From Chromera velia (Eukaryota > Sar > Chromeraceae): DNA of 60,843 nt. Each line of letters begins with the position of its first letter. Position 1 is the stretch's first letter. The stretch covers positions 46,062-106,904 of the forward strand of contig JAHBMJ010001151.1 in assembly GCA_018398765.1 (NCBI GenBank), written 5' to 3'. Positions 1-60,843 of this stretch are shown piece by piece. A program made the position numbers and the translations under genes. Under the pieces are notes generated by a model. The model was not told the origin of the DNA. It was given only the letters and a program-made list of their open reading frames with translations, and ran no database searches.

Positions 1-118
1 CCCCCCTTCTGGCCTTCTCCGCTTCTACACTGTCGTGTTTCCTTTCTCTTTTGCCTTTTTTAATTCCATTCTGTACGTTTTCCCAATTCACTCCCCCCAG
101 CTCGTTTTTGTTGAATCC
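1..118. other. left edge, 3' flank of the ISP-like gene
   Basis: The window opens with a short C run followed by pyrimidine-rich sequence. It lies just downstream of the stop codon of the minus-strand gene at 119-853, so it is probably 3' UTR or flank. I see no other feature. Confidence 0.5.
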
Positions 119-853
119 TTATTGCCCTTTCTTTGAGTGTGCGATGACTTTCCAACTGATGTTCAGCATGGATCCGAACTTCGTTGCCTCTTCTTTGTTC
201 GCACACACAAAGACGACCTTCGTGCCGTCCCTCCTGCAGACCAACACAGATCTCTCTGCGTAGGTGTCGTGCAGCTCTGGTATGATTCTCTGCACAGTCT
301 CCAAGTTTTTTGCCACGTAGTCCGTCTGTCCGAAGGGCCACTCGAGGGACCGCCCTTCCTGCCCCCCCTGCTCCCCCGTCTCTGTGACTGTGAAAGAACT
401 CTTATCACCAGAGAGACGGAATTCTGCAGGGACGACGGAGAGGCTGTTCGGTTCGAGAGAAACAATATTCACGTTGATTCCCTTCATTGCCTCCCTCCAG
501 AACAGACGAATGATCTCCTTCATCTGCTCCTTATGGGAGTGGGTATTCGAGACCTGAGTGCCAGTAGGGGCGAGGGATATTTGAGTCAGCATACCCAAAG
601 TTGAGTCACCCCCCCCTCTTCCACGTGGAGACGGAGCAGCAGGCTGTTGGGCCATGGCCGCAACGTCCCGATCAGAGACGGCATCATCGGTTATGGGGGG
701 CCCTGGCTGGAGGTGGTTCGTGCTTAACGTCTCCTCGCGTGCGTCAGGTGAGGGGGGGCGGGGGGCTGTGGCCGTGGACACAGCAGTCCTCTCCACTTTG
801 ACCTCATTGCCTCCTGATCGAGGATCACCGCAACAACATGGGGCCTGTCCCAT
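119..853 (-). CDS. ISP-like (inner membrane complex sub-compartment) protein, dually acylated, PH-like
   Basis: This is a single uninterrupted frame of 244 codons ending in TAA at 119-121. The N-terminus reads MGQAPCCC: a Gly2 suited to N-myristoylation, followed by three cysteines suited to palmitoylation, the arrangement that anchors ISP proteins to alveolar membranes. Residues 10-100 are Pro/Ser/Gly-rich linker. Residues about 105-240 form a compact block of alternating hydrophobic strands (around NIVSLE, LSVVPAEFRL, SSFTVTETG, VLVCRRDG, TKVVFVC) and end in a helix-like segment (EEATKFGSMLNISW). That order is compatible with the PH-like fold of apicomplexan ISP proteins. Seen directly: the acylation signature, the frame and the length. 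Inferred: ISP family membership and pellicle location. An unrelated acylated PH-like protein is the main alternative. Confidence 0.5.
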   Translation of the reverse strand: MGQAPCCCGDPRSGGNEVKVERTAVSTATAPRPPSPDAREETLSTNHLQPGPPITDDAVSDRDVAAMAQQPAAPSPRGRGGGDSTLGMLTQISLAPTGTQVSNTHSHKEQMKEIIRLFWREAMKGINVNIVSLEPNSLSVVPAEFRLSGDKSSFTVTETGEQGGQEGRSLEWPFGQTDYVAKNLETVQRIIPELHDTYAERSVLVCRRDGTKVVFVCANKEEATKFGSMLNISWKVIAHSKKGQ

Positions 854-1334
854 CTGTCTGCTTCCTTCACGCCCTTAGTCTATTCGATCTGATCTGACAG
901 TCGGGCCTGAAACACAGTCCTGATAGCGCTACTGTGCAGACGCTAAAAAGACCACGCGCAGGAATTGGTGGGGAATGCAGCTCGATCGACGATCTGATCC
1001 AAGATCTGCTGGATAGACTGTTGCATGCACCCGGGGCAAAATCAATTTTGTGGCACGGTGCTGTGCGCTTTTTGTGAAGGACAACGGCACAATCTCCGAA
1101 GTAGTACCAAACGGAATAATATTAATATGTCTGGTCAATGACTGCGTCGCGTCCTTCGTGTTCCAGCGAGAACCCAAGAATCCTAACTCAGTGAGACGAT
1201 CTTCGACGGAAAAGATTTCGGGAGCTACAGGCAAGATGGCGGTCCGGAGCTGGGGCGGGCGCCGCGACCGCGAAAGCGGTCTGCTGTATCCGAATCCGGC
1301 CCGATCAACGTACGTATTATTGATCATATCTGAC

Positions 1335-1361
1335 GCACTCCGTGCGAATGGCCCGGAAAGC
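1335..1361 (+). repeat. 27-bp dispersed repeat, copy 1
   Basis: The segment beginning GCACTCCGTGCGAATGG and ending in GGAAAGC is identical to 6086-6112. Shorter related CTTTCCGG pieces lie nearby, at about 1422 and 1518 here and at about 6070 near copy 2, so the two copies may belong to a larger degraded element. Confidence 0.75.
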
Positions 1362-1774
1362 CAAATTAATTCTTCTTGCCCCTGCTTTAAATTTGGAAAG
1401 TGCCCCCTCAGCTGCATTATCTTTCCGGGGCCCAGCTTGGCGTGCGTCAGATCTTCCGGTCAACCAAGCCATATGGTTTGGGGAGGTGCAATTTTTGTTA
1501 AGTGCCCTCTCAGCTTCGCTTTCCGGGCCACTTGTGACTGTCCTGAGCTAAAATGAGCTAAAGCTTAAAATCCGGGGCCATGAGTTCAAATTGTAATAGC
1601 TAGGTTGAACAGCTTTAATAGCAAGCTACAGCAAGCTTGTAGTGGCCGCATAGAATCCCTGGGCGTATCACAGAGAAAAAAAAAAAAATTTAAGCCCATC
1701 TTTACTTAATTTTTTTTTTTTTTACCCGATGATGTTAGGTGACAAACATACTGTCTAAACCTTCAGAATAACTG

Positions 1775-1782
1775 CCTGCGCT
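1775..1782. repeat. left target-site duplication of the hAT-like element
   Basis: CCTGCGCT directly abuts the left terminal inverted repeat. It matches CCTGTGCT at 3020-3027 in 7 of 8 positions. Confidence 0.7.
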
Positions 1783-3019
1783 TAGTGACCATGTTTGATT
1801 TGATTTGATTTGAGGTACGGCTTAAGCTCAAATCAAATATCCAATCAGGGAGGACTTAGTGTTTAAAGACCTATTAAATACAATCAAATATTTGATCAAT
1901 ATGACTTTGAACCTCAAATATGAAGGTCCCAAAAAAAATTTTATAAGTACCGATCCGTCACGCATGCTGATTCAAATAAAAAAACCTAAATCTTGATGGT
2001 TTGAAACGTTTTGAGCTGCACTAAAATTGACGTTTCACCCCCTTTTACTTCATGCAGAGGTAAACTGATCAGCTGAACGTTTTCCCAAACAGCTGTGTTA
2101 ACTTTTCTGGTGCTGGAACATCTTTTACGGCCCCCTTTTTCAGTGTCTGCAAACATTTTACACCCCGTAAAGACATGTCACACAATCTAACAGGGTCGAA
2201 CGGGAAGAAGGAGGCATTTGTTTTTAAAGCCGGGTACGCAAAAAAAATATGGTCCATGCAAAAGGGGGCAAATGTGATTGAATGTCAGGTGAAAATACAA
2301 GGAGCCGAGGGGGAAGGAGAAACTATTTGTGGCTGTGAGTATACAGCAGCGGCAACCAGTTCTTTTCAAACCCACCTTATCAATCAGCATGGCTTGACGA
2401 TCACGTCTGACAAACATGTGCAGCTGCTCTAAAAAAGACAGGAGAAGCGGTCGGAGGGGGTGGGGGGGACGAAGCAGCCTGACGTGTGAACGTTTTTCCC
2501 CACCAAAAGCCAGAGAAAAAGCTCTCAGCAGCTCTTACCACCGATCGATTCGATTCACATTGAAGAAAGTGATCATGAAGAAGAGGAAAAGGAAGTGTCA
2601 TAAAGCTGAGTGATTATCACCTCAATTTTGGTACGTGCTCTAACTTTATCGTATCAACAAAAAGTCATATGCAATTTCAAATCTATCAATTTTACGTTCT
2701 TAATCTCTATTAGTACTAGAGTGAGTCTCAGTGACTAGTGTATATACACTGCCACACAGGCATATTTTTTTTACGGAACTGATAAGTTATAATTTTATAT
2801 ATATTTTTTTAAATTTTTGAAACACACATCAGAAATGTTCTGATAACTATTGTCATGAGAAAAATGATCAGAGTGACAGTAAGTCAGTGACTCAGTGAGG
2901 AACCCTAAGAGGTTAACCTCAAATCTTACCTCAAATATCAAATATTTGAGGTTGAAGCTCAAATCAAATCAAATCAAATCAAATCAAATCTAATATAATC
3001 AAATCAAACATGGTCACTA
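1783..3019. mobile_element. hAT-like element, 1.24 kb, internally deleted or non-autonomous
   Basis: The left end reads TAGTGACCATGTTTGATTTG and the right end is its reverse complement; identity runs 23 bp from each outer edge. The flanks are CCTGCGCT (1775-1782) and CCTGTGCT (3020-3027), an 8-bp target duplication with one mismatch. Eight-bp duplications are typical of hAT transposons. Subterminal CTCAAAT/ATTTGAG motifs recur in both orientations at about 1805-1920 and 2918-3010, as in many hAT transposase-binding regions. The interior contains a BED-finger-like ORF (2175-2432), but no full transposase, which would need several hundred codons. Seen: the repeats and the duplication. Inferred: the hAT assignment. 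The slightly diverged duplication suggests an old insertion. Confidence 0.75.
2175..2432 (+). CDS. BED-type zinc-finger-like ORF inside the hAT-like element
   Basis: An 85-codon frame runs from ATG to TAA. It contains an aromatic-rich lead (KIWSM), a Cys (IEC), a second Cys pair (ICGC), then SSFQTHLINQHG, which supplies the H-x4-H end of a BED finger. BED fingers are the DNA-binding module at the N-terminus of hAT transposases, and this ORF sits between the element's inverted repeats, so it probably descends from that module. The Cys spacing is not textbook and the catalytic RNase H-like domain is absent. It may be a domesticated or decaying remnant, or the first exon of a longer gene deleted here. 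Confidence 0.45.
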   Translation: MSHNLTGSNGKKEAFVFKAGYAKKIWSMQKGANVIECQVKIQGAEGEGETICGCEYTAAATSSFQTHLINQHGLTITSDKHVQLL

Positions 3020-3027
3020 CCTGTGCT
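3020..3027. repeat. right target-site duplication of the hAT-like element
   Basis: CCTGTGCT directly abuts the right terminal inverted repeat. It is the partner of 1775-1782 with one transition. Confidence 0.7.
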
Positions 3028-3552
3028 GACCCCAGGCGGCCTGTTACACCCCAGGCAGTCAGGGGGTCTTTCTGCATTCTCTCTATAGTGTAAAAAACGT
3101 TGAAAAAAGTTTAAAAATACCTTTATTCTAGGAGTTAGTATCTGAACGCAACTTTAAAGATTGATTTACAATGCTTTAAATTAAATCAGTAAATCAAAAT
3201 TTTTATATAATTCTAGATATTATTTTATAGAAAAGAATTAAATCAAATTTTCTGAATAATTTTCCAGAGTAAATTTCTACTCTGCGATAAGTTTATAAAC
3301 AATGCAAAGTTGCATGTGTCACTTTTTGTTTACTTAGATTGGCACCTCCCAGACAAGCTCGAAATCTTCTGCCTCATCATGGTGGTGAGGGACACAGGCA
3401 TCGATTACCTGTGTGAATGTTCTGCGGCGGTTCTCTTCAGCTACAGCCTGTTCTTCTGCATGCACGTATAGATCGCGAGGTCATGTCGGTGCATCCCTTG
3501 CGCAGACCCGGTCGGGCACGTGCACCGTGGTTGAACTTCGTGACGACAAGTC

Positions 3553-3584
3553 GCCCTAGGCAACTCTCAACAACTGCCTAGGGC
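3553..3584. repeat. perfect 10-bp hairpin (GCCCTAGGCA / TGCCTAGGGC)
   Basis: The two 10-bp arms at 3553-3562 and 3575-3584 are exact reverse complements around a 12-nt loop. The arms are themselves largely palindromic (CCTAGG). This is the first of several GC-rich inverted repeats in an otherwise AT-rich block. Confidence 0.8.
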
Positions 3585-3613
3585 AGCTCTATATATAAAC
3601 TTAGGCAAAACCA

Positions 3614-3690
3614 CCTGGGGTCGCCCCAGGCGGCCTTGGCGGGCCGCCTGCGGCGTGCCTGGGGTACCCCAGGCGCCCCAGGCAGGTTTA
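3614..3690. repeat. cluster of GC-rich palindromes
   Basis: CCTGGGG TCG CCCCAGG occupies 3614-3630. The perfect 18-bp palindrome GCCTGGGGTACCCCAGGC occupies 3657-3674. The related words GGCGGCC and GGGCCGCC lie between them, and CGCCCCAGGCAG follows. A related CCCCAGGCGGCC word occurs at 3030-3041. The block could fold into a multi-hairpin structure. Its origin is unknown; a foldback element or a structured RNA are possibilities. Confidence 0.75.
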
Positions 3691-4892
3691 GACAGCATGG
3701 TGACAAATATCTGTTGTTCAAGTATTGCATAAGTGTTGTTTTGGTGTTGCACAAGTGTTGCTTAGGTGTTACACAAAAAAAAAGAAAAAAATAATTTAAA
3801 CTAATTCGGGTTTACTTTTTTTTTTTTTTTTGCTGTGATACGTCTAGTAGAATCCACAACTGATAAGCCAAAGAAGCCAACCGATGAGGTATTAAAAAAA
3901 AATACATTTTTTTTTTCTTAGTTTTCTAACAGGCTGAGAAAACATTTTTCTAACAATTTTTCTATATCACTTTTATGTACTTTTGTAACATTTTTCACAG
4001 GGAAGTACAGGGAAGTTTTAACAGCGTTTTAACTTTCTTTAGGTTTTTTTTCTTCTGCATCATACAGACTGCATGTGATGAACGTTTTTCATTTGAAGAC
4101 AACCTGCTAGATAGACTGACACATTTGAAACAATCACACCCAATCAGATGCACAGACAAAATTCTCTGACTGCCTCACACGCAAAACGGCAAGCTGAGTC
4201 TTAGCTAGTCTTAGCTAACAACTGGGAAAGTCTCCGGAAAGAAGAAAGGAGAACCCACACATCCGTTCTTGACGGCGGAAGAATCAGGATGCGTTCCTTT
4301 CTTTGTGACACACCATGCATGCATTTCCCGTTTGGATGACACTGAATCCATGCATGCAAAATCCCTTTGGATGACACTTCCTGCAGGCAGTCCGAGCAAA
4401 CAAAAAAAACAAAGTCTAGACCGAAGCCTCACTTTCAATCGCTTCATCGAAGCCCGCTGCCTACTCGATCGGGCCAGGCGGAAAGATCAGACAGGTACAT
4501 GACTGCCCGCTCCAAGCCTCCTCTTCTCTGCAGCTTTTCGTCTCCTTCCTTTGCGCTCTCCGCGCATCTCTTCTTATTTCTTCGGCTTTGCAAGACAAAG
4601 ATGAGGCCTCCCTTTCTAAGAGAATGACATGCCCCTTCCGACATTTCAAGTCTCTGAAGCGTTTCATGTCGACTCCCTCTCCACTTCAGCAGACGTTCCT
4701 GTCCTCTTTCATTTTCTTGCTTGTATGCAACAAAAAGAGAAAAGGACAGGCACTTCTCCACGCTTTCTGCTGATGTTCAGTCCAAAAATATGCAAAAATA
4801 TAAATCACAGCGAGCACGACACCTTCACCACCACAAGCATTGCATGAAGCAGATTCAGCAGTTGCTGAAGCCAACAATCTCCTCTCGACTCT

Positions 4893-5750
4893 TTAGTCGT
4901 CCCAATAGTCACCGCCGTACCCCCCCCCAACCACGTAGCCGCCGCCCACAACGCCCCCACCGTAGCCACCGTACCCCCCCCCAACGGCTCCGTATTCATA
5001 GCCGCCGCCCACAACGGCGCCGCCTCCGAACTTCTCTGCACCCTCAGCCTCGGCGGCTTCTTTTGAGACCTGTCCACGGAGATGGGGCTTGGGTCGCGGG
5101 TCGGCTGCAGGCTGCACGCAGAAAGGAATACAGAAGAAGATGAGGACAAAAAGCCGTTGGGGGCTTCGGGTTTAGGGAAGCTTCGACCGAACGAACGAAT
5201 TTGACGGCAGCAGATACGTGATTGTAAAGGAATAAGGAAGGACCGAACGAATTTGACGGCAGCAGATACGTGATCGTAAAGGAATAAATAAGGAAGGACC
5301 GAACGAATTTGACGGCAGCAGATACGTGATTGTAAAGGAAACGTTTAGGGAAGGACCGAACGGATTTGACGGCAGCAGATGCATGATTGTAAGGGAAACG
5401 CGGAAACACTGTGCAAAAGATGAGGACAAGCACCTCGAAGTATAGGCAGATCGAGGGAAGTTGGCAGGATGAAGAAAGGGAAAGAAGAAATTAAAGAAGA
5501 AGGAAGGACGCACCGTCTCAGGGATTTCTTCGATGCTCACCTCCTCCTCCAGAGGCACCGCTGGGCGTTCCTGAGAGGAGGTCTGAGGCTCAGACACCTG
5601 GGGCTGTGCAGACGCGGGAGCCTCTTCCGCAGCGGCAGCGGCAGGGGAGGGGGAAAGAGAAGGGGCTGGATCCACAGCAGGCGCTGCTGGAGTCTCCTGA
5701 GCAAGTGCCGACGCAATCCCTGCAAGAGAAATGAGGACTGCGAACTTCAT
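4893..5750 (-). CDS. small secreted Gly/Tyr-rich protein (2 exons)
   Basis: Model: exon 1 5514-5750, exon 2 4893-5111, phase-0 intron GTGCGT...TGCAG, 151 residues, TAA stop. Residues 1-17 (MKFAVLISLAGIASALA) form a clean signal peptide ending before QETPAAP. Residues 18-79 are Pro/Ala/Ser/Glu-rich. The exon-2 tail is built of GGGY, GGYGG and GGGVVGGGY units and ends DYWDD. Such Gly/Tyr repeats occur in extracellular structural or wall proteins, so a secreted matrix or wall role is plausible but inferred. The intron carries a 56-bp minisatellite and stays open in frame with exon 1, so retention would replace the Gly-rich tail with a hydrophobic repeat tail. I do not recognise a named family. 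Confidence 0.6.
5186..5401. repeat. intronic minisatellite, about 4 copies of a 56-bp unit
   Basis: The core GACGGCAGCAGATACGTGAT recurs at about 5202, 5258, 5313 and 5370, each copy preceded by GACCGAACGAATTT-type sequence and followed by GTAAAGGAA. Copies differ by a few substitutions and small length changes. The array lies wholly within the intron of the secreted Gly-rich gene. Confidence 0.85.
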
Positions 5751-6566
5751 TTCGACCTGTTCGGATGAGCGAAAAGAAAAAGCGACGTGGTCCGGTGACC
5801 CAGGTATGTGATTTTCGAGTAGGACACGGGGGAAAAATCAAAAGCCCACAGTGCCCAAACGAGATGCTGTCCCTGTGTCTCGAAGTTCTGCTCCACCCTC
5901 CAACCGCTGTGCACAATGCCGTCTAAGTTACAGTGTAAGGATGTCGAAGCCTCTAGCATGGCTCGAGCAGCATTTCAAATTTCCAAGTTTTTCGACTCAG
6001 AGAAACTGAAACTCAGAGATGCGAGTCTGCCTTAACTGCGCTAGCCGTCTCGTCGCGCGTGCGTCAAATCTTTCCGGGGTCATTTGCACTCCGTGCGAAT
6101 GGCCCGGAAAGCGAAATTGACTTTGGATTCGCAGGCACTCGAGAAGATCTCGAGAACTGAGTTTTGGAGCTGAATTAATACCGGCCCTGTATAGCACGAT
6201 TTGAGTCTTCATGCATCCCTCTTTTCTCTGTCAGACAACGGAGAGCTTCGATCTTCCTTGAGACGCTGGTTTATGGTTTTCCGGAGAAGCGACAGCGGGG
6301 GTTGCCTCTGTTCTCTGGGTGACATCCGTTTTTGTTTGTAGCTTCGCGTCTCGTAAAAATTTGTCCGCTTTCGGTTACCTTCGATCTCTTCCTCCAGAGC
6401 GCCGAAGCTTCCCTGCCTTCACTTGATAGTTGAATTCCTTGGCACCTGTTTGGAAAGGTGTGGAGGGGCAGAACTGGAAGAGGAGACCGAATAAACGCAA
6501 GACTTTTCTTTCTATCCCTTCAACCAACCGCGGTGGACACCTAGTAAAGGAACTAGTGGAAGAAGG
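5751..6566. promoter_or_regulatory. divergent intergenic region (secreted protein / TPR gene)
   Basis: About 816 bp separate the start codons of two head-to-head genes, so this interval should hold both promoters. It contains the second copy of the 27-bp dispersed repeat (6086-6112). I cannot point to a specific core promoter element. Confidence 0.4.
6086..6112 (+). repeat. 27-bp dispersed repeat, copy 2
   Basis: This is identical to 1335-1361 and in the same orientation. It is preceded here by GTGCGTCAAATCTTTCCGG, which also resembles the GTGCGTCAGATCTTCCGG found about 110 bp to the right of copy 1, so the module order is rearranged between the copies. Confidence 0.75.
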
Positions 6567-8423
6567 ATGGCGACAGGGGCGGCCGAGGGCACCCCTATGG
6601 ATAATGCGAGTAAGTGAGTGAGTGAGTCGGATGCTTTTTGTCTTCTCCTTCCCTTTCTTGTGCCGGTTGTCTGACTTCTTCCGTTCATAATGCAAGGACA
6701 CTTCCTGTGTGCCGATCCGTCTGCCTGAGTACCTACCTGGCTGCTCTGCTGATCAAGTGCCTTTGAAGGACAGGGAGTGAAACGAATCATGGCTGGATGC
6801 CGTCCTCTGCAAAGGATCTGTTTTCTCTGTGACAGAGCACTCTGGACTTGCGAATTTGCAAACTTCTTTTCCAGTTCGCTCAATGCTCTTCATGTGAGAT
6901 ACTTTGCGAAGGAGACGGCTTGTGACGTTCTCGTTGCGTCTCTCTTCCATAGGTGAACTCCTTGATACGACAGCCCAATTAGAAAAAGATGATGCTGCTT
7001 TGTGAAAAGCGCGGCTTCTGTATTACAGGCTGTCTGGATGGATGGCCGCTGGTGTTCTCTGAGGACTCGACCAGAGACGTGCAGCAGTGACGCGGCCCTA
7101 AAAGGGGAATGAATGTTTTTTTGCGTGAATGGATGGACCCATGAATGCTCATGCATGTTTGGCTTTTCTGTTTTGATGCAGCTCTGATGGAGACGGCTCG
7201 CGCTCACAAGGCGGCAGGAAATGAGCTGTTCAAAGAAGGCAAACACAAGGAAGCCCTAAAGAAGTATCACCTCTGTCTTCTGCATGTCAAAGGTGAGTGA
7301 GGGAGGGAGTGGTGTGTCTGGACGGAAGAGAAGGGGGGGTGGTCCATGCAGTCGGACTTTGTTTGAGAGACGGCGAGAGTCTCTGTGAGTGTGTCTGTGT
7401 GAAGGAATCGCCCGTGCACTGCAGGTCTGCCGCCTGCTTGTCGTCTTTTTTTTTTGTCCTTCTATCCTCTAACCTCTGCCCCCCGGAATTTTCGCAATAT
7501 TCTCGTCTTCAGTGGACATTATTCCTTCCCTTGGTTCCTCCCTGTGATGCATTTATGAATGAATGCAGCTGTAAGCGACCCTAACGATGTGCCTGTGATC
7601 CCCAATGCGAACGGGCGACCGGTCAGGGGACGGAGAGTGACTGACAGGGGGGGGGATCTTTTGTTCTATCGATCATCATTCCGTCCATGGATCTCTATCC
7701 TCTCCCCTCCTCTCAGTTTCTTTCTCCTGCAGGTTCTTGTGTCCTCATCGGTGTCTTTCTTTCAAGCAGCTGAGGTATTATTCGATTCCTCTTCTCTTTC
7801 GCCGTCCATCTGCTCTCTGTATTGAATATGTTTTTTCTTTTGCTGTTCCCTCTTCACTATGTCATGCGCACGCACGGCTCTGTTGTTTCTGTGTGTGTGC
7901 GCATTGCGGCTTCGACTTCTCTTGTCATTCCCTTCCTTCCCTTTGCGTCTTCTCTTGCTCCCTTCCTTCCCACGGCTTCGACTTCTCTTGCACGTTTTGC
8001 CTGTGCTCTCTTGCTGGGCTGGACCTTTTTGCAGCATGTCCCAGAGGACGAGAAGCGCGACGCTCGGCAGCTGCGGCTTGACGTTCTGTTGAACATGTCC
8101 TTCGCTCACCTGAAGACCCAAAACTTTAAAAGGGCAAAGGAGTGTGCAACAGACGTCAGTCAGTCTGTGTCTGTCTGCCTGTCTGGGAGAAGAAGAAACA
8201 TACAGTCTGTCCACTCACCCGCCCTCAAGCTCTTTCTTTTCTCTTCTGTTCCTTTATGTCTTGTCTCTGCCATTGCTTTTGTACGCCCGACGAGTGGGAT
8301 TCTCTTTCTTTCTCTCTGTGTGTGTGTGTGTGTGAGAGAGAGAGTGAAATGTTGCGGTTCTTTATTTTTTTTTGTTTCTCCATGCTCTCTCTCCATGCAT
8401 ACCTCCTGTCTGCCTGTCGTGCG

Positions 8424-8458
<35 letters not shown>

Positions 8459-8528
8459 GTTCTTTCTTTCTTTCTTTTTGTCTGTTGTGTCCATGAAGAA
8501 AAGGAGGGAGAAGAAGAAGAAACATATA

Positions 8529-8560
<32 letters not shown>

Positions 8561-9741
8561 TATCATGAAACTCTGTTTGTCTGTCTGTGCAGGCCCTGGA
8601 TGTCGGGAAGCACGCGAAGGCCTTCTTCCGCAGAGCCCAGGCCCTTATGGAGTTGGGGGACTTGGAGGGAGCACGTTCAGATCTGAAGGAGGCACAGGAC
8701 CTCTGTCCTGAGGACCAGTGAGTATCTCTCTCTCTGTCTGGCTGGCTGCTGTCTGACGTTGTTTTTGGTTCAGCGATTGGGAAGCAATACTACTTCCCTG
8801 AAGGAGGATCATTCAGAAGCCATCCACCTCTCCTTGGAAAACCTCGGGTAAAGCCGCTATGGTTCGACACCGCACTGCTCTGTTTGAATGATCTTGCTTC
8901 GCACACTCTCTGTTTGCATGACCCCAACACAGTAGAAAAGAGGTGGACAGACAACAGATCTACGTAACTTCTACCGACCTTTTTCTTTTTCTTCGTTCTG
9001 TGGAGGACAGCTACTCATTCGTCTTTCTCTTTTTCATGGAATCAAAAAGATTCCCCTGACAATCATTCTTTCATCAAGTAACGATGGAGGAGACACAAGA
9101 AGACCCCGATTTCCCCCCCCGTGTCCTCCTTATTCCTCCTTCCTTTCTTTCATGCCGTCCATATGGCTGACAAAGACGTTTCCTCCCGGCCCCCTCTTGC
9201 ATGGTTGCAGCGCTATCCATACAGAGAACAAAAGGTTGAACAAACTGCTTGCGGAACACAAGCAGAAAGAGCGGGATACGTACGCGAAGATCTTCGGGTC
9301 CTCTGGAGCGGGCGACGACGACCACTCGAAGGACAGCAAGGAAAACAACAAGCCCAACAGCAGCAGAGCGACATCTGCCTCCCGGCCTGCTGGAGGGGGA
9401 GCAAAGTTGTCTCAGGAGGTGAACGGGGGGACGTCTGCTGCTGGAGGGAACGGTGGGGGGAAGAAGGGAGCGGGGGGGCCTACCTCAAGCATCAGCCAGT
9501 TGACTGCGGATGAGCCCAACGGGCACCGGGACAGTCCGCGTACAGGAGGAGCAGGGGCAGGGCCCTCACCGTCGAAGGGCCCAGGGACCCACCAGACGGC
9601 CGCCTCAGCAGGGAAGGGGTCCGGGAAGGACGGCGCAAAGCTGAATTGGAATGGGGGGAAGGTTAGTAGGCAGAGCAGAGAAGAGAGAGCAGTGAGAGGA
9701 GTCCAGATCAATCTCCGCTTTCTTTCAATTGCCTCTCTCTC

Positions 9742-9791
<50 letters not shown>

Positions 9792-9882
9792 CGAGTGTGT
9801 GTCTGTTTGTGTATACAAAAGAAAAGCGTGAAGAAATGCCAGGTGTGCCTGTGACTTCGTATCTGCGTTTGCATGCGTGTCC

Positions 9883-9926
<44 letters not shown>

Positions 9927-9959
9927 TGCGCTTTTATGCATGCGTGTGTATCTATATAT

Positions 9960-9999
<40 letters not shown>

Positions 10000-10281
10000 T
10001 GTGTGTGTGTGTGTGTGTGTGTGCGTCTGCAGTCCAAGACCGCGTCCTCGCCCCCACGAGAGAACGCGGAAGCTGAGAAGGAGAAGGATGGAGGAGCAAA
10101 GGACAAGTCGTCAAAAGAAAAAGAGAAGGACAAAGACAAGGAGAAGAAGAAGAGAGACAGGAAGGAAAAGCACAGGGTGGACAAAGAGAAGGACAAGGGG
10201 GGGCAAACAGGAACTGACGGGGGGGCGGGTGCTTCGGGGGCTGGGGGGGAGAAGAAAGGCCCGATTGTGATTGAATATTGA
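6567..10281 (+). CDS. TPR co-chaperone with Hsp90/Hsp70 carboxylate clamp (7 exons)
   Basis: Model exons: 6567-6609, 7182-7292, 7569-7621, 8035-8154, 8593-8717, 9211-9661, 10033-10281. All phases agree and give 383 residues ending in TGA. Residues about 20-150 are three TPR units of the type found in FKBP51/52, cyclophilin-40 and AIP: AHKAAGNELFKEGKHKEA, then LLNMSFAHLKTQNFKRA, then AKAFFRRAQALMELGDLEGA. The five clamp positions that grip the EEVD tail of Hsp90/Hsp70 are present: Lys24, Asn28, Asn89, Lys118, Arg122. The following helix (RLNKLLAEHKQKERDTYAKI) matches the seventh helix of immunophilin TPR domains. No isomerase domain precedes it. Residues 175-383 are Gly/Ser-rich and then strongly Lys/Glu/Asp-charged. 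A cytosolic chaperone adaptor is inferred. Exon 3 is the least certain; it was chosen because it restores the frame. Confidence 0.8.
8420..8565. repeat. (TCTG)n microsatellite tracts in TPR intron 4
   Basis: Two TCTG-rich tracts (about 8421-8458 and 8530-8560) flank a TTTC/GAAG-rich segment within the intron between 8154 and 8593. They account for the long Cys/Leu/Ser-rich open frames here, which are not genes. Confidence 0.9.
9733..10022. repeat. (CT)n, (GT)n and (TA)n tracts in TPR intron 6
   Basis: CT repeats at about 9733-9788, GT at about 9887-9925, TA at about 9951-9996 and GT at about 10000-10022 fill most of the intron between 9661 and 10033. The branch and acceptor region follows directly (TGCAG at 10028-10032). 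Confidence 0.9.
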
Positions 10282-12690
10282 AGGAAGGAAGGAAGGAAGG
10301 AAGGAAGCATTGAAAACACAGAAATGATAAATGGATGAATGAATGTTCAGTGGATGGATGGGTGGGTGGGTGAGAGCTTCCCCCTCTTCTTTCCTGGGCT
10401 TGTTTGAGGGCTGAGAAGGGGGAGGTTTCTTTGTCCTGCATTCTTTTCTTGTTTGGCTGAGAGCGACCCCAGATCAATGGATCGTTCCTTTGTTTCGTGT
10501 AAGTCATACGACCTACACACACACACACACACATACACACACACACACGCACACAGAGAAGGATGGACGGATGGGCGGGCGGGCGGGCGGACTTGTTGTC
10601 TAGTCCGGTTGTGCCAATCAGAGCGTCTCATGCCCCCCAGGGAGGGTGCGCTGTCGGATGTCCTAGCCTTAAATGTGACACTGAATAGGTGAATGGGTAA
10701 CTTAAACTCTTTACTTACTTGCTCAATCGCTCGGGATGTGCAGTTTTTGCTCCTTCTTTTTTACGTGTCAGTCCCTCACGTTTCTATTTACTCCCCGGGA
10801 CTCCCTCTGTTGGTCTGGCCGTCTCTTTTTTCCTTCGATCCGCCAGGTCCATCGCAGAGAAGAGAGACCTCCAGCATCAGTCGTGCGCCGGCGGGTGGGT
10901 GGGTGGGTGGTTGGAATGGAGGAAAGATCGATCGAAGGATGTTGACGCGACCCCCTTCCCTTTCTAGACAAGAAAGAAAGGGCGAGCTTGCATTCATCCG
11001 TCTTCATTTCTTCCTCAAGGCAGGCAGGCAACAAAAAACACAACAACATTTCTGGTCGGCGTACAGAACGGAGACGTCACGGAGGCACCGAGGAGGCTGG
11101 ATGTCGGAGAAGGCCGGTTTCGGGGGGGTGGGGGGGCCCGGGGTGGTCGTTCACTGTCATAGAATCAGTGCTGTAGAGCTTTTAAACCTGTATGCAATTT
11201 GAAGAAGAGATTGTCGTTCACCTTTCGGACATCCTACAGAAGGAAAGGGAAAAAAAGGGAAGGGGGAAAGGAAGGAAAGAAATGGGAGTGTGATGAGGTG
11301 CCTCTACTCCATTCCTCTTCTTGACCTCGTGCACATATATGCAGCTGCCGTTCTCTTTCTCCGTTTGTCCACGCATTGCTACTGAAAGCAGCGTACGGGA
11401 GCACATTTATACAGTATAGGAAGATCGATGACTCGAGAGATTGTAAAGAGAAAAGAAGGGATCTAGCTTTCTTTGTGCAGATGTCTCTCTTTGTGGGGAT
11501 GATTCTCGTCGTGTCATCCGAAAAACTGCCTGACTCGGTGCAGTCTTCAAAGTGTCCTGATTGAAACAACTGAAAAAACGGTTTAAAAACAGTTCATAAA
11601 AAAGAATGATGAATAGCTGGGTGACCCGGTAACGATTAGTTTTAATATTTCTTCTTATGTGTTCGATTTTACTTTTATTTTGAAACATGCGAATGAAAAA
11701 ATATTTAATATGAATCAAACATATATAGCTAACAAATAGTTTGAGGCGGTTAGAGCCAATGAGCCACCACTTAGGCTCCGGGCAACAATACGCAGCTGCT
11801 GAAGAATGCTTATAAAGGCCTCAATGCCGCCCCAGATGAAGGTACATATTCTTCCTCCTGCTTCGATCCCCCGCTTCTTAGAGTGACCCTAGTTTCCAAG
11901 CCACTTTCTTTTTTCGTAGACTGTGCGCAGCGCCGCTAGGCGTAGCGCCTAAGCGTTTCAAAGTTCAGGATGACTTAAGTGTGAGGCAACTTCCGAGTCA
12001 GAAAACTTAAAACAAACCTCTAGAAAAACCTTGCTAAACTACGCTTAAAGCCTAGCCGACCAATACAATTTATTATAAAAGCATTCTCATGTCCTAGCTC
12101 ATGTTTGTATCTGAATTATAGTAAACTAAATCTAAATTTAGAGATTTATACATATATGTTATGATTATGTATACATATATCTATATAACATAGCCAACAA
12201 TTGCATGTCAATAATAAATAAATGGTAGGGTCAGGTCTATTATTAAAGGCTATAGGCTGGGTTATAGGTGAATAAAGTTATAAACCTTATTAGACTCACG
12301 TTTTTTTCAAATATATATCATCATTGTCATTATGATCAGTTTCGCTTGTGATGTCAGCGGATAAAAGATGGTGGCACATTCGATTGCTTAGCCTGCTATC
12401 AATATGACTCATTATATGAGCTGTTTAAAAAAATGGCACTCCAGTCCTTAAACAACAATGAGGAAATTGCACAGCGTCTGCATGTATGGATAAGACCATA
12501 ATGCGTGTGCGTACTTTGTGGCGCTTTCCCCCTTCTTTCCTCTTGTTCTCCCTCTTTTGCATTTCCCATACAATTCATATACGAACCTTTCTGTACATTT
12601 CGGTCATTTGCCGATCGTTCTAAAAAAAAACCGCTAGAAAAACCGATACCATTCTAGAGGGACAAATCGATTGATTCAATGATTCTTTCT
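10282..12690. other. convergent intergenic region without a recognisable gene
   Basis: This lies between the 3' ends of the TPR gene (plus) and the dynein-like gene (minus). It begins with a GAAG tract (10282-10306) and a CA tract (about 10514-10552). The stretch to about 11560 is mixed-composition, with open frames of up to 169 codons that are not gene-like. From about 11560 to 12680 it is AT-rich, with no inverted-repeat element that I could define. Confidence 0.5.
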
Positions 12691-15600
12691 TTATCGGAAG
12701 ACCAGACGGGCGCCCCTCAATGCCCAAAGCAGAGGCTCTCCTTCGTTCATCTGCTCTCTTCCGACCGCGACAAGCTTTACCTCCTCTTCCTCTTGTAAGA
12801 TGTCCTCCTCCTCCTCTTCTCCTTCCGACTCTCCTCCATCAGAACCGTCACCTTCCCCGCCCTTTCCCCCTTTTCCCTGACCCCCCCCCCTGCCTTGTTT
12901 ACCCTTCTCACCTTCCTTGTCAGCACCTGATCCATCCTTCTGTCCGCTCTCCGCTGCTTGCCGGAGAGACATTACAGAGGGGACGGGGGCAACGCCGAAG
13001 ACTCCCGGAGAAAGCGAAAGGGACACACTCACCCCTTCACTTCCGGACTGCCCACTGCTCAATGCCACCCCCGAAAAAGCAGACGGTTCAGGATCGCACA
13101 GAAAAGGTAGTCGTGCGGCAATGCCACCCGAAAAACTTCCATCTGCCCCCCCCCCAAAACTTCCGATCCGACCATCAAACGGCCGACCCCCCATTCCTCC
13201 AAAAACTCCTCCCCCCACTCCCCCACCGCCGCTGTTCAAGAACACTTGATGTCCCCCCACACCCAGACCCGCCTCCGGACCCGAAAAAGCCGCGCGCACA
13301 GGCAGCCACACATACGAAGATGGTGCCCCCCCCGGTGCCTTCCCATCTTTCCGACGCCCAAACAGCCTCGGAGGCGGCTGTCTTTGTCTCTTGGGCTCTC
13401 TCTGTCGGCCCCCCCTCTGACCTGTTGCCACCTGCACTGAGGCAGACGGGGTCACCCCCTGTGTCGGGAGGATCGACCCGTCGGTGCTTCCAGAAATCAT
13501 CTGACCATCATGAGTGGGATCCCCCGCGCTGTGCGGATCGACAGGCGGTTGAACCTCCAGACTTGTGGGCACAGTTGCAGAAGTTAACGTAGGACTTACT
13601 GTCTGTTGTGACTGCTGGGGTTGGTGCTGAGGCGCTGCAGGGGAGCCAGACGCCACGGGGGAGTCCTCTGTTTCCGACTCCGACTCCGACTCTGCGTAAC
13701 AGATGTACCGTGAGGGTGCCAGAAGTGCTGAGCCTTCCCAACTGGGTGTGATTGTTTCCCCTTCCGAGTCCTCATGGACGGTTTTATTCCTGCCCCTCAA
13801 CCGTCTGCAGGCCATGTCGGGGAGACGGGAGGTCCCGTCGAGGAGTCGGTGGAGCTGATTCAAAGGCCAGACGAAAACGCGGGCTTGGAAGGGAATTTCG
13901 GTGTCCCCTGTTGTCTGTGCTCCCGTCAAGTCCCGACCTGCGCAGGAAGAGGAAGGGGAATTTGAATTTGAATTTCCTCCGTCCATTCCAAAAGCACCCG
14001 CACCAGGACGAGAAGGAGGGGGGGAAGGGGTACCGTCATCGTCTCTCAGTTCCACCTCCCCGTCATCATCCCCTCCCCCTCCCCGCGAGTGTCCAGAGAT
14101 TGTACCCGGAGTCTGGCGTCGACAGGGATCTCCTGCGATGGTGGCGGGGGAGTTGAGCGTCGGGAGGCTCTGCATGACTGGGAGGGCCATCAGGGCTGCG
14201 GAGCTCTTTTGGCCCTGCTTTGCATTTGGGGAGTCGTCTCTTCCTTTTCCCCCTGCTGGGCTCTCCCCATTTCCTCCTCTCGTCCCCCCCCTGGGCGACG
14301 ATCCCCGAGAGCCCCCCGACTTCTTCCCTCCTGAGGCTGCCGGCCCACTTCTTCGAGAGACGCCCCAGGGTGTGAGTTCGGCACCCCCTCGGAGACTCAT
14401 GGAAGCAATGTCTACACAGAGGGCCTGGATGTCGGGGAGGGGGAGGCCGTGGGGGTGCATGGGCATCGGGACGGGAAGCGGCATTCCTTCCTGCTGCTGC
14501 TGTCCCCCTGCACCAGAATTCCCCCCTCGGCCCTCAGCCCCTCCATCTCCACCCATATCACCCTCCTGCCCTCCTTCCCCTTCACCTTCCTCCCCTTCAT
14601 TTTCTTCTCCTCCTTCCCTGTTTTCAACCCCCCCGCCCCCTCCCTTGCCTCGCTCTTCGACTTCGTCCTCCTCATCGTCGTCGTCATCTCGTCCTACCTG
14701 TCCGTCTGCAAACGGAACCCCCACCGCCATGCCTGCCGCTGCCAACACACGCAATTCCCTTGGAGCGCGGGTCCCTGCAGGCATCAGGCAAGCGGGGGGT
14801 GTGGACCTCCAGTGCCCCCCTGAGGAGGCCGAATTTTGGATCGAAGATTGCGCACGTTTCCACAACATCCCTCCGCAGATGTCCCACACGAGGGTACAGT
14901 CGCTCGACGCCCACCCCATCCTCTCGGCCAGATGCGCTTTCAGAAACGCCAAAAACGCAGCAGGGCGGAGGTAGCTTGACAACTTCACCACAGGTACGGG
15001 GGAGTGAGCAGTGCCCGGGGGCAGGGCACGCACGTACTCGAGAGCACCCTTGATTTCTTTCGAAGGACACCCCACTGAAACCATCGGGTGCTCACAAGGC
15101 GCCACAAGAGAGCCGGCAGCCCAGGGGGCAAGCCTCCGACCACTGCCACCAAGAACCTCTACTGCGGCAAGCCAGAGGGCTACAGACTTGCGCAGCCACT
15201 CCGGTGCTTCTGGTCCCGCAGCGTTTTGCTGTTCTTGCAGTTGCTGCTGTGCGCTATGGGATCCCCCCGTTGCTTGCATTGCCCCTCCCCCCCCTACGGG
15301 TTTTCCCTTCTTTGCAGCACTGAGGGCATCCCTGCTGGCAGAGGCTTCACTCAGCAGCTGTGCTAGTCGGAAGGTTCTTTTGGTCATCTCAGCTTGGATG
15401 GCAGCCGTGAAGGGTGCAAGAAGCTTCACCCATTGAGAAGGAAGAGAACCCCTCATGAGATCGCATAGCAATCTCTCTGAGGAGGGAGAGAGGCAACCCC
15501 AGAGGGAAAACCCGGATGGCCCTCCTTCTCCGTCTCCGTTTGCCCCCCTCTCTCCCTCACTGTCTCGTGACCTTTCACCAGAAGACAGACTGCGATTCTG

Positions 15601-15783
15601 CTGGGCGCTGCCTCCGTCAATTCCCCCCCCTCCAGGCTGTCCTCCCCCGAAATCTCCATAGTCAACGTTCTGGTGCTCCTGCTCAACCAACCCCCCCCTT
15701 TGTGTCTCTGCTGGCTGTGTGTGAGCAGACGATGCGATCGCTTGCAACTCAGCCAGAAGCCTCGTCAGGGGGACGCAGAGACC
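12691..15783 (-). CDS. dynein-like gene, exon 20: C-terminal domain and stop
   Basis: 1,030 codons plus TAA (12691-12693). GLCVPLTRLLAEL, LSPSSERLLCDLMRGSLPSQ then WVKLLAPFTAAI follow the AIKG...MS-x2-LE...VP-x2-W...YPSLKPL order of the dynein C-terminus. YLRPAAFLAFLKAHLAERMG stands for the FF-x-PQAFLTG-x-LQ element. YVWLPVRAAFSG and LLWALRGARLVFR at the end stand for the last two strands. Large Gly/Ser/Pro and acidic insertions roughly triple its usual length. Confidence 0.8.
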   Translation of the reverse strand, partial: GLCVPLTRLLAELQAIASSAHTQPAETQRGGLVEQEHQNVDYGDFGGGQPGGGGIDGGSAQQNRSLSSGERSRDSEGERGANGDGEGGPSGFSLWGCLSPSSERLLCDLMRGSLPSQWVKLLAPFTAAIQAEMTKRTFRLAQLLSEASASRDALSAAKKGKPVGGGGAMQATGGSHSAQQQLQEQQNAAGPEAPEWLRKSVALWLAAVEVLGGSGRRLAPWAAGSLVAPCEHPMVSVGCPSKEIKGALEYVRALPPGTAHSPVPVVKLSSYLRPAAFLAFLKAHLAERMGWASSDCTLVWDICGGMLWKRAQSSIQNSASSGGHWRSTPPACLMPAGTRAPRELRVLAAAGMAVGVPFADGQVGRDDDDDEEDEVEERGKGGGGGVENREGGEENEGEEGEGEGGQEGDMGGDGGAEGRGGNSGAGGQQQQEGMPLPVPMPMHPHGLPLPDIQALCVDIASMSLRGGAELTPWGVSRRSGPAASGGKKSGGSRGSSPRGGTRGGNGESPAGGKGRDDSPNAKQGQKSSAALMALPVMQSLPTLNSPATIAGDPCRRQTPGTISGHSRGGGGDDDGEVELRDDDGTPSPPPSRPGAGAFGMDGGNSNSNSPSSSCAGRDLTGAQTTGDTEIPFQARVFVWPLNQLHRLLDGTSRLPDMACRRLRGRNKTVHEDSEGETITPSWEGSALLAPSRYICYAESESESETEDSPVASGSPAAPQHQPQQSQQTVSPTLTSATVPTSLEVQPPVDPHSAGDPTHDGQMISGSTDGSILPTQGVTPSASVQVATGQRGGRQREPKRQRQPPPRLFGRRKDGKAPGGAPSSYVWLPVRAAFSGPEAGLGVGGHQVFLNSGGGGVGGGVFGGMGGRPFDGRIGSFGGGADGSFSGGIAARLPFLCDPEPSAFSGVALSSGQSGSEGVSVSLSLSPGVFGVAPVPSVMSLRQAAESGQKDGSGADKEGEKGKQGRGGGQGKGGKGGEGDGSDGGESEGEEEEEDILQEEEEVKLVAVGREQMNEGEPLLWALRGARLVFR

Positions 15784-18180
15784 CTGCAGGCAGGCAAAGT
15801 TGAATGAACGCATGGATCGGGAAAGTAAGAGAAAAACCCGGTTACTGGCTCGCTCAAACGGGTAAGAAAGAAACTCGAAATTGAAGCTAGATGGAAACAA
15901 GTGAAAAGAAAATAACCGCAGGCCCGTCGGGCGGGCGGGCATCGGAAGGGGGGGGGGGGACATTGAATGCCTTCCTTGAATGAATGAGTTTTTCCTTTGA
16001 GTGAGCTCGACTCTGCATGAGTGGTTTCATCTTCAAACAAAACACCTGCAAGCAGAAAAGACATGGCACCCTCCCCTCCACTCCAGTCTTTATGAATAGA
16101 GACAGACAGACCTGAAGAATTTGCTGCACGTTCCTCAACTCGTCCCTGTGAAAACCCACAAGCGCCGTGCCGCTCCGCAGACCCGCTGGAGCCATCCGTC
16201 TGGGTCCGCCCTTGGTACCCGACCATCGTCGTGGGCCCTCGTTCTCTCCGTCTTCCCCCAGACTCCCTGATCTTCCCTCTCCTCCCTCAAGTTTTCCTAT
16301 GGAGGCCGATGCTTCAGGTGATCGTCTGTCCGCTGCATCGCTTTCTTCGTCTTCGTCTGAGGATCCGTCGTCGTCTTCTTCTTCGTCGTCCTCTCCCCTG
16401 TCCTCTGTCATCGTCACAGGTTCCTGAAGTTGTCTCAGCACAAAGGTAAGAGACTCAATCAGACGCTCAAACACCAACTGAAGCCCCCGACGGATAAACT
16501 CAGTCAGACCAGGAAGAAGGGCAGAGGCCCAACCCCTCAGCAACACACACGTCCGAAGAAGTGCTGCCTCCCTCACACTCAACGCAGACCGGAGACTTTC
16601 CGGCAGCCCCCTTCCCCCTCCCGACGAGGAGGACGACCCACTGCGCGGGCGGTCGGGCCCTGTCAGATCTGAGAGCACTGAGCACACACTGGAAGGCCGG
16701 AGTCCTCCAATATATCCGCTCAGCGTCTTGCTTGAGATCTTGATTAGACTCTTCTTTGAAAGTGAAAACATACTAATCGCACCCACAGCAGACGACCCAA
16801 AGGCCCCGGACCCAATCGCCAGATTCAACGAACACCCAGGAACGCCCCAATCGAGAGGAGGGGCGTCAATCTTTCCTCCCGCACGCAAGCGTAGAGGGCC
16901 CCAGGAAGGCCGACTGGGTATCGGTCCAAGAGCGAACGGTCCGACCCCCGAGAAGGTGGGGAAAATCGGTCCGGATGTGGACGTGTTTGAGATGGCAGGA
17001 TCGATACCTTGAAGGAATACCCCCCCAGCCACCGCAACCTGTCCGCAGAATCGGAGCACCAAATCCCCCTTCAGGACCGCACTTTCAAAGAACACACCCC
17101 TATCAGTAGAGGAGATGCGTGTGATCCCTTCTCCCTGTGTACCCCCCTTTCCCGTCTCTTCTCGAAAGTCCATCAACCCACAGAGGCCCAGGAACATCCC
17201 AGAACGGGCAAACATGTCCCTGAGAACTTTCACGCCCCCCCCCACGGAGACCGGTGACTGGGCGCCATTGCGTTTCTCCACCGGCGGCTGGAGGCTCAGG
17301 AGCTCTTCTAGGCAGTCCCAGTCAGCCATCAATAGAAGGGCAGAGGACAGATGACTCAGATCGGAGATCACCGGACTGGGAGTCGATCCGGAGACTGATG
17401 AGTTGATCTGATCCCCTAACTCAGCCTGATGCTGGTCGGAAGGATGTTGCAGGAAGGAACCTCCGCCGTGTCCTTCCCCTCCTCCTCCAAAGAAACGACT
17501 GCCCCCTGGTGTCGTTCTGATTTCGTGCAACTTCTGTGCTATCGCCAAGACCACTTCGTGCACCTGCCTGCGGCTCCGTCTCAAAAATGCGGAGAGTGTG
17601 TCCACTGCATTCAACACGGGGGGACGGAGAACGAGGGACGCCTCGAACTCGTCTCTGTATCCTCCGGCCTGCCCGCCGCCCTGCTGCTGCTGTTGCTTTG
17701 ACTGTTGTCCTGAAACGACAACACTTCGACGGCTGTTCGGCCTGCAAGCAAGCAAGTGGAGATATGCAACAATCAAAAGAAGCTAGGGGAATCCGGTGCG
17801 ACATTTCAGTTTGTCTTTCTGTACATCCATAGATCGGCCTGCCTGATGAATCCTCTCCCTGCCTCTTTCTTTCGAGACAATTCACATGAAAAATGGAATC
17901 TTTGTATCCTTATCTTCCTGTCTGTCGGTCGCTCTGTCTTTCTGTATGCAAGCTTACCTGCGTCACTCTCTTTTCCATCCACTTTTCTCTTTCCCTTCCC
18001 TGTCCAGGTGCCTTCAGTGCCCCACTCACTCTCTCTCTCTCTCTCTGTGTGTTTGGACTGTGGCACTAAATGTGCTCATCCAATTTCTTACTTTGCATCT
18101 ACGGCGCGCTGCAAGTGAAGTTGAAGGTGCGTTCCAAGAACAAAACTACAATGCCGATCAGATGATACACGGAGATGAAA

Positions 18181-18212
<32 letters not shown>

Positions 18213-21200
18213 ATTCTGTCTGTGAGAGTGCCGTCCTGCTTTTCCCATTTTGAGCACTCCGCTGTCCTTCCAAACGACCGACCGACCCTGCAGCTTCTTG
18301 AGGTCCTCTTCTTCCTTTCGAAGGAGGTGCAGGCACGGCGCCTCCCTTTACTCCCATAGGGCTTCCCTCGAGCTCTGCAGTTGCTGACGCCTTTAGTCCT
18401 TGGCCTGCGAGTGTTTGCATTTGAGGCAACGCAGAGCAAAGGAGATGCAGGGGCAGGACAGACGACGAGAGGTCTGGTCTGTGCTCTGCGAAGGATCCGG
18501 TAGGGAAGGCGGAAGAGAAAGCAGAGGACGACGAGGGGGTCCAGGGAACCGCAGAGGATCGGCTGCTGAGGGAAAGACAGAGAGCCGCCAGACACCCCTC
18601 ACCCCCAGACCCGAGAGCCGTCTCTGTGCACAGAGCGGCTCTGGCTAGACGTCGACGTGCCCTGTTGGACAGTCCGAGACACACTGATTGTCCCTCATCC
18701 ACCTTGATGGATTTCGGGAGGATGATGTGAGCAGTTTTGTCCTTGTCCTTCTGCGCAGGGCTGTCAGCTGACGCTGGCGGCTTGCGGGTGGGAGGACCAA
18801 AAGTCCAAAGTTTGGCGGCTTCGAGTGCGGTGTCGAGGTTTTCTGGGTCCTTCAGGGACTGTGTCCCCTCATGTGACCGTGCTCTGGAGACTGCAGACAC
18901 AGAATCCACAACAGCACGAACACTCGACGGGGCATTCTGAGAAGGTGCTGCGACTCCGCTGGTGACCATCCCGAGAGAGCCGGAGAGACACCGGAGGGGT
19001 GCAAACAAGACCGGATCCTCCCTGAATGCCCTCAGCATGGCTTCACGCTGTTCCTCTTTCTCAGCCGCCTCTTCTAAAATGACAGAGGTCTTTGCCATCG
19101 CCTTCTTTGCCAAAGCCTTCAGCCTGGAGTGCCGACCTCCCTCTGCACCGACACTGAGACTCTGTTGGGCTCTTGGCGGTGCTGTGGGATTCGGGCGCGG
19201 AGACGGTGAAGCGCCTCCGGAGACAATCCACTCTATGATTGTTCGAATTTCCTCATACAGACGTGCCTGTCGCTTTGCAGAGAGAACGGAAAACATGAGG
19301 GGGCGGCACTCTGGAAGGACGGTCGAGACTATATGCCCCAGTACTCTCCTGCTCCCTCGTCGCTGATCAAGCTCTGCAACCTTCATGCGGGCTCTGACTG
19401 CAAGGGAACCCTCTGAGGGTATGCACAGATTCACCACTGCATCCAGTCCCGCTAGGTATTCATGGAACAGCGTTGCTGCACATTTAGTGGTCTTCAGATT
19501 CGGAGGGCCTGTCAGGGAGAGGGGAAGGCCGAAAGGACTTGCAGTGGGAACTGCAGAGGCTCCCTGTCCGTCTCCACTCCTTAAGGCCAAGACGGCATGA
19601 GTGTAGGCCAAGAGGAACACACCCCGTTTGAAGACACCTCGGAGGAGGGCGTGCAGGAGAGCAGCAGTCTTTCCAACATGGAGGGCTGACAGCGCCCCCC
19701 GAGCGCCTTTAATTTCAGAGTCGAGGTCAGCAGCTGCAGCATCTTTCAGGGGATTGACGGAAAAAGTGAAGAAACTGGCGCACGGATGACACTGTGCGAG
19801 TCCCCCCACTAAAGGAGGGCCTCCAAAGTTTCCCGTAAGCTGGTGCCTCGCTGAGAGAACAGCAGCGAGGCGCACCTGGTCGGGCAGCCTTCCAGACCGC
19901 GGTATCATCGCAGCGACTGCCTCCTTCTCCTTTTCACGCACCAAATCCTGCTGTGGCTGCTGCTGCTGTCGTCCTAATTTGTTTCTTCCCGGACCCCACT
20001 GTGTATCTTCTGCTGACTTCTGTAGTTGCACTTTATCGAGTGCCAGTGAAGATCTGGAACGTGCTTCTGGTCTGAAGGGGTCTGTTGACGGAAAGCGATT
20101 ATAGGCGGAGGCGCCGATGCCTGTCCCCAAAGCCATCCGCACAAGACCCTCAAACCTCGTGATGGATCCGTGCTGTGCCAGTGCGGCCAGAGCTGGTGAT
20201 TTCTTCCCTCCAGCGTTGGACTCCCCTTCACGTCCCACAGGTACGTTGTGTTCAATATCGAAAGGGGAGAGGCGAGACGGAGACCTTCCTATGATCTTCA
20301 CACACGAGGAGAGAATGTTGGAGGGGAGAAGATCAGGCAGTCTGTGCGCAAAGCTCTCAGGCAATCTCAGCACCAGAAGCGCACCCGGTGCGATGTTCAT
20401 CCCGCCCCCCGGCCACCCTCCAAACGACCCACTCACACCTTCACCTCCACCTCCACCCGCTGCCAGAGCGAGCGCCTGTCGTTCTGCCGACCCGACGCCC
20501 GCGGACCCTGCGACCCCCGCCCCACGAGAGAACGCAACCAGTCTCTTACCGAAAGAGTTCGAAGACCCCTCAGTGATGTCCGAAGCTTTGTAGAGATCCG
20601 ACAGGGTCTGTTTGGCTGCAAAGGAAAAGCCAATCGCGGGAGGCGCCGAGGGCTCTGGGAGGCAAGCGAGGGCCTCTGCGATTTCCGGCATCTCCAGATC
20701 TGTGCATGTCAAATGTTCTCTCGGCCCTCTTGCAAACAGGCCATGAAGAACGCTGCGTGGTGCCTCGACGTAATTTCCAGACAAGGCTTCCAGACGTGCC
20801 GTGGGGCGGGGATGCGTCCCGCCTGCCTCGGTTGTCACCTCCGCCCCCGACACTGGGGGCAGCTCCATACGGCAATCTGCAGAGAGGCACGGGGGGGGGA
20901 AGGAATCAATTCCGTATTTCACCATTCGAATACACAGCTGCAAAAAAAAGATGCAGACACTTCCTGAGGCCATCGAAGGCATTGATTGAAGACTTCATAA
21001 AGGAAGGGAACCAACAGTCCACCTCTTGGACATGAGGTGTAGGAAAAAACACAGGGGGGAGCGAGAGAAAGACTGGCACATTCGTGGTACCATAATTCGG
21101 AAACACAGCAAGGACGCTTAAAAAAAAGAACCGACCGAAAGCTCCGGCAGGGCTCCTGACAGGAGGAAACCTAGTTGTGGGGACGAACCCAAACCCTACA

Positions 21201-22857
21201 GGGTCACTCGCAACGTCAGAGAGGAGGGCGCCTGGGTCTGCCCCCTCTGCTGCCACACTCCTTGCAGTCTCCCCCCCCAGAAGCAAATGCGCATCCCTCA
21301 GCAACACCACTGCCCCTCCGGCACGTTGGTGCCGTGCAAGAGCCATTGCCTGAGCAGTCACGTTTGTCTTCCGTCCTCGATTGCGAAGTACTGCAGATGC
21401 CCGCCTTTCGGGACCACACAATTCATTCAGTGCCGCCTTTCCTGTCCCGCCCTCCAGGCAGTGTACACCGAGACCCCTCTCCCAAAGGTCAATTGCACTT
21501 ATTTCCACAACCGACGACGCGCCGGCCTCCTCTGCCAGACAGGCAGCAACGTCGAGGTAGTCACAAAAGTCCCTCTGTTCCAGAAGGACCACGACAGGAG
21601 ACGTGGCTGATGCCTGACCAGACCCCGAGAAGGTGGCGGTTTCTGGTGCTGTGAGGGAGGACATCGTCATGTGTTTCAATCCCAATGTTTCCAGGGGGCT
21701 TGCAGGCACTGCAGCTGCCTGGTCTTTGTCCTTGTCCTTCCCCACTCCAAACCCGACCTTTGCACCCCTTCCTGCATCCCCCCTCATACCTCCGATCGGG
21801 CTTCCACCAGCAGCAACGCTCTCGTCCAAACAAAGTTTCCTCAAAAAGAGAAGACGCGAACAGAGGTAGGGCACTCCTGCTAACGGTTTTGAGAGAGGAC
21901 TCAGCAGCCCTCCCTGCAAAGCGAGACTTTTCCCCTCAGCGGACCCAAACACTGGACTGTCTGCGATGTGAGCCAGAGCAGATGGCACCACCAGCTCCGG
22001 ACAGATTGCTCGGACGAAGAGAAGGTGAAGGAGCGCATTGCACCCCCATGGTAAGGCAGGAACAGCATTATCGTCGTCGGAGTCCTCGACTTCCAAGGAA
22101 GCCAGGAGGTCAACAGGAAGACGGGGCTCCCAGGTCGATAGATATGGGGGTGTGCTGCTGGGAAGGTTGACTTCAAGTCGGTTACCTGGAATCACCCCTG
22201 ACTGCGTGACTGTCACCCCTGGCGGTCTCACTCCTGCTGGCACTGTCCCTCCATGTGCTCCTCCACTCTTTTCTTTCGGTTCACCCCCGACAAGCCCAGC
22301 AGATGCTAAGGCAATTCGCAGCTCATCTGCCCAATCTGAAAAGATCTGCGGACTGTCTTTGAGCGCCTTCTCAATGCGTGCGTCAATCCCGAAGCGCTTC
22401 AAAGAAGTGTCAAGAAGGTCAAAGAGACGCAAGGCGGGAAGGACCAAAGGGGTTTCAATCGGCCACAGATGGTCTGCATCGTCGTCGAAGAGATCCTCTC
22501 CGAGGAGAGGGCCAAAAAGGGCGCGGTCAGATTTTCCCTTCCCCTTTCCCCCCCTTGCAGAAGTACTTCCTCCGTCTCCTTCCCCCCCGTCTTCTCCCAG
22601 ATCTATCCCGCCGTCCCCGTGTCTTGCTGTGTCACTTGTTCGCACCCGCCGTGGAAGTCTCAGAGCACTGAAGGGCAGTTGCTGGGGGAACGCAGGGGAG
22701 AACTCAAGACTCGTCGTCAGAAGGGACCAGAGCTGCATGGATGGACACAAAGCAGAGAGACATGCGCTAAGTTGTCTGTGTTGTCAGTTTCCCGAGGCAG
22801 ATGGACAGATAGGCAAGTAGGCAGGCAGAGAGAGAGAGAGAGAGAGAGAGAAAGAGG

Positions 22858-22902
<45 letters not shown>

Positions 22903-25900
22903 ACGCACAGATAGTAACAAGAAAGACGACATTCGAGACACCCAGAGAGAGGGAAGCAGGAAAGCAGACAGATTTCAACGCTTCCTTTGTGACCCAAAAC
23001 TTCAATGAAGCTCTGTGCATGTACGTTGAAACAAAAGATTCCACAACCGCCACGAGGATCCAATCAGCGCAGAAGTTCGTGGAACAAACTAATGAGAGAA
23101 CCAAGATCGACGCACGCAATGTTTTTCCATCTCCTTACCGATCCTGCCATCACTTGTTCTGCCTCAAAGCAGCTCCAGGGAAGCCCAACAGCCCTCCCGA
23201 GTGCCAAACAGATCTGCCCCCTGCCCCACCCAGAGTCCCCTGTGTCTGCCCCTGTGGCAAGGAACCCGAAAAGCTCGGCCTCCAGACATTGCCCGAAAGA
23301 GTAACCTTGAGGTCCGACCACTTCGCTTCGCTGGATTGAAAGAAGAGGATTGTGACACCCCCCTCCACCCCCGCCACCCCCGGCCCCTCTTCCTCGTAGG
23401 CCTCCCCCCCCTCCCGCCTCCCCCCCTGAGTGGTCCGCCGCTAGATTTTTGAAAGTCAATTTTGCTTGACAAAGCGCCAGCCGGAGGAGGGTCTGCAGGC
23501 ATGCAGAACAAAAATATGAAGTGATTCAAAGATCTCTGCAAAGAAAAAAGAAGCGTGGACCTGAAAGAATTGAGGAGCAGAACGCTGGCTGGAAAAATTC
23601 TTTCCTGATCGCGGTTGCTACATGCATTGCCTCATGCATTTCTCTACCGCCTCCTTTGAGGACTTACCAAAAACTGAGGGAGAGTGCCAGAAGACGTCGC
23701 TGCACCGCCTGCGTTCTCGGCATCCCCTACCAACTGCCACAGCATGTACATCTTCATGGTCCTCTGAACCGTCCCTCCCGCTCTGTCTACCAACAAAGCT
23801 GCTGCCTCCTCCTCTGTCTGGAGACTTTGTTGAAGCTGTTGTCTTGCGTCCTCCAATCGCCTCTTTCGTCGAGAGAGCAGACGTTGGACACTGGCCTCGT
23901 CGGGCCACTGAGAAGCCTTCGGGGCACGCGCTTGTCCTGGTACAGCTTTAATCCTCTGAGCCCCTCCTCCCTCTCCCATTTCTCCACAGAGACACATCTC
24001 TGCTGGCGTGAGGAGAACGGGCACCCCCGCGGGGGGGGGGACGAAAAGGCGCACAGATTGAGGAACAGCGGGTGTCGTGGGAGAATCCTGGGGGGCGCGT
24101 CTGATGGCGAGTGGAAGTTCCATTCTTCCCCCTGCTCCTGCTCCCCCTTCTGAGGACACGACTGCAGCAGCAGAGGCACTCGGCAGATCTGGTGACAGGA
24201 TCTCGGGGGTGAGGATCCCCCCATGTCCCCCTGCTGAGGGGGGGATCACAGAGGCTCCTGGTCCGTCTCCACCGTCAGGCATCACAGGGCGCATGAACTT
24301 TGCAGCACAGACGAGGACATCAAGAAGCCGGTCCTCGGCCAACCGTTCGGCAAGAGAGAATCTGACCACTGATCGGAGCTGCATGCATGACACCAATTTG
24401 AAGAGGGCTGAAAGACTGCTGCTGAGCATGAATGTAGGTGCACAGTGAAACTTTAAGGGTGATGATCAGAATTCGAAATCCATTGAGCCAAGATGAAAAG
24501 TCAAAATGGGGAAGATTGAAGTACGAAAAGTCTGTCTACGAGAGGAGAAGCACAAAAAAAAAGTGCGAGAAACAAACGAGATTGAATTTGACAGAACAGT
24601 TTGTACAATCCCTTTGACAGTCACACCGACTGCCCTTGTGTCAACCATCGCTTCCGCAGTTCTCGACATCTTTTGGAGACCTAAGTTTGTTTTCTTTTAA
24701 TTCACTAACCATTGAATGCATGGCAGGTCACTCACTTCTGCCGTGATTCCAATACATGCCCCACTGACCACTTCTCCATAGTATTCTGTGCAATCCTTCC
24801 TCTCAGTCTTCATCACCTCCCACAGAGTAAGGGAAGCAAAGCCCATGGGGCCGAGGATGAAATTGACCATGTTCGTGTGAGGACAGAGGAATTTGGGAGG
24901 CGCACTTGTTGGACCTCTGAGGGAACAGGGCGAGCAGACGACGAACAGGCGGAAGTTGGGGTGCCATGCCACCGTCTCGTGAGAGAGTCCCAAGAGAATC
25001 TCCTCATTCATTGATGCATCAATCTCCCCTGATGTCGGCACAGAGAGAATGTGAGCAACAGTCTCGGAAGGTTCCCAATCAGGCGAACACACAGACCGCC
25101 CCACACCTTTCGAGACCATTGTCGGTTGCAGCTGTGACTGAGGACGCGAGGATCTCCGTTCTGTGTGGAGGCTCAGGTGAGTGAGAGCCTCGGATATCAT
25201 GGACGGTGGCGCAGTCAGATTTGCATGTGATTGCGCTCCTCCCACAGGCCCCCATGCGGTCGAGACTGCTGTGGCGAGGTTCTCTGTGGAGGCGGGTGCA
25301 GCGCCGGGATGGCCGCCTGCTCCCCCAGGCTGCTCTCTGCTGTTTGTGGCAGACCTCAAGGGCCGAGTCTGTCTCTTGACAAGTGCCATCAAAATTCGGC
25401 AGCAAGCAATCCACTCCACCCCTCCAGAAACAGAGGACGACCCCGACTCCGCAGTGGCAGAAGGAGGAACGCAGGCCCCGCTATCATCGAGCGTCTGGAG
25501 CTCCCAGTCGCAGGCGGCGTTCCCTGCAGGCTCCACATGAACAATCAGGGGCGTTCCAGAATGCACACACATCTGCGCAATGCCTGCAAAGGACGAAGCA
25601 GAGAGGTCCTGGCCACACAGAGAGAACTCCATGAAGGCCGCCTCCCTTTGGTTGTCTCCCGTCAGAGGCACTCCAACACTCTTTCTAGTATTCGGATCAA
25701 GAAAGATCGATCCCGAGCCACTCGCAGCGTCGCTTCCTCTCGGGTTACTTTCCGGTCCCGTTTGGGGCGTCACCTTCCCTCCAGCCCCTTGCCCCCCCTT
25801 GGTGTTGCCTCTCCCTCCAGCCTCTGCAGCCACATCACACATCTGCTCTAGGAAGGTCTCGGCAGTCAGGGTTCTGTGAAGCCACCTGAGCCCGTACCCG

Positions 25901-28900
25901 TGCGGATCGATGATCAACGGAGGGCGCCAGGACGGTGTGGGCACAGATGGCAACATTGCACTTGGTGAAAAAGGGTCTGCTGGGGGAGGAAGGAGGGAGG
26001 AAGGGAAACGTGAAAGAATCCCCCCCGCCCCTGACGGGAGCAAAAAACTTCCAAGGACCCCAAACGCCTTATCCACGCTCAGAGAGTCTGCGGGAAGACC
26101 CCAGAGTCCCTGCCACCTCATCACAAGGTCACGAGCAGATCCGATTATTCGGCTCTTTTTTGCTTCCTTCCCTCCTCTTGTGGCAGGATGCGCCCCAGAG
26201 TTGCTCGCCCCCCTGTTGCCTGCAGCAAGCCCGAGGCCGACTGGGGGCATTTTTGAGAGGATCCCGTGAAAGGGCAGCGCCATCGGTAGCCCTCCCCCTT
26301 CACGTGCGCTGAGGAGCTCTGCCCATGTGGCTAGACAGGCCTCTCTGTAGGGGGCCGGGAAGGGTCCCAAGAGGGCGAGAGAGGCCGCAGCGACCAACGA
26401 GTCCCCAGCAAGGAAGTGGAGAGAGAGCGCAGACCGGTGCCTCTGCTGATGGAGAGATGTCTGAAAACACACACGCACACACATATCCATACACAAAAGT
26501 GTAGAAAGAGGAACAAATTAAGAATGAGCTTCTGCTCAAAAGTGCTGTTGCACTGCCATAATCATGACATTCCTCCCGCATTTTCTTTTTTTCGGCAGAT
26601 GGTCGCTCTGTCAGCTAACAAAGATGCCTCTCAAGGACGAAAGATGCAGAAGGAAGACCCACTTCAGTGAAAGAAAAAGGCACGCAGAAGTTGGAGGGAC
26701 GAGAGAGAAAGCAGTCAGGAGACAGGTGGAGGCACTGGTATGAATGAAGTCGAAAGGCTTGATAGGACTTTCTTTCTTCGGAGAATACAAATCTTTCTTT
26801 AGGGGGTGAAAAAAGAGGCGAACAGCGACCATGCCTGCTTTTCCTTCGAGCTCAGAGTAGCACGGAAGTACGCATGAAAAGTGTGTGCAATTGAGAGAGG
26901 ACACTGAAGCAAAACAGAACTAAAGTTTGAAAGAGGGAGAGAGGGAGAGAGAGAGAGAGAGAGAGAGAGCCCGGAATGAAGAGCAAAACCGTGCAACTGA
27001 CTCACTGACTCACTGACTGACTCACTGACTCACTGACTCACTGACTGACTGACCACAAGTTCCGTTCCGTCAGCGAGCATCCTTGTCATTTTGTCCATCA
27101 GAGCGATCACTGCGGTCAACGTGGCCTCGATCCTTTTCTTTTCATCTGTCACTAGTGCCTGCTCTTCTTGAGCCGACGTCAGATCTTCTACTGCCAACTC
27201 CACTCTCTTTTCCCCTTTCTCTATGATATCCATGGCTTCCTTATATTCCTCTTCCGCCGCCTTCCACACATTCTCGGCTTCCTCAATTTGAAGAAAAGCA
27301 TCAAACCCGGCCTCCACTCGAAGCACCCACGAAGCGAGGACGCGCCACACCTGTTGAGCCCCCGTGGCGGCGGCTGTGCGGAAATCGACAGACGCCAATC
27401 CTCCCGGACCCTTCACGAGATTGCAGATGTACGTGGCTTGGCTCTTCAAAGGAGGTTCGTCATCCAGATGAGTCGAGACGCTTTGGAGACGCTTCATGAA
27501 CTTTTTATACCCCAGTTTGAGGAGCTTCGGACCTGTGAAGAGACTCCAAAAGTCGGAGGGCTCATAAGTCCAAGGAGGGTCAATATTCCCGTTGGCAGGA
27601 GTTTGGCCCTGCTGGGTTTGAAGCTGCATCTGTTGTTGCAGAAAGGCCGCACTCATGATCGATCCCTTCGGACTGGCCCTGGTGCCCAGTCGGGGCGAGG
27701 CTGGAAGTTCGGGGGGCGGGTCCTCAGGAGCTGCTAAGTTTGTTTCTTTGCCCCCTTTTTTGTCTGTACCTGAAGAAGCCTTCTGGGCGCCTCCAGTTGG
27801 GCCCTGTCCCTTCCCTCCCCTTCTCGTCCCACTGCTATCCCCCCCTCCTGAAATCTTCGGCCGTCTGTTGAACGTCGCGACAATTATGGCAGCTACAGCA
27901 ACCCTCTGCAATTTGAAAAGATTCATGCAGAACATACAGAGACAGAGACAGACACATGCATGAGCATCTGGTGTACCAATATACAAAGAAAAAAAAAAGG
28001 CAAGCAAGCCAGTCAGAAAGGAAGAGAACAGGAAAGCAAGCAAGCGGGCAAGGAAAACGAGAGAGAAAACAAGAAAACAAACAGGCGAACAAGAAAACAG
28101 GCGAGCAAGAAAGAAGGAAACAGAGACCAAAACAAAGAAAGACAGACAGACAGAGAAAGAAAGGAAGAGACAGACAGACAGACACACAGAGAAAGGAAGG
28201 AAGGAAGAAAGAAAAAAAAAAAGAAAGAAAGAAAGAAAGAAAGAAAGGAACAAACAAAGAAAGGAACAAACAAAGAAAGAAAGAAAGAAAGAAAGAAAGA
28301 AGGAAAGAGAGAGAGAAAACGAAAAAAGAAAAAACAGGAAGAAAGAAGAAGAAAGAGAGAATAGAAAGAAAGAGCAGAAAGTTGGATGACCTACTTCCGG
28401 GTGATTCGCTGTATTTTTCATTGCTGCCTCCACTTCCTTCACTTCGCTTGGGGTGGTGCCAAATTGCCCCACTCCCTCTGCTGCGATTTCTTCCGCCTCC
28501 TTCCACTTTTGTCCAACAGTTTGGGTCAGTTGATCAAGATGTGACTTTGCCTTCTCCATCGAGACCCTCGTTCTCAAAACTGTACTTGTGTCTAGTTTTG
28601 CAAGGTCCTCTCTGGCTGCTGCCTCACGCTCAACTGCACGAATCACGCGTCGCTCCACTGCTGCCAGATCCGAATCCAGTTTGGAGACTGCCTTCGATTT
28701 TTCCTTCTGCAATTCTTTCAACTGCTCAAGTCGCTTCTCGACCTCAGAGGCAGTCTCCATGGCTGAGTCTGCACGTCGTATGTCCCGCACTGCAAAGGCG
28801 AGTCGCTGTGGAAGGATTGAAGCAAAGAGGTCTACCATATGAAGGAACGAACTGACTCCCGCGGCCTGGAGACCGTGGCTCTCTGCCATGATTCGTTCAT

Positions 28901-31900
28901 CATAAAAAGGATTAGGGAGATACCATCCTTCATACCGATTGGACACAGGCCCTGTGGAGATCCTCATCGGGTTCCAATCCGACTGCACTCCCAAAGAAGT
29001 CGTCGGAGACGGCTCTCCCTCCCCGAACAGAGGCGTGGCAACAGCAACAGACCGTCTCCAGTCGGTGAAGCTCTCCACCTTTGGATTCACCGACTCGCTT
29101 CCCTTTCCACTCGAGGCAGACCCCCCCTTTTCCGACTCCTTTGGCTGACTGCCTCTCTGGACTGATGAGGCCTCTGAGAACACTCTCACCGGGCCGTCTC
29201 CCCCCCCGGACGCCTGGACTCCCACTTGGCGGAATGAGACGGAACGCGAGGGGGACTGAGAGGGGGAGATGGAGGGAGCTGCGGACGTCTGCGTGACAGA
29301 ATCACCTCCGTGAGCGGGGGAAATGAAAGCCCCAGAGTGCTGGAATAGATGAAGCAGAGACGGCATACCTTCCCCTGAATGATCTGTGTGGTCTCCCCCT
29401 CCTTTCAATCCCGCATTGTGCTGCCACTGGGATACAAGAGCCAGACGACACAGGGGATCCGCTCTGAGTTTGAGAACATCTGCAGCAACATGCTTACAGA
29501 CCAGAGACTCTAACGCACCCGCGGCGTGTGCAGCAACGCCTGCGGTTGTGGCAGCGCTCGGATTGAAGAGCAAAGAGGACCCGGGAAGCGTCTGGGCGTG
29601 TATCAAATGTTCCCTTCCTTCACCTGCAAACGCATCACTTTTTCCCCTTTCTCTACTCTTCTCTTGTTGAGTCTTTTCAGATTGTTCTTTAGAGTTTTCT
29701 TCTCCGTCTCCCTCTTTTTCCGCCTCGTTCGTGTCCTCTCCTGAAGTCTCCCGGACAATCCCCTCCTCCTCCCCTTCTACAGCTGGGGCCTCTTCCGGAT
29801 GGACTCCTGCTGTTGCATCGGGCTCTGGATTTTCGGAAGGACGCGGGTTCTCCTGGCCTTGATCTGTTCCCTTGTTTTCCTCCACTGCAGCCTGGGCTTG
29901 CTTCTGCTGCTCCTGTTGCTGTTGCTGATGTTCTGGCGATTGGGCCCGCTGAGCACCAGAAGGACCTACCTGAGGGGGAGTGGTTGCCTGCCGTTGCTGC
30001 GATTGCTGTTGCTGATGCTGGCGCTTGTGTAGGACAGTAGGTATGATGAGGGAAGCAGCAGCGTCTTTCTCAGCCTGCTTGGAGATCAACTCAGGTGACG
30101 GGGGGAGGCAGACAAGAGCACGGTAGACATGGAGGAGATTCTCAACAAAAAATGCAATCACGGTTTGATCAGGTGCCACTCTGACATTGTCCAACTCCAT
30201 GCGCAGCGTCTGCAAGGGAGACTGCCAAGCAGAAGAGTTCCCGTCCTCTTCTTGATCTGGGTCCGTGAGTCGGGCTCCTCCCAGTGGATCGTTCCACTCC
30301 TCCGTCACCAGATTCAACCGAAAGTCTCGGTCATCGATACACTGAGGGTGTTGTGGGGGAGGGGCGCGGTCGGCCCACAGGAGAGATTGGCGCATGAGGT
30401 CGACATCACAGAAGGCTCGGAGACGCTCCTTTGCAATTAAATGAAGCGTGGTGTCTGTCAACGGACCAAAGAAAAGTCGTTGGACAAAAGGGGCTTTGAG
30501 AAAGGGGAAGAAAGGCGAGGCACTTCCGAGAGGGCCCCCGACAAATCGGTCGATTCCGCCGCTCCCACATCCACCCCCTCTTGAAACAATGACGATGCGA
30601 ATATGTGGAAGCACTAGAAGTTGAAGGGCAATAGCTCGAAGACTCTCTTTTGAAATCCAATGGGAGACCTTCAAATGAGGCGGAGGTGTAGCAGCTCCCA
30701 TGGAGAATTCGGATTCTCCCAGATCACGGTGAGAAATTGCCATCGCCTTCAATGCGCCGTGCGTAGAGCTTGCATTGTGCCTTGCCCGAGTGCCTCTTGC
30801 TCTTCTAGGAGAAACTCCAGAATCCTGGTGGCGCGGAGAGGACAGGGGGACCGCCAAAGACGTCTGCGGAGGCTGGATCGAGACAATTCCAGTGACATCG
30901 TCACACACCATCTGCCCGCTCAGTTGAGGGTCAAGAGGAGGTCCTGATGGGCCTCCTGGCAATGTTGGTGTCGGACCTCCACTCATCGCTACTGCGGTTG
31001 GGGGGGAAGGGGAGGAAGGCCCTCCTCCTTTTGCTTTTGTGGTCGCGTGTCTGGCAATTACCTTTCGGAGTGCGCTGCTGTCTGCTTCCTTCGTCAATTG
31101 TCTGCAAAGATCGAAAGTCTTATCGAGGCACTCACCCGCTGCTGCAACCAGCCCCTTTCCCTCCTCGGATGCCCAGTCATCCACCCGATTAAAGAGGCCC
31201 CAGAAAGGCGCGACACCCCCCAGCAGGTCTGCAAGCGACTCTTCAAGCAGCTGTGGAGCTCCGATGAGGTCCTCGGCATTGAGAGTGAGGACAATGGAGC
31301 TGGGTGAGGGCACACTCCCACCAGCACTGTTGGTCTTCTGTGCAAACGAAGGGGAGGCTGAGGTAGAATTGAGTTTTTCCTTCTCGCTGTGTTTCACCTG
31401 AGTATCCCACAGAGAAGTCAAACATTGCAGCAGCCGTCGGCGTGACCGTTCTGCATTCGGAAGCCCTGACACCGTCTCTGCCTTATCAGCTCCCCTCAGC
31501 ATGGCCTTGTAGGAAGATTGGAACCCTGTCGGCATATCCTTTTCGGGGGTCGCTGCTCTTGGGGGAGCTCCGGTTGACAGCCCGTGGGTTGAAGGGTCAA
31601 GGGATGTTGCAAGGTCCTCCATCAACCACTTCAAGTCGGGGGGACACTTGCGAAATTGGGAGACGACTGCTAAGCGGGAGCGCACGCGCGAGACGCCAAT
31701 TGCACACGCTTCTTTGACGACGTGCTGCAGCACAGAGCGAAGACGCTCCTTCACTTGTGCCTGCCTGGTGTCCTCCGCTTTTCTTGGACATGCGTGCACT
31801 GCCTGTGCCACCTGTCTGTGGAGTCGTCGCTCATCAATCGCGTCTCTCCACGCGTCTTCCCCTTCATATGCAAACTTTTCCAGATTCGACAGAGTCAACT

Positions 31901-34900
31901 GACAAGCAGATTCCACATCGAGGGTGAACACCTGAGCAGGTAGCGACATCAGGCGATGTCCCAAGAGGGTGCAGGCAAGGTGGAGCAGTGTGTGTTTTCC
32001 GCTCTCTGGAGGACCTGAGATGATCACACACCGCCCGTGGCTTGGAGCAGAGAGAGCAATCATTAGGCGAGAGAGACGAACCAGGAGAGAGGGGGAGAGA
32101 ACGACGTGGCGACCGGCCCTGTGGCCTCTGAAGGCAAGACAAATCCCCTCTCGGGCCCCCACGGGGCGTACAATTTCGTCGCCTGGATGGCTCCCTGTGC
32201 ACGCAAGAACGCCCACAGGGTCTTTACGGCACAGTGCTTCGATCCCTTTCCGGATCGCGTTCTTTCCAGCAGCTTCGTAGAAGAGACGGAACGAGGGAAA
32301 CAAGCAGCCTGAAGAAGAAGAGTCAGCCTGCTGACTGCTTTCTGGTGCTGTCGACCCAGGCTGCTTCAGTCCCCCATGGGCGGGCGTCTGTTGTTGTGGT
32401 GTCTGCCCTCCCGCCTCTGTCGTCACGCCAACTGGCATGAAGGACTCTCTATTATCCCTTTTTCCGCCTTGGATCGAACGACGGTGAGCGGCTGTTGAGC
32501 GTCGTGCAGGAGACGGACTCGGCTGCTTGACCAGTTGCGTGAGGGGTTGCAGGAAGGAGGGCAGACAGAGAGAGTTCGAGAGCTCCTCGGCCAACCGAGC
32601 GTCGGCCAAAATCTCAGACACTCCAACGGATACCTCTTCCATCGTTCCGTCCTCGTCCCCTCTCTTCAGACTGGTAGAGCCGTTCCGAGACTCTAGCAAT
32701 TCATCTGCCTCGCCCAGACAATATGCTCTTTCTTCTCGCAGCAGAGAGGAGAGCTCGGGAGCGAAGGATGTCTTGTGGCATTCTTGCAAAGATTCAAGCA
32801 GACGGTATCTGATTTCGCGGCTTGCCTGACGGACAGAAACGGGCAGAAGGCTACGCGCTGCCTCAGGAACTCCCGCCGCCTCTGCGACTGCTGGTGCGTG
32901 CCCTGCTGCTGCGAGTGTGTGCCAAAAAGGGATCAAGGCCTCTGTCATGGCGTCGCCCCACTGGACAATGAGCGCACGTGCAAGGTTGTTGATCATCTGC
33001 GTGTGTGCTCTCTGATCATGGTGCGGCTGTTTGGTGCCTGGTATATGAATGCGTTCGTCCCGAGCAGCGACGGGAGTCGGTGGGAGGTCGATTGAGGGTG
33101 TCTGTTGCAACGTCAGGCGGTTGAGGGGTCCAATTAGGTCTCCCAAAGTCCATGGAGGCTGCAAAACTGTAGAGCTTAGAAGAGTCGAGCCAGCAATGAG
33201 TCCACTTGCTGGAGGTGTGTGCTCTGTCGACTTTGGGATCTGCCAGGGGAATGCGAATTCCCTCGAGAGTCCTCCCAGACTCGACTCCGGAATGGCAGAG
33301 AGCTGCCTCGATAGGCTTTCGTGGAACTTCACTGTGGCTTCGCAAAGCGCTGACAGGTGATCAGCAATGTCAGTCGGCCACCCCATCAGAGCGGCATTGA
33401 ATGCCGATACTCCAAGGAAGATTCTGCTCATCGATGCAGAGTCGGTTTGACACAGAGGAAGGGCGAAGAAATGACGAAGAACCCTGTTGAAACCTTCAAG
33501 ACGCTCACATGGGAAAACATCACCCCTGCAGTCCAAATTCCGACACGAAACGATGAACCCCACACGGTCTACCCGTTTGAATGCCCTGCAGTTCATGGTC
33601 CCGGTAGGCAGTCGCGGTTTCTTGTCCTCTCCCGTCCCTCCCTTTTCTGAATCTAGAGGTCGGAGGGGGTACGCCCTTTCAATGTCCCGAGTTTGAAGGG
33701 ACCGACGATCAAGCCATCCCCCTAACTCTGCATATTGGCGGAACCACTCACCCAGCGCCTGCCCTCTACGACCTGCCAAGGGTTGAGAAGGGCCGAGAAA
33801 ACCCGGCCGACCTAACGGCGCCCCCCGGGCCCCCGACCCGCAACCTTCAGCCATGTCTTCGAGGGTGTGTGCGGGACCGCTTCCGCACTGCCCCCGGAGA
33901 GAATCCAGGTAGGGCTGGAGGCTGAGATCGTCGACCAAGAATAGGAGGTTTGACTTGCTTGGGGGTCTCCAGACTTTGCACCCAGGGGGACCCGCTTCCT
34001 CTAGGTGCCTCTCGACCCTTCCTTCGAGCTGACTGGCCGTCGAGTGGGGTGTCAGGCCAACAGAAGCAGTCAACCAAGACGGACGGCTCCGAGGATACAC
34101 CGTCTCAATCGGCAACCGCTTGCACGAACCTGCCAGAGGATCTCCCATCCAGTCACCATCACTCCATCGGGTGTTGTAGGGAGTCAGAATGGGGGAGGTT
34201 TCGGTCTCTTCATTTCCAGAACCCCCAGCAAGGACAAGAGAAGACGAGTGCATGAAACGAAATGCCACGGCCCGGAGCGTCTGGGACTTGCCGGACCCTG
34301 CGGGGCCGATCAGCAATGCAGGTGAGTGCCTTAGCGCAGGTAGGAGTGCTTGCAGGAGTGAATTGTTTCTCTCTGTCACCTCAGTGGGTATCTGCAGGGC
34401 CCCGAATCGCACAACATCGGGGGTCGAGGGGAACCTCGCAGACTGTGACTGGGGAGAGTGGGTCCATGGCACCCACGCTGTAGGCATCAGGTGGGACCTA
34501 GAACCTCCTCCACCTCCTCCGGCACTTCCGCCTCTGCAGTCAGACAGAAAGGAAGGACAAATCGAGGTGTTCGAAGATATTGACAGACTTTCCAGAGGAT
34601 GATAACTAGCTTTCATCTTGAGTGAAACTCATTTTCTAATACACATTTTCGACCTGCTTCTGTTCACGTCGCCTTCGAAGCCAGCGGCCATGAAACTACA
34701 AATCGCTATACAAGAAAACAAAAGCGGAACATAAGAACGAACGAACGAACGAACAAACGAACGAACGAACGAACGAACGCACGAACGAACGAACGAACAA
34801 ACGAAGGAAGGAAGGAAGGAGGGAAGGAAAGAAGGAAGGAGCGAAAGAAAAGGACCATAGAAGACAGGAAAAGGGTACTCTTAGAACAAAAGAAATCCAC

Positions 34901-37900
34901 GCATGTCGCGAGACTGACTTTGAGGGTGCCCCGGAAGAAGACAGAATCTTTGCTGAGGGTGGTGGTCGATCCGTCACAGTCCAGGTCCACGCAGAGACCG
35001 GCAGCTGTTGATCATCGACGCCCAATGGAATGACAGGACAAGTCAATGCTGGCTTCACAAGGGGCGTTTCGGTAACAGCTGCCCCGCCTTGATCACCCCT
35101 GTCGCGTCTGCGCAAGATTTCGGGAATGGGCACCCCGTCCAGTGCCACCCAATCCTCGATGAAGGATTCAACGTCGAGAGCAAACGACTGAAGCAGAGTC
35201 TTTTTCTTCTTCTCACGAATTGACGCGGCGCGAATAATCGATGCGAAGTTCTTGGGGTCACGGGGAGGCGGTTCATCGAGCATTGTGCAGAGCACAGTCA
35301 TGTCACGCACATTAAACTGTCCCACTGACTTCATCCCACCGTTCTGTGCCGCTTGGGTTCTCTGGCAGAGTCTCGAGAGGAGACGGCGTAGAAACGCATC
35401 CAGGCCATTTGCGGGGCATACGGGGACAAAGCCGTTGAAAATCTCTGAAATGAGGGCTTCCAGCTTGCTCCCCTCTTGGTGTTTCTTTGATGCAGTGCGC
35501 AACCGGGACGCCAGAGAAACGGTGCTCATTCCCCTTTTGGCTGGACCCGATGCTGAGCCTCCTCCTTCTCCACCACTCCCCTCCCCCTCGGAGCCTGAGC
35601 TGTCTGGGGGCGGCGCTTTGGGGGACTCTGAAATTCCTCCAATGACGAATGAAGCTTCGATGTGCCTCTTCAGCTTCTGGACCTCTTGAGCGGAAAGGGG
35701 GCTTGCGGGGTGATCAAACATGACACTGAGAGACTGAACGGCAGCCACGACGAGAGAGAAGTCGAGGGCACGGAGACTGGTCACCGTGAGTATCTGGTGT
35801 CCTCTTTTGTTGGATCCTTCACTGCTTCCCGGTTTTTGTTTTTGGGAATTGGATGAGGTTGAGGGAGACGGGGTGTGTTTCCTGCTGGATGGCTGGAGCG
35901 AGCCGCCAATGGCCTCAGGCGCGTTAGGGTCTGTGACGCTTTCGGAGAAGAAGGAGGCAAGGAAACTGTCGAGAAGGGACAGGAACGTGCGGAGAGTATG
36001 AGCCTCTAAGGCTGCAAGAGACATCGTCGGTAGCAACAGCCCTCGGCGTGCCGTCACATCGAACGAAAATCCCGATGCAAGGGTATTGGGGAGAACTCGC
36101 TCGAGAGGTCTTCTCTCTGGTCGTTGGAGTCCAGTCAGGTACCTTGTGACAAAGAAGAGAGACGGAAAGAAAACCCCCCGGATGAAAGCCCACACATGCC
36201 AAGGCACGGGAGCTGACGGAGAGAAATCCGCGATGCCATCTCGATGAGATTCTCTTAACGTCGCTGGAAGTCCATGTTTCAGCCAGGAAGTCGCCATGCT
36301 TTCGAGTTGACTGAAGGACCCGATGGAACCACCCATCTTCAATCCACCCAGCGTGCGACCCCCACTCTCTGCATTCGACTCTCTCCGTCCCTCTTCATCC
36401 AATTTGGCCTGCATCGGCAAACCCGGTTGTTGGTTTTCCTCTTTTTTCTCCTCTACGCTTTCGGGAACAGGTACAAGGGGATGGGAGGAGAAGTCCAACC
36501 GAGAGCTCACACCCCATGCAGGCTGTGAGGGTCTCATGGTCACCAGGCTGAAGTCTCGCAGCTGCACACATGCACGTGTCCGTCCGTTCGTTCGTTCGTT
36601 CACTCATGCATGCATGCAAGTAGGGTGGTGACACAGAATCATGTGAGTACAAACACAGCAGGGCCGCATGATCATAAACAGGTGGCCCACTTGCCGGAAT
36701 AAAAAGAGAAGGAAATGTAGATCAAAGACAAATCCACTAACCGATGGATTACCTCTCTGCTCCTGCCAGTGACACCTGTGTGTCTGTCCTCTCCTGCGTG
36801 CCTTCCCTCCCACCTGCCTGCCTGCCTGCTTGCATGTCTGTTTATTTGTTTTTGTACAAGTGTGAGTGAGTGAGCCCTAGGTGGATTCATGCAGGAAAGA
36901 GGGAAAGACAGACCCACCATTGCCGGCGACAGGTCGCTGAGAGAGTGTGTCTCTAGAATCAGACGTAGGCCCGCCCTCCATGAGGTCCTGTGGGCCCTCA
37001 AACTTGAGGTCCAAACGAACGGGAGAGCCCCAACCTCCTTCTCCTCTGTCGTTCGTCTCTTCCCTCCCGATCTCGGACTACCCCCACTCCGACTCCTTCC
37101 ACTCCGATCGTTCACGCTAGCGCCTCCAGCCGGGCTGGTGGGGTCGCCTGTGTGTTCTGCTGTCCCTGGTTTCTCATTCACTTGGTCACTCGTCACCCCT
37201 GCCGACATGCCATAGAACTCCTGATCTGGTTTCAGGCACTGCTGAGAGGACCGAGCGGGAGGACCCAAGCTGACAGCCATGGAGGCACACACGTCGGCCC
37301 AGCCTGTCTGCCTCAAGGGGGCACTGCCGGGGGGGTGAGTGGCACCGTCAAAGACTAGCCAATTCTGCCTCTTCCTGTGTGCCCTCAGCACACGCACAGC
37401 GCATTGCACTGCCATCAGAGCGAGAGTGCGACGCCATCCCTCTCGGGCAGATTCCAACAGCTTCTTTTTGTCCTCCCCTTCTCGAGTCTTCCGTCCGTAT
37501 GTAAATTTCAAAACCTTCGCCAGCTCGGGGGGACAGCAATCACTGAAACCCGGGTGCAGCTTCAGAGTTTTTTGGAAGTTGACGAGGAACTCCATCTCCT
37601 CTGCCTGTACGAGAGCCTTGTCAAGCACCGACTTTCTGACAAGAGACGATGTGAGGAATTGGGTCTCGATGAAATTTCGGACAGGACGAAAGCCTCTCGA
37701 GTTGTTCATCGGACCTTCGGGAAAACACGGATGAGTACCGAATCGATCCCAGGGCTGGGAATTCGCCAAATCCCGCCACCCAGATGTTAGACAGGGAGCG
37801 TAACGGGAGGAAGAAAGTTTGAGTGCGTCCTCTATGAAGGGAGCCAAGAGCATTCCGGGCTTTTTCTTCAAACTGAGGCGACTTTGAAAAGTGTAGAACT

Positions 37901-40900
37901 CATCTGTACTCTCTCCCCCCACCTTCCCCCCACGAGACTTCCCAGGATCTCCGTCAAGAGACTCTGACGATTCCTCTCTTTTTGGCTTGGGCTTGGCTTT
38001 TGCCTGAGCCTGCCCTTTGCCTTTGTCGGTCGTGCTTCCCTTTGCACTTCCTTTTGCATTGTTTTGTTTCCCCCCGTCATCTTGATCTTTCCCCCCTCCA
38101 TGCAAATCGGCAACCAAAAAGAGCGCCGACTCGGTCTCCAGCTGCTGCAGAATTTTGGTGGCATCCTCCGTGTGCTCGATTGTGGTGAGGAGGTGAAGGA
38201 AGTACAAGATTACCGAGGAGAGGGGGGCTGAGTTGACTGCATGCCACTCAGACAACTCCATCTCTCTCAGCAGAGGCGGGAGCACTCCCTCAACTCCTGC
38301 ATGCCCTGCAGATCCCTTGGCAGCAGCAGGCTCGTCGGCTCTCTGCAGAACCCCGGAAGAAGTCAAGCAAGCCTCCAGACCGTCCATTCGCCCCGTCAAT
38401 TCTCTGAAGGCCAATGTGTTTGGGTACACAACCCAAGCAGCAACCTCAGCGGCCTCAGGAGATTCTCTCGACTCAAACGCAGGGGTGGAAGCACATCGGA
38501 TTCCCCCATCTGAGGGACCGGGAGAGGAGGAAGGGGAGGCGTTTGGTTTCTGAATACTGTGAGGGGAGGTCTCGTTGAGCTCTGCAGCCACCTGACGCGC
38601 TCCACCTTGAAGTGCTGTGATCGGATTAATCGCTCCATGTGATCCGACAGCAGCCCCAAAGAGCACCGCAGGATCTCTGCCAGGCACTCCGGGATCCAGA
38701 CCGTGGACGTCTCTCAGAAACCGTGGCCATCTCTCTGCACCAAAATGGACAGGACCCCACTCCATCAAGGGGTGGAATCTGTGTGAGATGTTTTTTGGGA
38801 CTTCCACAGGCTTTCTCTTGAATTCCTCTTCCTCCTCTTCTTCTTCTTCTGATTCTCCGTCTGCTTCCTCTCCGTCGTCTTCCCCTTCTTTGTCCTCGCC
38901 ATCCATGACGGAGGAGGACTCACGACTCAAGTCAGCAGCACCCGCATTCTTGGATACATCTCCGCCGTCTACCGTTAGAGACTCATCGGGGTGGTGAGTC
39001 CCGATGTATGCCAGAGAGACATACTCAAAGCACGTGTGGTCTACCGCGCTCTCTGTGGAGGACGGCTCTGGCGCGGCTCTCGGAGAGGTTATGGAGTCAA
39101 TCAGGGACCGGGGAGTTTTCTCTGGGTTTGAGGGCCCCGGCTGTTGGGGGGACCCTTTCTCCCCGGGCTGCGTGTTTGGTGTAGACGGCTGCTGCAGGTT
39201 TGGCGTTAAGCCTCTCCGAGCTTTCGCTTGTGATTTGTATCGTCGCTTCACCTGCAACCTCAAGTGTGCGTCTGCAATCGCGAGTCGTCTTTCTGCGTCC
39301 TCCAATTGTGCAGACACCGCCCGTGAGTGTAACCTTGTCATGCTTTCGGCAAGGATCTGCAGCGCTGTCGTCTTCCCACTCATCGTTGGACCCACAACAA
39401 TCAGGCCCCGACTGTGCCGCAGTGAGGCGTGCATTGTCAGGACAGACTTGAGGAGAACTTCGTGACTGTGGGTCGTCTTCTCATTCTTCAGAGAAAGCGG
39501 GGGACAAGCAGGAGGGTGAGGTCGCTGATCACCATCAACCTCCTCAAGCAAGAGTCTCCTCTGCCTTCCCTTTTCTTCCTCCACCGCCACCCCTGTCACC
39601 ATCCCCTTCTCCCACATAATGTCGAGGGCTGTCTCCCTTACAGACGATTGTGCGTCCTCGAAATCCCTCTCCATCGCAAGACGGGCTGTGCGCACAGCAT
39701 CTGTTTCTGCCGACGGCCGCGCGTCTCCTCCTCCCGCGAGGATTCCCGAAAGGACCGTCAAGTCTGCATGGAGCTCTGGAGGCAGGCGAGACTTCCATAC
39801 AAAAATAAAGGCCTCCACCAAAGCCGCTCGTTCCAGTTCCTCTCGCTCTACTGCCAGGTCTTCACCGTTCTGTTCCGCCTCCTCCGACGAACCCCCTGTG
39901 GCTGCGTGCACTTCCCCCGATGCAGCACTACTCTTCCCCTTCTTTCCAATAACCTCCCCCGGCGCCCACTTGAGCCCTCGCGGCCACCGCCTGCAAGCTG
40001 AGTCAACGGTCCGACGCTCTCGAAGGAGGCGACGGTGCAAAAGAGCGTTCCACACGATCTCGGCACCATCCTCCACGACTCTGTGGAGGAGCCTCTCCGC
40101 CTCCGCGGGGGGACACCTGAGATGCGTCGCCTCACCACCGGCCCCCGTTCCTGCTGTCTCGCCCCTTCGCGTCTCTTCCCTTCCAGTGCCCACAACACAT
40201 CCAGACCCCCTCACCTGGCTGCCTATCATTACCAAAAGATCCGAAGCAGTACGCCACAGGAGGCCAGGGAGGTGCCAGACTGACAGAGGAGAGAAACCCC
40301 GTCTCTCCATCAACAGACGCAATCCCACCTCAGGAGGTGTGCGAACTAAATGGACTGTGCGGAAAGCAGACCGGAGATGACTTGGGACTTCCGAACGGTC
40401 ACACAGACTGTCGCCTACAGGGGTATGGCACCCCAGGGTCATGAACAACGTGAATGTCCGTTTGAAGGCAGCTGGAGATCCGTCCACATTGACTGTCACT
40501 GTCTGTTGGAATACAGAAGACGAGTTGGAGGATTCAAATTCTGCAGCTGAGAGGGGCTTTCCGGGAGCATCCAGGATCACCAGTCTGAGTTCATCCATCA
40601 GTTGACCCATGGCGCCGAGGACGTGGAGGGGAACTGCCTCGACGTTCGTGAGTTCCAACAGACACCCAAGGGCCCCGGCACTCCTCATGTGGGTGTAGAA
40701 GGAGGCCAGACTGAAGAAAGGACCCCGGCAATCGAGGGAAAGGAGGAGCTTGCCTGTCAGATGAGCGAAATCGCGGGTGGTCTCTCTGAGCTCTGGCGTC
40801 TCTTTTGCTCCCTGGATCATGGGCCAGTACTGTGATTTCAAAGTGAGAAAGACGTTCTGTCGGAGCAGCTGTGCATCGACAGAGGGCGAGACATTACACC

Positions 40901-42693
40901 TGGCGTCTGCTTGAAGTTCCCACCCGTACTCAACCTCTCCGGGGAGCTGCCGGATGATCACCCCTGACACAAACATCGAAGTCTGAGGAAGGAACTCAAG
41001 CGAGTTGTCCAGACATGTCAAGATGTTCTGCACCGCAATGAAAGCATCTTTTGTGTCTCCTTTCGCATTCTTCCCCGCCTTTCCGTCTTTCCCAGAAATC
41101 ACACTGTCAATCATCGACGCCTGAGAGCCCCTCTTCTGTTGTTGCCTCCTCCCGGCTTTCTGAAACGCTGACACGGCTTTCTCCTTTGACGTTGACTGTT
41201 CCCCAACGCACTCACTTTCAGATCCACTGTCACAGAAAAAGCTCTTCTCTCCCTCGGCAGTCGGCACACGGATGCGCTCTAAGTTTGGGTGGGAAGGAGG
41301 TGCGTCGAACCCGGAGATGGGATTATCATGAAAACGCCAGTACGCTCTCGCAAATTTTTGCCACTCATAATCGAGGGGCGATTGCACAGACTGTTCCTCA
41401 AGGTGAGTGACAGTCGACAGGTGTCCCTTCACTGCCGTGAGAAGTGCCTCCGCCTTCACTCTATGTTGAGGCAGAAGTGGGTTTCGGGCCTCCTGTCCAC
41501 TCACAACGTGCTGCTGGCTCTGGTGTTTGCCACTCCGCCCTCCTCCCCCTTTCTCCCTTTCTCCCCCCTCTGGATTGGGAAATTGACGTTTGCGCGCACT
41601 GGCACAGGGAAATGAGAAATCTGCCCGTATTTCGCTTTCCGGGGGCACTGCCGAGAGTGTGGCCATCAGCCCCGCAGCAAAAAAGTCCAAAATCACCCTC
41701 ACTGAGTGCAGCTTGAGGTCCCCCTCCAAAGGGGGGTTTCTCCGTGTGCCTGCGAAGACAACAGATGGGTAGGCACTCCCCCAGAGTAAGATCTCAACCA
41801 AGGCTGTGACAGCAAGCAACAAGGCGAGCTGGAGCGCCTGGTTCGTGTATCCATTCAAAATCAGACGACACCACATCAAACCGCATGAGTGCATCAGGTC
41901 AGGATTTGCCTCTGGATCAAAAGGGCAAATTCTTGGACTTGCCCTTGTTGAGGGGATGAGCCCGAGACGCCGTCTCTGCAGCTTCTTCAGCACTGTTTCT
42001 CTCTTTTCTCTGTTCGTGGTCTGATCCAGCCACAGCAAGATCTCTAGTGCTTTCTGTAACAGAATGCGCGACGCACTGGAGACACTCTGACGGAGTTGCT
42101 GTGCAATCGCTGCCTCTAGTCCTCCCAAAATGGACACGACAGCCTTGCTGTCATCGGCACTACAGATCACCGGCCTCGCCTTCGAGTTGGCGAAGAAGAC
42201 AGACTCGAGGCCCGAAGTGCCGTCTCCTTGATCCACATCCATTCTTGGAACGTCCAGAGTGAGGACCTCTCTGCTTATTGCCGTTTCGACTGCCCCAATA
42301 ATCATCACTTCATCGTTGCCCTCGGAAGGCTGAGAGGTCTGCATCACATACCGTCGGCGCTTCTTGACACCCATGATACGACCAACACCCGGAAATGCGC
42401 AAGCCAGAAGGCGCAGAGCCCTAGGCCAGTCGTTGCTCGCAACGCGGGAATACAGTTGAGTCACTTCGAAGTCTTGAAGGAGACGCAACCTAGGGTGGTA
42501 ACTGGGGGAAGAAATGCCCAGCGCGGCTTCCCCCTTCAACAGCAAATTCTGCAGACCCCCATGGAGGGCCGTGTGGACGGCCTCCAGATCTGACAGAACA
42601 GTTCTCAGAGAGTTCATGGTGTTGTCCAATGAGGCGAACCGGAGGAAGTTGGGGCTCTCGTGCATTGCAGTCAGTTGCTGCAGCGTTTGGGGC

Positions 42694-42732
<39 letters not shown>

Positions 42733-42905
42733 AATCAGAGCATGCAACTGGCGGGTCAAAATCAGAAGGTTGTGAGTGGATAGAAAAGGAACTAACGAGA
42801 TGAGTAGGCTAACACCGCAGCGTGGACAAGGTCTGAATCCTCACATGCGTGTTTACAAAGACAGCGAAGAGGAAACAAAGACAGAGAGACAGGGAGACGG
42901 AGACA

Positions 42906-42937
<32 letters not shown>

Positions 42938-45900
42938 AAAAGAGAGAGACCGACCTGTGCAAGAACGGCCCGAGCAGATTCAAGGCGAGCCAGCTGGCCG
43001 GGAGGGATCACTTCGAGGAGTGCCTTCCCTGCCTTCCGGTCCTCCTGCACCCCCGCCTCCCCCAACGCCTGTCCGAGAGAACGCCACAGACTCTGGCACT
43101 CTTTCCAAAGCTCCACGACTTTCATACCTGTCGTCAGCTTCGCTATCAGACTTTCAATTTTCTCCCAGAGGTGAGTTCCGTTGTCAGGCACGTCATTACC
43201 CGACGCGGTCCGGTCGAGACCAGCGGGCCCCCCTCCCGTCCCCCCAAGACAGTTGGACATGCAACAGTGGCCGTCCTGTCCGATGTTCCGCAGGGTTGCC
43301 ATCATGAGCCCCAACTCTTGGAGGAGAGTGTCGATGTTGATGATCTCGATCATCTCCCCTGCAGCGAGGTGCTTCTCAAGGGATTCCTGGTCAGCGTGTC
43401 GCTCTGCGTCAAGATCTGCGAGGAAGAAAGGCTGGGCTCTCTTCACCACGCCTCCAGCTGCACTGCTTGCTCCTGTCTCTGCTTGCGCCTGTGCAAACGC
43501 GACGGCTGCTTCTCTGTCCTGCCTGAAGAGGGCTTCTGCGTCGTCTGTGAAGGTCTCTGTCCCGAATGCGTACAGAAGAGTGGGCTCGACTGACCGACCA
43601 AGACGAAAAATTTGACCGAGGGACTGACGTCTCTCTGTCGCTGTGCCTCCAGAAGTGGGCGGGGGGGTGGGGGTATGTCCGTCTGATTGTTTTTGCCCTG
43701 CGGAGGGTTTCCCTCCATGAATTCTGTCGCGATCGGTTCGTTCAAAGGAAGCCCGAATGGAATTGAGCACTGTCACGTTCTCTGTGACCAGAGTCCCGTT
43801 GGACTTTCGAAATCTGAAGCTCATCTGATTGGCTGCAGCTTCGACCGCTTCGAGTTTGGACTCGACGGTGTGTTCTCTGGAGACGTGGGCGTGGAGACGC
43901 AGACAGAAATCAAACTTCGGCTGCTTGAACAGTTCCAGTTCCATCACGTTACCCAAAGTCAGCGACTCTTGCTGCAACTCCAGACCCAAATATTCGGACA
44001 ACCACAGCCAGTGACGAGGACGAATTCCTGGATGCTTGACCAGGAACAGAAAGGGGGTGTATTCGGACAATTGGTGAATCTTCGCAAGGGTCTGATCACC
44101 TGCGCGACAGGGTTCAGGCAGAAGGGCAATGCTGGCTCTCGGCTTGGAGCCAGGCGTTGCGACAGAAAGCCTCTGCGTGTCTGCGTCCTCGCTGTCAGGA
44201 TCAGTCATCAAGTCCTGCACAGTGGCCTTCCACTGGTCGAGTCGCTCGATGAACCCGTCGACCTTGAAACTTGCAAGCGGTTTGTGTAACCACTGCAACT
44301 CGCTTGTGAACACCTGGGAAGTCACGCCCCAGAGGTCGACGTAGGGCTTGATCTCTGCCACACATTTGTCTAGGCGGGACTTCAGTGGTTCCTGGTTTCC
44401 TATTCTCAACAGTCGCTCCTCTTCCAGAAGCTTGTCGACAGAGTCATCCAGACCCGTGATTTCATCTTGAATGAATGAGACCCTGTCATTGTATTTCTCT
44501 GCAGTCTCTGCTGTCAGCCGCTCTGTTTGGTGTTCCTGAGCCTCAGGATTAAACACGCGTCGAGGCCCCATTTCCCTCAGAGAGCGAACACTCCCGAGAA
44601 CCTTGTCGAGGTCGTGGATGAGCGTCGTGCGCTTTCGGTCCAACTGCTCAAGAAACGTCATTCGTGATCTCTGAAGCCTCTGGGTCGCTGTCTGTGTGAG
44701 GGACTGCAGAGAGGCCAGATGAGTCGACACAATCGAGAACGCCGTCTCCGGCCTGCTTGTTTGGAGCGTCTGCTGAGTCTTCAGAAACGCGCAGATGACA
44801 GACATGTGACTGTTCAGTAGCCACAGCAGCTGAGCCCCCACCTGCCTCCTCGTCTCGCCTTCCACGAAATCATAAAAGGACGAGAAAAGACTTGACTGCC
44901 ACTGTTGTCTCGTGTGGAGGTCGGAAACAGAATCCACAGGCTCTGCCAGGCGTTCTGTGACTGTGAGAAAGGCCTCGTAGACAATCACACAGAGCTCCTC
45001 AAGTTCGTCTGCAAGGTACAAGACGACGGAGCGGCAAAGTCGGTGGATGGTTTGGTCGAGTTGCGTTCGAACTTCCTTGCACTCCACTGCAAACAAGGAG
45101 AGCTCCACCAGACCCACAGAAAGATTCTGAATTTCCGCTCGAGATTTCAACAGTAGATGATATTCTCGAGTGAGTGCCTGCACCTCCTCAGTAGTCAAAA
45201 AGACCTTCGAACGTGCGCGTTTGCGAATCTGGTCTCTGACCTCTTGAGTAAATAGAGATTCAGGTTGGCACTCCATATCCCCATCATCACCCATCAACGT
45301 GCCAGAACGCGACACACCATCACGAAGATTAGGGGAGCTCCCCAGTGTTCCAAAAGAGACCTTCCGTCCAGGTGGAGAATTCTGGTCGTCCTTTGTGACA
45401 GTAGAGTCAGCAGGGGTGCGCGCACCATGGCGGCCGGAAGCAAATCCCCCTCCGCCGCCTCCCATGAATTCTTGCAAGAGGAGACGCCGAGCGGGGGCAA
45501 ATTCTTGGTTTTCCTTCTCCAACTTCGCCAATTCTGCTAACTCTGCCTCTTGCTCAGAGTAATCTTCTTCCACGTCGTCCTGATTGAACGTGTCAACGTG
45601 CCACTGGAGATTCAGGGTGCTTCTCCGTCTCAAAGGGTTGCGGGCTCCTCTGTGCTTTTCAAGAGTCCAGCCCGGAGGGCGTCTGAAGACTTCTTTCTTG
45701 GCGAGACGGGGGACGGGCTTTCCACTCCTGTGCAGAAAGGGAATTCCCTCCATACGGAGAAGAAGCTCTCTCTCTGCACCCCACAGCCAGTCTCTCTCTT
45801 CACGAGCTTGCTGAGAGAGAGGACCGCTGTCTATGTCGCCATCTTCGTCGTCTGAGTCGCTGTCGTTCTCCTCCTCTCCGTTGTCTGACAGATTCAACTC

Positions 45901-48492
45901 ACTCTTTGCAGGGTCGGGATCTCGTGTGGTCTTCTCCAGGAGCTTCATGAGACGACCGGCAGGATCGTTGGAGCTCTTCGCAGGATCGTCATTGAACTGC
46001 GCGTTCAACAGACTAGTCAACACGTCGGCAATCTTGGCAGCATCCTTCGGTACCACCGCCTTGCCTACTCCTGGAACTCTGCGAATCGGCCCTGTGACAT
46101 ATTCGGTTGAGAGAATTTCGAAGAGCTCCAACAGCTGGGCACACTCGGTCGTCAGCTTGGGGGTGAAGGCAGCAGCTGAGGGAAGCCCTCGTCGAAGCAC
46201 TGCGTTCTGTTCCTTCTCCCTCGTATTCTCTGACGCAAATCGAGCGAGCGTCCAGGAGGTGAACCCTTCCATCGCGATCTCTCGACAGATCGTTCGAATT
46301 CGAAAGGTCGCCAGAGCTATCTCCTCAATTGCAGCTCCCTCACTGTCCGAATTGTCTTCATCCCCCATTGTCACCTGAGCCTTCTTTGCCGGCTGCTGAC
46401 TGCGAAGGCTCCTGCTTCCAGTCGAGTTGAGCCCCCCCTTCGAGCTCTCATCATCCCCCGAGTCTCCAGAGTCCAGAGACACGGTGGGGTCGCTGAGACC
46501 TCTCAAATCCAGACCCCAGTAGGGGTAAGTCTGTCTGCGCTCGTGGCCGACCGGGACCTGCCCCCCTCCCTTCCCCGCACTCGACTGATTTGCATCTTCT
46601 TCTTCTCTGTCGAGGGCGCCGTAAAGACACCAGCGGAGGATGCGGGGGTCCATGTATCGTGTTGTCAACTGATTCTCAAACTCCTTCACCACTCGGAGAC
46701 GGCGTGTGTCGAGGATGAGATCGCGGACAAACTCCAGAAAACATGGAGTGTCAGGGCGGGCCTCGAGCTCCATTCGGACAAAAGACTTTCGGGGAAGGAG
46801 AACGGACGGGTGGTCATGGCTGTGTTGGTGTGAGTGTGAGTGCTGTGAATGTCTGAAGGACATCGAGGCGTTGAGTGTGGACTCTGCCTTGTGGAGCTCT
46901 TTTGTCTTTTGCATGACGTCGTCAAATGCGGAGGTGCGGAGAATCCATCCGTACTGCATGTAGGTCGCATGAAGGGCCGAGACGGCACGCAGGCCGGGAT
47001 CAATGAGAAACTTTGCCTTTGCAACTGCGTTCTGAATATCCCCGTCACGCCCGTCAATACTGCAGAGCCGCTCATCCGGCATGCGAAGGTGAGTGACTCG
47101 ATAGGAGGGGGGGGCCTCGTCTTCATTCTGTTTGCTCTTTCCCGAGTGTCCTGAAGCAACTGAGACGATACTCTTTCTGTGGGAGATCTTCGGTGGCTGC
47201 ACCTTGGTCAGAAGGGGAACGTCCGGAATTGCACAGAAGACTGTACGGTGAAGACTTCTGACATCGGCAAAAGTGTCGACAGCACCTAGGATGGCATCCT
47301 CTGAGAGCATTCTCCGAGCATCTTCGACTGTGGGTCTGAGGACGAGAGAGGTGTGGGTGGTTCTTGTGTGAGATTCTGAGGCAGTCACAGCCGCCTCGAG
47401 ATGAAATGTGAAGAGGGAGTGGGCTCTCTTGCGTGAGGTCGTGATGGCTGATGTTTTTCCTTTGGTGAGTGCAGCACCAACGTGTAGTTGTTTTTCTTTG
47501 GGGCTGAGGAAGTCGTCCCCCTCTTTGCCGAGCCTCCTGCGTGTCAGACGGCGGTCCATGCTCTTGAGGACCTTCAGAGTCGTTTTGTCTCGACGTACGT
47601 TGATGTGTCGTCTGTCGATGTTGTCCTGTCGGACCTCCAGGTTCTCGACGTTCAGAATGTTGGAGCCTCCGTGGAAGTTGATCACCGCGTCTGGAGCAAC
47701 AGGAAAGGCCAAATTAGAAAGTTGGGCCAACTCCACTTCGGGGGCCTGTTCAAGAACAGACAGCGCACTGATGAACCCCAGACACATCAGCTCTTCAGCA
47801 ACCGACTGCCATGTCTCGGGATGCCAAGTGAAGTGATGAAGCAGTTGGAGGTACCTGCGGGCAGGAATGATGAAAGAGGAAAAGAAATATGAGGTAAGAG
47901 AACAAGGGGGGGATGACAGACTTGTTGTGTAAGATTTCAGCGTGCGGTGCATGGGTTGCTGCTGCGTTCACAGAGATGCAAAAGAAAAATAAAGGGGAAA
48001 AACGGTGAGAGAGAAAGCGACCAACGTGAAGAAATCCCACCAAAAGAAAGGAAGGGAAGCCGTCTATCGACGTACGTACCTCCGGATAGAAGCCAGAACC
48101 ACCAGATGGAGTTGTGTTGCGATAATCTTGTTACAGAGAGACACCAGCCGCGCAGCCATAGAGGGAACGTCGCCCCAAGTAGAGGCTGCCAGAAGCTTTG
48201 GATAGACTTGCTGCAACAGAGAGGGATCGGTGGGTACGTGTATGGACGCGTGGAAATAAGGACGCACTGTCTGCCCGAGGGGCTACGGAGAGTCTTTCCC
48301 GGAACGCTGTCAATCACTGAGCACAAAACTATACAAGCCAGGAAAAGGAAGAAAGAACACCGAGAAAGACCTTCTTTGACTTCTTTGCCAGGCCGTTTCA
48401 TCCCAGAGAGTTCTTTCTCAGCCTGCAGATAAACGTTCACTCTGATTTGCAGGGCCTGGATGTCCCTCTTAATTGCGGGGTTGGTAATGAGA

Positions 48493-48523
<31 letters not shown>

Positions 48524-51500
48524 CATGCCGGCTTACTCCATAGGGACTGGATGCTGACTGACCAGGAGTCTGAGTTGGATTTCGTCGGAGACTTCGGTCT
48601 CCAAAGTCTGTATGACCTCCTCTTTAACCAGCACGCGGTGGTTGCGCTGCATGAAAGAAGCCGAATTTATTTCAAACATGCAAACTTGATCGTATTTGTC
48701 TCTTCTTCACCCTCTATCATTTCTCACTGAACTGCTTTTCTCATGAAGATAGCCACTGCAGAAGCCCATGGGACACATGCGCACCCGCATCATCAACCTT
48801 GACTCATCAGGGCGACGCCCACGCGAAGGTACTTAGACCGGGCTGATTGACTCAAGTCTATTACACAACGATTTGTTACTTTCGTTTGCTCTAAAGAAAG
48901 AAAAGACAAACGAGGCAAATCCCAGATGCTCCCTTCCCCCCATAGCTCACTCATTCACTGATTTACCTGCATATCCACGAAGTCGTTGAATGCCATGGGG
49001 TAGTGGAGGTGCATTTTCTTTTCGACCTCGTGGGAAGGGCGCAATCGAATGACATCCCAGGACTCTCTGTTGTGGAGAGAAGAACAGAATTCGAAAACAA
49101 AATCAAGAGCAGGAACCAATTCGGGACACCCGGTGATGGAACGTTCCTGAATCAGAGACCGGATTTTGTCGAATCGTCTCCTAGTCCGGTGGGCCTCCAA
49201 GGCTCTCTCCTTCTCCCCCTCTTCGGTGAGTGCCCTTCTGGAGAATTTCCGTTTGAAGAAATCGAGTTGAAGGGTTCCAGGCTTGGGGAGACGGAACAGA
49301 TTGAAGTGCTTCTGCTCATCGAAAACATCGAAGTCGAGACAGAAACTCAACTGACTGTAAACGTAATGCCACTCCACTTGCTGAATCAAGTCTTTCAGAA
49401 GGACGCTGTTAGCTTGGGCACGCAGACGCTCCACTTTGTTCTTCTCGAATTTATTCAGTTGCTGTGACATTCGTCTCCCTCTGTCTTTGAATTTATTCGG
49501 TACTGCAACGACAGGTGCGATCAACAGTTGGAGTGCCCTCTCTTGCCCGTAGGGCCCGTAGGCGGGGCACACGTCCGCGTTGTCGAGTGCCTCAGGGTCA
49601 TAGTCGAGGACCCTTTCCAAAACGTCCACTCGATCGAATTGGCCGTGCTGAGTGCCGTCGAAACCTGGACGGAATCGGGCAATGAGATCGCGTTCCAATT
49701 TGACACCGAAGGGATATTTCCCGTCAGACACAAAGCTCATCACCTGCTCAGGAAACAAGGTCGGTCCCTCTGTATTTGTTTGTGTGTCCCTCTCACTCTT
49801 TTCTTGTTTTTTCTCTTTTTCGCCTTCTGCTTCCCCCTCCACCTCCTTCATCGCTTGTGGGAGACGCAAAGATGATGCGGAGACGTCTGCAGTCACCACT
49901 GAGCCCGAGTGGGCTCTGGCTGGCACAAATCCTTTTTCCGTGTCCTCATCTTTCTCTTTGTCTGTCAGAGGGACTAGGGCAAAATGGATGGATTTGTCAC
50001 GGCCCGGCCGGTACTTTGGGGACCCTTTTCCCTTTCTGAGTCCGGAGCTTTGTCGGAGACTTCGCTTCTTGCTCCTCTCCGATCTTTCCGTTGCTTCGTC
50101 TGCGGAGTGAGATGCATTCCTTCTCTCTTCCTCCAGGGCAAGGAGACGCATCTGCTCCTGCGCGTCTTCCTCTCCCAGAGCCCTCGCTAGCTTCTCTCCA
50201 TAGAACCAGGGGGGGCGTTTGGATCTGTATCTGTATCTGTATCCTGCCTCTGTTGTGTCCTCCATCATCAGAGGCTCCCTCTCTCTGCTAACGTTTGGAC
50301 GGTCTGCCTCTGCATCTGCAATGATTCGCCGTGGGAAAATGGACGCTGACGCTTTCGCAAACTGAGGGGAACAAAATACACGACGGGGGGGAGTTGCGAT
50401 CAGAGCTGCCCTTTCTTTGTCCCTTTGTCTTGCCTTGTCCCTCTCGTCGCCTTCCTCTATCATTCCCCGGGGCATTTGTTGGATTTTCTTTTCCATTTCC
50501 TTCAAGTGAATCCACCCACCGTAAGTCTCTCTGATTCGTTCGTCAATCGTCTTCCTCACTGCCCGGCCCGTCCACTTGACAGGACCCGAACTGAGCAGTA
50601 CAGAATTGGCGAGACGGAGCATGTGAGTGATGTGAAAGGTCGGGGAAGAAATTGGAGTCTGCCTCTCGGTGGGGTGTCTGGACTGTTTGGGAATACACCC
50701 AGGGCGCACAAACTTTTCGAACAGGAAGTCAGGTCTGTAAGAAGGATCAGGAAACCCCCCTATTGTATTCTGTGAAAACATTTCGTGGTGGGAGACGGCG
50801 AAGGGCCTCGATTTGTCCTTATGAATCGAGCAGGGGTCTCCCATTTCCGCAGCAGCTGCCGCCACTTTAGCAGGTTGAGATGTCGCACAATCTTCGCAAA
50901 ATTCTCCATCGAGCGTCAGTGTCTGACGTGCTTTCTGGATCTCCTTCGCGATCTCTGTGTCCGACCCGGTCGGGTACTGGGTCCAACAGAGTCTCCTATC
51001 AGGAAGGACAGCCTGGCCTGGGAGGGCTCCTGGGGGCTCCTCGCCCACACTCATTCCCCCGAGTGCCTTCTCTTGGGCGACAGTGTGGTCGTTGTGGAGC
51101 GGTCTGAGTGCTTTGTCGTGAACAAGTTGTGGGGGGATACCGAGGGATGCAAAGATCTGCTCCCATCTCTGCACAGGAACAGAGAAGCGCTTCCCGAGAG
51201 AGTCCCACATGTCGGGAGCGTGGAGAATGTAAAAATGACGTCGCAGTCGGGTCTCGGCCTCGTGCCGTCGGGCCTGTGCGACACGGAGACGGCGACCAAA
51301 CTGCTTTGGCGGTTCTGAGCATAGACGCAGACTGAGGCGAGTAACCCATCTTTGCACACCACTCCTCAATCCAGGCTTGCTGTCGTCTGTGAGCAGGGCA
51401 CCTCTGCAGACAGGGTTGGGAGGAAATTGGTACCGGTACTCTTCTGCCGTCTGCATCAGTGGGTGGTCGGGGGGCCAGAGGGAGACTTGCACAGTCGCCT

Positions 51501-54500
51501 CTATGATGTTGGGCTCGGAAGTGGTCACGCAGGGAATCCACACCATCTCCATCTCGAAGTTTTCGGCAATCTCGCGGAGGGGGTGCCACGATGGGTCCGT
51601 GGGGCGGCGGGGCTCTAGAGAGACCTCAGAGAATTCATCCCGCACGGGAATGTATGCGCGCATCTCCGCTGCATGCATACGCGGACATCAACAGAGAAGA
51701 CAGTGACGTGCAAATTCATGCACACAGACACACGCAGAGTATGTATGAGGTATCAGAATGAATGCGGAGAAGATGGAGTGAGTGCTTGGTGATGGTTTCC
51801 AGGGGAATTTGACACAATGGCAAGGAAGGAAAAAGTTGTACATATTTCTCCCCTGTGGTATTTCTCCAATCGAAAATTTGATCCTTTTTCTTCTCTATCG
51901 TGCTTGCATATCTTTCTCTTGTCTTTCCGATTCGTCAGTCGGTCTATCTGTCTCTCTCTCTTTCTCTTCTATCTGCTCGCTCTTGCTGAGGCAACGAAAG
52001 ATTCAAAGACGAAGGATGGGAGGCTTCCTCTGAATATCAAGATGGTCTGTCTCTTCGCTTATAATCCCAACCAGATGCATCCTCCCCCCCAGGAGCCCCC
52101 CCCCTGACTGACCCAGGGTCCCCACAGGAATGCCCTCCGTGGTGTCGTACGAGGGCTCCCCTGGCACGCCGACGTCAAACAACTCGAGGGGCAATGAGTG
52201 GAACCCCTGCGGCCAGCCAAACATCAGTTAGGTCCAGACAGAGACAGAGACACGGACAGGGACGGGGACAGGGACAGAGACAGTGGGACAGTGAGACAGT
52301 GAGAGAGGGAGAGAGGGAGACAGTGAGAGAAGTCAATCAAGATCTTTTGGATGCAGCAGGACGACACGAAGGAAGGAATCTGACACTGCAGAATTAAATC
52401 TCAATCTCCTGCACTTTCATCGGAATGCTTGATGTATTCAGAATGCCTTCATGGGTCCGAGAAGCTGCTGCATGGATGGGCCATACTGTTCGAAATCGAA
52501 GAAGCAAGAACTTGTTGCAGAATTAATCTTCAGGGCCTTCTTTGGGTCTGGCTGGCGGGTAGACGAAATAACGAAACTGATTCCATTCGATCGTGTACGG
52601 AAAAGGGAAAATCCGCGTTTCAGGACGACAAAATGAGAGACCAACAGAAAACAAAAACTGACTTGAATTTGATCAACAAGCGTTTGGTAATTTTTGGCTC
52701 TCGGGGACGCGGCAGAGCCCAGGCGTACGGTCTTGAAGATATCTCCTACCGTTGAGTCCATCAAGAGAACCTTGGCGTCTCCCGTGTTCTCCAGAGCCTT
52801 TCGGTCTCCTACTTCGGCTCCAAATAACTCGGCATCGCCGTGAACCATTCCGAGCTCTTTCGCTTTTCTGAGCCATGAATCGATCGCGGCTTGTTCCTCC
52901 GGAGTTGCTTGAGTAGGCAAGTGACGCTTGAGAGGTTTGGGGTCACCAGTTCCGTCAGCTGTCATTTCAGCTGCAGCATCTGAGACAGGCCCCCAGAGTT
53001 TCTCAAATTCTTCAAAATAAACGTCCCTCTCCCCCTTTCCACCCTTGACTAAGTCGACAATCCTGTGATACATGTCACTTGAGAACACCCGAGGTGCGGT
53101 GACCTCAAAGTCAAGATTCTTTAGGGGATTGCCTGAGCTCGCACTTCGACCCAGTTCCGTTGAACCGACTGAGCGTTTGAGGGAGGATGCGTACAACCCT
53201 GTCCCCCCCCGACTTGGGGAGAAAGTCCGGGTCAGGGACGACCCTTCAGAGACACTTTCTCCACTGTCGAGGCCTGAATTTGCATTGGAGCTGCTGGATG
53301 AGCGTCGTTCGAACTGCGGGCATGACACGCTCAGAGGAAGGGATTCGAAAGGGAGGGCGCCTATGGAAGAGAATTTTGTTGCTCTCGGTTCGGTGTTCCC
53401 TCGTTCACTCTTGCGGGAGAGCGGAGAATTTGACTGCCAAGCAAATTTCTGTCCATGGTCGGCTGGCGAGTCGTCGGTGACTTTTGACGCCATCGACAAG
53501 ACGCTTCCTCTTTTTGATGGCAGAGGGGAGTAAAGTTGTGGACGGAACGCGGGGCTTTCTCTGCTTGGTCTCTTCTTCTTCAGAGCATACGATTGGAGGT
53601 GCTGCTGCTCTTGACCAGAAGGGTCGAAGCGGGAGAGGTGGCCGGGAATGAAGTAGCTCAAGCGGCGTGCTGGCAGATCCATGGGGGGAGATGCCGATAG
53701 GTCAACAGGGGGGGTAATGAATGGTTGAGAGGCCGACCTGCCTGGGAGGGAAGGAACACCTACCTGGACACGGTCTTGTCCTGCGGAGAAGGATACGCGA
53801 GACGGACGGGGGGGAGGAGCTAGGCCGGAAAGGGAAAAGGCAGTTGCTTGAGATGAGGACTGGAGAAGCGTGACCCTCTTCGGCGATTCGTTTCGTTTTG
53901 CGTGAAGGGGGCTGAGGAGTCGACTGCTGCTGCTCTCAGGTCTTTGTTTCCCCCTGCTGGATCCAAAGTGAATGCCAGAACGCTGCTTCGACAATTCGGT
54001 CGGCCTATCCAGATCTAAGTTAGTCTCCACATTTGCTTTTATGGGGATCTGAGAGTCTCGTGCTTCATTTGGATCTTCTGTGTACAGAGCAGAGGTCGTG
54101 AGGTTTTGTGAAATGTCCGCTTGGTCGTCTGCTGCCTCGATGATGTGATCATCATCGTCTGGTTTCTGTATTCTGATGATTCCGTGGGGGGATCGGATGG
54201 TCGTTCTTCGTCTCTCCCTTTCTCGAGCTCTGGTCCCTCGAGATTCTCTCTCTATTGCTTTGCTTCTTCCCCCCTTCCACCTACCTATTCCCGCTATAAC
54301 ACCAAGTCCAGCCGAGACGCCTCCCTTTTTTTTTGCCTTCCGGTCGACACCCTCTCCCTCCGCAGGTCTCTGGACAGACTGACTCGCCTGGAGGGGTTGA
54401 GGTGTGGGCTTTGTGGTTGTCGCATCAGACGAGGGCAGGTCAGGGAGGAGGAGGAACGAAGGGAGAGGCTGGAGTCCGACTGGAGCCATGGGGCACATGG

Positions 54501-54742
54501 GGGGTTCAGATGGTGTGTGTCCCTCGCAGTCGTCTTTCCTCGGTGTCCCCTTCTTTTTGTCTGCAGCTGTGTCCGAGGATTTAGTGCGCCTTCCTGGACT
54601 GCCAGCCCGGTGACTTGCTAACCTCCCCCCCCGGGCAGCTACCCTGGGCGAAACTCCGACAATCCCCTCAGGCCGTGTGTGACGGCGGCATTGGGGCGGT
54701 ACTGCAGAGAGCGGAGAAGACAACAAAAAAGCATACAAGAAT

Positions 54743-54804
<62 letters not shown>

Positions 54805-55012
54805 GCACAGAGGGTATGCGTGTCGAAAGGGAAAGAAATGAAGCCAGGGCAAGCTGTTTTTACCAGACAAGGCCACAGGGGGATGCCGTTATCGATGGGG
54901 AAGAGAAACGTTGGTCACAAAAATCTTTCAAGTCGTAGCACAAAGGAGCCAAAAGAGTTTCGAGAGTGCAGGAAAGGAGCGTAAGTAAAAGAAAGAAGAA
55001 AAGAAGGGAGGA

Positions 55013-55044
<32 letters not shown>

Positions 55045-57258
55045 AAAACAGACAGATGAAAAGGAAGGAAGGAAGGAAGAAAGAAAGAAAGATTGATGAA
55101 AGAAAAGAATCATGCAGACAGACCTTCTGGAGTATTCAGATTGGTTTTTGATTGCTCTCCAGCGCTTTCTTTTTCTTTCAGTCTACCCTCTGGCAGCATT
55201 TCTGTGTCGGTTTCTGCATTTTCTGCCGTACACGCGCGGGAACTTCGGCCCTCTGTGACGGCCTCCCCCGCCTCCGTTGTCCCTCCTGGTGTGTGAGGGT
55301 GGAGTGTGTCCTCTCTCAAGTCTCCGACACTGATGTGTGTGGTGGAGGGCAGAAGGTTCTGGTCGGTCAGTCGAGCATGTGGGGAGCCTCTATTGACTAT
55401 GGGCTCTCCTCCTTCTTCTTCTGTGCCTGCACTTTTTATCTTTGTGTCTTGAGCTTTGACTCTACTCGAAGAACTTGCTTCCTGCTTCTTCACTCTTGGC
55501 TCGGGAAGCGGGGGAAGGGGGAAATTCCTTTCTGTCATCGGTGAGAGGGCAGCTCGGAGGGGGGCAGGGAGACTCTGAACGGTTTTGCGGCTGAGGACAT
55601 TCTGTGGTCTCTTTTGCCTCCTCCCCCTCTGGTTCTCCCCTTCAAATCCGTCTGCCGCATCTCCAGGCTCCGTCTCTTCGTCCCCGTCTCTGCTCTCCTC
55701 CACGCCCAAAATTTCTCCCCCCAGAGAGAGGGGCAACGGAGGTACGGCAACAGGACCACTCCATCCACCCGCACGCTGACCGAAGAGCCTGCTGGTGGGA
55801 TTCTGCTTCCATGCACAACAGGGAGGGAGGGACATGGGAAGATACATGGTCTCATGAGGACGAAAAAAGAAATCAGGGACTGCGTAAACAGTAGGGGTTC
55901 TTCACATAGAAAGACGGAAAGAAAGGAGCAAGAATTGGACTGTGCACAATTATATAGGAGTCGGGGACACAAGGAGCCATCTGTTAGATGAGAGACGTTG
56001 AACGAAGAAAGGCGTCAAGAAGGCAGACCATACAGATACACACTGTGTTGAATCGACTAAGAGACAGGACAAATACACACACACACACACACACACAGAC
56101 ACGCGCGCGCGCACGCGCGCGCAGAGGAGAATGAGAGGGATGGAGGCTTACATTTCGGCTATGTAGAATGGATGTGGGAGTGAACCACAGGGCTTCTGAT
56201 GCTCTCATTGGCGACGCATCTCCCTTGACGGCCCTCTTTCCCTCTCTTCCCTTCCCTCCCTTATCAGGAAGAAGAGCATGAGTCTCTCCAACCCCCCGAG
56301 GTTGTCTCCTCCTCCGCTCTGAGTCGCTCCTTAAAATTGAACTTCTCTCTTTTTCAGGCTGCCAATCTCCTTCTCCCTCCTCTGCCTCCCCTGCATGGAG
56401 CCTGGAGGCAATAGAGCTTGCCCCATCTCCTCGAGTGTCAGCGTGTCCGTCCTCGGCAGCTTCGGTCGTGTTGCGGAGGGAAGCGAGGAATGCCAAATCA
56501 CGTGGAGAAAGCGAGAGGGCGTCTCTTCCTCTCCCCCCTGCGCCCCTTCGCCCCTTTTGCTGTTGTTGTACCCTGGGAGAGAGTGGAACGCATCTTGGGG
56601 AAAGACGTCGAATTCTTTTGGAAGGAGACAAGGACTGAGTGGGTTTCGGGCCCTCTTCTCCTGCCTGATTGTCTTGGGTATCGCGGTGGAAGGCGCGGGG
56701 ACGCTGACCGGGTGATATTCGTGGGGGAACCCCAGCGCCTGTGAAGGCCGCACAGGTGGTCCAAGCAAGGAGCGCGGGGTCTGGGGCATACGGGCCGAGC
56801 TCGGGAGGGACCGTCACCCGGAGAACGGAACCGGAGTTTGCTCCCCCCCCGCCGTGCTTGTGCTTCTTTGCACCAGGTTTATGAGAAGCGTCCTTCTTCT
56901 GCCTCTGTGACTCGTCTTTACGCATTCCTGGTTTCCGTGAGAGGTATGCCACGTCTTTTTTTGCTTGAAGGTAAGTGTTTGCAAGTGCCCCCTCTGCCAG
57001 GCGCATGGCTGTGGAGCCCTTATTGAAAGTGAACACCTTCGCATAGTCTCGCACGCTCACTTTGGTCCTGTTCGTTGAAGCGCCTCCTCCAATGTGTCTA
57101 TCGATAAAGTCTGTGTCTTCTTCCTCCTCCTCTTCGGCCTCCTCCTCGGAAGGACTCGAGAGACTGGAGAGAGAGGCGTTGTCTGGTAACACCCCGCTCT
57201 CATCGGCCAGACCTGCATTGTTCTCGTCAGCTGTCGGCTGCCTCGTCCACCTTTCCAT
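12691..57258 (-). CDS. giant dynein heavy chain-like protein, about 12,640 residues, 20 exons, degenerate AAA1
   Basis: Twenty exons chain in one frame with matching phases: 56152-57258, 55124-55802, 52663-54701, 52113-52206, 48967-51668, 48537-48646, 48381-48465, 48080-48210, 42955-47854, 36918-42677, 34919-36561, 28395-34605, 27054-27905, 24736-26442, 23668-24378, 23139-23492, 21208-22732, 18287-20876, 16112-17741, 12691-15783. They total 37,923 nt, divisible by three, with a TAA end. Domain order is that of axonemal dynein heavy chains: N-terminal LPLELFD block, tail, linker (GIRPRHW), AAA1-AAA4, coiled-coil stalk with a microtubule-binding tip, AAA5, AAA6 and a C-terminal domain. Usual length is 4,000-5,000 residues; the excess is low-complexity insertions and a 1,270-residue N-terminal extension. 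AAA2 and AAA3 keep P-loops but AAA1 does not, so conventional ATP-driven motility is doubtful. The family call is strong. Single-gene status rests on splice phase and domain continuity. A relation to vertebrate DNHD1-type divergent dyneins is possible but untested. Confidence 0.85.
16112..17741 (-). CDS. dynein-like gene, exon 19: C-terminal domain, first part
   Basis: About 543 residues, Gly/Ser-rich with folded islands (DTLSAFLRRSRRQVHEVVLA, ALLLMADWDCLEELL). It ends in a long acidic run (EDDEEEDDDGSSDEDEESDA) and HRDELRNVQQILQ. That last element matches the E-x2-RFN-x-LL helix near the start of the dynein C-terminal domain. Phase-0 exit is at CAG|GTCTGTCTG. Confidence 0.72.
18180..18213. 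repeat. (GAAA)n tract in intron 18
   Basis: About eight GAAA units on the plus strand, inside the intron 17742-18286, whose donor opens as GTCGGTCGGTCG. Confidence 0.9.
18287..20876 (-). CDS. dynein-like gene, exon 18: post-AAA6 region
   Basis: About 863 residues. ALLVLRLPESFAHRLPDLLP corresponds to the FRLWLTS-x-P...FP-x2-ILQ strand after AAA6. The remainder has hydrophobic helices (ALLHALLRGVFKRGVFLLAY, EEIRTIIEWIVSG) separated by Gly/Ala/Ser/Pro-rich insertions and is hard to align by eye. The start depends on the exon 17 boundary choice. Phase-2 exit is at GCAGG|GTCGGTCGGTCG. Confidence 0.75.
21208..22732 (-). CDS. dynein-like gene, exon 17: AAA6
   Basis: About 508 codons. LPWGCNALLHLLFVRAICPE stands for the LP-x-W...F-x2-LLLLR...RPDR element at the start of AAA6. 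TSPVVVLLEQRDFCDYLDVA stands for the TPIFFILSPG-x-DP segment. GGAVVLLRDAHLLLG stands for the GGWVLLQNCHL motif, with Gln-Asn replaced by Arg-Asp. The 3' boundary is uncertain: GCGA|GTGACC with the acceptor at 20877, or CCT|GTAGGG with the acceptor after TTTTTTTTGCAG near 20940. Both keep the frame. Confidence 0.78.
22828..22899. repeat. (GA)n tract in intron 16
   Basis: Nearly uninterrupted GA dinucleotides with a short GAAAGAGGGGG interruption, within the intron 22733-23138. Confidence 0.9.
23139..23492 (-). CDS. dynein-like gene, exon 16: GLFE-type element
   Basis: 118 codons. RLALCQAKLTFKNLA fits the V-x-RGLFE-x-HKLTFS element that follows AAA5 helices in dyneins. A Gly-rich run (about 23360-23420) follows, then QICLALGRAVGLPW. 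Bounded by TGCAG and TCG|GTAAGG, phase 0 on both sides. Confidence 0.7.
23668..24378 (-). CDS. dynein-like gene, exon 15: AAA5-AAA6 connecting helices
   Basis: 237 codons. A helical segment FSLAERLAEDRLLDVLV leads into a Gly/Ser/Pro insertion, then RRKRRLEDARQQLQQSLQTE, the counterpart of the long helix after the V-x-ERP element in heavy chains. Entry is after ATGCATGCAG; exit is at TTTTTG|GTAAGT. Both are phase 0. Confidence 0.75.
24736..26442 (-). CDS. dynein-like gene, exon 14: AAA5
   Basis: 569 codons. SLALLGPFPAPYRE corresponds to the L-x-YLGPF-x2-YR start of AAA5. PLIIDPHGYGLRWLHRT matches the LMIDPQ-x-QA-x-KWI element. HPNFRLFVVCSPCSLRGPTS matches HPDFRLYITTKLPNP. NMVNFILGPMGFASL matches the following V-x-LINFTVT-x2-GL. 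The insertion between them (Gly/Ser/Asn-rich, about 25700-25860) is unusual. No P-loop is expected in AAA5. The donor is GAA|GTGAGTGAC. Confidence 0.85.
26936..27053. repeat. (TCAG)n donor-anchored tract and (GA)n tract in intron 13
   Basis: About 27000-27053 reads as repeated ACTG/ACTC units, that is GTCAGTCAGTGAG on the coding strand, beginning at the splice donor itself. A GA tract lies at about 26936-26969. The intron spans 26443-27053. Confidence 0.85.
27054..27905 (-). CDS. dynein-like gene, exon 13: microtubule-binding tip and return stalk helix
   Basis: 284 codons. It begins VAVAAIIVATFNRRP, then has about 95 residues of Gly/Ser/Gln-rich insertion. The tip fold follows: PSDFWSLFTGPKLLKLGYKK, FMKRLQSVSTHLDD and QQVWRVLASWVLRVEAGFDA, matching the W...F-x2-L...A-x2-L-x2-WV pattern of dynein microtubule-binding domains. 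EEEYKEAMDIIEKGEKRVEL onward is the descending stalk coiled coil. The donor GTG|GTCAGTCAG opens into a TCAG tract. Confidence 0.82.
27906..28394 (-). repeat. intron 12 with long (CTTT)n-type low-complexity tract
   Basis: This 489-nt intron separates the two stalk exons. Most of it (about 28090-28310) is GAAA-rich on the plus strand. It is open on the minus strand and a multiple of three, which makes it look falsely coding (Phe/Ser/Leu runs). GTAGGT donor and TTGCAG acceptor. Confidence 0.75.
28395..34605 (-). CDS. dynein-like gene, exon 12: AAA3, AAA4 and first stalk helix
   Basis: A 6.2-kb exon (about 2,070 residues). AAA3 has Walker A LLIGPAGSGKS (near 34300) and Walker B LLFLVDDLSL (near 33937), both intact, followed by GGWLDRRSL, the counterpart of GGWYDR. 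AAA4 has CVIISGPPESGKHTLLHLAC (near 32005); its Walker B counterpart (SIVLTLNAEDL) lacks the usual aspartate. A Gln-rich stretch (HQQQQSQQRQ and later) and a Glu/Lys-rich insertion (about 29640-29990) precede the stalk. The last 130 residues are a strong heptad coiled coil (EKRLEQLKELQKEKSKAVSK), the ascending stalk helix. The acceptor GCTAG was chosen for phase and is uncertain by a few residues. The donor is GAA|GTAGGT. Confidence 0.85.
34736..34825. repeat. (CGAA)n / (GGAA)n tract in intron 11
   Basis: CGAA units at about 34736-34805 pass into GGAAG units to about 34825, inside the intron 34606-34918. A shorter GTTCG tract sits at about 36583-36602 in intron 10. Confidence 0.9.
34919..36561 (-). 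CDS. dynein-like gene, exon 11: AAA2 lid to AAA3 entry
   Basis: About 547 residues. The exon 10/11 join gives LILETHSLSDLSPAM followed by LRDFSLVTMRPSQPAWG, the expected E-x2-DL-x2-ASPATVSRCGMVY...GW element, which supports the splice. The Arg of SRCG falls on Asp here by this alignment. A Gly/Ser-rich insertion (GEGSGGEGGGSASG) lies in the middle. The segment FNVRDMTVLCTMLDEPPPRD leads to AAA3. Phase-2 exit is at TCAAA|GTCAGT. Confidence 0.8.
36918..42677 (-). CDS. dynein-like gene, exon 10: linker end, degenerate AAA1, AAA2
   Basis: A 5.76-kb exon (1,920 codons). AAA1 is recognised from its surroundings: YGWELQADARCNVSPSVDAQ stands for the YGYEYLG...PLTDRC start, and RSEVPSHLRSAFRTVHLV for the ELPDNLKALFRPV segment. 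The P-loop position reads GAKETPELRETTRD (about residue 4570, near 40820), with no GKT. The Walker B position reads GCLLELTN: Asp is Leu, Glu is kept. Sensor I reads FMTLGCH instead of ITMNPG. AAA2 has an intact P-loop GPTMSGKT (about residue 5046, near 39390) and Walker B NWLVFDG (near 37358). Acidic and Gly/Lys/Asp-rich insertions separate the two AAA2 motifs by about 680 residues. The donor is GCAATG|GTGGGT, phase 0. Confidence 0.88.
42690..42940. repeat. two (GAAA)n tracts in intron 9
   Basis: GAAA runs at about 42692-42735 and 42905-42940 lie at the two ends of the intron 42678-42954. Confidence 0.9.
42955..47854 (-). CDS. dynein-like gene, exon 9: tail and linker
   Basis: A 4.9-kb exon (1,633 codons). 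It opens with WHPETWQSVAEELM. The linker part is clear: PYVDLWGVTSQVFTSELQWL (about 44350-44290), DGFIERLDQW, and HPGIRPRHWLWLSEYLGLEL (about 44060-44000), the hallmark of the DHC_N2 linker. LELFKQPKFDF follows, as in other heavy chains. Charged Ser/Glu/Asp-rich insertions (for example EEENDSDSDDEDGDIDS) interrupt the tail. The end (VELWKECQSLWRSLGQ) corresponds to the Q-x2-W-x-L element before AAA1. Confidence 0.88.
48080..48646 (-). CDS. dynein-like gene, exons 6-8 (three short tail exons)
   Basis: Exons 48537-48646, 48381-48465 and 48080-48210 encode about 108 residues: VKEEVIQTLETEVSDEIQLR, then DIQALQIRVNVYLQAEKELS, then MAARLVSLCNKIIATQLHLV. All are helical and typical of the dynein tail. 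The exon 7 donor was set at GAA|GTCAAA because only phase 0 keeps exon 8 open. Exon 8 ends in phase 2 at GGAG|GTACGTACG. Confidence 0.65.
48967..51668 (-). CDS. dynein-like gene, exon 5: axonemal dynein N-terminal tail
   Basis: About 900 residues. EMVWIPCVTTSEP, then a V-x-L-W strand, and RLSLRLCSEPPKQFGRRLR followed by EAETRLRRHFYI, match the W-x-PC and RLN...F-x-RR...AE pattern of the N-terminal tail of axonemal dyneins. The middle is charged low-complexity (KEKKQEKSERDTQTN). The C-terminal third (FRLPKPGTLQLDFFKRKFSR and SWDVIRLRPSHEVEKKM) is folded-looking. Phase-1 entry is after ATGCATGCAG; phase-0 exit is at CAG|GTAAAT. Confidence 0.8.
52113..52206 (-). CDS. dynein-like gene, exon 4: LPLELFD block
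   Basis: A 94-nt exon too short to show as a long frame. It encodes GFHSLPLELFDVGVPGE and onward. LPLELFD followed by Gly/Pro/Glu-rich sequence is the conserved start of the N-terminal region in axonemal dynein heavy chains. The acceptor is GCCGCAG and the donor is CTGG|GTCAGTCAG, phase 1. Confidence 0.7.
52663..54701 (-). CDS. dynein-like gene, exon 3: Ser/Arg-rich extension with a globular end
   Basis: About 680 residues. Most is Ser/Pro/Arg-rich and probably disordered. The last 150 residues look folded: VFSSDMYHRIVDLVKGGKGE, then FEEFEKLWGPVSDAAAEM, then helical segments such as AIDSWLRKAKELGM. Phase-1 entry after CTCTGCAG and phase-0 exit at CAA|GTCAGT both agree with the neighbours. 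Confidence 0.65.
54744..55050. repeat. (CA)n and (GAAA)n tracts in intron 2
   Basis: CA runs at about 54746-54771 and 54777-54803 are separated by TG; GAAA runs lie at about 55013-55047. All are inside the intron 54702-55123. Confidence 0.9.
55124..55802 (-). CDS. dynein-like gene, exon 2: disordered N-terminal extension
   Basis: About 226 residues rich in Glu, Ser, Thr and Pro. It is entered in phase 0 after GGAAGCAG and leaves in phase 1 at GAAG|GTCTGTCTG. No domain is recognised. Confidence 0.6.
56074..56122. repeat. (CA)n followed by (CG)n in intron 1
   Basis: A CA tract at about 56074-56097 passes almost directly into a CG-alternating tract at about 56101-56122. Both are alternating purine-pyrimidine sequences of Z-DNA type, inside the intron 55803-56151 next to the donor. 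Confidence 0.85.
56152..57258 (-). CDS. dynein-like gene, exon 1: acidic and basic low-complexity N-terminus
   Basis: Residues 1-369, from the first ATG in the frame (57256-57258). It has an acidic run (EEEAEEEEEEDTDF, residues about 39-52), a short conserved-looking stretch (VRDYAKVFTFNKGSTAMRLA), then Ser/Arg/Gly-rich disorder. The donor is AAT|GTAAGC, phase 0. No dynein domain is visible here; assignment to the dynein gene depends on the phase-consistent splices downstream. Confidence 0.65.
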
Positions 57259-58237
57259 TTTTCTTCTTCTAAGTGACCACCTTCTGTGACTTTCTGGAAC
57301 GCGTCGTTTTGCAATATGGTGTTGCTATTCTGGTGTTGCAAGAGTGTTGTCCACTGCGAAAAAGTTGAAGGAGCGATTGAGAATAGAGAGGCTGACTTCA
57401 AAGGAGACACGGGTATTGGACACTCGTGCAAGTAAAAGCGAGGAGCTATAACAGAAGTCGCACACAGAAAGACAGCTAAGAGGCTCTACGGTCTGGTGTC
57501 TTCAGTACTTGAGTGCTCACAGACTTTCTCTCGATTTGTGCGTGTTTTCGAATGAACGTGAGCAACACTTGCAAAATTTCTTCGCAGTCTCTTTCTACCG
57601 ACCGTCTACTTGAGCGGAAACGGACGCGGAGCGCTACGAGACAAAGCGGATGAGTCTGATCAAATGGCAGACGGTCGCTGTGCGGAGTGATTGCCGGACT
57701 ACATACACTCCTGCAGACTCCAGAACGAAAGAAGAATTTAAAGTTACTGTACGTACAGCATGCATGCAATTAAGATGCATGCATGGATAAGTGCATGCAT
57801 GCGCTCGCTTTGTGCGCGCGCGTGTGTGGAAAAAACGAAAAACGCGAAAAAGCGGGCGCGCGCGCGCGCGCACGGGCGGGGGATATGCGTCGAATGCATT
57901 CGAATGCGGCCGCCGGGCTGCTCCACGATGCTCCACGAGCTAGATCGAGGTACTCCAATGATTCGAGATGATTCCGACGAGCATATTCGAGCCTGATCAG
58001 TCAACCACATTCCTGTACGTATATTCTTATAGACATATGGGTCGCTTTACCTATTTTGCTCATTGTATTGCTCCATTTGAATGCTTTTAGATCCGGACCG
58101 CGCCCTGTTGTTTATCTTCGGAGTGTTGTTGAGCGAGTGGCTGCTAATGCTTAATTCTCCACGTTTCGTGCGAAGCGCCGAGAGCAGCTGCTGAATTTTC
58201 CTCTACCGTTTTGAGATGATCAGGGGCAAGTAGGAAG
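57259..58237. promoter_or_regulatory. divergent promoter region (dynein-like gene / unrecognised gene)
   Basis: The interval separates two head-to-head start codons. It contains three GCATGCATGC-type words at 57758-57802, an alternating CG tract at about 57855-57872, a doubled GCTCCACGA at about 57918-57940, and a GTGTTG-type repeat at about 57318-57352 close to the dynein-like start. TGCATGCA is a well-known promoter word bound by ApiAP2 factors in apicomplexans; a role here is inference. Confidence 0.5.
57758..57802. promoter_or_regulatory. cluster of three GCATGCATGC words
   Basis: GCATGCATGCA is at 57758-57768, ATGCATGCATGG at 57775-57786, and GTGCATGCATGCGC at 57791-57804. The palindromic core TGCATGCA is found in each, about 17 bp apart. 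The position is 500 bp upstream of one start codon and 435 bp upstream of the other. Confidence 0.5.
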
Positions 58238-60551
58238 ATGTCGACTCCCGAACCAAAACTTTTGTTCCCTGCGCCCTCACCTTCGAAAGGCAAACCTTCG
58301 ACAGCGAAGGCCGCGAAAGGAGACGGCAATCCACCCGCATCTGGAGAAAGGGAAAAAGAGAAAGAAAGTGCAGGCATGACAGAAGGGAAGACGGGCGTAC
58401 CACCCACTGCGAACTCCCCCCCCTTCTCTGCCACTGTTCCTTCGTCCTCTGCCACCGCACTTGTCGCACGAAACCCCGGAGGCGCCCCCCCCCTTTCCTC
58501 CGCCGCCTCTGCAGCCACAGGGAAGGGGGGGCTCAGGTGGAGTCAGTACCCCAGTCCCACTGACCCAGACTCGGATCACGTCAGTCAACCTGCCTGGCGG
58601 TCATTCATCCATTCATTCTATCAGGCATTTATTCATTCATTCAGTCCATCCGTCCTCAACCCATCCGGTCGGTCAGGCAACCACTCACTCACTCAATCTG
58701 ACGGCAGCAGTCGTTCGTTCTGTCCGTCAGTCTGACTGCTGACTGACACGCGGTGGCTCGTCCATTACACAGTCAGCCAAGCAGCCAATGATTCAGCAGT
58801 CCCTTTGAGCATCTAGGGCTGTCTACTTTTTTTTCCAGGAACATTTGCTGTCTTGACCCGAAAGGCAGTACTGTGCCCTTAGGCGCCTTCCTTCCTTCCT
58901 TCATCACTCTGCGGTTGGGAAGCCTGTGTGTTCGCATGCCTGGTTGTACGCTTCTCGCCCTTGCGCACCCATTCTCTCTCAACAGATCGACCGACACACT
59001 ATTGGGTCAGACATCCACTCAGATGAGGAAAGAGGCATGCCCGTCTGTTCCATTTCCTCTTTTTTCGTCACTTTACTAAATTTATTTAGTGTCTTGACTG
59101 TGCATGGATGCATGCATGCAGCCGAACGATGCCATTCTCTTCTGTGGAAGCATCAAGGCAGTGGAGCATGAGGTCAGCCTTTTCTGTGGCAGGCAGGAAG
59201 GCAGGCAGGCAGCAATCTGCGTAGGCGTACTCTGGAAAGTGCAGTGTGGGCATTGAAAGGGGAGGGTGCATGAAAGAATAGGGATTGTCGCCTGTGTCTT
59301 TGAATCCCTCGGTGCGTCTGTCCTGCCCAACGTAACGGCTCCCCTCCATGTCTTTTCTGATTTCGCATGGACATGTAGTGAGTGCATCTGTCTCTCCTTC
59401 CTTCCTTCCTTCCTTCCTTCCTTTGTTCCTTTCTCTGATTGATGTCCTCTTGGCAGATTGCAATCACACGGACCGGGTACTTCGCTCTGACTCTCTCAAA
59501 TCAAACGGACGTCAGTGAGTCCTTCAGTCTGACGAATCAAGCCGTCGTCTCTCTTCTCTTTCTTCCTTATCTCTCCGTCTCTCTCTCTCTCTCTCTCTCA
59601 GAAAAGTGCTGAAAGGTTGACTGTATGGCTGATTGAACGTACACGTCAAAGAGAGAATAAATGATTGTTTGGTTAGTTGAATCAATGAAAGAATAAGTGA
59701 ATGAATGAGTGGCAGAGGTGATGAATGAACGCAGGGTTCAATAGACAGATGAAAGCAGGCAGACCAAAAGAAATGCATGAGTGTAGAAGTGGAAGGAAGA
59801 GATGACTGTAGAAACGACTTCGCAAGGTCTGACAGACAGACAGACAACCCGGCCGGGAACAAAAAAGATTGCGTGGGGGGGGGAAGGAAAAGTCGTGTCT
59901 GGACGTCTTCTTCTGATGCCCCCCCTCCCTCCCTCCCTCCCTGTTTCTTCATTTTTTGTCCTTTTTTCTTGGGGGTCGCTTCTTCCTTTTCCCCCTTTGT
60001 TTCTTTGTTTGTTTGTTTGTTTGCAGCCAGTATGGAACAGTTTCTACCTGTATATGACCAACATTCGATTCGTCTTGGAGTTCACAATCAAACTCGACTC
60101 TTCTTCCTCAACTGGAGATCCCGTTGCATCCAGTGAGAGAGACAGAGAGACAGAAGGGGGGGGGGAGGGAGGAGGGACAGAGGAGGAACGGGAGAGAGAA
60201 AAGGATGAGAGACGATCAGACAGAGGCCCCCTGTCTCCTGGTTCTCCCCCTCTGCCCTCAGTAACGCCCCCAGCAGGAGGGACAAAATCGAAGCAGAAGA
60301 GGAGATACGGGGGGGGCAGGCCATGGGGAGCAGTGGGGGGATCTAGTGAGAGCAGGGAGAAGGAAGCAGGGTCCGAGGGAACGGCTGTGTGCAGCAGGAG
60401 GGGGTCAATTTCGGCCACAGCCAAGACTAGTACGATGACTTACTTCTTTGCTAAGGAGGGGTCGATCGTTCGACTGAACGGATACTCCTCGATGACCCTG
60501 GGGTTCCCTCTGGAGTGCGCGTGCTCAATCAGTTTTGCTGGAGCACCAGAG
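58238..60551 (+). CDS. unrecognised protein, 5' part of gene (4 exons, continues past window)
   Basis: Model exons: 58238-58541, 58839-58867 (29 nt), 59457-59510 and 60027-60551. All phases agree, giving 304 codons before the next donor at GAG|GTCTGTCTG. Residues 1-100 are Ser/Pro/Ala/Lys-rich and disordered. Joining exons 2-4 gives a hydrophobic, strand-rich block (TFAVLTRKAIAITRTGYFAL, TLSNQTDPVWNSFYLYM, IRFVLEFTIKLD). A Glu/Arg-rich insertion follows, then SIVRLNGYSSMTLGFP and SISFAGAPE. I do not recognise the family. The block reads like an interrupted beta-sheet domain rather than membrane helices. The 29-nt exon and the exon-1 donor are the weakest parts; GATCAC|GTCAGT is an alternative donor. 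Confidence 0.5.
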
Positions 60552-60590
<39 letters not shown>

Positions 60591-60843
60591 GGTGAACATA
60601 AGGGAGCAGGCAGGGGAAGAGACTAAGAGGGAGGCAGGCAATCAGCGGGGCGGGGGGGGAGTTTCGGCTGCTGTCATGTCGCTTCTTCGCTGTATGAGCC
60701 TGACTTTTTTACTGTTACATGAAGCAATAGAAAGACCAGACAAGTAGATAGAGAAGGGAGATTTGTTCGATTTTTTTCGAGGCATGAAGAGACGGAAACA
60801 CTTCTTTCCTTTCTTGCTCATCTGTTTCCTCCCCCCCCCCCCC
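60552..60843 (+). repeat. partial intron with (GTCT)n tract, then poly-C window end
   Basis: The intron opens with about ten GTCT units starting at the donor (60552-60591). The rest is purine-rich with no clear exon. The window ends in a run of 14 C, which looks like an assembly edge. Confidence 0.7.

Follow-up and report, generated by a model that had tools for sequence, protein, structure and literature searches.

A very divergent dynein heavy chain homologue of Chromera velia with an eroded, probably inactive AAA1 module

In dyneins, the Walker motifs of AAA1 adhere strictly to the consensus, and hydrolysis at AAA1 powers motility; AAA2 is thought to keep ATP stably bound, and in dynein-1 the nucleotide state of AAA3 alters microtubule binding (PMC6103457). 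DNHD1 is described as an orphan, atypical dynein-related heavy chain that may be on its way to becoming a pseudogene (PMC8754002), and its loss as leaving sperm flagella disorganised (PMC9916431). Over-long heavy chains occur in alveolates: the seven dyneins attributed to Plasmodium falciparum have a mean length of ~6,000 aa (PMC2674469), and the likeness to the protein described here is one of length only. The literature searched, mostly in the form of titles and abstract beginnings, contains no description of a heavy chain that has a dead AAA1 and keeps the P-loops of AAA2-4, and what surfaced there on dynein heavy chains and Chromera concerns Amoebophrya. A motor fold without a nucleotide site acts as a partner in the kinesin pair Kar3-Vik1/Cik1; that pair belongs to a different superfamily and is a likeness of idea only.

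Here, we describe a dynein-like gene in a 60,843-nucleotide stretch of Chromera velia DNA (hereafter the window), which covers positions 46062-106904 of contig C1150, up to the contig end. With axonemal heavy chains its protein shares a DHC_N2 linker, AAA3 and AAA5, the order of the modules and the P-loops of AAA2-4. It differs from them in being very divergent, in lacking the AAA1 Walker A motif, the Walker B aspartate and sensor I, and in being two to three times as long (the PDB chains have ~3,960-4,730 aa). Judged from its sequence, the gene product is a homologue of dynein heavy chains that has diverged strongly and been enlarged by low-complexity inserts.

Consecutive long frames on the minus strand span the window. 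Our gene model, built by our own splice and codon script, which was trained on the same frames and allows GT/GC-AG introns only, places the gene at 51678-12692 (minus strand) with 14 exons and ~11,324 aa; it is a sketch from sequence alone. Position 51678 is the modelled start, and the real N terminus may lie further upstream, where a modelled gene of four exons and 1,333 aa (52004-57258, minus strand) directly adjoins and may be either a separate gene or the missing N terminus. The modelled exon at 20937-18092 (minus strand) has an intron-like 3' end and is probably part intron. Stop-to-stop frames of 2020, 2532 and 1704 codons lie in the gene, introns included. Pyrimidine-rich intron DNA on the minus strand of the window translates as FFLSFFLS without stops, which lengthens such frames; this is seen, for instance, where the frame at 42734 begins (5') and midway through the intron 28394-27906. 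A 444-aa open frame on the plus strand (8936-10270) is not part of the dynein-like gene.

The start of the linker domain DHC_N2 lies at 43762-44373 (minus strand; residues ~2109-2312 of the model), where Pfam DHC_N2 scores 72.8 bits (3.2e-20, cut-off 31.9), and the own-genome search agrees on the place. The top two PDB linker matches, 9fqr_Xx and 8j07_g3 (DNAH3), each have an E of ~1e-6, with DNAH12, 7 and 1 next; 9fqr_Xx is labelled malate dehydrogenase 1B, and its length (4069 aa) and alignment indicate a heavy chain. Frame P0004, searched against the 177.8 Mb and 4040 contigs of the genome, gave nine matches, the eight non-self ones (E 0.003 to 0.92) all within its final hundred residues. 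Frames P0004, P0010 and P0011 have no Pfam match to DHC_N1, an absence that does not count at such high divergence.

The initial annotation held that AAA1 of this protein has lost its ATPase motifs, and this was borne out: all the quoted strings were found on the minus strand, and their flanks align in one frame. They belong to a modelled exon (36918-42677, minus strand, a stop-free frame of 2020 codons with modelled borders) that carries the linker end, AAA1, and the P-loop and Walker B of AAA2. phmmer, profile, motif search and MAFFT place the degenerate AAA1 large domain at 40353-40931 (minus strand, residues 3164-3356), from EYGWELQ (40931-40911) to the post-sensor-I stretch SEVPSHLRSAFRTV (40394-40353), both found as strings in the translation. 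In other heavy chains of the same genome, the counterpart of SEVPSHLRSAFRTV is the similar SELPDNLKALFRPV. The Walker A position, taken from PDB alignments, reads GAKETPELRET (40779-40811, minus strand), without GK[ST]: the window protein has GAKETPELRETTRDFA where its best PDB relative has GAPEGPAGTGKTETTKDLA, and likewise CLLEL where the relative has CFDEF. At the Walker B position (40644-40667, minus strand; PDB alignments and MAFFT), GCLLELTN had been read as a replacement of CFDEFNR; the aspartate is indeed lost, but the glutamate column still holds E. As for sensor I, FMTLGCH in place of ITMNPG (40425-40445, minus strand) is a placement by eye, and MAFFT instead sets PVGDS at the TMNPG columns; under either placement NP is missing. 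The module is left without the nucleotide-binding lysine of Walker A, the magnesium-binding aspartate of Walker B and the sensor-I asparagine.

Several searches bear on whether this stretch is AAA1 at all. Run against the PDB with phmmer, the exon gave 11 matches at E up to 10, ten of them dynein heavy chains and one labelled only AAA+ ATPase. The best whole-sequence E (1.8e-5) is the sum of the AAA1 and AAA2 stretches, and the best AAA1 stretch alone scores 13.3 bits (E 0.072). All five PDB alignments listed start in the EYGWE region, pass the site of the missing P-loop and extend in a single frame as far as Walker B. With a profile built from 12 intact AAA1s of this genome, residues 3140-3400 score 16.6 bits (E 1.8e-7 for one sequence), compared with a top score of 6.3 bits among 2000 shuffles (973 reported); when the entire 11,324-aa protein is searched, the AAA1 place scores only 1.9 bits. 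The match to Pfam AAA_6 is restricted to the final 38 positions, at the AAA2 border, and stays below the cut-off (21.2 versus 25.2 bits). The assignment of 40353-40931 to AAA1 is supported, though weakly; the module appears recognisable but badly eroded. Frame P0001 has one other match in the genome, a weak one to an AAA2 start on C18 (E 0.78). The 296-aa AAA1 piece found no relatives in prokaryote contigs, and P0001 none in viral contigs, an absence that means little.

A normal AAA1 P-loop elsewhere in the protein would have spoken against the initial annotation, and we searched for one. Across six frames of 36.9-47.9 kb, the strict pattern G....GK[ST] matches once, in AAA2. The loosened pattern [AG]....GK[STQH] has seven matches in the model protein, namely those of AAA2, AAA3 and AAA4 and four at residues 1075, 1181, 2959 and 8352; these four fall in basic or low-complexity sequence that the AAA1 alignment does not cover, and were rejected as AAA1 P-loops. 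On the residues lost, AAA1 of the window protein is very probably catalytically dead.

The P-loops reported earlier for AAA2, AAA3 (with LVDDL) and AAA4 are all present and in that order. The intact one of AAA2, GPTMSGKT, lies at 39369-39392 (minus strand; PDB alignment and string), followed at 37341-37364 by a Walker B-like NWLVFDGA, recognised by eye against WLVLDGEV of the divergent heavy chain on C1603. AAA3 (33924-34307, minus strand) consists of the P-loop GPAGSGKS at 34307-34284 and the Walker B LFLVDDL at 33944-33924; Pfam AAA_7 finds it with 26.7 bits (cut-off 25.8) and an own-genome AAA3 profile with 17.9 bits. AAA4 (31266-32015, minus strand) has the P-loop GPPESGKH at 32015-31992, found as a string in the translation, and a Walker B region, IVLTLNAEDL by eye, with no clear acidic pair. 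This leaves AAA3 as the strongest candidate if any ATPase remains. The residue range given in the initial annotation, 3,950-5,870, was not reproduced; in our model the features fall at 3,164-5,896, numbers that depend on the N terminus.

Beyond AAA4, a stalk candidate occupies 27042-28772 (minus strand), with coil 1 from 28772, the tip at ~27578-27288 and coil 2 from 27287, as delimited by position and helix prediction. The join of coil 2 to AAA5 and AAA5 itself (24781-26415, minus strand) are recognised by Pfam AAA_9, an own-genome stalk profile and PDB dyneins; AAA_9 gives 30.6 bits for AAA5 (2.3e-7, cut-off 27.4), and the stalk profile 12.8 bits for the join. The stalk and tip region scores 0.6 bits with the own-genome profile, and 208 of 1829 reported shuffles do as well. 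Pairwise comparisons of the microtubule-binding tip were equalled by 484/1000 and 19/1000 shuffles, and the predicted tip had no clear match in a fold search. The candidate tip is placed by position only, and microtubule binding is unproven. An AAA6-like stretch, AGGAVVLLRDAHLL (21281-21322, minus strand), was picked out by eye only. Another, at 15412-15492 (minus strand), resembles the dynein C-terminal domain in a pairwise comparison that 7/1000 shuffles equalled; a further short comparison of this kind was equalled by 903/1000 and 60/1000. For AAA6 and the C-terminal domain there was no Pfam match, no match to a two-sequence profile and no dynein in a PDB search of P0005.

We also asked how the losses in AAA1 are distributed, using columns at least 90% conserved among the 12 intact own-genome AAA1s (MAFFT), of which 20 fall in motifs and 50 elsewhere. 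The window AAA1 keeps 3/20 motif and 16/50 other columns, a difference that gives no significant motif-specific excess of loss (Fisher p 0.23). A divergent but live AAA1, that of C1603, keeps 12/20 and 31/50. Comparing the motif columns of C1603 and the window gives p 0.008, which is indicative only, the columns being linked and sensor I of C1603 poorly aligned. hmmalign aligned the window AAA1 from ETTRDFA onward only, and its counts (2/20 and 4/50) carry little weight. As the motif columns show no excess of loss, their disappearance could be due to nothing more than general fast divergence, and the case for a dead site depends on the identity of the lost residues.

To place this gene among the dyneins of the organism, we took a census of heavy chains on the genome contigs with Pfam AAA_6, AAA_7, MT, Dynein_C and DHC_N2, assuming one gene per contig and treating counts as lower bounds. 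At least 15 contigs qualify by a dynein linker or an AAA1, namely C3728 and 14 others that have DHC_N2. The AAA1 P-loop is kept in 13 of the 15, the exceptions being the window gene and a gene on C3656. Twelve of the 13 intact P-loops read GPAGTGKT, and the remaining one, on C1603, reads GPAGAGKS. The twelve include that of C4005 (L021, contig ~31676-32056), an ordinary heavy chain in which an intron splits the P-loop (GPAGTG / KTETVKD). The C1603 gene (C1603:1-13400, L023/L029, minus strand) is divergent and insert-rich and keeps CFDDFDQ as well as its P-loop; it served as our control for divergence. C2533, C1021 and C2261 were left out of the count as stalk or C-terminal pieces without AAA_6 or DHC_N2 that may continue other genes. 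C3498 was rejected as a heavy chain, having a lone AAA_6 match of 25.6 bits and nothing with the other profiles, as were C1056 and C248, whose weak AAA_7 matches look RNF213-like and FtsH-like, respectively, by eye. A 1000-aa frame on C1056 (8800-18700, L033, plus strand, frame at 3592) holds an AAA module that by eye is RNF213- or midasin-like.

The second exception, at C3656:52000-60600 (L037) and 48500-51999 (L042) on the minus strand, is a heavy chain-like gene whose AAA1 motifs are missing, whereas two P-loops further along are intact. It was picked up by the DHC_N2 search (88.5 bits for the linker) and missed by the AAA_6 search. In the next frame, phmmer matches to the PDB cover the linker end and AAA1 of dyneins; 16 of the 18 are of heavy-chain length (best E 0.0013), and the matches include one chain labelled RSPH9 and one AAA+ ATPase. 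The frame at 55753 alone has no PDB match. The P-loop position reads PAGGVDGTASFQD and the Walker B position GAWVNFRIRS; of the conserved columns, 3/20 in motifs and 17/50 elsewhere are kept. The P-loop stretch matched neither Pfam AAA_6 nor the 12-AAA1 profile, and that profile finds the post-sensor-I stretch only, with 6.2 bits (6.9 whole), a score exceeded by 1/2000 shuffles (942 reported). The assignment to AAA1 is based on phmmer and position. A later frame contains SRLPSHLLGVCRPVAVVHPP. The intact P-loops are GAPGTGKT and then GPPASGKS, with ILDDL after it, which by order would be AAA2 and AAA3; the latter is assigned by order and motif, and its score with the own-genome AAA3 profile is just 1.0 bit (E 0.017; 17.9 for the window).

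Both genes have DHC_N2, have lost the AAA1 motifs and have kept the P-loops of AAA2 and AAA3, the AAA3 of C3656 being a presumed one. Compared with 13 own-genome fragments, the window linker scores best against C3656 (z 9.8), which is also the longest fragment. Between the two proteins, 3/1000 shuffles do as well for the C part of AAA1, and the N part of AAA1 (z 0.3) and AAA3 (z 1.1) are at chance level. On these comparisons we make no claim that the two genes are sisters.

That a normal AAA1 is concealed by an error of sequencing, assembly or splicing seems to us scarcely credible. In favour of such an error, the sequence comes from a single assembly, and the split P-loop of C4005 makes a hidden one conceivable in this genome; yet three separate motifs are lost within one frame that still aligns between them and on either side, the sole strict P-loop pattern in the region is that of AAA2, the DNA of the AAA1 piece is single-copy in the genome, and C3656 looks alike. 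Decay of the whole gene, a pseudogene or 'ghost' gene in which AAA1 was lost first and the remainder is drifting, would fit the high divergence throughout, the low-complexity inserts and the several domains under Pfam detection, and DNHD1 has been described as possibly turning into a pseudogene (PMC8754002). We nevertheless regard it as improbable: the gene has long stop-to-stop frames (2020, 2532 and 1704 codons) that chain to 11,324 aa (the chain being no independent argument, since the splice sites are imposed by the model), the P-loops of AAA2-4 and the DD of AAA3 are kept, and in a second gene, too, AAA1 is dead and later P-loops are alive.

A protein that is still a motor, its force coming from AAA3 (or AAA4) or from non-canonical nucleotide binding at AAA1, could draw on the conserved Walker A and LVDDL of AAA3 and on the glutamate column that survives in the AAA1 Walker B. 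We know of no precedent for a dynein motor driven by AAA3. The Walker A lysine and sensor-I asparagine are gone and AAA4 has no clear Walker B, and AAA1 is what drives dynein motility (PMC6103457); continued motor function thus strikes us as a poor prospect. Less improbable, though still unlikely, is orthology to vertebrate DNHD1, to which the initial annotation had tentatively compared the protein; the gene would then encode an AAA1-dead heavy chain of ancient origin that serves a structural purpose in flagella. DNHD1 has 4753 aa (PMC9916431) as opposed to the ~11,300 modelled here, and the two are likened by description only, both being orphan or atypical. The presence of two AAA1-dead genes in one genome argues against such orthology by suggesting that losses of this kind can recur.

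Our preferred reading, for which we consider the chances evenly balanced, is a non-motor, AAA1-dead relative of dynein heavy chains that acts as an AAA3-gated, microtubule-linked tether or scaffold, with the mechanism as its weaker half. The initial annotation had proposed a conserved non-motor or regulatory relative; the non-motor part is well supported by the loss of the motifs, the keeping of AAA2-4, the long open gene and C3656, and the regulatory part is something that we infer. For the conserved part, no orthologue turned up in the prokaryote and virus collections covered. AAA1 would be retained for its structural place in the ring, unable to bind or hydrolyse ATP normally, and could presumably not power the linker stroke in the way of motor dyneins. 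A structural nucleotide is probably still bound at AAA2. AAA3, with its P-loop and DD Walker B, would be the likely remaining switch, as its motifs and the AAA3 gating of dynein-1 suggest. The protein might then be a nucleotide-gated, non-stepping tether or scaffold linked to microtubules in the flagellum, and it may work beside catalytic dyneins or be paired with them, as Vik1 is with Kar3. Placement in the axoneme is the most likely one because the linker, the one domain concerned, resembles those of axonemal heavy chains. More tentatively, and with the balance tilted against it, the window gene and C3656 could form a small class of full-size, AAA1-dead dyneins in this lineage, with AAA3 as the main switch, that serve as microtubule tethers and possibly as dedicated partners, whether for one another or for catalytic chains.

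Dynein heavy chains, DNHD1 as an oddity and the over-long chains of Plasmodium are already known; C3656 as a second exception is new. A single genome in which 13 AAA1 sites are live and 2 are dead makes the question testable. Natural chains that combine a linker, a ring and AAA3 without AAA1 would be tools with which to probe AAA3 gating and linker docking minus the power stroke, and orphan chains such as DNHD1 would appear in a new light, as candidates for a non-motor class that recurs.
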